IMG/VR virus record: IMGVR_UViG_3300019850_000046
Location: 1 to 27,384 of that record
DNA length: 27,384 nt
Reading direction: 5' to 3' (one strand)
DNA from: a virus
In this document: piece after piece, positions 1 to 27,384 of the stretch
Position numbering within the stretch: position 1 is the first letter of the stretch
How the letters are laid out: each line of letters starts with the position of its first letter
Notes under the pieces: model-generated
What the model saw: the letters and a program-made list of their open reading frames with translations, nothing else
What the model was told of the DNA's origin: nothing
Database searches by the model: none
Made by a program: the position numbers and the translations under genes

Positions 1-154
1 ACGTATGTTTCAGAAAAAGAATATAGAAAGGAAATATAATAAAGGTGAATTAGAATATTGGAATCCTGAACAAACAGAATATCAAAATATGCTTATAAAT
101 GGATATGATCGTATATGGGATTGTGGCAATGCTAAGTATATATATAAAATTTGA
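1..154 (+). CDS. 3' end of an unrecognised phage protein (partial)
   Basis: An open frame enters from the left edge and ends at TGA 152-154. It encodes about 50 residues, rich in Tyr, Asn and Lys, with the segment WNPEQTEYQNMLINGYDRIW near the middle. An ATG lies at position 5 but no ribosome binding site can be seen before it because the window starts there, so I treat it as a C-terminal fragment. It converges on the leftward gene that ends at 168, leaving a 13-base gap with no obvious hairpin. I do not recognise the family. Confidence 0.45.
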   Translation, partial: RMFQKKNIERKYNKGELEYWNPEQTEYQNMLINGYDRIWDCGNAKYIYKI

Positions 155-167
155 TATACAGAAAGTA

Positions 168-974
168 TTAATTTTCACCCCATTTTATTATAAAATTATT
201 TGGATAAATACTTTTTATCCAGAAACCAGTATATTCTAAATTAGATTCATCTTGATAAGCTAATTCAAAATTGTGTATTGATAATGGATTTGTAATTCCC
301 GGAATAAAATTATAATAAAAATTATTGTCTCCTATATATGTATTAAAGACTTCTATCATTGTATTACAATTAACACCATATATATCTTCAATTTGATCAA
401 CAATATAATTTTGTATTCTTGCTATTGTTGTATTATCATGTATATGTTTATGTTGAGTAGAATTCCAATAACCATATTTAATAGGTATAGAAACAAGTTG
501 CCATCTATTTGGTTCGATTTCTATTTGTCCATATCCTATTGTTGAACATGGTTTTATACCTATACTATTATGCATGTATGGGCATTGATTATTCAATACA
601 TAATCATGGTGATAATATTTGACATATACACTTGTTATATCAGAAGCACTTGAAGCACTTGACTCCATACTTGCTGTTAAAAGATAATCTGTATCAGTAT
701 CTTTTAATGAATAATCTTCAAGTTTTATTTCAAGAAGAGAATTTAACGATTGTCCTTGATCTACAAGTATATGATTTTTATCTATAATATCCGAAGGTAT
801 TAAATAATTTCTTCTATATAAATGCCAATAAAATCCTGTTACAGGTTGTGATGTAGTTAAATCATATAAATCTATACCGAAATCATAACATAGAACTTTA
901 CACCAATCAGCATATATGAATCCTTCACCATATATCAATCCAGAACCATATATATTACAATTATCAACATTCAT
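168..974 (-). CDS. Putative virion/tail protein, unknown function
   Basis: This 268-residue protein is the last gene of the leftward virion operon. Its start codon touches the stop of the preceding gene (975), so it is probably translated by coupling. The sequence is rich in Tyr, Asn, Ser and aromatic residues, with no membrane segment or signal peptide, typical of beta-rich phage fibre or baseplate proteins. I see no enzymatic motif. A short Ser-rich stretch (SSASSAS, about residues 105-111) may be a linker. Placement directly after the fibre-like genes suggests it belongs to the adsorption apparatus, but that is inferred from context only. Confidence 0.7.
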   Translation of the reverse strand: MNVDNCNIYGSGLIYGEGFIYADWCKVLCYDFGIDLYDLTTSQPVTGFYWHLYRRNYLIPSDIIDKNHILVDQGQSLNSLLEIKLEDYSLKDTDTDYLLTASMESSASSASDITSVYVKYYHHDYVLNNQCPYMHNSIGIKPCSTIGYGQIEIEPNRWQLVSIPIKYGYWNSTQHKHIHDNTTIARIQNYIVDQIEDIYGVNCNTMIEVFNTYIGDNNFYYNFIPGITNPLSIHNFELAYQDESNLEYTGFWIKSIYPNNFIIKWGEN

Positions 975-1937
975 TTATACAGTTCTTTCTCTATGCATTG
1001 TTATAATTCCTGATGCATGCCATTCATGGTCATCATTAGTAGTATGCATTTCAAGTTTTAATCTCATTCCATGAGGAAATATAGTCGAATCCGATGCTTG
1101 TAATCTTTCAAATCCAGATCCAATCAATGGAATATTATTTACAAATCTATTACCTATTATTTCATTAGGATATAAATTAAATTCTCCGTCACCACTTGGT
1201 GCTGGTGTTATATTTTCAAATAATTTTGTTGTATCATTATATATAGCATTCCAATAAGCTGGTGGTCTATATCCAGTTTCATCAGTATATACCTGAACAA
1301 ATGATCCACCTGATATACAAGGATTTGTTAAATCTGTTGTTACTTGAACATTTCCTTGTCCATTTGATGGGATTATTACAACATCATAATAATTATAAAA
1401 ATTTGTTCCTGCTGATGGAACAAATTCTACTGTATTTGTTACAACAGATAATGATATATAATCACCATATTTTGCATTTTCCCATATAAAATAACCTTCA
1501 TGTAAATTTGTATCATTATTTATACTATTTACATCCATATATTTTACTGTTTCTGATGGTTCTCCGGGAAAATTACTTAATGTCAAATATTCACCATTAC
1601 CTACATCAGATACAGAATCACTTCTATCACCTCTACCTGTCCAATATGTTGTTGTTCCTGGGTTTCTACTTGTTTGATGTACAAATAATTTTCCATCAAC
1701 ATCTAAAGGCATTAATTCATTAGTTATTATAAATTTTACACCTTCTGATGGCAATAAATCCCTAATAAAATTATTAACAATTATTATACCATCAGATATA
1801 AGTTTTATTAATTGTCTTGATATTTTTACTTGTACAATATCAGTATCTATACTTTTTTCTTCATTTGGATATATTACTAAACCTATATCACTAATATTTT
1901 GTAATATATCAGTATTATTTTTTAATATTATTTTCAT
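975..1937 (-). CDS. Virion structural protein with fibre-type N-terminal module
   Basis: This is a 320-residue protein. Residues about 1-75 (MKIILKNNTDILQNISDIGL, later LISDGIIIVNN) resemble the N-terminal module of the two large fibre-like proteins encoded at 2268-3572 and 3625-5034: a beta strand, NN, a DLG or IGL turn, and a final (N/D)GxxIxNx segment. The rest (about 80-320) is a distinct beta-rich domain with many Gly, Asn, Thr and Tyr residues and no catalytic motif. Its ATG shares a base with the stop of the 104-residue gene upstream. I infer a tail or adsorption role from the module and the neighbours; the exact structure it builds is unknown. Confidence 0.75.
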   Translation of the reverse strand: MKIILKNNTDILQNISDIGLVIYPNEEKSIDTDIVQVKISRQLIKLISDGIIIVNNFIRDLLPSEGVKFIITNELMPLDVDGKLFVHQTSRNPGTTTYWTGRGDRSDSVSDVGNGEYLTLSNFPGEPSETVKYMDVNSINNDTNLHEGYFIWENAKYGDYISLSVVTNTVEFVPSAGTNFYNYYDVVIIPSNGQGNVQVTTDLTNPCISGGSFVQVYTDETGYRPPAYWNAIYNDTTKLFENITPAPSGDGEFNLYPNEIIGNRFVNNIPLIGSGFERLQASDSTIFPHGMRLKLEMHTTNDDHEWHASGIITMHRERTV

Positions 1938-2251
1938 TATTTAGGCTCCGGGGCATCATTAGCACCTTCATAAAATTTAAGTGTTTTTAACCATTCATAT
2001 GATTGACCTATAATATTTTTCCCTTCTTGGTTTAATATATCAATAGAAAAAAATTCTTTAAATTTATTTGTACATACATGTGTTAAAGTAGTAACACATT
2101 TCATTTTATCTTGATATGAAGCATGATCTTTAAATATTTCTACTTTAACTGATACATGATATCTACATATATAATTGCATGATATAATTAAAATATATGC
2201 TTCGGGTAAATATATTCCTGTATCAAGTTTAATTTCTTTTTGTAATCCCAT
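1937..2251 (-). CDS. Small conserved phage tail-region protein
   Basis: This 104-residue protein has no membrane segment. It contains KLDTGIYLPEAYILIISCNY near the start, VKVEIFKDHASYQDK in the middle, and GQSYEWLKTLKFY near the end. The combination of a 'LPEAY' strand, a 'F-D--S' strand and a C-terminal 'YEWLKT--F' helix is one I associate with small proteins coded among tail-fibre genes of many phages, but I know no function. It sits between two proteins carrying the shared fibre module, with a likely ribosome binding site (AGGAT) just upstream, so it may be a small fibre or adaptor component. Confidence 0.7.
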   Translation of the reverse strand: MGLQKEIKLDTGIYLPEAYILIISCNYICRYHVSVKVEIFKDHASYQDKMKCVTTLTHVCTNKFKEFFSIDILNQEGKNIIGQSYEWLKTLKFYEGANDAPEPK

Positions 2252-2267
2252 AATTTATAATCCTATT

Positions 2268-3572
2268 TTATCTAACATATTCCACTTGTAACCAACATTG
2301 TTCAGCATATGTATTAACGATTCCTGATGAACCTTCTCTTTTATACATTAATTCAATATAATCACCAGCATTAAAATTTACTAATACTGCTGGTAATACA
2401 ATACTTGCATAATCATCAGTAGTATTTCTCGTATATGATGATGATGTAGTTCTTATCATTTCTGTAGTCCCATTTAATCTTATATAACACTTTATAGTTT
2501 TTCTATTATTATTAGTATTATCATAACATAATACATAAGATACTTTATATAATCCACCTTCAATCATAGATATTCTTGAAGGATTTGTAGATGTACTATG
2601 ATCAAAATAACCTGTATCTCTTATATATTGTGTATCCCAACTATAAGGAGTAGCAGTGTTTTGATTTATATTTATTTGTCCATTGCTATCATATACATTT
2701 ATATATTGATGTTCAAATGAATTTGACAATATTTCTACTGTTGCTTTATTATTTCCATTATCAACAACATTTACAGAACCAGTAAAATTTATTTTATCTG
2801 TATTTGTTGTTATTGCAACATTATCTTGTTCAATTTCAACAGTAGTTCCGCCTGGAGATCCTTGATCCCCTTTAACACCTTCTAATTTTGTTACTTTTAT
2901 ATCAGCAGATAATATATCAATATTATCATCAGTTCTTATTTGAAATGTAATAAAATCACCTTGTACAAAACTTCTTGTTATATAATCAGAATATGAATGT
3001 ATTTCAGTATGATATAAATTTTGAAATTTTTCTATAGTTAAAGGTGTAGTATTATTTTTCATAACACGATAATGACATTCACCAAAATTTGATGTATTAT
3101 CTCTTGTCATGCATGCTATTGTTATATTGTATATACCATCTTTTTTAATATCTATTCTATCTTTATTAGAAGAATTGTGTTCTATAGTTGTTGTATCATT
3201 AGAAAAAGTAATAGTATTATATACTATATTAGTCCAAGATGAAGGAACAGATATATTTTCTTCATGTATTTCACAACAAGCAAGATCAGTAGAAACAACA
3301 CCAGATATATTTCCATCTTGTATCAAATCTTGATATTCTGATTCAAAATGTAAATGTTGTAAAGCATCATTTATATTTAAATCTGTTGTGCCATCATTTA
3401 TACCTATATCACCATTTGAAACATGGTCATTTAAATCAGTTGATTCAGTTAATTCAACATATTCAAATAGATCTGTTAGATTAATAGTATCAGAAGATAA
3501 TAAAGTTATACCTAAATCGTCAATAGATATAGATGATGCTATATTATTATGTGCTATAACAGTTATTGCCAT
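2268..3572 (-). CDS. Tail fibre/adhesin with collagen-like linker and two C1q-like domains
   Basis: This 434-residue protein has a clear modular plan. Residues 1-75 are the shared fibre N-terminal module (MAITVIAHNN, then DDLG, LTDLFEY, NGDIGINDG). About 95-230 is a beta-sandwich resembling C1q/TNF jelly rolls (GIYNITIACMTRD, FVQGDFITFQIRT). A very short collagen-like stretch (GVKGDQGSPGG) follows, and residues about 290-434 repeat the jelly-roll theme (GGLYKVSYVL, FNAGDYIELMYKR), ending in WLQVEYVR. Jelly rolls of this sort usually trimerise and bind surface ligands, which fits a receptor-binding or accessory fibre. The domain assignment is from sequence pattern only. It follows the 469-residue fibre gene in the same operon, separated by a hairpin. 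Confidence 0.8.
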   Translation of the reverse strand: MAITVIAHNNIASSISIDDLGITLLSSDTINLTDLFEYVELTESTDLNDHVSNGDIGINDGTTDLNINDALQHLHFESEYQDLIQDGNISGVVSTDLACCEIHEENISVPSSWTNIVYNTITFSNDTTTIEHNSSNKDRIDIKKDGIYNITIACMTRDNTSNFGECHYRVMKNNTTPLTIEKFQNLYHTEIHSYSDYITRSFVQGDFITFQIRTDDNIDILSADIKVTKLEGVKGDQGSPGGTTVEIEQDNVAITTNTDKINFTGSVNVVDNGNNKATVEILSNSFEHQYINVYDSNGQININQNTATPYSWDTQYIRDTGYFDHSTSTNPSRISMIEGGLYKVSYVLCYDNTNNNRKTIKCYIRLNGTTEMIRTTSSSYTRNTTDDYASIVLPAVLVNFNAGDYIELMYKREGSSGIVNTYAEQCWLQVEYVR

Positions 3573-3588
3573 TATATATCCTTATTTA

Positions 3589-3612
3589 ATTGGTGGCTAT
3601 TACACCACCAAT
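3589..3612. terminator. Stem-loop between two fibre genes, terminator-like on the + strand
   Basis: A perfect 8-bp stem (ATTGGTGG / CCACCAAT) closes an 8-base loop. Read on the + strand it is followed by a run of T (3612-3616), as in an intrinsic terminator. Read on the - strand, the direction in which the flanking genes are transcribed, it is followed by TAAATAAGG, not a T run. It therefore looks like a terminator for antisense transcription, or an mRNA processing or stability hairpin between the two fibre genes. Confidence 0.55.
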
Positions 3613-3624
3613 TTTTATATATTT

Positions 3625-5034
3625 TTATGCTCTCCACGCAATTTCTATAACCATAACAGGATCTTCAACTAAAGTAGATGCTGAAAGATAACTTTGTAAA
3701 TAATCATTAGAGTTAATATCTATATTTGTTGATACATCAATATTTCCTGTTGTTGAGTTTATATTTAATGTTGCTATATTAGTAGCAGTATCATTTCTTC
3801 TAACTCTCATATCACAAGTACCATTTGCATCTAATTGACCTGTCATAGATACAATACAAGCATCTCTTGGTATTCTATATCCAGAATTATTTGATGCAAG
3901 ATTACCTACTGCAAAGTTAAGATACTGATTTTTAACACTTCTTCTTCTACCAAATACTAAAGTTTCTCTTTGTACAGATAACCATTTTGTTCTTGTTGAA
4001 TCATAAATGAATAAAATACCATCTTTAACAGCAAATTGACCATCTTGTAATCCTGTTGTTGGTAAAGCAGCTTTAGGTTTTAATTCTAAAGGTGCTGTTG
4101 TAGCAACATCAGTGTCTATTATAACAGGCCCAGCATCAGCAGTAATAGTTCTACCTGCACCAGCACCACCTTCATCATATGCACCGTCTAATGTATTATT
4201 ATCAAGTGCATCTGTCATCTGAGTATTTATATCACCAATTATAGTTTCAAGATCACTTGGACTATTAGGAAAATTTGAATATGTTCCTTCAACATCTATT
4301 TCTGATGCATCATGTTTATTTGGGCCACCATTAAGGTGATCATTAAAATCTACATCAGCAATTTTTAACCAATTATTTGTTTCTGTAGAATATATATATT
4401 GAGCATTTTTTTCATCACCATCATCATTAATCATAATAGCATTATTATCATTTGATTGACCGTTATCTACCCATGCTGCACCATCAAAATGATATAAATT
4501 CTCAGTAGCATTTGTAAGATTTATTACACGATCATCTGTAGATGCACTTCCTTCATCTATCCATGTTGTACCATCCCATTTATAATAATGATTATCATCA
4601 GTATCAATATAAACATCACCTGTTGTTGGTGATGCTGGTGGCGTTGCTACAATATCTAATACTCTATATAATGCAGGTTCTACCCATGATGGTGATCCAA
4701 ATGAAGGAGTATTTGCTATATTTGTCCAATCTACTAAACTACCTGTATTTGGTGTTGTTAATTCTCCTTTTGTATAATGTTTTGTTAAATCATCATATAC
4801 ATTATCTCTTGTAATATAATTAACACCATCTGCTGCAGATAAATCAACAGAACCATTATTGATTACTAAATCACCATTATTTACAAATGATTCAAGTTCT
4901 TTATCATCACTGATATCACTATATTCAAAGAAATCACTTAATGTTAATTGAGTACCATTAAGTATTTCTGTACCTAAATTTTCTAAAACTACTGTACTAC
5001 CACTATTATTTTTTGCTATAACTGTCCATGCCAT
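3625..5034 (-). CDS. Tail fibre/adhesin with shared N- and C-terminal modules
   Basis: This 469-residue protein starts with the shared module (MAWTVIAKNN, ENLG, LSDFFEY, NNGDLVINNG; residues 1-75). The middle carries three successive short repeats of the type 'DxxxYxxDGxxWxDxG' (YYKWDGTTWIDEG, LYHFDGAAWVDNG, YIYSTETNNWLKI; roughly 145-235), a pattern common in phage fibre shafts. A Gly/Ala-rich stretch lies at about 295. From about 330 it has a C-terminal domain of roughly 140 residues (FIYDSTRTKWLSV ... VMVIEIAWRA) that is clearly paralogous to the end of the 272-residue protein encoded at 5050-5868. A good ribosome binding site (AAAGGAGAAA) precedes the start. This is most likely a receptor-interaction fibre. 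Confidence 0.85.
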   Translation of the reverse strand: MAWTVIAKNNSGSTVVLENLGTEILNGTQLTLSDFFEYSDISDDKELESFVNNGDLVINNGSVDLSAADGVNYITRDNVYDDLTKHYTKGELTTPNTGSLVDWTNIANTPSFGSPSWVEPALYRVLDIVATPPASPTTGDVYIDTDDNHYYKWDGTTWIDEGSASTDDRVINLTNATENLYHFDGAAWVDNGQSNDNNAIMINDDGDEKNAQYIYSTETNNWLKIADVDFNDHLNGGPNKHDASEIDVEGTYSNFPNSPSDLETIIGDINTQMTDALDNNTLDGAYDEGGAGAGRTITADAGPVIIDTDVATTAPLELKPKAALPTTGLQDGQFAVKDGILFIYDSTRTKWLSVQRETLVFGRRRSVKNQYLNFAVGNLASNNSGYRIPRDACIVSMTGQLDANGTCDMRVRRNDTATNIATLNINSTTGNIDVSTNIDINSNDYLQSYLSASTLVEDPVMVIEIAWRA

Positions 5035-5049
5035 AATTTATTTCTCCTT

Positions 5050-5868
5050 TTAGTATCTCCATGATAATTCAATAGTTATTATCGGATCTTTTATTGAACT
5101 TGAAGGTGAATCAAAATAACATTGTAAGATATCACCTTCATTTACATCTATATTTATATTTGTGTCCCCATTACCATAATCATTAATAACATCCAACGAT
5201 GTTATTATTGTGTTTGTATTATTCTTTCTTATATAAAATGTTCCTGTTCCTAAATTATGGAATTGACCACTTAAAGATACAATACAAGCATTTCTTATAA
5301 CTCTTAAACTGTTTTTATTACTTGGTATTACACCGCCAAAATAACGAAGGTACTGATTATTTGTTAATCCTTTTTTACCAAAAGATAAAGTTTGTTTATC
5401 AGTTGATAACCATTTATTTCTATTATTATCCTTTATATATAATATATTATCAATAGTATTATACCATTGTTGTCCAAAATTAGCTGAAACAGGTGGTGTA
5501 TTAGATATAGTATACAACTTTTGTAAATCTGTTATATCATAATATAATTGGTTTATATCATCAACTTCAACAAGAGATCCTTTTGCGTAGTAATCTATAT
5601 CTACATTCGTTCCAGCATCATTATTATTAAATGCAATATAACCAGTATTAAAATTAACATAATACTGGCCTGATGGTGGTGGATATGTTGATGTTTCTGT
5701 AAAATTCTGAATTGATAATCTTGAAGATATAGTACCGTCATCAGGAACTTCTATAAGTTCTACAATATTATTTGCAGAAGATGGAATAGTTCTTGTTTCT
5801 TGATAATGTATTTGTTGCCATTGATTATCAATAGATTTCCTTATATTATGTAGAGGAAAATATTTCAT
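5050..5868 (-). CDS. Fibre-like virion protein, paralogue of the downstream fibre C-terminus
   Basis: This 272-residue protein has an N-terminal half with YYVNFNTGYIAFNNNDAGT and VDIDYYAKGSLVEVDDINQL, a strand pattern I associate with phage fibre attachment domains. From about residue 140 to the end (LYIKDNNRNKWLSTDKQTLSFGKK ... IITIELSWRY) it aligns throughout with the C-terminal domain of the 469-residue fibre encoded just downstream, including NQYL, ACIVS(L/M)(S/T)GQ, a basic strand and the final E(L/I)(S/A)WR(Y/A). It lacks the N-terminal module shared by the other fibres, so it may be a connector or a shorter fibre. Its ATG abuts the preceding stop codon. Confidence 0.8.
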   Translation of the reverse strand: MKYFPLHNIRKSIDNQWQQIHYQETRTIPSSANNIVELIEVPDDGTISSRLSIQNFTETSTYPPPSGQYYVNFNTGYIAFNNNDAGTNVDIDYYAKGSLVEVDDINQLYYDITDLQKLYTISNTPPVSANFGQQWYNTIDNILYIKDNNRNKWLSTDKQTLSFGKKGLTNNQYLRYFGGVIPSNKNSLRVIRNACIVSLSGQFHNLGTGTFYIRKNNTNTIITSLDVINDYGNGDTNINIDVNEGDILQCYFDSPSSSIKDPIITIELSWRY

Positions 5869-6480
5869 TTATAACCCTATGAAATGTAATATAGTTGTTA
5901 TTGATTTTGGATTTATCATACCATTAGTTAATATAATCAATGTAATAAGTATACCAATTATTATATATTTGTATTTAATTATTTTATTATACATTTTAGA
6001 CATAGCAGGAATCATTTTCATATCATTATTTATTATACCAGACAACTTATCAAGTTTTAACTCTAAAGATGATAAATCATCTTTTAATTCATTAAGATAT
6101 TTTGATATATTATCTATATCAGATTTTGACATATCTATATTTTTATCCATATCATGTATATTTTTAATAGAATTTTCTATATTTGAAATGTCTTTATAAA
6201 CATGTAATATTTTTTCTTTTAAATCAGTTACATGAACATATTCATTTTCTATATTATCTATTTTTCCTACTAATCTATCTATATCTTTTTGTTGTTCTTT
6301 TAAAACATCATACATATTATGTGTTGTTTCTTCTATAAGTCTTTTATGCGTTTTTAATTCAATGTTATATTTATTATCAATGCTTGATAATAAAATTTGA
6401 ATTTTTTCATCAAGATCTGATATTTTTTCATTTATAGAATTTCTTGTTAAATTACATATATCTGTATTATGCATGGACAT
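5869..6480 (-). CDS. Coiled-coil protein with C-terminal membrane anchor
   Basis: This 203-residue protein is almost entirely helical. Residues about 15-150 are a long Glu/Lys/Asp-rich coiled coil with leucine and isoleucine heptad spacing. Residues about 170-188 (YIIIGILITLIILTNGM) form one clear transmembrane helix near the C-terminus, leaving a short tail. The expected topology is a cytoplasmic coiled coil anchored in the inner membrane. Its start overlaps the end of the receiver-like gene by 14 bases, and that gene in turn overlaps the actin-like ATPase gene. The coupling suggests it is a partner of the filament-forming protein, for instance a membrane anchor. No family is recognised. Confidence 0.75.
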   Translation of the reverse strand: MSMHNTDICNLTRNSINEKISDLDEKIQILLSSIDNKYNIELKTHKRLIEETTHNMYDVLKEQQKDIDRLVGKIDNIENEYVHVTDLKEKILHVYKDISNIENSIKNIHDMDKNIDMSKSDIDNISKYLNELKDDLSSLELKLDKLSGIINNDMKMIPAMSKMYNKIIKYKYIIIGILITLIILTNGMINPKSITTILHFIGL

Positions 6481-6961
6481 ATCTCATTAAATTGTCTGTT
6501 TTTCTATTACCATTATAAAAATCCATATGTTTTGATATTCTTCTTTCTTTTTTTAATTTCAATTGTTTATCAAATTTATATATTTTTATAAGATCCTTTA
6601 TTCGTTTATATACTATTGCAATCCATTTATTACAATCTAATGTTTCTTTTTTAATAATACCATCAACACCTTGTGATATTAATTTCATAGATAATATTGG
6701 ATTATTATCAACGACACATAATATTTTTATATTTTTAAATATTTCTTTTATTTTACTGGTATATTTACTATTTACATCATTACACATTATTAATATATCA
6801 ATATGTTTCATTTGTAATAAAGTATTTATGTTATCAACTAATAATATTGATGATATATTATATTTTTCTTTTAAATTTAATAACAAGTCTTTATGTTCTT
6901 TTGTAAATACACAAACTATATAATCATCAAATACATCATTTTTTGATATTTCACTCATCAT
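6467..6961 (-). CDS. Receiver-like (CheY-fold) protein lacking the phospho-acceptor Asp
   Basis: Residues about 12-118 of this 164-residue protein show the alternating strand-helix rhythm of response-regulator receivers. A third strand IDILIMC occupies the place of the usual 'DLVLLD', a fourth strand is ILCVVDNN, and a following ISQGVDGIIKK resembles the receiver 'AGADGYLLK' with its conserved Lys (104/105). The position where the phosphorylated Asp normally sits is Cys60, and the first-strand acidic pair is absent, so phosphorylation in the usual way seems unlikely. The tail (about 125-164) is very basic. The start codon overlaps the stop of the actin-like gene in an ATGA arrangement. The fold call is inference from pattern only; it could be another Rossmann-like protein. 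Confidence 0.6.
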   Translation of the reverse strand: MMSEISKNDVFDDYIVCVFTKEHKDLLLNLKEKYNISSILLVDNINTLLQMKHIDILIMCNDVNSKYTSKIKEIFKNIKILCVVDNNPILSMKLISQGVDGIIKKETLDCNKWIAIVYKRIKDLIKIYKFDKQLKLKKERRISKHMDFYNGNRKTDNLMRYVHA

Positions 6962-8067
6962 TTCACCTTTAAAGTATCAGCATATAACAAGCATCCTTTA
7001 GAAACTGATGTTAATTTATTTTTAGCTGATATAACATCAGTATATTCAAAAGGTATTTTTACATTGTTTAATTCTTTAGTAAATATATCAACAAATCCAT
7101 CAGGCAATGATGTACCACCTGATATTACAATTGGTATTGGTTCTATTATATTTATATCATTAGATTTGTTAAAAGTATTAATTGTTTGATTAATGGTGTT
7201 TTTAATAACATGAGTATGTGTAAATATAAGTGCTCTTTCTTCTGCAGATACTTTATTCATATCAGCTAATAAATTAAGTTGATTTTCTTTTATATGATTT
7301 ATCATACTTTCAGAAGTTCCTGTTGCTCTTGCACTTTCTTTATCAATAAAATCTCCTGATTTATTTATACTAAAACTAAATAATAACATTCCTTTATAAA
7401 CAAATGCTACATTTACGAGACCAGCACCAAATGAAAAACCAAGACCAGTTGTTTCCTTAGCTTTTTCAAGTTCTGATATAATAACAGCATATGCTTCATT
7501 TAAAGATGTTGGTTTATATCCAAGATTTTCTATAAGAGCTGATATACTCATAGAATGGTATTCTACATTAAATGTTTCATTATCATTTATTGTTTCTGCA
7601 GGAATACTATAAACAACATTAGATCCTTTTTCAGGATTACCTGTTTCAATACTATATCTTAATATTTCTTTTAAGATTAATGCTGATTTTTTTTCTTTTG
7701 GATTAATAACACCTTTTGATAATGGTCTTAGTGATGATGAATTTTGTATTTTTGCCATTGTTAAAGCATCTTCTCCAATTATAAATACTTCGTCGTCTTG
7801 TTTAACATATTTCATAGTATTTAAATTAAACATATTACCATTAAACATGATATCAGGTACTTTATAAAAACAACTTCTCAAAGGAACATAATCTATTTTA
7901 TTTATAGTCTTATGATATGCACCACATACCCATCCAGTACCAACATCCAAACCAATATTTTTTGTTTTCTCTTTTTTTACATTTTTTGTCATATTTCTTA
8001 TTCCTTCTTTTAATACAGGTTCTTTATTTAAAAAAATAATATCATCAACATCATCAACAGTATTCAT
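6958..8067 (-). CDS. Actin-like ATPase (actin/MreB/Hsp70 superfamily)
   Basis: This 369-residue protein belongs to the actin/Hsp70 nucleotide-binding fold. The phosphate-1 loop is IGLDVGTGWV (Asp41, Gly43, Gly45). The connecting helix has LNEAYAVIIS, the counterpart of the EP-AAA motif of MreB and Hsp70. The adenosine motif is VISGGTSLPDGF (315-325). The phosphate-2 loop (FSFGAGLVNVAF, 211-222) is degenerate: the usual Asp is Ser212 and the Thr pair is Leu-Val. Such proteins polymerise to segregate DNA or organise the cell; here a role in positioning phage DNA or assembly is inferred. Codon 26 (ATG at 7992) is an alternative start with a better ribosome binding site (GAAGGA), which would trim the N-terminus to 344 residues. 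ATGA overlaps link it to genes on both sides. Confidence 0.8.
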   Translation of the reverse strand: MNTVDDVDDIIFLNKEPVLKEGIRNMTKNVKKEKTKNIGLDVGTGWVCGAYHKTINKIDYVPLRSCFYKVPDIMFNGNMFNLNTMKYVKQDDEVFIIGEDALTMAKIQNSSSLRPLSKGVINPKEKKSALILKEILRYSIETGNPEKGSNVVYSIPAETINDNETFNVEYHSMSISALIENLGYKPTSLNEAYAVIISELEKAKETTGLGFSFGAGLVNVAFVYKGMLLFSFSINKSGDFIDKESARATGTSESMINHIKENQLNLLADMNKVSAEERALIFTHTHVIKNTINQTINTFNKSNDINIIEPIPIVISGGTSLPDGFVDIFTKELNNVKIPFEYTDVISAKNKLTSVSKGCLLYADTLKVK

Positions 8068-8309
8068 TTTAAATTGCTCTCTACATTTTTATTGTCCAAT
8101 TCAAAAAAAGGTATATCAAATTCATCAGGAATATCATCTATTATTGATATTTTATCTTTTATTTCCTTTTTAATTTTTCTTGTATTTCTACTTATATTTA
8201 TATTATTATGAATATCATTAACCAAAATAAACTTTTTATCAATCAAAGATGTTAATAAAAATATTATTCTATCTTTTAATGTGCATTCTATTTTTATATA
8301 TTCATTCAT
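8064..8309 (-). CDS. Small hypothetical protein upstream of the actin-like ATPase
   Basis: This 81-residue protein is unrecognised. The N-terminal half is hydrophobic (DRIIFLLTSLIDKKFILV) but reads more like a buried helix-strand unit than a membrane span. The centre is basic (NTRKIKKEIKDK) and the tail acidic (DDIPDEFDIPFFELD). It overlaps the start of the actin-like gene by four bases in an ATGA arrangement, so the two are likely made together. A small protein with a basic patch next to a filament ATPase could be an adaptor, but nothing in the sequence proves it. Confidence 0.55.
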   Translation of the reverse strand: MNEYIKIECTLKDRIIFLLTSLIDKKFILVNDIHNNINISRNTRKIKKEIKDKISIIDDIPDEFDIPFFELDNKNVESNLK

Positions 8310-8315
8310 AACAGT

Positions 8316-8876
8316 TTATCTTTTAAATCTATTGAATAGATTTCTGAATATAGAACCACCACCAAATAATCCTTTTTTAACAGTTTTATTATGTTTTCTA
8401 ACATTTGATCTTGTTTCTTTATATTTCTTAGCAAGTTCAAGTTTAATTTTATGTGAATAATCTTTATCAAATGTTGATAATACTGCATCCTCGACCTTAT
8501 CAACAGGTATTTCATATGGATGTTGTATATAGTAAATTGGTTTTGTCATATATCGTCTAATAGCAAATCTTAAATATGGATATTGACGTTTCATTATCTC
8601 ATATGTAAATTTAAGATTACCGTTATTCACTTCATAATTATGTTGCCATTGAATAATAAAAAATCTTCTATGTGTTCTTGGTATATAATTCATATTAACA
8701 CCTTGAATTAAACGCCATTGATGACCTGTAGATGGATTTATTCCTGTTATTCTATAAAAAAGAATAATCAAAGGTGTAGGATCTTGATTCCATGCTTTAT
8801 AACGAAATGTATAAAAATAACCACTTCTCCATAATAATCCATGTGATCTAAATGTATAATCAATTTTTAATGCCAT
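8316..8876 (-). CDS. Conserved phage protein, probably virion-associated
   Basis: This 186-residue protein is rich in Tyr, Arg and Trp. Its N-terminal half carries YTFRYKAWNQDPTPLIILFY, then GHQWRLIQGVNMNYIPRTHR, a pattern I associate with a conserved protein of T4-superfamily phages without a settled function. The C-terminal third is strongly basic, with a Gly-rich turn (GLFGGGSIFRN) and a final FNRFKR. It sits 3 bases after the gp4-like gene. In T4 the gene after 4 is the baseplate wedge gene 53, but this sequence does not look like gp53, so I do not transfer that name. DNA or nucleoprotein contact is plausible from its charge. Confidence 0.65.
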   Translation of the reverse strand: MALKIDYTFRSHGLLWRSGYFYTFRYKAWNQDPTPLIILFYRITGINPSTGHQWRLIQGVNMNYIPRTHRRFFIIQWQHNYEVNNGNLKFTYEIMKRQYPYLRFAIRRYMTKPIYYIQHPYEIPVDKVEDAVLSTFDKDYSHKIKLELAKKYKETRSNVRKHNKTVKKGLFGGGSIFRNLFNRFKR

Positions 8877-8879
8877 AAT

Positions 8880-9359
8880 TCATCTTATTAGTTGTTTTTC
8901 TGTTATTATTTTAAAAAACCATCCTTTTCTTCTACAATATGCACGAGCGGATTCCCATTTTGCAGAATTTACTGCCCATGTTTTTGCTTCATAAAGTTGT
9001 GTTTTCTTTGATTTTCTTTTTCCTTGAGATGGTGGCATTGTTTCTTTATAAGGTTTTATTTCTACTAACCATATATCAACATTTTCATTTTTATTTAATA
9101 TTTTGCATATAAAATCAGGAAAATACCGTCTTTTTTTATATTGACCTTTATAATCTTTTTGTGTTCTATCTATATAAGGTATTTGTATAGGTTCAGATCC
9201 CCATTGTAAAATTGATGGTGAATTATCACACCATTTACAGAATATAAGTTCCCATGAAGATCTACAAACACAATACCCTTCTTTACCTATATATTTTTCT
9301 TTATGTATAGGTTTATAAACAGTATCATTTTTTCCTATTTTAGTATGCATAAATGACAT
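8880..9359 (-). CDS. 4: Head completion protein, T4 gp4-like
   Basis: This 159-residue protein matches T4 gp4 (also called gp50/65) across its length: a start motif RSSWELIFCKWCD, then ILQWGSEPIQIPY, KKRRYFPDF, a strand with EIKPYKETMPP, and a C-terminal TWAVNSAKW followed by RKGWFFKIITE. T4 gp4 is 150 residues with the same order of motifs. FPDF and EIK resemble the acidic residues and Lys of a PD-(D/E)xK nuclease core, consistent with a nuclease-like fold. The protein acts after DNA packaging, finishing the head so that the tail can join. It is the firmest T4-type marker in the leftward operon. Confidence 0.85.
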   Translation of the reverse strand: MSFMHTKIGKNDTVYKPIHKEKYIGKEGYCVCRSSWELIFCKWCDNSPSILQWGSEPIQIPYIDRTQKDYKGQYKKRRYFPDFICKILNKNENVDIWLVEIKPYKETMPPSQGKRKSKKTQLYEAKTWAVNSAKWESARAYCRRKGWFFKIITEKQLIR

Positions 9360-9384
9360 CTTATCACCACAGTTTTTAAATATT

Positions 9385-9648
9385 TTATTTATGATATAAA
9401 TCGTACTTTTTCTTTGATTGTTTATATTGTGAAGTTTTCTTATATTTCTTTAAATATTTCTTAGCTTTAAGTTTCATTGAAGGATTGTTTTTTCTTTCTT
9501 TACTCTTCTTTTTTAACTGTTTTTTATATTTTAGTTTTTCTGTCCCAGTAAGTTTAGATGCTTGTGATCTTCTTTTACCATGATTTACTTTATGTGTTTT
9601 ATAAGTATATTCTTTTAATATATTTTCTATTTTCTTTAAAATATCCAT
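9385..9648 (-). CDS. Small, very basic protein
   Basis: This 87-residue protein has about one third Lys plus Arg and few hydrophobic residues after the first helix. The sequence is dominated by KKLKYKK-type stretches, which favours nucleic-acid binding and intrinsic disorder. The short N-terminal helix (MDILKKIENILKEY) could be a dimer or docking segment. A good ribosome binding site (AGGAGATAAATAATG) overlaps the end of the upstream gene, whose last base is shared with this start. It lies directly upstream of gp4, so it may be a packaged DNA-binding or core component, but this is inference from charge and position. Confidence 0.65.
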   Translation of the reverse strand: MDILKKIENILKEYTYKTHKVNHGKRRSQASKLTGTEKLKYKKQLKKKSKERKNNPSMKLKAKKYLKKYKKTSQYKQSKKKYDLYHK

Positions 9649-10199
9649 TATTTATCTCCTAATGCATACATATTTTTATATGCAGTACCTATTTTATCTG
9701 GTTTATTTTTTTTCTTTTTATTTAAATTTGCTTTAATTTTACTAATACTTACTTTTCCAGTAACAATCAATACCCATATTAACGCATATGATAACACATA
9801 TTTAATATCAGCACCACCTTGATTTTTTACAAGTTTATCAAGTTCAAGTAATGCTTCTAATAATGGATAAAAACTCATTGCACCATATAGATTATTAACC
9901 ATTTCTTTCCAAAAAGAATTATCCTCCAATAAAATACCTTCTTTAAGAGATAATTTATTCAATTGATTTAAATTAGTATATGTTCCATTACCTAATAATT
10001 TATTGATAATAAATAATAATTCTTTTTCTACATTATGTGTTTTAGCAAATGATACAACATACCTAAATGATTTCTGTATTTTATCTTTTGCTTTATTCCA
10101 TGTCCAATTCTTTATTTTATTAATAGCATCTCTAAATGCTGATTTACTTTCAAATAATATAATATTGTCTTGTTCTTTTAATAATATATCAATATTCAT
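9648..10199 (-). CDS. Phage membrane/core-like protein, first gene of the leftward operon
   Basis: This 183-residue helical protein is not assigned to a family. Residues 1-17 end in ILFE, and the next 60 are Lys-rich amphipathic helices. The central part (FWKEMVNNLYGAMSFYPLLE, LLELDKLV) is helical. Residues about 133-150 (YVLSYALIWVLIVTGKVSI) make one likely membrane helix, followed by a basic tail. A strong ribosome binding site (AAGGAGAATTTATG) precedes it, and a T4-type late promoter box on the same strand lies 24 bases upstream. It is oriented oppositely to 10280. Likely a late virion or core protein. Confidence 0.65.
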   Translation of the reverse strand: MNIDILLKEQDNIILFESKSAFRDAINKIKNWTWNKAKDKIQKSFRYVVSFAKTHNVEKELLFIINKLLGNGTYTNLNQLNKLSLKEGILLEDNSFWKEMVNNLYGAMSFYPLLEALLELDKLVKNQGGADIKYVLSYALIWVLIVTGKVSISKIKANLNKKKKNKPDKIGTAYKNMYALGDK

Positions 10200-10222
10200 A
10201 AATTCTCCTTTTATATTATATA

Positions 10223-10236
10223 TATTTATATAAATA
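10223..10236. promoter_or_regulatory. Overlapping divergent T4-type late promoter boxes
   Basis: The palindromic segment TATTTATATAAATA contains the T4 late -10 consensus TATAAATA on the + strand (10229-10236) and the same octamer on the - strand (10223-10230), overlapping by two bases. It lies in the only divergent intergenic region of the window, 24 bases before the leftward start (10199) and about 43 before the rightward start (10280). Chance matches are not rare in such A+T-rich DNA, but the paired placement and spacing support real promoters. Confidence 0.6.
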
Positions 10237-10279
10237 AAACATAAATAACTATATAAGATAAATATTTAATAGGTAAATT

Positions 10280-10954
10280 ATGAGATTGAAAAATTATTTA
10301 ATAGAAATGTCAGCATCAAAAAAGAATGGTATAACTTTTATTGATATTGATGAAACCATATACCATACCTTTGCACAGATATATGTTATTAAAAATAACA
10401 AAATTATTAAGAAACTTAATAATCAGGAATTCAATACATATAAATTGAAAGATGGTGAAAGTTATGATTTTAGAGAATTTAAAGATGCTAAATTGTTTGC
10501 AGAAACAAGTATTTCTATAAAACCTATGATAAATAGAATTAAGAAGATGTTAAAATCAATAGATGATAAAGGAAAAGAATCAAAAATTGTATTTCTTACA
10601 GCAAGATCAGATTTTGATAAAAAACATAGATTTTTATCTAAATTTGAAGATGATGGCATAAATATTGATAAAATCTATGTTGAACGAACAGGTAATATGA
10701 AAACTGGAACTGTTGCTGAACGAAAAAAAAGTGTTGTTCTTAAATATCTTTCATCAGGTAAATATTTAAAATGTAGATTGATAGATGATGATATAACAAA
10801 TCTTAAAGAATTTAAAAAAGTACAAAACAAAATACCAGAATCAACTTATGATGATATAAGGAAATATTATAAAGATGATTCTTTAGAACCTAATGATCTT
10901 GAATTTTATGCATTGTTAATGCAATCAAATGGAAAACTTAAATTAATAAAATGA
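10280..10954 (+). CDS. HAD-superfamily phosphatase-like phage protein
   Basis: This 224-residue protein carries the HAD fold motifs. Motif I is FIDIDETIY with nucleophile Asp22 and Asp24. Motif II is VFLTARSDF with Thr107. A Lys lies at about 149/150. Motif IV is RLIDDDITN with acidic residues 169-171. The central part (KKLNNQEFNTYKLKDGESYD) is conserved in a family I associate with T4-superfamily phages. All catalytic positions look intact, so phosphohydrolase activity is possible; the substrate is unknown. The N-terminus MRLKNYLIE resembles the L-x-E processing sites of T4 internal proteins. A weak ribosome binding site (AATAGG) precedes the start, which lies downstream of a late box. Confidence 0.75.
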   Translation: MRLKNYLIEMSASKKNGITFIDIDETIYHTFAQIYVIKNNKIIKKLNNQEFNTYKLKDGESYDFREFKDAKLFAETSISIKPMINRIKKMLKSIDDKGKESKIVFLTARSDFDKKHRFLSKFEDDGINIDKIYVERTGNMKTGTVAERKKSVVLKYLSSGKYLKCRLIDDDITNLKEFKKVQNKIPESTYDDIRKYYKDDSLEPNDLEFYALLMQSNGKLKLIK

Positions 10955-11712
10955 AAACAACTAATAAATATTTAAAAACAAATAACGATGTAAATATTAT
11001 CCAAATAATAGAATGTTTGGAATTTCTTAAATTATGTGAGAATGATAACCTTAGTGAAGGTATAACAGATAATGTTAAATCATTATTATCAAAAATAGGT
11101 AATATGATTGATAATAATATTAATCCTGTTGCAAAAAAAGCTGGAATGCATATTGAAACAAAAAAAGGACTATTACATTATTTATCAAAAATATCAACTA
11201 ATTCTGCTAAATTATTGTATTATGCTGTAAGTTATGCAAAAAATAAAAACAATGATGATAAAGAGAAGATAAAAGAAATATTTAAAAAAGTAAATAAAGA
11301 AGATTTTATAGATTTTATTTTAAAACTTGATATGATCACTCTTCATTTATTAACAGAACCAATTCATATGATCGATGCGATTACAGGAACTCATATATGG
11401 TCTAATGTAAAATCTAAAGCACAAAAAATTAATGACGTAGCTCATAAAGCCATATCAACTATAGAAGATTTAAAAAATAAATTAGAAGGTAAATTACAAT
11501 TACAATTACAAAATTACGCAAATGCATTAAGACGAATATTTGAACTTGGTGGATTTAAAAAAGTAAATGAAGAAACTGTAGGATCTGATATAGCAAAACC
11601 AGATATAAAAATTGGTGATAAAAGCCCTATAATTAAAGATAAAAATGTAAAATGTAAAAAATATAAGAAATATTTAAGAAGAAGAAGAAGGAGAACTTAT
11701 GAATTATCCTAA
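10951..11712 (+). CDS. Helical phage protein of unknown function with Arg-rich C-terminus
   Basis: This 253-residue, mostly alpha-helical protein begins by an ATGA overlap with the HAD gene. Residues about 125-150 (LKLDMITLHLLTEPIHMIDAITG) are a hydrophobic, well-ordered core; the remainder is Lys-rich amphipathic helix. A LSEG (about 35-38) matches the T4 prohead protease type of cleavage motif. The last residues are a run of basic residues (KKYLRRRRRRTYELS), fitting nucleic-acid contact. The end overlaps the DUF1353 gene by 14 bases. The general build (helical, hydrophobic centre, basic end) recalls the 9648-10199 protein, but similarity is too weak to call them paralogues. Confidence 0.6.
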   Translation: MKTTNKYLKTNNDVNIIQIIECLEFLKLCENDNLSEGITDNVKSLLSKIGNMIDNNINPVAKKAGMHIETKKGLLHYLSKISTNSAKLLYYAVSYAKNKNNDDKEKIKEIFKKVNKEDFIDFILKLDMITLHLLTEPIHMIDAITGTHIWSNVKSKAQKINDVAHKAISTIEDLKNKLEGKLQLQLQNYANALRRIFELGGFKKVNEETVGSDIAKPDIKIGDKSPIIKDKNVKCKKYKKYLRRRRRRTYELS

Positions 11713-12187
11713 AATTGAACCAATACCTATAAAAACAAAAGGGAAACCTTGGTATCAAAAGATACGAATTTGGTTATTAGAAACAAGAAAATGGAAAATT
11801 ACAGAAGATTATGAACTTTATATACCTTGGTTAAAAATAACATTAAAAATACCAAAAGGATTTATAACTGATGGTGCAAGTATTCCAAAAATATTCTGGA
11901 CTTTGCTATCGCCGACTGGTATATTACTAATACCAGGTTTATTTCATGATTTTGGATATAAATATAATTGTTATATGACAAGTGATAATAAAATAGTTAA
12001 TAAAAATGCAGGCAAAGCATATTTTGATAAAAATTTTAGAAAGATGGGTGTTTGGGTAAATGATATATCTTCTATTGATAAAATTGCTTGGTTTGCATTA
12101 AAAATAGGTGGTTTTGGCCCTTGGTATAATAATAGAAAAGAAGATAAAGAAAGCATGAAAGAATTAGAAATATTTTTAAAAATGTAA
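11699..12187 (+). CDS. DUF1353 family protein
   Basis: This 162-residue protein carries the hallmark of DUF1353: the strand-turn IPKGFITDGASIPKIFW, then a hydrophobic stretch ILLIPGLFHDFGYKYN, corresponding to the family's 'P-GF-TD-AS-P' and 'HD--Y' motifs. The C-terminal third contains aromatic helices (WVNDISSIDKIAWFALKIGG). The family is common in phages and its biochemical role is not established; the conserved His and Asp suggest a metal site. It overlaps the upstream gene and is followed at 14 bases by the lipoprotein gene. The start follows a ribosome binding site (GAAGGAGAAC). Confidence 0.8.
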   Translation: MNYPKIEPIPIKTKGKPWYQKIRIWLLETRKWKITEDYELYIPWLKITLKIPKGFITDGASIPKIFWTLLSPTGILLIPGLFHDFGYKYNCYMTSDNKIVNKNAGKAYFDKNFRKMGVWVNDISSIDKIAWFALKIGGFGPWYNNRKEDKESMKELEIFLKM

Positions 12188-12201
12188 AAGGAGAATAGTA
12201 A

Positions 12202-12747
12202 ATGAAAAAAATAAACAGTATTTTAATTAGTGTTATGTTGATATGTGGCTTAATGTTATCAGGTTGTTCTATAGCACAACGAACTATGGCACTTGATACA
12301 GTAAATGTTGTTAGCAAAGCAAATGTGTTAAAAGGTCAATATGATATTGTTTCTACAATTATTGAAAGACATCAAAATGATTTTTCAAAAGAAGAACTTG
12401 ATGAATTTGTAGCTATTGATCAAAATGCACAAGAAATATATACTAAAATTGATGGGTTATTAAAATTGGAAGATTTTAATATAAGTCCAAGTGAAATTAA
12501 ATATTTGTATTCAGTAGCAAAAGATAGTTATTTTAGAGCAAAAGATATAGTTGAAAAACATGAAAATGTTTTCACTCCTTATGAGATAACAAAATTACGA
12601 ATGTTTGATATTCAATTACAAGAAATGGACAAAGCTGTAAAAAAAATGATGGAGAACCCGGATACGATGAATACAAGAAAGATGTTAGGAACGATATTAC
12701 AAGTAGCATCAATATCGCTAAAAGTAGTTCTTCCATTAGTTTTATAA
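12202..12747 (+). CDS. Lipoprotein with C-terminal hydrophobic segment, candidate spanin
   Basis: This 181-residue protein opens with a classical lipoprotein signal: a basic start MKK, a hydrophobic core (ILISVMLICGLML) and the lipobox LSGC with Cys22. Residues about 30-155 are charged amphipathic helices, likely periplasmic and coiled. The last 20 residues (MLGTILQVASISLKVVLPLV) are hydrophobic and could cross the inner membrane. A lipid-anchored N-terminus plus C-terminal transmembrane segment is the layout of unimolecular spanins such as phage T1 gp11, which fuse the outer and inner membranes at lysis. An alternative is an immunity or superinfection-exclusion lipoprotein. A strong ribosome binding site (AAGGAGAATAGTAAATG) is present, and the only strong downstream signal is the terminator at 12890. 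Confidence 0.75.
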   Translation: MKKINSILISVMLICGLMLSGCSIAQRTMALDTVNVVSKANVLKGQYDIVSTIIERHQNDFSKEELDEFVAIDQNAQEIYTKIDGLLKLEDFNISPSEIKYLYSVAKDSYFRAKDIVEKHENVFTPYEITKLRMFDIQLQEMDKAVKKMMENPDTMNTRKMLGTILQVASISLKVVLPLVL

Positions 12748-12776
12748 AAATATCCTGCAGACCTACCATATTATTC

Positions 12777-12869
12777 ATGAATGATTATGATTATGAAAGT
12801 AATTTATATTTTAATGCTGCATATGGTATAAAATGTCATTATTTAATAAACTGGCATTTATTAAAATAA
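12777..12869 (+). CDS. Possible 30-residue microprotein
   Basis: A short open frame of 30 codons (MNDYDYESNLYFNAAYGIKC ...) fills most of the gap between the lipoprotein and the terminator at 12890. It has no convincing ribosome binding site and could be chance in this A+T-rich DNA. I list it because it is the only coding possibility in the gap on this strand. Confidence 0.2.
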   Translation: MNDYDYESNLYFNAAYGIKCHYLINWHLLK

Positions 12870-12889
12870 TTTTTATCTTGATATTTATT

Positions 12890-12929
12890 AAATACCCGTA
12901 TATATTAATTTATATACGGGTATTTTTTT
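12890..12929 (+). terminator. Strong intrinsic terminator
   Basis: A 15-bp perfect stem (AAATACCCGTATATA / TATATACGGGTATTT) closes a 6-base loop and is followed by a run of seven T residues. The GC-containing part lies near the base of the stem. It would end the 10280-12747 transcript. Because the stem begins with AAA, the reverse direction also has a short T run, so it may work both ways, though no leftward gene nearby would need it. Confidence 0.9.
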
Positions 12930-12941
12930 GCAAACAACTCT

Positions 12942-13169
12942 ATGAAAAATTCAACTAAAATTCAAAACATTATAAATATTGGTTATCATTATAAAAATAA
13001 TAATATTTTAGTAAAAGGATATTGTTCAAAATATAGATTACAAATAATAGATAATATATTATATTATCAAAAGAATATAAAAAATATATGGACAACACAA
13101 TCATATGATTTTATTGAAAATATTCTAATTCAAAATAATAATATATTGATAAATGGTGTAATAGTATAG
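12942..13169 (+). CDS. Small hypothetical protein
   Basis: This 75-residue frame starts 12 bases after the terminator. It is rich in Asn, Ile, Lys and Tyr with beta-strand-like alternation (NNNILVKGYCSKYRLQIIDN ...), and has no motif I know. The start lacks a Shine-Dalgarno sequence (upstream is CAACTCT), so expression is uncertain. Its orientation agrees with the surrounding genes. Confidence 0.4.
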   Translation: MKNSTKIQNIINIGYHYKNNNILVKGYCSKYRLQIIDNILYYQKNIKNIWTTQSYDFIENILIQNNNILINGVIV

Positions 13170-13233
13170 TTAATGGAAATATATAAAAAGATTATAAATG
13201 ATATATCCTTAAAAACATTAAATAAAATATTTC

Positions 13234-13261
13234 TTGACATATTTTCTGAATGTATTATAGT
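13234..13261 (+). promoter_or_regulatory. Sigma-70-type promoter (first of a pair)
   Basis: TTGACA (13234-13239), a 16-base spacer and TATAGT (13256-13261) give a perfect -35 and a good -10 box. The promoter lies 42 bases before the start codon at 13304 and after the small gene ending at 13169. The 35 bases from TTGACA onward match the second promoter at 13665 at 32 positions, suggesting a duplicated early-promoter cassette recognised by host RNA polymerase. Confidence 0.8.
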
Positions 13262-13303
13262 ATAGGCACAGTTAAGGAAAATAAAAATCAAAGAGGTTTG
13301 TTC

Positions 13304-13654
13304 ATGGATATAGAAATTGGTTTTTTGTATAATGGAATGGATATTATAATACATGTTACAAATCTATATTATAGTCCATACTATCAGGGTAATATGGATG
13401 AACCTTCAGAACCAGCTGAAGTTATACCTACTGATGGTTGGATTGAATTGGATATTAAAAATAAACCATTTATAAAAAGAATAGTTGAATCACAATTTGA
13501 TGATTCAGGCTTGTTTGATAAATTATGTTCAGAACATGAAACGGAAATAGAAGAAATATTGTTTAAATATATAGAAGATGAAAAAAATGAATATGAATTA
13601 GAATATAAAATTGAATATAGTGAAATGTCTGATATTCCAATCATTTTTAATTAA
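13304..13654 (+). CDS. Small acidic phage protein of unknown function
   Basis: This 116-residue protein starts at ATG 13304 with a ribosome binding site AGAGG eight bases upstream. An earlier in-frame ATG (13250) lies inside the promoter and is not used. It is acidic and beta-strand rich, with YYSPYYQGNMDEPSEPAEVI followed by DGWIELD, a segment I associate with small conserved proteins of early phage regions whose function is unknown. The C-terminal half is a Glu-rich helix. It sits between two near-identical sigma-70-type promoters, so it is likely to be expressed early. Confidence 0.7.
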   Translation: MDIEIGFLYNGMDIIIHVTNLYYSPYYQGNMDEPSEPAEVIPTDGWIELDIKNKPFIKRIVESQFDDSGLFDKLCSEHETEIEEILFKYIEDEKNEYELEYKIEYSEMSDIPIIFN

Positions 13655-13664
13655 TATATTTTAC

Positions 13665-13692
13665 TTGACATATTTTCTAAATGTGTTATAGT
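13665..13692 (+). promoter_or_regulatory. Sigma-70-type promoter (second of a pair), before rtcB
   Basis: TTGACA (13665-13670), a 16-base spacer and TATAGT (13687-13692) repeat the promoter found 431 bases upstream with three differences in 35 bases. The rtcB start codon lies 35 bases after the -10 box. Together with the terminator at 14856 this makes rtcB a likely single-gene transcript. Confidence 0.8.
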
Positions 13693-13727
13693 ATAGACAT
13701 TATAAAACGTAATCAAGAAAATATAAA

Positions 13728-14837
13728 ATGTATAAAATAAAAGGATATATCTTTTCTGATTCTATTGAAGATGGAGCACTTAATCAGTTTTATTCAGCAA
13801 TGGAACAGGATTATGTTGTTAAGGGTGCATTGATGCCTGATGCCCATAAAGGGTATGGTCTTCCTATTGGTGGTGTTGTTGCTACTAAAGGTGTTATAGT
13901 TCCATCATGGGTTGGATATGATATTGGATGTGGTATGTGTGCCATTAAAACATCTTTTAATATTGATGATATCAAGAAAAATGTAAATTCAATATATAAT
14001 GATATTATTGATACTATTCCTGTTGGTTTTAATAAAAGAAATATACCTGTATGTAAAGATGTTATTGAAGATGTTGAAAGAAAATTATCTGATGATCTTT
14101 GTAATATTTTACAGGAAAAAAATGCACTACATGCTTTAGGTACTTTAGGTGGTGGTAATCATTTTTTAGAAATAGGATATGGACGTGATAATTCTATTTG
14201 GATTATTATTCATTCAGGATCTCGTGGCCCAGGCCATGGTTGTGCAACTCATTATATGAAACTTGCCGGTGGTGGTAAAGCAAGAGAAGGTCATTATCCA
14301 TTGAATGTTGATTCAATTGAAGGTAAGAACTATATAAAAGATCTTGATTTTATGTTAGGTTATGCTTTACTTAATAGAATGTATATGATCAAAGATGTTG
14401 TTAAGATTTTGAAAAAATATTCTAATGGTGGTGTTCATTGGGGTGATATTATTAACAGAAATCATAATCATGCAGAATGTAAAGATGGAATATGGATACA
14501 CCGTAAAGGTGCTACTCATGCAGATGCTGGTATGTTTGGTGTTATTCCAGGCAATATGCGTGATGGTAGTTTTATTGTAAAAGGTAAAGGATCTGAATTA
14601 TCTTTATGTTCTTCTTCTCATGGTGCAGGAAGGGTATTAAGTCGTAATATAGCAAAGAAAACTTTAAATGTAGATGATTTTACTGATACAATGAAAGGTA
14701 TCAAATGTAATGCTTCTAAAAATACTTTAGATGAATCACCTTTTGCATATAAAGATATTTTTGAAGTAATGAATGATCAGAAAGATCTTGTAGAAGTTAT
14801 TGATTACATTAAACCTATTATAAATGTAAAAGGTTAA
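13728..14837 (+). CDS. rtcB: RtcB-type RNA ligase
   Basis: This 369-residue protein is a complete RtcB, which joins RNA 2',3'-cyclic phosphate or 3'-phosphate ends to 5'-OH ends using GTP and Mn2+. Visible motifs are GYDIGCGM (metal ligands Asp65 and Cys68), GGGNHFLE (Asn144, His145), IHSGSRG (His162), NRNHNHAE, a GVHWGD segment, and CSSSHGAGR with His298, the expected guanylylated His. The 17-residue spacing between His145 and His162 equals that in E. coli RtcB. At 369 residues it is somewhat shorter than the usual 400 or so. In phages such ligases may repair tRNAs cut by host anticodon nucleases. The ribosome binding site is weak. Confidence 0.92.
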   Translation: MYKIKGYIFSDSIEDGALNQFYSAMEQDYVVKGALMPDAHKGYGLPIGGVVATKGVIVPSWVGYDIGCGMCAIKTSFNIDDIKKNVNSIYNDIIDTIPVGFNKRNIPVCKDVIEDVERKLSDDLCNILQEKNALHALGTLGGGNHFLEIGYGRDNSIWIIIHSGSRGPGHGCATHYMKLAGGGKAREGHYPLNVDSIEGKNYIKDLDFMLGYALLNRMYMIKDVVKILKKYSNGGVHWGDIINRNHNHAECKDGIWIHRKGATHADAGMFGVIPGNMRDGSFIVKGKGSELSLCSSSHGAGRVLSRNIAKKTLNVDDFTDTMKGIKCNASKNTLDESPFAYKDIFEVMNDQKDLVEVIDYIKPIINVKG

Positions 14838-14855
14838 TTTTATATTATATTTTAC

Positions 14856-14895
14856 AATCCTGTATATATTGAGTATTATATATACAGGATTTTTA
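14856..14895 (+). terminator. Intrinsic terminator after rtcB
   Basis: A 13-bp stem (AATCCTGTATATA / TATATACAGGATT) with a 10-base loop is followed by a T run. It closes the rtcB transcript 18 bases after the stop codon. Like the terminator at 12890 it is followed closely by TTGCAA and a gene start without a clear ribosome binding site. Confidence 0.88.
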
Positions 14896-14922
14896 TTGCA
14901 ATTAACATAAAATTATGAAATT

Positions 14923-16809
14923 ATGAAATATTACAGAAACATATATTATGATACCTATAAATCAAAAATATATTTATGGGATTATAAAGGTAGAATGATA
15001 CAAGAGCCATGGGTTCCTTATCTTTTTATGAAAACTGATAAAGATACAGGATTACATGATATTTATGGTAATTCTGTTAATAAAATACCTTTTGATTCTT
15101 ATAAAGAATATAAATTGTTTCAAAAAAATAATTATGATGTTCAAGAGAATAATGTAATTCCTTCTATCCAATATCTTACAAAAAAATATAGTGATAACGA
15201 TAATACAGAATTACCAAATTTGCATATATGTTTTTTAGATATTGAATGCCCACATGATGATGGATTTCCAAATGTTAAAGATGTTCCTGCTGAAATTGTA
15301 TTGATATCTATTATAGATGAAACAGGTAAAATAACAGTATTTGGTAAAAATGATTATAATAGTGATAAATATCCAAATGTTGAATATATATATTGTAAAA
15401 ATGAACATGATTTATTGAATTCATTTTTTAATTGGTTCAATAAAGAACGGTTTGATGTTATTTCAGGATGGAATATTAACAGAAATAATAAAACAAATAT
15501 GTATGGTGGGTTTGATACACCATATATTATAAGAAGATCTATAAAGATATTTGGTGAAAATGGATCTAATCATAAATTATTATCACCTATCAATAAAATT
15601 ACTATAAGAGAATCAAATATAAAAAATGGAGTATATGATGTTGATATTGCAGGATTATCAATTATAGATTATCTTGCTTTATATAAATGGTTTAGTTTTA
15701 ATAATCTTGAATCATTTACACTTGGTTATGTATCAAGTATAGAATTAAATGATACAAAAAATGATTATTCGGAATATGATTCCATGTATGATTTTTATAA
15801 ACAAGATTGGAATGGATTTGTTGATTATTGTATAAAGGATTCTGATTTAGTATATAGATTAGAAAAAAAACTTGGTTATATTGATCTTGCGCAAATGCTA
15901 ACATGTTATTGTGGATGTCAAATGATGAGTTATAATTCATCAGTGCCATTGATTGAAGGATTAATGTTGAAATATTATAGGAATAATGATTTATGTGCTC
16001 CTAAAATGGAAGGTGGAAAACAAATTTGGTTTCCTGCAGCATATGTTAAAAATCCAAAAGTAGGTTTATATAAAGATGTAGTTGATCTTGATATTGCTTC
16101 AAGTTATCCTACACATATTATTATTTTGAATATGTCAATTGAAACATATTATGGTAGAATCATAGGTTATAATAAAAAAGATGTTAATGATTATTATAAG
16201 AATAATGGTATTCATGAACCTCTGCATAAAGGAAGACCAATATATGATATAAATATTAAACATACAAGACAAAGAAAATACCCATCTTTTGCTTTATTAA
16301 ATAAAGATGATAAAGTAATATGGTATAATGATAAAAAACTTGACTTATTTAATAAAGCATTGGAAAGAGGTTTGTTTTGTATCGCTCCAAATGGTGTTAT
16401 ATTTACAACAAATAAAAAAGGAACTATTTCTTATGTTGAACAACGCACCTTTGAAGAAAGAGTAAAACAGAAAGGATTAAAAACAAAATATAAAAATAAA
16501 GCAAAGGAAGATCATGAAAATGCAAAACATTGGAAAGAATTAGCACAAAATAAACATGTTCTCCAGTGGGCGATCAAGATCTTAATTAATTCGATGTTTG
16601 GCGTGCTGGGTGTTCCTTATTGTAGATATTTTAATCCACATATCGCTGAGGCAATAACCAGTTGTGGGCGACATACAATATTGAATTGTGAAAAATTTGT
16701 AAATGATTTAGTAAATTCACCTGATGAAGGTTTAATAAATATCTTTAAAGAAATAGAAGAAGAAATAGAAAAATGCCAAAAAGAAAAACAACTAAACAAT
16801 TTATTATAG
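14923..16809 (+). CDS. 43A: Family B DNA polymerase, N-terminal part (exonuclease, motifs A and B)
   Basis: This 628-residue protein holds the first two thirds of a T4 gp43-like polymerase. The exonuclease motifs are FLDIECP (Asp106, Glu108), SGWNINR...GGFDTPYIIRR, and YCIKDSDLVYRL. The polymerase motif A is LDIASSYPT (Asp390), and motif B is KILINSMFGVLG (Lys552, Asn556), with Phe where T4 has Tyr. Homology ends near KEIEEEIEK; the last residues are read from DNA that overlaps the start of the HNH gene. Motif C and the thumb are missing here and occur 1.9 kb downstream at 18704. The two products together total 922 residues, close to the 898 of T4 gp43. They probably assemble into one enzyme. 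No clear ribosome binding site is seen. Confidence 0.92.
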   Translation: MKYYRNIYYDTYKSKIYLWDYKGRMIQEPWVPYLFMKTDKDTGLHDIYGNSVNKIPFDSYKEYKLFQKNNYDVQENNVIPSIQYLTKKYSDNDNTELPNLHICFLDIECPHDDGFPNVKDVPAEIVLISIIDETGKITVFGKNDYNSDKYPNVEYIYCKNEHDLLNSFFNWFNKERFDVISGWNINRNNKTNMYGGFDTPYIIRRSIKIFGENGSNHKLLSPINKITIRESNIKNGVYDVDIAGLSIIDYLALYKWFSFNNLESFTLGYVSSIELNDTKNDYSEYDSMYDFYKQDWNGFVDYCIKDSDLVYRLEKKLGYIDLAQMLTCYCGCQMMSYNSSVPLIEGLMLKYYRNNDLCAPKMEGGKQIWFPAAYVKNPKVGLYKDVVDLDIASSYPTHIIILNMSIETYYGRIIGYNKKDVNDYYKNNGIHEPLHKGRPIYDINIKHTRQRKYPSFALLNKDDKVIWYNDKKLDLFNKALERGLFCIAPNGVIFTTNKKGTISYVEQRTFEERVKQKGLKTKYKNKAKEDHENAKHWKELAQNKHVLQWAIKILINSMFGVLGVPYCRYFNPHIAEAITSCGRHTILNCEKFVNDLVNSPDEGLINIFKEIEEEIEKCQKEKQLNNLL

Positions 16810-17918
16810 ATGCAAAAAAAATTCATGGTAATAAATATGACTATTCTTTAGTTCAATATAAAAACTGGTCTTCAAAAATTAAAATCATATGTCCTGAACA
16901 TGGTACATTTGAACAAAGGGCAGGAAATCATTTACAGGGATATGGTTGTTCTAAATGTGGTATTATAAAATTATCAATAAAAGGAAGAAAAAACAATCAA
17001 CAGTTTATAGAAGATGCCTATTGTAAGCATGGTGATAAATATAATTATAAACTTGTTGAGTATAAAAGATCATGTGATAAAATAAAAATTATATGCCCTG
17101 TACATGGTATATTTGAACAAGAAGCAAATGCTCATTTAAATGGACAAGGGTGTCCTAAATGTGGTATTATACTAAGAAAAAATAAACGGAGAAAAACAAC
17201 ACGACAGTTTATAGAAGATGCAAAAAAAGTACATGGTGATAAATATGATTATTCTTTAGTACAATATAAAAATAATAGCACCAAAGTTAAAATAATATGT
17301 CCTGTACATGGTGTCTTTGAACAAAAACCAAATGCTCATTTAAATGAAAATAATTGTCCTAAATGTTCTGGTAGATATGAAAAAAAATATGCAAAGGATA
17401 ATATACCTGTTTATGATACATATGCAAATCAGTTAGAACCTTATGGTATTGCTTGTAGAAGAAATAAAGAAGATGAAAATATATTAGAAGTTAAGTGTAT
17501 GTATTGTGATAGATGGTATATGCCTTCTATGATATCTGTATATGGTAAAATAAAATGCATAAAAGGAAATTCACAAGGAGAATCAAATCTTTACTGTTCT
17601 GATACATGCAAACAAGCATGTCCTACTTATGGACAAATTTTATATCCTAAAGGATTTAAGAATGATAAAACAAACACTTCAAGGGAAGTGCAACCCGCAT
17701 TAAGGAAACGTGTTTTAAAAAGGGATAACTATACATGTCAAAGATGTAGTGCAACTGATATAGAATTGCATTGCCACCATTATGAAGGTATAGAAATTAA
17801 TCCTATTGAATCAGCGGATGCAGATAATTGTATTACCTTATGCAAAAACTGTCATAATGATATACATAAAGCTGATAAATGTGGTATTAAACAGTATCAA
17901 AGAAAGGAATGCAAATAG
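16773..17918 (+). CDS. HNH homing endonuclease with three zinc-ribbon-like repeats
   Basis: This 381-residue protein has three tandem repeats of about 55 residues starting QFI at residues 9, 77 and 145, an exact 68-residue period. Each carries HG(D/N)KY(D/N)Y, IKIICPxHGxFEQ and CPKCG, as in DUF723-type DNA-binding repeats of homing endonucleases. Residues about 205-300 hold more Cys pairs (CMYC, CSDTC). The C-terminus is an HNH nuclease: RDNYTCQRC (Cys322, Cys325), LHCHHYEG (His335/336) and LCKNCHNDIH (Cys357, Cys360, His361, His365), with zinc and catalytic residues present. It interrupts the polymerase between motifs B and C, and its start overlaps the upstream part by 37 bases. A near-identical C-terminus lies at the right edge of the window. 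Confidence 0.9.
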   Translation: MPKRKTTKQFIIDAKKIHGNKYDYSLVQYKNWSSKIKIICPEHGTFEQRAGNHLQGYGCSKCGIIKLSIKGRKNNQQFIEDAYCKHGDKYNYKLVEYKRSCDKIKIICPVHGIFEQEANAHLNGQGCPKCGIILRKNKRRKTTRQFIEDAKKVHGDKYDYSLVQYKNNSTKVKIICPVHGVFEQKPNAHLNENNCPKCSGRYEKKYAKDNIPVYDTYANQLEPYGIACRRNKEDENILEVKCMYCDRWYMPSMISVYGKIKCIKGNSQGESNLYCSDTCKQACPTYGQILYPKGFKNDKTNTSREVQPALRKRVLKRDNYTCQRCSATDIELHCHHYEGIEINPIESADADNCITLCKNCHNDIHKADKCGIKQYQRKECK

Positions 17919-17934
17919 AATAAGGAAAGTTAAA

Positions 17935-18153
17935 ATGAATACTACAGTTTATGATAATTCATTATTTTTAATTTCTGATAATGAAAAAGTTGTATTTAAA
18001 GGATATATATGGGAAAAATGGTTTGCTTATTATCCTGTAATAGTGGAACCAAAATATTCATATGTTTGGTTAATATTTGTAATGAGAAGAAAAAATGAAA
18101 AATACAGTATATATGATACAAGAAAATATATTTATAGTATAATACCAAAATAA
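17935..18153 (+). CDS. Small hypothetical protein in the polymerase insertion
   Basis: This 72-residue protein starts at ATG 17935 after a ribosome binding site AAGGAAAG; upstream in-frame codons overlap the HNH gene and are not needed. The product is a beta-strand-rich, aromatic protein (FKGYIWEKWFAYYPVIVEPK, then SYVWLIFVMRRK) with no recognised motif. Similar short beta-rich proteins of unknown function are common in phage accessory regions. Confidence 0.6.
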   Translation: MNTTVYDNSLFLISDNEKVVFKGYIWEKWFAYYPVIVEPKYSYVWLIFVMRRKNEKYSIYDTRKYIYSIIPK

Positions 18154-18162
18154 GGTAAAATT

Positions 18163-18333
18163 ATGAAAATGAAAAATATAAAAGTTATTGATTTTATTAC
18201 ATATAGATCAAAACCATTAATAAATATGCAAGATGATATGGTAAAAGTTGAGTTAAGTTTTAGTAAAAATGAAAATATGAAATTATATAGACAGTTAAAG
18301 GTGATTTATGAAAATACAAAAAGAGAAGTATAA
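18163..18333 (+). CDS. Small hypothetical protein (56 residues)
   Basis: The frame begins MKMKNIKVIDFITYRSKPLI and ends NTKREV, encoding 56 residues with a short ribosome binding site (AAGGT) eight bases upstream. The N-terminal 'VIDFITYRSK' is a short strand-turn, and the rest is a helix with many Lys and Asn. It overlaps the next gene by 26 bases. No family recognised. Confidence 0.5.
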   Translation: MKMKNIKVIDFITYRSKPLINMQDDMVKVELSFSKNENMKLYRQLKVIYENTKREV

Positions 18334-18505
18334 ATATCCAATTAACAATTGTAGTAATTGTAGTGATGGGGCAACTATACTTGAAAAATTTTGTGATGTA
18401 TATTATGTAATATGTAAAAATTGTAAAAACAGTACAGTAGATTGTGATACATTTGAAAAAGCAATAAAAGAATGGAATATAAAAAATGAAAGAAATAACA
18501 GTTAA
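18308..18505 (+). CDS. Lar-like restriction alleviation protein (candidate)
   Basis: This 65-residue protein has the plan of the Lar family: an N-terminal C-x2-C (NNCSNCSDG), an aromatic strand (DVYYVICKNC) with a second C-x2-C, and a C-terminal helix with AIKEWN, corresponding to the family's 'A---WN'. Lar proteins reduce restriction of phage DNA by host type I systems, though many phage members are untested. The gene overlaps both neighbours and rides within the insertion that splits the polymerase, so it would spread with that insertion. Such four-Cys ribbons are also found in unrelated small zinc proteins, so the call is tentative. Confidence 0.6.
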   Translation: MKIQKEKYKYPINNCSNCSDGATILEKFCDVYYVICKNCKNSTVDCDTFEKAIKEWNIKNERNNS

Positions 18506-18707
18506 TCAATATGATGATTTACCTTCTCTTTATGATGAAAATGGTAATTATGTATATGATTTAAATAAATTAAATATTGGTGATTATTATTTATTAAATA
18601 AAAATACAGAATATAAAGATAAAAACGATAAGGTTTCTGTATATGAGATTATAAATAAAAATAATTTATCAATTGAATCCAAAATAACTATATTAAAATT
18701 AAAATGA
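18486..18707 (+). CDS. Small acidic hypothetical protein before the polymerase C-part
   Basis: This 73-residue protein (MKEITVNQYDDLPSLYDENG ...) is acidic with alternating strand-like segments. Its start overlaps the Lar-like gene by 20 bases. Its stop TGA overlaps the ATG of the polymerase C-terminal part in an ATGA arrangement, so its translation may supply ribosomes for that gene, which has no Shine-Dalgarno sequence of its own. No family recognised. Confidence 0.6.
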   Translation: MKEITVNQYDDLPSLYDENGNYVYDLNKLNIGDYYLLNKNTEYKDKNDKVSVYEIINKNNLSIESKITILKLK

Positions 18708-19588
18708 ACAAAAGTGTCAAAACAGATAATATTATATATATTGATACTGATTCTGTATTTTTTAGTATTTCTAATATTTTAGAAAATAATGGTATAGGTA
18801 ATGATAAATGGTTTTCTATTGATAAAGAAATAAGAATAAAATACATTATCAAAATATCAAAATATATAGAAACTGTTGTAAATAATAGAAGTTATCATGA
18901 AACACAATTACTTGATTATAATTCCTGTGTTCATCAAGATGATTTTAGTATAAAATTAAAACAGGAAATAATTTGTGCTAATGCTTTATTCTTAAAATCT
19001 AAAATGTATGCGTTTTGGGTTATCAATGAAGAAGGTTATGATACTGATAAAATTGATGCAAAAGGTATTGAAATTGTTAGATCATCATCACCTACAGTAT
19101 TTAGAGTTGCTCTTAAAGAAATTCTTAATTTGTTATTAAAAGATAAATCAGATGATGAAATGTCTAATATTGTTAAAAAATATAAGAAAGAGTTTTATAC
19201 TGCATCGCCAGAAGATATATCAGTTAATATAGGTGTCAATGGAATTAATAAATATATTATAAATGATGAATTTAAAAAAGGAACACCATATCATATCAAA
19301 GGTGTTGCTAACTATCATAAATTATTAAAAGAATTTGGTATTGATAAAAAGTATAATTTTATTCATGAGGGTGATAAATGTAAAGTAGCATATATTAAAC
19401 CTAATAAATATAACATTGATGTTATTACATTTTATAAATATCCAAAAGAATTTCTTGACAATGGTATTTATATTGATTATGATATCATGATTGAAAAGTA
19501 TTTTATCAAAAAGGCAAATATTATTTTAGAACCAATAACTAAATCATATATTCTTGAAGATACTAATATTATGGATACATTTTTTTAA
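18704..19588 (+). CDS. 43B: Family B DNA polymerase, C-terminal part (motif C, palm and thumb)
   Basis: This 294-residue protein begins just before motif C: IIYIDTDSVFF with catalytic Asp14 and Asp16. The following features match T4 gp43 after motif C: a YAFWVINEEGYDTDKIDAKG strand, EIVRSSSPTVFRVALKE helix, then PYHIKGVANYHKLLK, and a final ILEDTNIMDTFF. The last hydrophobic residues (TFF) resemble the C-terminal clamp-binding tail of T4 polymerase. Alone it cannot work, since motifs A and B are on the separate N-part product. The start shares the ATGA overlap with the small gene upstream, and no independent ribosome binding site is visible. Confidence 0.9.
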   Translation: MNKSVKTDNIIYIDTDSVFFSISNILENNGIGNDKWFSIDKEIRIKYIIKISKYIETVVNNRSYHETQLLDYNSCVHQDDFSIKLKQEIICANALFLKSKMYAFWVINEEGYDTDKIDAKGIEIVRSSSPTVFRVALKEILNLLLKDKSDDEMSNIVKKYKKEFYTASPEDISVNIGVNGINKYIINDEFKKGTPYHIKGVANYHKLLKEFGIDKKYNFIHEGDKCKVAYIKPNKYNIDVITFYKYPKEFLDNGIYIDYDIMIEKYFIKKANIILEPITKSYILEDTNIMDTFF

Positions 19589-19605
19589 ATATAAAGGATA
19601 CTCAA

Positions 19606-20004
19606 ATGAAGAAATTGAAATTTAAGACTGATATTGAAGCTAATACCATTGGTAAGAAAATTATATTTTATTTTCTTGTTTTCACTGTAATAGGATATTT
19701 ATTGTTTTTTAATGAACTATATGCAAAATATAAATATAGTACCTATTATGAAAACAAGAAAATATTTAAAAAATGGTTAAAAGAAAACAAATTACCTAAA
19801 CCTATCATATATGATATATATGGGGGTTATTGTAAAAAATGGTATATAGATGGATATAATATATATTATAATAAAAGACCATTAAAAGATTATTGGTTTA
19901 TTTCTAACAAGAAAGATAATATTGTTTTAAGTGATTTTGTATCAGGAAAATATGATACAAAATTATATAATGAAATAAAAGAGGTATTAAAATGCCAGGT
20001 ATAA
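19606..20004 (+). CDS. Single-span membrane protein, unknown function
   Basis: This 132-residue protein has a basic N-terminus and one transmembrane helix at about 18-36 (KIIFYFLVFTVIGYLLFF), followed by a Tyr- and Lys-rich domain of about 90 residues with beta-strand features (DGYNIYYNKRPLKDYWFI). A ribosome binding site (AAAGGAT) precedes it. It overlaps the next membrane protein gene by 13 bases; the pair probably form one membrane unit. No family recognised. Confidence 0.65.
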   Translation: MKKLKFKTDIEANTIGKKIIFYFLVFTVIGYLLFFNELYAKYKYSTYYENKKIFKKWLKENKLPKPIIYDIYGGYCKKWYIDGYNIYYNKRPLKDYWFISNKKDNIVLSDFVSGKYDTKLYNEIKEVLKCQV

Positions 20005-20234
20005 AGAAATATGAAGAAATATATGATAAGATGAATTCATCTGATAAATTATGTTCTCATCCTATAATATTATTTGTAATAATATTATTTTTTATAGGTG
20101 ATTCAATATTATATAATAATAGTATATGGTTATATTTATTTATTTGTTTTGCGTTAATGGTTCCTTGGTTATATATTGTATATAAAAGAGGTTATTTAAA
20201 AGCTTCATTTTTCAAAATGATAGGAGAATTTTAA
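19992..20234 (+). CDS. Two-span membrane protein, unknown function
   Basis: This 80-residue protein has two hydrophobic helices at about 24-41 (HPIILFVIILFFIGDSILY) and 45-64 (WLYLFICFALMVPWLYIV), with a basic C-terminal tail. The overlap with the previous gene suggests co-translation. It does not show the features of a holin I could be sure of, but two short spans in a small phage protein leave that open. Confidence 0.6.
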   Translation: MPGIKKYEEIYDKMNSSDKLCSHPIILFVIILFFIGDSILYNNSIWLYLFICFALMVPWLYIVYKRGYLKASFFKMIGEF

Positions 20235-20235
20235 A

Positions 20236-21102
20236 ATGAATTATTATTGTGTATATCATAATTCCGATTATGATGGTGAATGTTCTGCAGCTATTGTAAA
20301 TTACAATTATACAAAATTTGCATCTAATCAAGAAAAAATAAAATTCATTGGTATGAATCACAGTGATGAATTTCCTTTATGGGATAAAGTAGATAAAAAT
20401 GATACAGTTTGTATGGTAGATTTTTCTCTACCTATGAATGATATGATTTTATTGAATCAAATAACCAATTTAATTTGGATTGATCATCATAAATCAAGTA
20501 TTGATGAATATAATGATATTATAGATTTTAATATCATTGGTAATAGAGAAATTGGCAAGGGTGCTTGTGAATTAACATGGAAATTTCTATTACCTAATCT
20601 AAAACTTCCAAAAGCAGTAAAATTGTTATCAAATTTTGATGTTTGGAAACATACAGAAGATGTTATTCCTTTTCAATATGGTTTATCTTTATATGATACT
20701 TCTGTAGAAAATAAAAAAGTATGGTTTAAATTATTTGATCATAATAATACTGTATTTGTTTTTGATATTATTGCAACAGGTAAATTGTTATATAAAAATA
20801 AACAAATGATAGATAAAAAATATATGAAATTATATTCTTTTAATACCACATTTGAAGGTTATAATGTTATAGCTGTTAATAGAAGATGTAATTCTTTAGC
20901 ATTTATAAGTGTTTTTAATAAAAATAAGCATCAAATAATGATACCATTCTTTTATAACCCTGATAATAAAAAATGGATTCATTCTATATATACACCTTTT
21001 GATAATATTGATGTAAGTGAAATAGCAAAAAAGTATAGTGGTGGTGGTCATAAACAAGCCGCAGGTTTTGAGATAGATAAACCAATCTTAACCACAAAGT
21101 AG
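20236..21102 (+). CDS. DHH superfamily phosphoesterase
   Basis: This 288-residue protein has the DHH fold motifs: HNSDYDGECSA (His8, Asp11, Asp13), VDFSLP (Asp62), WIDHHKS (Asp83, His84, His85), and, at the C-terminus, a DHHA1-type SGGGHKQAAGF (269-277). These supply the usual two-metal site. Size and layout fit single-domain oligonucleotide or cyclic nucleotide phosphodiesterases rather than full-length RecJ. In a phage, degrading short RNA or DNA fragments, or host signalling nucleotides, are possibilities; I cannot choose. The ribosome binding site is AGGAG, and a hairpin follows the stop. Confidence 0.85.
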   Translation: MNYYCVYHNSDYDGECSAAIVNYNYTKFASNQEKIKFIGMNHSDEFPLWDKVDKNDTVCMVDFSLPMNDMILLNQITNLIWIDHHKSSIDEYNDIIDFNIIGNREIGKGACELTWKFLLPNLKLPKAVKLLSNFDVWKHTEDVIPFQYGLSLYDTSVENKKVWFKLFDHNNTVFVFDIIATGKLLYKNKQMIDKKYMKLYSFNTTFEGYNVIAVNRRCNSLAFISVFNKNKHQIMIPFFYNPDNKKWIHSIYTPFDNIDVSEIAKKYSGGGHKQAAGFEIDKPILTTK

Positions 21103-21115
21103 TATTTTTAAACAT

Positions 21116-21149
21116 ATACACAAAAACTTATATTATTGTTTTTGTGTAT
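21116..21149. terminator. Stem-loop after the DHH gene
   Basis: A 12-bp perfect stem (ATACACAAAAAC / GTTTTTGTGTAT) with a 10-base loop lies 13 bases after the DHH stop codon. The bases following it (GTAATTATG) are not a T run, so it is a weak or factor-aided terminator, or an mRNA stability hairpin, before the SleB gene. Confidence 0.6.
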
Positions 21150-21197
21150 GTAATTATGCTTTCCATCCCGGTGGAGTACAAATCAAAAAGGTAAAAA

Positions 21198-21671
21198 ATG
21201 ATTATAACTATACTTACATTTCTATTATTATCTAATGGATATGATATATCTAATACTATATATGATAATTCATATCTTGATAAAGATCAATTAGTTAATA
21301 TGTTATCAACAGAAGAATCATTATGTTTATCAAGAGCATTATATTTTGAGGCAAGAGGGGAATCAATAGAAGGAATAAATAAAGTATCTTCTGTTATAAT
21401 CAATAGAAAATATAATGAAAAATTCCCTAATACAATATGTGAAGTAATAAATCAGAAACATCAATTTACATATGATCATAGTAAAATAATTTTAGATAAA
21501 AAAGTATATGATAGAATGAAATATTATGCTTTATTGAATATAAATAAAAAAGATACAATAAGAGATGATAACATTTTATATTATCATACAAAAAATATAA
21601 ATTTAAAATGGGATAACAATCTTAAAATGGTTTATAAGATAGGAAACCATTTATTTTACAGGGAATATTAA
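21198..21671 (+). CDS. SleB-type cell wall hydrolase (endolysin candidate)
   Basis: This 157-residue protein carries the Hydrolase_2 (SleB) motif LSRALYFEARGES (Glu51 as probable catalytic acid), followed by GINKVSSVIINRKY and, later, QFTYDHS and YYHTKNINLKWDN, typical of this peptidoglycan-cleaving family. Residues 1-12 (MIITILTFLLLSN) form a hydrophobic N-terminal segment that could export or anchor it, as in signal-arrest-release endolysins; the segment is short, so this is uncertain. It would cut the cell wall at lysis. A ribosome binding site (AAGGT) is present, and the hairpin at 21116 separates it from the upstream gene. Confidence 0.85.
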   Translation: MIITILTFLLLSNGYDISNTIYDNSYLDKDQLVNMLSTEESLCLSRALYFEARGESIEGINKVSSVIINRKYNEKFPNTICEVINQKHQFTYDHSKIILDKKVYDRMKYYALLNINKKDTIRDDNILYYHTKNINLKWDNNLKMVYKIGNHLFYREY

Positions 21672-21672
21672 A

Positions 21673-21963
21673 ATGAATAAAAAAGATTTTGATTTTTATA
21701 AAGATTTTTACAATAAAAATAAAATATCAATATTACAATACGAAAGTCTTAGAAAAAACTTTAATATAATGGTTAATAATGTTTTAGGTGATGATTATTA
21801 TAATATGGGTTCAGACGTATATCAAGCTGATATGTTATGTTGTAGAGACATTACAACAAAAGCAAATATGTCTATAATGGATAAAATATGTAATTCAGTT
21901 GAGTTAGTTATTAATAAATTAATAAGGAAAATAAGGAAAATTAAAAAATGTATGTTAAGATAA
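21673..21963 (+). CDS. Small hypothetical protein after the hydrolase
   Basis: This 96-residue, helical, basic protein starts one base after the hydrolase stop. A central segment (LGDDYYNMGSDVYQADMLCC) is followed by a Lys/Arg-rich C-terminal tail (KLIRKIRKIKKCMLR). No membrane segment or family is recognised. A holin-like role is unlikely given the lack of hydrophobic spans. Confidence 0.6.
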   Translation: MNKKDFDFYKDFYNKNKISILQYESLRKNFNIMVNNVLGDDYYNMGSDVYQADMLCCRDITTKANMSIMDKICNSVELVINKLIRKIRKIKKCMLR

Positions 21964-21976
21964 GGAGAATTAAAAA

Positions 21977-22159
21977 ATGGAAAGATTAACTAATGAAGAT
22001 GTATATAAGAAATTTGTAGTTGTTGATGATAATACTTGTGATTTATGTTTTGGAGAAGGAAAAGAATGCACAATCATAAAATTTAATTGGTTTAGCAAGA
22101 AGAGAATATGTGAATCATGTATTTCTAAACTTTTTAGATCATTAAGAAAAAATAAATAG
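21977..22159 (+). CDS. Small four-Cys zinc-ribbon protein
   Basis: This 60-residue protein has two Cys pairs, CDLC near residue 21 and CESC near 45, separated by a basic, aromatic loop (IIKFNWFSKKRI); this is a compact zinc ribbon. The C-terminus is basic (KLFRSLRKNK). A strong ribosome binding site (AAGGAGAATTAAAAAATG) is present. Such phage proteins often bind host proteins or nucleic acid, but no specific role is apparent. Confidence 0.65.
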   Translation: MERLTNEDVYKKFVVVDDNTCDLCFGEGKECTIIKFNWFSKKRICESCISKLFRSLRKNK

Positions 22160-22160
22160 A

Positions 22161-22304
22161 ATGAAGATATTTAAATATTTGTATTGGTTATGTTATACAT
22201 CAAGAAAATGTGATCATGGAATATATAAATCAAGATTTATTGAAATGGGAATGGGTAAATGTAAATATTGTTTAAAATGTGGAAAAGTATTAGAAATTAT
22301 ATAA
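22161..22304 (+). CDS. 47-residue zinc-knuckle microprotein
   Basis: This short frame begins one base after the preceding stop and ends immediately before the ATG of the PP-loop gene. It encodes 47 residues with several Cys and one His (KCDHG, then CKYCLKCGK), enough for a single zinc site. The exact fit between its neighbours and the Cys spacing support a real gene despite its size and lack of a Shine-Dalgarno sequence. Confidence 0.55.
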   Translation: MKIFKYLYWLCYTSRKCDHGIYKSRFIEMGMGKCKYCLKCGKVLEII

Positions 22305-22946
22305 ATGTTTAAAGTAAATAAGAAAGATAAATATGTTTTATTATTTTCAGGTGGTTATGATTCAACCACAATTTTAATAAATGTTCTTAAATCAGGAAAT
22401 AGAAATATATCTTGTGTGTATATAGATATTCCTAATAATAAAGATAAATCAAAGATTGAAATAAAACGATGTAAAAAGATATTAAAATGTCTTAATAAAG
22501 AATATGACATTAAGATACCTTTTAATATTTATAAAAGTGCAATTGTTCCTACTAAAAACACTTGTTCTTATACATTACCATATTTATATATAACAACTTT
22601 AATACCAGTTCTTGAATATGATACTGATTATGTATTATTTGGTTTTATAAGAACTGATGATATTTGGCATTGTTATCAACAATTTGAAGATTCTTTTAAA
22701 AGTTTAAATTGTATTATAAGATGTACAAGATATAACAATTCAAATTATTCTAACTGTATAATATGGGCACCTCTTGAATATCATTTTAAAAAAGATATTA
22801 TTAAGTATATTAAAAAATATAAGAAAATCTATAAGTTATGTTGGACTTGTGAATCTCCTACCAAAAAAGGCAAACCGTGTGGTAAATGTTGTACTTGTAT
22901 AAAATATAAGAAGACATTAAAAGAATTAAAAATAAAGACAAAATAA
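22305..22946 (+). CDS. PP-loop ATPase, QueC-like
   Basis: This 213-residue protein has the PP-loop LLFSGGYDSTT (15-21) that binds ATP in the adenylating N-type ATP pyrophosphatases. Its C-terminus carries CWTCESPTKKGKPCGKCCTC, a Cys cluster in the position of the zinc site of QueC, which turns 7-carboxy-7-deazaguanine into 7-cyano-7-deazaguanine (preQ0). preQ0 feeds queuosine, or deazaguanine modification of phage DNA against restriction. Other genes of that pathway (FolE, QueD, QueE or a Dpd transglycosylase) are not visible here, so a different substrate is possible. It starts directly after the zinc-knuckle gene. Confidence 0.7.
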   Translation: MFKVNKKDKYVLLFSGGYDSTTILINVLKSGNRNISCVYIDIPNNKDKSKIEIKRCKKILKCLNKEYDIKIPFNIYKSAIVPTKNTCSYTLPYLYITTLIPVLEYDTDYVLFGFIRTDDIWHCYQQFEDSFKSLNCIIRCTRYNNSNYSNCIIWAPLEYHFKKDIIKYIKKYKKIYKLCWTCESPTKKGKPCGKCCTCIKYKKTLKELKIKTK

Positions 22947-22947
22947 C

Positions 22948-23037
22948 ATGAATAAAGATTTTACAAAATACGATAAATATATTATATTATTTATAAAAGA
23001 TTGGGATTTATATCAAATTTTAATAAGAACATTATAA
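22948..23037 (+). CDS. Possible 29-residue microprotein
   Basis: A 29-codon frame (MNKDFTKYDKYIILFIKDWD ...) fits exactly between the QueC-like stop (22946) and the start of the DUF4338 gene (23039), leaving one base on each side. The tight fit is suggestive, but there is no ribosome binding site. It may couple translation across the gap rather than yield a functional peptide. Confidence 0.35.
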   Translation: MNKDFTKYDKYIILFIKDWDLYQILIRTL

Positions 23038-23038
23038 T

Positions 23039-24130
23039 ATGAAAAAACTATTACAAGAAAATTTTGATTATCTTACGCAATTATCAATACGAGAATATAC
23101 TTTATATAGAAAATTTATAGATATTAAAGATCGTTATCCTATAAAAGAAGATCCTTTTTTTGGTGCTGATGAATTGCAATATAAAAATTTAACTGTAGTG
23201 AAAGATAATATATGGATACCTAATGATATTAATGATTATCTTAAAATAGAACCTGAACTTGTATTTGTTGATAATAAGGAATATAATTTTATTTGGAATA
23301 CATTAAGGCATTTTTGTCATTCAGCGGTTTGGCATCAGTCTCCGGGGCGTCTATTACGTTTTTTTATCAAAGATAAAATTACAAATAAATATTTGGGTTT
23401 TATATCTCTTGGTAGTGATTTTATAGGTGTTGGTGGTCGTGATGTATATATTGGATGGACTAATGAACATAAATTAAAAAATGGTATGTTAAGACATACA
23501 GCAATGGCATCAACAATTGCTTCAGTACAACCTTTTGGTTTTAATTATAATGGTGGAAAACTTATAGCATTATTAGCAGCCAGTAATCCAGTTCAAAATA
23601 AATGGTACGAAAAATATAATGAGTCATTAATTGGCGTAACGACTACTTCTTTATATGGTGGTGGTTCTATGTATAACCGTTTAAAATATTGGAGAAAATG
23701 CAAATCTACAACAGGAGAAATATCTATTGAACCATCAGAAGATGTTTATAATATTATAAAAGAATGGTATAAAAAAGAATATCCAATAGAATATAAGAAA
23801 GCCATATCAGGATCTCATCCCAAAACAAGGGTTTTAGGACAAATATATAAAATTCTTAACATTAAACCACCAATAAATAATGCACCAAGAGGTGTTTATT
23901 GGAATGAATTATATAACAATACAAAAGAGTATCTCTGCATGAAAACTGATAATTTATCAGATAAAAAATATGACAACTCTGTAGAATCATTAACAGAATT
24001 ATGGAAAGAACGATATGCAAAAAAAAGAGTCTTAAATCTATCAAAAGATAATAGATTTAAGACTGATGTTTTATTTTATGATAATATGATATATAATGAT
24101 TGGACTTATATCAAAAACAAATATCTCTAA
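23039..24130 (+). CDS. DUF4338 (DruA-like) family protein
   Basis: This 363-residue protein matches the DUF4338 pattern: GRLLRFFIKDKITNKYLGFI, then SLGSDFIGVGGRDVYIGWT, LRHTAMASTIASVQPFGFNY, and, further on, YNESLIGVTTTSLYGGGSMYNRLKYW. The family includes DruA of the Druantia defence system and phage proteins of unknown role. No nuclease motif is obvious. It is the last gene of the rightward block and converges on the leftward gene ending at 24137, with only six bases between the two stops and no terminator visible. Its short start MKKLLQE may carry an L-x-E processing motif. Confidence 0.75.
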   Translation: MKKLLQENFDYLTQLSIREYTLYRKFIDIKDRYPIKEDPFFGADELQYKNLTVVKDNIWIPNDINDYLKIEPELVFVDNKEYNFIWNTLRHFCHSAVWHQSPGRLLRFFIKDKITNKYLGFISLGSDFIGVGGRDVYIGWTNEHKLKNGMLRHTAMASTIASVQPFGFNYNGGKLIALLAASNPVQNKWYEKYNESLIGVTTTSLYGGGSMYNRLKYWRKCKSTTGEISIEPSEDVYNIIKEWYKKEYPIEYKKAISGSHPKTRVLGQIYKILNIKPPINNAPRGVYWNELYNNTKEYLCMKTDNLSDKKYDNSVESLTELWKERYAKKRVLNLSKDNRFKTDVLFYDNMIYNDWTYIKNKYL

Positions 24131-24136
24131 TATTTT

Positions 24137-25225
24137 CTAATATACTTTTATGAAATTTGAACTATATTTGTTCATTGAAGATGCCGATATAAATATATCA
24201 TTTATTATAATATCAGCAAATTCACTATGTGATTTAAGATAATTTGCAAATATCAATGAGTTTATTATTGATTTAAAATACCCAACTGTATCTTGTATAT
24301 TGTTTTTTCTTTTATCCCAATCTTTCTCTATTCTTTGTTTAGAAAAAGAAAAACCTAAATCATTCCATAATGTTACCACTTCATTTTTCAAATAATTAAT
24401 ATCATTTTCATATTTTGATAATTGTTGATTATTCATTAAAGGTATATTATATTTTGTTTTATATCCTGATATAGCTTTTTTACCATGTCTTGCACCAGAT
24501 CCTTTTATTTGTAATTCTGCAGTAATTGGTGTTCTTTTTTTAATATGAAATGATCTAACATTTATAGTTATTTTAGGATTATCAGTTAATATAACTATAC
24601 CTGTATTAAATATACTTTTTGGTGTTTTAATACCATTATATTTTATAGGAACAATAGATTTATGATCAGATAAAACCACTTTTGGATTACCTTTTGATTT
24701 TTTTAAAGATATACTAATTATATTACCTTTTTTAAGTTCATCAGATAAGAAAGTGTTATATTCCATAAGATTATCAAAAGATGGTATATTTTTTATATAT
24801 GGTTTTAATGCCCATATATCTCCCGGATTCCATTTATCATTAGTTAATCTTATTTTATCTTTTGATTTTAATATATTAAATTGATTATATATATCATTCA
24901 TTAATCCTGTTCCACGATAAAATATATAATTATTTGATTTTAAATAGCCAGATGCTTTTAATTTATTAACATTGTTAATTATTGATTTTCTCCAAGAATT
25001 ATTATCTAATAAAACTAACATTTCATCAATAGATACATTTACTTTACAATATTTGTCATAAGATTTTGTAAATAAATTATTATTATAAAACAATTCTTCA
25101 TTTAATTTAGATGAATTCAATTGCTGTATGCCTAAACCTACACAATGTAATGATTCTTGTAATGTTGTTGTATATGATGCTTGTGATGGCATAAATTTTT
25201 CTAATAAATATTGTTTTAATCTCAT
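24137..25225 (-). CDS. Conserved phage protein with KWNPGDIW motif
   Basis: This 362-residue protein starts MRLKQYLLEKFMPSQAS, closely resembling the start of the HAD-like protein at 10280 (MRLKNYLIEMSAS). The core has FYRGTGLMNDIYNQFN, then DKWNPGDIWALKP and NIISISLKKSKGNPKVV, a strand pattern I associate with T4-superfamily phage proteins of unknown role; YRG and the later GSGARHGKK could be nucleotide-binding in an ADP-ribosyltransferase-like way, but the fit is not good enough to claim it. The final third is helical. It follows the AAA+ gene in the leftward block, 12 bases apart. Confidence 0.6.
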   Translation of the reverse strand: MRLKQYLLEKFMPSQASYTTTLQESLHCVGLGIQQLNSSKLNEELFYNNNLFTKSYDKYCKVNVSIDEMLVLLDNNSWRKSIINNVNKLKASGYLKSNNYIFYRGTGLMNDIYNQFNILKSKDKIRLTNDKWNPGDIWALKPYIKNIPSFDNLMEYNTFLSDELKKGNIISISLKKSKGNPKVVLSDHKSIVPIKYNGIKTPKSIFNTGIVILTDNPKITINVRSFHIKKRTPITAELQIKGSGARHGKKAISGYKTKYNIPLMNNQQLSKYENDINYLKNEVVTLWNDLGFSFSKQRIEKDWDKRKNNIQDTVGYFKSIINSLIFANYLKSHSEFADIIINDIFISASSMNKYSSNFIKVY

Positions 25226-25237
25226 AATATTAACTTT

Positions 25238-26581
25238 TTAAGCATAAGATATTAATCTTTTCCAATTTGCACTTCCTGAATTTTTACATCTACATCCAAG
25301 TATAAAAGATCTGATATTTAATTCACCTTTATAACTTTCATTAAGAAAATCAAGAACTTCTTGTTTTTCTTCCATTGGAACATCACCACCAACATATTGT
25401 AAAATACTTTGTAATCTTTTAATAACATCTTCTCTTGAAAGAGTTACATCAATAGTTAAACTTCTTGATTTTACAGCAGAATCTATTTTCGATGCATTAA
25501 GATTAGAAATAAATATTACTTGTCCTTCAAAATCAAATTTATTAGGATATTTTATTTTAGTATTTCCAGGATCAGTGCTTAATACATCTTCAATTTTATC
25601 ATACAATTCTTGTACTTGTACATCATCCAATCTACTCACATCAACTGTAATAGGACTAAACCAAGATATAGTTCTTTTGTCATAAGAATCAAGAGCTGCT
25701 TTTAACATATTATTAGTATCCTGATTAGCAAATACAGAATCAGCATCATCAAATACTATTAATTTATGTCTATGTAAAAAGAATGTTCTATACATACCAA
25801 CAGGTGATAATTTACCTTTAATATGAACCCATTTATTTCCTTCTGCTCCCAACATAGAAGTCAATACAGATGTTACAGAATATGTTTTACCAATACCAGC
25901 CATTCCCGTTACAAGCAAAGATGGTTGTATATTACTTGCTACCATTCTTACAAGATCATCTAAATCATCAAATACTATATCAGGATCAGCATATTTTTGT
26001 TTATCTAATTTCTTTTGAGCATCATTGGTTTCTTGAATTATAGTGTTATTTTCTGTTTCACCTTTTAACGCCATTAACTTCTTTTTTCTTGTAACAGCTT
26101 TTTGTATATCTCTATATGACATTTCAGGATCAAGATCCCATTGTGCTGCAAGTGCTCTTTTTTTATCACCTTTTGCTTCATTAACAACACCTATTCTTGG
26201 TTTTTTAATGAAATTGCATATAATATTAATACTTTGAACAATATTATAATTTGTAGGTATATCTAAAGTGGCATCAGGTTTATCAAAAATATCATATATA
26301 TTAGACCATGCATCAATAGATGTTATTGTATTAGATTTCTTTTTTGTTTCCCAGTTAAATCTAATAAGTCTATCAAATTTATCAACAATATAATATATAC
26401 CAAAACCATTGATACCATTATTTCTTGAAAACTTTTCAAATCCATCACCAAAAGGTAATAATTTAGATCCTATTGTTTTTTCTGTTACTATTTTTATATT
26501 TTTTATAGCTTTTTTAATATTATTATTACTGAATGATTCAGTAATTAATGATACATCTATATATTTTTCTAATCTTGCCAT
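25238..26581 (-). CDS. AAA+ ATPase
   Basis: This 447-residue protein has an N-terminal domain (1-200) of unknown function and a AAA+ module from about 205. Walker A is GMAGIGKTYS (226-233), Walker B is LIVFDDADSVF (Asp278, Asp279), sensor 1 is VIFISNLN (Asn360), and an arginine that may serve as finger lies in SRSL (373). All key residues are intact. A basic helix (AVTRKKKLMALKGE, 162-175) may bind DNA. Its start MARLEKYIDVSLITESF holds LITE, like the T4 Alt processing site. Similar ATPases occur in T4-superfamily phages without a settled role. Its ATG overlaps the stop of the 64-residue gene. Confidence 0.8.
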   Translation of the reverse strand: MARLEKYIDVSLITESFSNNNIKKAIKNIKIVTEKTIGSKLLPFGDGFEKFSRNNGINGFGIYYIVDKFDRLIRFNWETKKKSNTITSIDAWSNIYDIFDKPDATLDIPTNYNIVQSINIICNFIKKPRIGVVNEAKGDKKRALAAQWDLDPEMSYRDIQKAVTRKKKLMALKGETENNTIIQETNDAQKKLDKQKYADPDIVFDDLDDLVRMVASNIQPSLLVTGMAGIGKTYSVTSVLTSMLGAEGNKWVHIKGKLSPVGMYRTFFLHRHKLIVFDDADSVFANQDTNNMLKAALDSYDKRTISWFSPITVDVSRLDDVQVQELYDKIEDVLSTDPGNTKIKYPNKFDFEGQVIFISNLNASKIDSAVKSRSLTIDVTLSREDVIKRLQSILQYVGGDVPMEEKQEVLDFLNESYKGELNIRSFILGCRCKNSGSANWKRLISYA

Positions 26582-26775
26582 TATTTAACCTTAAATGTAT
26601 TATATAAAACTTTTATAAGTTCTATAGAATCTTTCTTTGATAATGAAATAGATCTTCCTTTTGGATCTGTAATAATAACATCATTGCCAAATAATTGAAG
26701 AGTATTAGATTTACCAAAACCTATTAATCTTTCATTTATCACTGTATATTCATTTGATACGTTTGTTATTTTCAT
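26581..26775 (-). CDS. Small hypothetical protein coupled to the AAA+ ATPase
   Basis: This 64-residue protein has beta strands in its first part (MKITNVSNEYTVINERLIGF, QLFGNDVIITDPKGRS) and a C-terminal helix (SLSKKDSIELIKVLYNTFKV). Its stop overlaps the AAA+ start. A small strand-helix protein next to an ATPase may be a regulator or adaptor; no family is recognised. Confidence 0.6.
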   Translation of the reverse strand: MKITNVSNEYTVINERLIGFGKSNTLQLFGNDVIITDPKGRSISLSKKDSIELIKVLYNTFKVK

Positions 26776-26783
26776 AATTTATC

Positions 26784-27206
26784 CTATTGTAAATATTTAA
26801 TATATTTGTTATTATTTAAAAATTTTGCTATATCATTTAATGATTCAAATACTTTACCACCATTATCATTTACCATTTTTGATACAGAAGATAATGATTT
26901 TAATTGACCTTTATCAAAAATTTTATTTTCATCTATTTCAAGAATACAAAATAATGTTTTTTCTGGTTTTTTATTACTATCATCAACTACTTCTGCTATA
27001 CTATAAACACCTGTCATTTTTGGTGTTATAACATATAAAACATAATAACATTCTTCACGTTGTTTAATTTCTTCTTTTTGACATTCAGGAGTCCAATTAT
27101 CAACAACAGGATTATAATAATCTATAACTGATGGATCTAATTGTTCAATTAAGTCTTCTCTCCATTTAGATTCATTACATGTACCACCTAAAAATACTTT
27201 TTTCAT
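26784..27206 (-). CDS. Nucleoside 2-deoxyribosyltransferase-like protein
   Basis: This 140-residue protein has the start MKKVFLGGTCNESKWREDLI, then YYNPVVDNWTPECQKEE, VLYVITPKMTGVYSIAEVVD, the pattern of Nuc_deoxyri_tr2-type proteins, which swap the base on 2'-deoxyribonucleosides. The GG(T)CN loop, the Asp in NPVVDNW and the Glu of SIAE are the expected catalytic or binding residues. In a phage it could serve nucleotide salvage or act on nucleotides in host defence. Its ATG lies one base after the stop of the HNH gene at the edge of the window, so the two are co-transcribed. Confidence 0.8.
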   Translation of the reverse strand: MKKVFLGGTCNESKWREDLIEQLDPSVIDYYNPVVDNWTPECQKEEIKQREECYYVLYVITPKMTGVYSIAEVVDDSNKKPEKTLFCILEIDENKIFDKGQLKSLSSVSKMVNDNGGKVFESLNDIAKFLNNNKYIKYLQ

Positions 27207-27207
27207 T

Positions 27208-27384
27208 TCACAAATTTTCCTTTATTATTTTACCTTCCTTGCCTTCTTTGCATTCTTTTCTTTGATATTGTTTAATGCCACATTTATCAGCTTTATGTAT
27301 TTCATTATGACAATCTTTACATAATGTAATACAATTGTCTGCATCAGCAGATTCAATAGGATTAACTTCTACACCTTCATAATG
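27208..27384 (-). CDS. HNH homing endonuclease, C-terminal end (partial)
   Basis: Read from the right edge, the frame encodes HYEGVEVNPIESADADNCIT and LCKDCHNEIHKADKCGIKQY, ending KEGKIIKENL and TGA at 27208-27210. Over 46 residues it matches the C-terminus of the HNH protein at 16773 at 42 positions, so it belongs to the same family and the copies diverged recently. The N-terminal repeats and most of the nuclease domain lie outside the window. Compared with the first copy it has an extra tail of 12 residues (EGKEGKIIKENL). Confidence 0.85.
   Translation of the reverse strand, partial: HYEGVEVNPIESADADNCITLCKDCHNEIHKADKCGIKQYQRKECKEGKEGKIIKENL

Follow-up and report, generated by a model that had tools for sequence, protein, structure and literature searches.

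A stretch of viral DNA (IMGVR_UViG_3300019850_000046, positions 1 to 27,384; the window, meaning the whole 27,384 nucleotides analysed) encodes an actin of the volactin family within a four-gene set at 5869-8309 on the minus strand, after head genes of T4 type. The pairing of this actin with a short upstream gene, proposed to encode its adaptor, is conserved across a clade of T4-type phages, and a membrane-anchored coiled coil recurs downstream; both observations are firm. More broadly, actins of this family, which has so far been studied in haloarchaea, are encoded in hundreds of candidate viral stretches, where they have a fixed place in virion gene clusters and dedicated partner genes beside them. 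The findings suggest that certain large phages make actin filaments of their own, under signal control, during virion assembly. To the specific reading that the set is expressed late and makes an actin filament, tethered to the membrane and modulated by signals, which places virions or assembly sites, we give about an even chance.

A coupled four-gene set in a virion gene cluster

The first-pass annotation, made from the letters alone, had described four successively overlapping genes for a small protein, an actin-like ATPase, a receiver-like protein and a membrane coiled coil. All four open reading frames were recovered on the minus strand at the positions given (8309-8064, 8067-6958, 6961-6467 and 6480-5869), and the overlaps were read directly in the sequence: orfA and the actin gene share ATGA at 8067-8064, the actin gene and orfC share ATGA at 6961-6958, and orfC and orfD overlap by exactly 14 bases (6480-6467). 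The frames are far beyond chance length for a sequence of 24.6% G+C. The longest ATG frame in Markov-1 simulations of the same stretch (n = 500) had 88 codons; at least 81 codons were reached in 2 of 500 simulations and at least 164 in none. For each of the four, the codon score was highest in its own frame. The features discussed below are as follows; L165 denotes a T4-type relative.

8880-9359, minus strand: T4 gp4-type head completion protein, upstream neighbour (phrog_218 head closure, E 1.8e-46)
8316-8876, minus strand: gp2-like protein, DNA end protector type, upstream neighbour (46% identity to L165 7090-7611)
8064-8309, minus strand: orfA, 81 aa, proposed actin adaptor (same place in 7/7 clade phages, ends conserved)
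8220-8285, minus strand: orfA N-terminal amphipathic stretch, residues 9-30 (hydrophobic moment 0.34)
8070-8114, minus strand: orfA C-terminal peptide IPFFELDNKNVESNL, proposed actin-binding motif (10/15 identical to L165, E 4e-5)
6958-8067, minus strand: volactin-family actin, 369 aa (PF25216, E 2.4e-55, 188.7 bits against a cut-off of 35)
7936-7953, minus strand: phosphate-1 motif GLDVGT of the actin, residues 39-44 (D, G and T in 157/158 family rows, the other row being a gap)
7411-7434, minus strand: phosphate-2 motif SFGAGLVN, residues 212-219, with Ser first (Ser in 158/158 rows)
7108-7122, minus strand: adenosine motif SGGTS, residues 316-320 (both G in 158/158 rows)
6467-6961, minus strand: orfC, 164 aa, possible degenerate receiver, unproven (position of the true receiver in L165)
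5869-6480, minus strand: orfD, 203 aa, coiled coil with C-terminal transmembrane segment (heptad contrast above 300/300 shuffles; one transmembrane segment)
5926-5982, minus strand: orfD transmembrane segment, residues 167-185 (Kyte-Doolittle mean 2.09 over 19 residues)

The genes are read in the order gp4, gp2-like, orfA, actin, orfC and orfD as one run on the same strand, and the next gene directly follows orfD. The gp4-type head protein (phrog_218), which assigns the window to the T4-type phages, was matched in 2,491 of 50,697 phage records. The gp2-like protein of the window had no family match of its own in Pfam or PHROG; its L165 relative matches phrog_429, 'DNA end protector' (E 9.3e-5). 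In another relative, L175, a T4 portal gene (PF07230, E 2.6e-94) lies close to the actin. The earlier placement of the set between head and fibre genes of a virion operon stands on the upstream side, where the gp4 and gp2-like genes are found, whereas the 'fibre' label downstream was a guess for genes that encode repetitive, virion-type proteins.

This layout bears on one alternative, namely that the set segregates or centres phage DNA as ParMRC or AlpAC do, with orfA as a ParR-like adaptor tying DNA to the filament during long infections. According to the accessible text of PMC4446434, AlpC and AlpA of the Corynebacterium prophage CGP3 likewise comprise a phage-coded actin and a co-transcribed adaptor in a two-gene layout; AlpA, however, binds repeat DNA (24 alpS repeats) and alpAC is early. 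Compared by layout and description, the window has no such repeats, a late-type cluster and membrane partners. Every direct-repeat family found within 5800-10400 has two copies, and there is no room for a centromere because orfA starts 6 bases past the gp2-like gene; the absence of repeat arrays and of centromere space weakens the DNA-segregation reading. A Pfam search of orfA gave no domain at E<=1, hence none that is DNA-binding, and the late-gene position of the set also argues against this role, which we consider very unlikely.

The actin has a polymer-type fold and belongs to the volactin family

The description of the 369-aa protein as actin-like was borne out in that sequence profile and structural model firmly assign it a polymer-type actin fold within the volactin family. 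Two further T4-type members matched PF25216 with E 1.5e-59 and 6.3e-57, and the window actin gave no PHROG family at E<=1 and no match to PDB sequences. An AF2 model based on 19 aligned sequences, including that of the window, reached a pLDDT of 85.3 and a pTM of 0.84, with residues 1-32 disordered. When this model (m445b95e49899) was compared with 986 PDB chains, 985 scored Z>=8, and the closest solved structures were filament-forming actins: MamK (Z 29.8, the best score; rmsd 2.9 over 299 residues), BeeR (28.2), MreB (26.9) and crenactin (26.3). The family alignment comprises 158 rows (7 T4-type, 71 huge-phage-type and 80 from genome contigs), and all of its invariants are present in the window actin (D41, G43, T44, S212, G214, G216, N219, G238, D239, I241, D242, G317 and G318).

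Volactin of Haloferax volcanii (HVO_2015) falls in the same family by PF25216 and has the same invariants, including the first serine of phosphate-2. It forms dynamic filaments whose tips contact the membrane, and it shapes cells, according to the accessible part of PMC10869688. The two proteins differ in setting, the Haloferax protein being archaeal and the window actin being part of a late phage operon that has another adaptor as well as coiled-coil and sensor genes. They also fall on separate branches: a quick tree of the 158 rows, which carried a long-branch warning, placed 7/7 T4-type rows in one group with support of 100, apart from archaeal volactin.

Relatives are encoded in many viral and cellular stretches

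Among 50,697 deposited phage records, tblastn matched the actin in two, LR745208 (485 kb) and LR756511 (595 kb). In IMG/VR a relative was encoded in 402 of 452 candidate stretches and in GTDB genomes in 204 of 462 (80 kept from each), figures that refer to stretches picked by short patterns and are not genome counts. The GTDB relatives include haloarchaea, Archaeoglobaceae, Planctomycetota and Omnitrophota. An IMG/VR scan with the single window actin sequence returned nothing, and relatives emerged only with alignment queries. Neither orfC nor the gp2-like protein gave relatives as a single-sequence query; since the gp2-like protein nevertheless has a 46%-identical relative, these two misses reflect only the limit of the method. 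Queries with the L165 receiver and the L176 coiled coil found nothing beyond duplicates of the contigs from which they came. Scans with closer alignments found L165, L166, L175, L176, L180 and L005, several as duplicate contigs, which with the window make seven distinct T4-type members.

The pair of proposed adaptor and actin is conserved across the T4-type clade

A short gene of 75-103 aa with an amphipathic N-terminal stretch precedes the actin in 7/7 T4-type members, one extra gene separating the two in L176. The hydrophobic moment of the stretch equivalent to that of orfA was 0.30-0.41 in L165, L166 and L005, and docking to a membrane or virion part is a possible role for it. The products end in [IV]PFF[ED]...[VI][KE]SN[FLI] (IPFFE....VxSN) in six of the seven members, the ending of L005 being divergent. 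Position and motif thus support a role of orfA as actin adaptor, as judged from sequence.

Downstream of the actin, a membrane-anchored coiled coil was found in 5/7 members (window, L165, L166, L176 and L180). The first-pass description of orfD as a membrane coiled coil was correct, and orfD aligned with its L165 counterpart at E 0.003, a single comparison of coiled coils. In L165, the actin is followed by a receiver and then by a coiled coil with a C-terminal transmembrane segment. L176 encodes a transmembrane coiled coil followed by a protein whose PAS and GAF matches are below threshold; L166 has a transmembrane coiled coil and then the start of a protein resembling this PAS/GAF protein. 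L180 has a GAF protein above the cut-off, a transmembrane coiled coil and a PAS protein below the Pfam cut-off. Neither coiled coil nor sensor follows the actin in L175. In L005, only a small DUF350 membrane protein follows, and a hybrid histidine kinase is encoded 3.5 kb upstream. Between this kinase and the actin, on the phage contig, L005 6588-7466 encodes a protein with the sequences HYSGHGS and DCCHSG, which we take to be caspase-like motifs.

The earlier annotation had proposed looking for the same gene order in relatives, with scattered genes as the sign against a module. The whole four-gene order recurs in L165, with a true receiver, and the actin and membrane coiled coil recur together in five of seven members. 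The order common to the window and L165 is gp4, gp2-like, adaptor, actin, orfC or receiver, and coiled coil, orfC itself being unrecognisable as a receiver. Scattering thus affects the set in part: adaptor and actin stay together in all seven members, whereas the other two genes are partly scattered, since neither is present beside the actin in L175 and L005, and only a single other phage has a receiver there.

The place of orfC is taken by signalling-type proteins in some relatives

The 'receiver-like' label given to orfC failed on the protein's own sequence, and what favours it is the position shared with the L165 gene. At E<=1 there was no Pfam match, and 315/969 shuffles scored as high against the receiver profile; orfC was accordingly rejected as a receiver by sequence. 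Its AF2 model, made without an alignment, had a pLDDT of only 46, and the best PDB match (E 0.12) stood among receivers mixed with Rossmann folds. MAFFT misaligned orfC with the L165 receiver, and this alignment was therefore not used. The L165 gene in its place encodes a genuine response-regulator receiver (PF00072, 41.3 bits against a cut-off of 30.2, E 2e-10), and the 170,951-base record has no other PF00072 match. Elsewhere, in Omnitrophota, a CheY-like receiver gene lies shortly upstream of volactin (L096 5273-5671 and L124 5258-5656).

Receiver, GAF and hybrid-kinase domains beside the actin in relatives raise the alternative of a host-directed set that disturbs the host cytoskeleton or two-component signalling, for takeover or for exclusion of other phages. 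The L165 record gave no match to HATPase_c or a kinase, so that its receiver would need a kinase from the host, which also fits such a role. Against it stands the stable linkage to late virion genes across the clade, host-takeover genes being usually early and scattered. We regard a host-directed role as quite unlikely.

Dedicated partner genes precede volactins in huge phages and cells

We compared 73 distinct viral loci (window included), 10 of 83 having been dropped as duplicates. Genes were called mechanically, as longest frames with the first start, and called starts are therefore often too early. A frequent order was a ~460-aa protein, a ~180-aa protein, a ~215-aa partner, the actin, a ~395-aa protein, a ~145-aa zinc-ribbon protein and a long protein. 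A profile of the last 60 residues of the partner, built from 22 proteins of the same loci, matched 45/73 loci (E<=0.01). In 44/45 the hit preceded the actin, both being encoded on one strand; the locus not so counted is by elimination L040, where the actin start, as called, runs into the hit. This profile matched neither the window nor L005. The N-domain of the huge-phage partner is related to N-domains of virion-type proteins of the window (975, 2268 and 3625), L165 and L180 (hhalign E 2.6e-5, 0/59 controls as high). In L007 (9286-9942) and related huge-phage loci, a Ferritin/Dps-like gene (PF00210, E 6e-8) lies between adaptor and actin.

The long huge-phage protein has 940-1,665 aa and sheath-like features, among them an N-terminal pattern that we presume to be tail-sheath-like, and its Pfam sheath match (E 0.025) falls below the cut-off; 'tail sheath' is accordingly a weak, sequence-based label. 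Its presence bears on the alternative that the actin is a virion assembly factor, a monomeric or short-oligomer ATPase scaffold that aids neck and tail joining and forms no long filaments. PilM and FtsA are scaffolds of this kind. The huge-phage actin does lie among neck and tail genes, between the ~460/~180-aa pair and the zinc-ribbon and sheath-like proteins, and that of the T4-type clade comes after gp4 and gp2. However, MamK, BeeR and MreB, the closest folds, are filament formers, the family member that has been studied (H. volcanii volactin) polymerises, and a membrane coiled coil and sensor proteins would be unexpected for a neck factor. We judge an assembly factor unlikely.

Cellular volactins likewise come with an upstream partner gene. 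The gene upstream of volactin in Haloferax and Archaeoglobaceae encodes a DUF7139 membrane protein, a likeness to the phage set in that membrane-type genes are found in both, and that in Planctomycetota a charged, helical-looking protein. In L106 the upstream partner gene sits inside a gas-vesicle cluster; the volactin gene itself lies within this cluster (3645-9346; GvpL/F x3, GvpG and GvpA), which suggests an actin for gas-vesicle positioning.

Most pairs of partner C-termini, among the two main huge-phage groups, Planctomycetota, gas-vesicle and haloarchaeal partners, scored above all 37 control C-termini. The gas-vesicle/haloarchaeal pair, several Archaeoglobus-group pairs and all pairs of short L004-type partners did not; these L004-type upstream genes (76-84 aa), considered as members of another adaptor group, matched none clearly. 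The T4-clade peptide (7 sequences) exceeded all 37 controls against the Planctomycetota adaptor peptide; its scores with the gas-vesicle group and with the two main huge-phage groups were equalled or exceeded by 2, 7 and 32 of the 37 controls, respectively, so that kinship with the other adaptor peptides is suggestive only. Two candidate relationships were discarded. An alignment of the window orfA with the huge-phage adaptor peptide was above 37/37 controls with two sequences, but its residues lined up poorly, and with seven sequences 32/37 controls were as high or higher. An adaptor helix in the N-terminal extension of the actin was also considered, and the profile search reported no such match.

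A broader proposal, which we put forward tentatively and hold to be rather doubtful, is that volactins are general cargo-positioning actins. The gene just upstream would set the cargo by joining a cargo or membrane domain (the gas-vesicle cluster in bacteria, the membrane in archaea, a virion-type domain in huge phages) to a shared C-terminal actin-binding peptide. Phages of the T4-type clade would have gained a membrane coiled coil and a sensor (receiver, GAF or PAS) as well, and theirs would be the first signal-gated viral cytoskeleton.

A proposed late, membrane-tethered actin module

From the family, the fold, the adaptor-actin pairing and the recurrent coiled coil, we infer a filament acting late, during virion assembly, that orfA and orfD would tether and orfC-type proteins would modulate. 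The set would be a phage cytoskeletal module made late, together with the head-completion genes. The actin would bind ATP and, by analogy with Haloferax volactin, polymerise. The C-terminal peptide of orfA, as IPFFELDNKNVESNLK, would bind the actin, and the N-terminal amphipathic helix may dock orfA to the membrane or to a component of the virion. By contact with the filament, orfD could hold or space it at the inner membrane. A regulatory input would come from orfC, or from the receiver, GAF or PAS protein that replaces it, and may change filament assembly or attachment on a host or cell signal. The module could in this way bring assembling virions or packaged heads to defined sites on the membrane, comparable to MamK with magnetosomes and PhuZ with capsids.

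Relation to described cytoskeletal systems

To our knowledge, the known phage cytoskeletons are tubulin (PhuZ) and ParM-like actins tied to DNA. The PhuZ spindle of nucleus-forming jumbo phages is, in the accounts accessible, a phage filament that positions DNA and virions, as proposed for the window set; PhuZ is a tubulin, whereas the window protein is an actin. The magnetosome filament MamK offers the closest solved fold (Z 29.8) and, again in the accounts accessible, a filament and cargo adaptor logic like that proposed here. It differs in sequence (15% identity in the alignment), and its cargo and adaptors are unrelated as far as tested.

The module had been called undescribed, and no phage volactin was found in the literature searched, preprints and subscription journals lying largely outside the search. 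The accessible parts of two jumbo-phage overviews (PMC7824862, PMC13282480) name tubulin and no actin homologue, and those of PMC12619734 and PMC12363816 contain no phage actin. The salactin paper (PMC10746226) mentions neither phage nor volactin; none of the papers found to mention volactin, PMC7617734 among them, appears to concern phages.

Other genes of the window

Elsewhere in the window, a family B DNA polymerase is split in two frames with an endonuclease-like frame between (14923-16809, 16773-17918 and 18704-19588), and an HNH-type fragment similar to this endonuclease-like frame lies at the window end (27208-27384). Genes of QueC-like, RtcB-like and cell-wall-hydrolase type were found at 22305-22946, 13728-14837 and 21198-21671, respectively, and a DruA (Druantia) domain protein is encoded at 23039-24130 (PF14236, E 5.6e-27). 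Of the 50,697 phage records, one alone, that of the 642-kb huge phage LR756502, has a relative of the AAA ATPase at 25238-26581 with >80% coverage (30% identity).

Follow-up and report, generated by a model that had tools for sequence, protein, structure and literature searches.

We identified, in a 27,384-nt viral contig from IMG/VR (IMGVR_UViG_3300019850_000046; the whole contig is hereinafter called the window), a family B DNA polymerase whose coding sequence is divided between two genes. The locus probably encodes a polymerase that works as two chains, and the endonuclease cassette probably entered the junction after the gene had been split. The window is considered to derive from a tailed phage because it carries head closure, tail assembly chaperone, and endolysin genes.

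Two complementary polymerase genes

The first product (hereinafter, the N chain) matched the domain profiles DNA_pol_B_exo1 (7e-16) and DNA_pol_B (3e-15), and the second (the C chain) matched DNA_pol_B (4e-8). Against PHROG 262, the N chain covered positions 14 to 563 and the C chain covered positions 563 to 840, and the two products are therefore complementary. The open reading frames (ORFs) and profile matches agree with the original prediction, made from the DNA letters alone, which had placed the exonuclease and motifs A and B on one product and motif C and the thumb on the other, with a combined length of 922 aa (Table 1). Its claim that no conserved motif is lost was likewise borne out by an alignment with intact relatives and RB69 gp43, in which the acidic residues of the exonuclease, motifs A, B, and C, and the KxY region are all kept. 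With these Exo and motif residues and a gp43-like fold, the protein is a T4/RB69 gp43-type family B polymerase.

Table 1. Features of the split polymerase locus and of the second HNH copy in the window
Feature	Coordinates	Strand	Length, evidence, or remark
N-terminal polymerase gene (N-terminal domain, 3'-5' exonuclease, motifs A and B)	14923..16809	+	628 aa; profile matches, AlphaFold2 model versus RB69 gp43
Exo I (D106, E108)	15238..15246	+	Invariant across alignments
Motif A (DLDIASSYP)	16084..16110	+	Alignments
Motif B (KILINSMFG)	16576..16602	+	Alignments
C-terminal tail of N chain (NSPDEGLINIFKEIEEEIEKCQ..)	16717..16809	+	Resembles LLNNPxxELKxIL tail of split relatives; predicted helix 602-627
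HNH endonuclease, DUF723-type repeats	16773..17918	+	ATG where bare splits have the C-gene start
Small ORF 1	17935..18153	+	72 aa; no relatives found
Small ORF 2	18163..18333	+	56 aa; no relatives found
Small ORF 3	18308..18505	+	65 aa, Cys-rich; no relatives found
Small ORF 4	18486..18707	+	73 aa; stop overlaps C-gene start (ATGA)
C-terminal polymerase gene (motif C and thumb)	18704..19588	+	294 aa; profile matches, AlphaFold2 model versus RB69 gp43
Motif C (YIDTDS)	18737..18754	+	In frame with C-gene ATG, no gap in the window
Second HNH copy, partial, at contig edge	27247..27384	-	Last 46 aa, 91% identical

The original prediction had proposed an alignment with unsplit relatives and had singled out the position of the break as worth comparing. 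With the intact relative L005 as a bridge in the alignment to RB69 gp43, the window break was placed at approximately RB69 residues 608 to 613, in the loop between the palm helix that ends near residue 607 and the strand leading into the catalytic YGDTDS. The C chain begins 13 residues ahead of motif C. On L005 residues, the window break lies at about 569/565 versus 505/519 for the 43A/43B break of Aeromonas phage 44RR, and identity with the Aeromonas site was thus ruled out.

Composition of the insert

The insert of 1,894 bp contains a gene whose 381-aa product combines DUF723 repeats with an HNH domain at the C terminus, followed by four small ORFs, all on the plus strand; only about 25 bp lie outside ORFs. 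The ORFs and their Pfam and PHROG matches are in line with the HNH endonuclease and four small codirectional genes first predicted. The HNH protein matched Pfam DUF723 (5e-8) and PHROG families of HNH endonucleases (down to 2e-37), and its score against Pfam HNH was 19.1 bits, below the cutoff of 21.4. This combination of DUF723 repeats and an HNH domain is that of DUF723-HNH homing endonucleases. Its gene overlaps the 3' end of the N gene by 37 bp, such that the last 12 codons of the N gene lie within the HNH gene. Small ORF 1 most plausibly starts at the ATG at 17935 rather than at a TTG at 17806. None of the four small ORFs had a match in Pfam or among the fetched relative loci, small ORFs 1, 3, and 4 had no match among phages, and PHROG gave weak matches only (E, 0.006 to 0.07); their assignment to known genes was rejected on these grounds.

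The cassette looks inserted at an existing gene junction, because the HNH ATG (GAAATAGAAAAATGCC) occupies the position where relatives split without an insert start their C gene and because the stop of small ORF 4 overlaps the C-gene start. The latter overlap (ATGA) suggests translational coupling. That the contig contains another HNH copy points to mobility of the HNH gene. This copy lies on the opposite strand and adjoins a different gene, and since DNA similarity fades just beyond the HNH stop, it is probably the HNH gene by itself that moves. Mobility of the cassette as a whole was not supported, small ORF 1 being missing beside the second copy. The two-copy repeat could in principle have favored misassembly.

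Split, bare, and intact relatives

An initial search using only the N protein retrieved no relatives. Relatives were then obtained from IMG/VR using both halves and alignments as queries, and near copies were removed. Including the window, the clade comprised 86 nonredundant members, of which 55 read through the junction in a single open frame and 31 are split there; this sample is skewed toward split forms because some of the search profiles were built from split sequences. Ten of the 31 split loci (hereinafter, bare splits) have no insert: the N stop and motif C are 16 to 29 nt apart, and the two genes often overlap as ATGA or TAATG. The occupied junctions hold diverse elements: CapR-repeat proteins with a weakly restriction endonuclease-like C terminus (L035, L038, L046, L091, L096, L102, and L117; remnant in L220), GIY-YIG endonucleases (L047 and L052; remnant in L044), the HNH endonuclease of the window, unrelated small ORFs (L048, L138, L170, and L193), and a lipoprotein-like gene with a tRNA (L056). 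L117 additionally has an intein between DTD and S of motif C. Intact forms have either a short (16 to 19 residues) or a long (30 to 47 residues) linker, and the long linkers often hold the LLNNPxxEL tail that ends split N chains. Since the long loop of intact forms so often contains the split-type tail, a change between one and two cistrons, through gain or loss of a stop and start, would be an easy step.

In a tree of 85 polymerases computed with the junction columns left out, intact and split forms alternate, as in the sister pairs L004/L037, L116/L091, and L190/L059, which have opposite states. The tree implies 14 changes, at least 11 of them forced by well-supported branches, a count that recombination at the junction could inflate and whose direction (fission versus fusion) is not readable from the tree. 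A single split clade was rejected (p-AU, 2e-48), with the proviso that frequent change can be simulated by recombination at the junction. The window grouped with L035, L056, and the bare-split L039 on long branches with a modest support of 89; this placement is weak because the window, which has no close relative, shares at most 47% identity with any sequence in the tree.

The original prediction combined two statements, namely, that the two products form a two-chain enzyme with no motif lost and that the polymerase was split by the cassette. The former is favored by the complementary halves and conserved motifs. The latter fits poorly with the 10 nonredundant relatives split at the same junction without any cassette and with the unrelated cassettes found in others, and as judged from these comparisons the cassette probably did not make the split.

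Selection and structural models

Purifying selection acts on both halves of the polymerase in sister pairs of split loci. Where computable, dN/dS was 0.09 to 0.20 in both halves, similar to the values for intact pairs; these estimates come from the sister pairs of split relatives. In the pair L047/L104, synonymous sites are saturated and amino acid changes are far fewer. AlphaFold2 single-chain models of both window chains resemble RB69 gp43, with low confidence at C-chain residues 1 to 15 (motif C) and N-chain residues 364 to 402 (around motif A). Because the strands of motifs A and C pair in a complete palm, low confidence at precisely these strands fits a palm that needs both chains. The models and the dN/dS values agree with a two-chain enzyme, short of proof, and such an enzyme is plausible because the split gp43 products of Aeromonas phage 25 (43A and 43B) copurify and are active (PMC2988022).

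These observations suggest the following scheme. The N chain would provide the exonuclease, the fingers, and motifs A and B and end in a helical tail, and the C chain would start just ahead of the motif C strand and carry motif C and the thumb. The two chains would assemble, with the motif C strand completing the palm sheet. The loop that connects the palm helix to motif C would be a permissive site at which, to judge from the tree, the gene has repeatedly switched between one and two cistrons. The DUF723-HNH homing endonuclease and its four passenger ORFs would have entered a junction that was already split, as the bare-split relatives suggest, and expression of the C gene would probably rely on ATGA coupling to small ORF 4.

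Alternative explanations and known systems

Split T4-type polymerases and endonuclease-associated gene fission are already known, and the window locus shares with the latter the arrangement of two cistrons with an endonuclease gene between them. Homing endonuclease insertion is the accepted cause of the splits in Aeh1 nrdA (mobE) and T4 gene 39/60 (mobA) (PMC2988022). As in those systems, where the pieces assemble, a phage enzyme gene is in pieces at an endonuclease insertion, and its products are predicted to assemble; the enzyme is a different one, however, and the polymerase junction also occurs bare or with several unrelated elements. The HNH endonuclease may by the same route have split an intact gene in the lineage of the window, with the passengers arriving together with it or later. 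The start of the HNH gene exactly at the end of the N gene would fit such an event, and the distribution of splits in the family, which do not form one clade, makes independent splitting possible. Nevertheless, the 10 bare splits at the same place include L039, which lies beside the window on the tree, and the tail of the window N chain resembles those of bare-split relatives; we therefore regard a split made by the HNH endonuclease as unlikely. A polymerase that is dead or decaying while another one replicates the genome is very unlikely: the window is only a 27-kb genome fragment, so a second polymerase could lie elsewhere, but both frames are open in an AT-rich genome with all motifs kept, and dN/dS is low in both halves of split sister pairs.

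Restoration of one polymerase by RNA splicing, which the original prediction had raised as an alternative, has precedents in the group I introns of gene 43 in phages 25 and JSE (PMC2993671) and in the many group I introns of Jug phages (PMC12363816). Rfam intron models, however, gave no match in the window down to E = 5 and none in the 13 relatives scanned, and the same tool detected the group I intron of Aeromonas phage 25 at 7e-15. The insert also has hardly any noncoding space, and bare splits cannot be introns. The intron reading, for which no ribozyme core was found in the window, was thus rejected as highly improbable. Joining of the halves as proteins by a split intein was rejected as extremely improbable for the window. 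Pseudomonas phage MIJ3 encodes a split-intein PolB with an HNH gene between the halves (PMC6892783), and L117 shows that motif C can be an intein target, as for pol-c-type inteins at DTD|S. The window shares the HNH gene between two PolB pieces but lacks the intein halves that trans-splicing needs: the N tail of about 30 aa has no intein block A, the C chain, starting so close to motif C, has no HN-S/C end, and no Pfam intein matched.

The two-chain polymerase with a later cassette most resembles the polymerases of Aeromonas phages 44RR and 25, which are T4-type PolB proteins encoded by two adjacent cistrons, with a homing endonuclease gene between them in phage 25. In those phages, motifs A and B flank the break, and what separates the cistrons is either untranslated sequence or a seg gene, whereas in the window the break lies between motifs B and C and the insert comprises the HNH gene and four ORFs. 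A group I intron is present in phage 25, and none was found in the window. New are the motif B/C junction, the fact that it recurs both bare and occupied by elements, and the gap loci described below.

Candidate bypass loci in relatives

In the window, no gap precedes motif C. In seven nonredundant split loci, however, an out-of-frame gap was found before DTDS (L044, 7 nt; L046, 11 nt; L070, 7 nt; L104, 10 nt; L155, 10 nt; L170, 8 nt; and L193, 8 nt). In these gap loci, the C gene starts with ATG...DYxxYx, codon x is followed by TGA and 4 to 8 nt, and DTDS resumes in another frame. A stem of at least 11 bp, the 3' arm of which encodes DYxxY, lies directly before codon x. Eleven stem pairs covary and are preserved throughout the eight distinct sequences, in which many types of base pair occur; the stems of L155 and L158 are distinguished by a G-U to A-U change. 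Folding z scores ranged from -4.5 to -10 in gap loci, whereas the 77 controls, made up of 54 intact loci and 23 further split ones, scored near 0. When IMG/VR was scanned for the pattern, 13 contigs were returned, 12 of which were already in the relative set; the thirteenth (L244) repeats the L170 sequence.

T4 gene 60 bypassing is marked by a stop after the take-off codon, a 5' stem-loop, and a matched landing codon (PMC5009743). The stop and the stem-loop are present in all seven gap loci. The pairs of codon x and the codon before DTDS are ATA/ATA, ATT/ATT, ATT/GTT (twice), ATT/CTT, TCC/TTT, and TCT/TTT; they are identical in L044 and L170 (and in L052, which has ATA/ATA over 2 nt and no hairpin), wobble compatible in four more, and mismatched in L104 (permutation P = 0.0025, on 8 pairs only). 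Some of the seven also resemble gene 60 in having an endonuclease or its remnant nearby. They differ in that the T4 gap is 50 nt versus 7 to 11 nt here and in that the hairpin directly abuts the take-off codon. These loci are thus candidates for gene 60-type ribosome bypass or frameshifting, and in some relatives the ribosome may skip bases to make the second polymerase piece. A +1 or -1 shift at x_UGA, or a restart, could take the place of bypass. UCC_UGA is the antizyme frameshift site. Restart at a TTG overlapping the TGA fits L046, L170, and L193 but not L044, L070, L104, or L155. Recoding of TGA as a sense codon was rejected, as it cannot restore the frame when gaps of 7, 8, 10, and 11 nt are not multiples of 3. 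Because the gap lies in motif C, which is also the intein site in L117, a natural guess would be that the gap protects against an endonuclease that cuts motif C.

Implications

Our broader proposal is plausible but tentative: in this phage lineage, the loop before motif C may be a hub for switching between one and two chains as well as a landing site for inteins, homing endonucleases of three kinds, and further cargo, with some relatives reaching motif C only via programmed bypass or frameshifting over 7 to 11 nt, guided by the hairpin abutting the take-off codon. Under this proposal, the gap loci would form a new family of T4 gene 60-like elements that are short and lie in an essential gene. 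The relatives themselves point to a replicative polymerase that has come apart more than once, and perhaps been rejoined, at a single place next to its active site, and the one-chain, bare-split, and element-bearing forms offer a natural series in which to examine the mutual influence of selfish DNA and enzyme architecture. Counterparts of T4 gene 60 bypassing over shorter distances have long been presumed, and few are known (PMC5009743); the gap loci provide seven short, cloneable candidates in an essential gene that bear on this question.

Gaps, stops and inteins in the polymerase family

In seven relatives of the window polymerase, drawn from IMG/VR, a hairpin is followed by codon x (the last of DYxxYx), TGA, an out-of-frame gap of 4 to 8 nt, and then the DTDS of motif C. 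These are candidate ribosome bypass or frameshift elements. In L052 (5350-5400), DTDS is preceded by an out-of-frame gap of two nucleotides (ATATAGAT), which has no hairpin and adjoins a GIY-YIG gene; the motif C frame of this locus has no start codon upstream of the gap.

Hairpin-x-TGA-gap elements of relatives and genes surrounding the window polymerase
Feature	Locus	Position	Context
Hairpin-x-TGA-gap element	L044	7867-7956	
Hairpin-x-TGA-gap element	L046	6854-6943	
Hairpin-x-TGA-gap element	L070	8800-8889	
Hairpin-x-TGA-gap element	L104	4935-5024	
Hairpin-x-TGA-gap element	L155	3806-3895	
Hairpin-x-TGA-gap element	L170	2485-2574	
Hairpin-x-TGA-gap element	L193	7089-7178	
RtcB-like RNA ligase gene	Window	13728-14837	Polymerase surroundings
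DHH phosphoesterase gene	Window	20236-21102	Polymerase surroundings
QueC-like gene	Window	22305-22946	Polymerase surroundings

The split polymerase of L117 (4488-5846) contains an intein at DTD|S within its C gene, which is preceded by a CapR-repeat endonuclease gene. Three other loci of the same polymerase family as the window (L069, L070, and L075) carry an intein in the N gene (about 6560-7590), where it interrupts the exonuclease II motif at GWN|C. The exonuclease region is interrupted by an in-frame TAG in L059 (1488-1490) and L060 (5797-5799), two contigs from different metagenomes, and reading continues in the same frame beyond it. The contigs that carry the intact relatives L233 and L234 were assigned to the MAG of a Thermoplasmata archaeon, which reflects either mis-binning or an archaeal virus.

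Genes at the split and a second HNH copy

A second, truncated copy of the window's HNH gene lies on the minus strand at the contig edge (27247-27384), adjoining a nucleoside 2-deoxyribosyltransferase-like gene. In L056, a tRNA gene (Rfam; 4258-4349) lies between the two polymerase genes, immediately before the C gene.

In L047, the N stop is directly followed by DYIAYI (7740-7775), which is left over from the original start of the C gene and lies in a different frame. Next comes a GIY-YIG gene, the 3' end of which provides a new C-gene start, MIKKTDYVLYA-DTDS (8384-8420). The insertion site of this GIY-YIG gene is exactly motif C.
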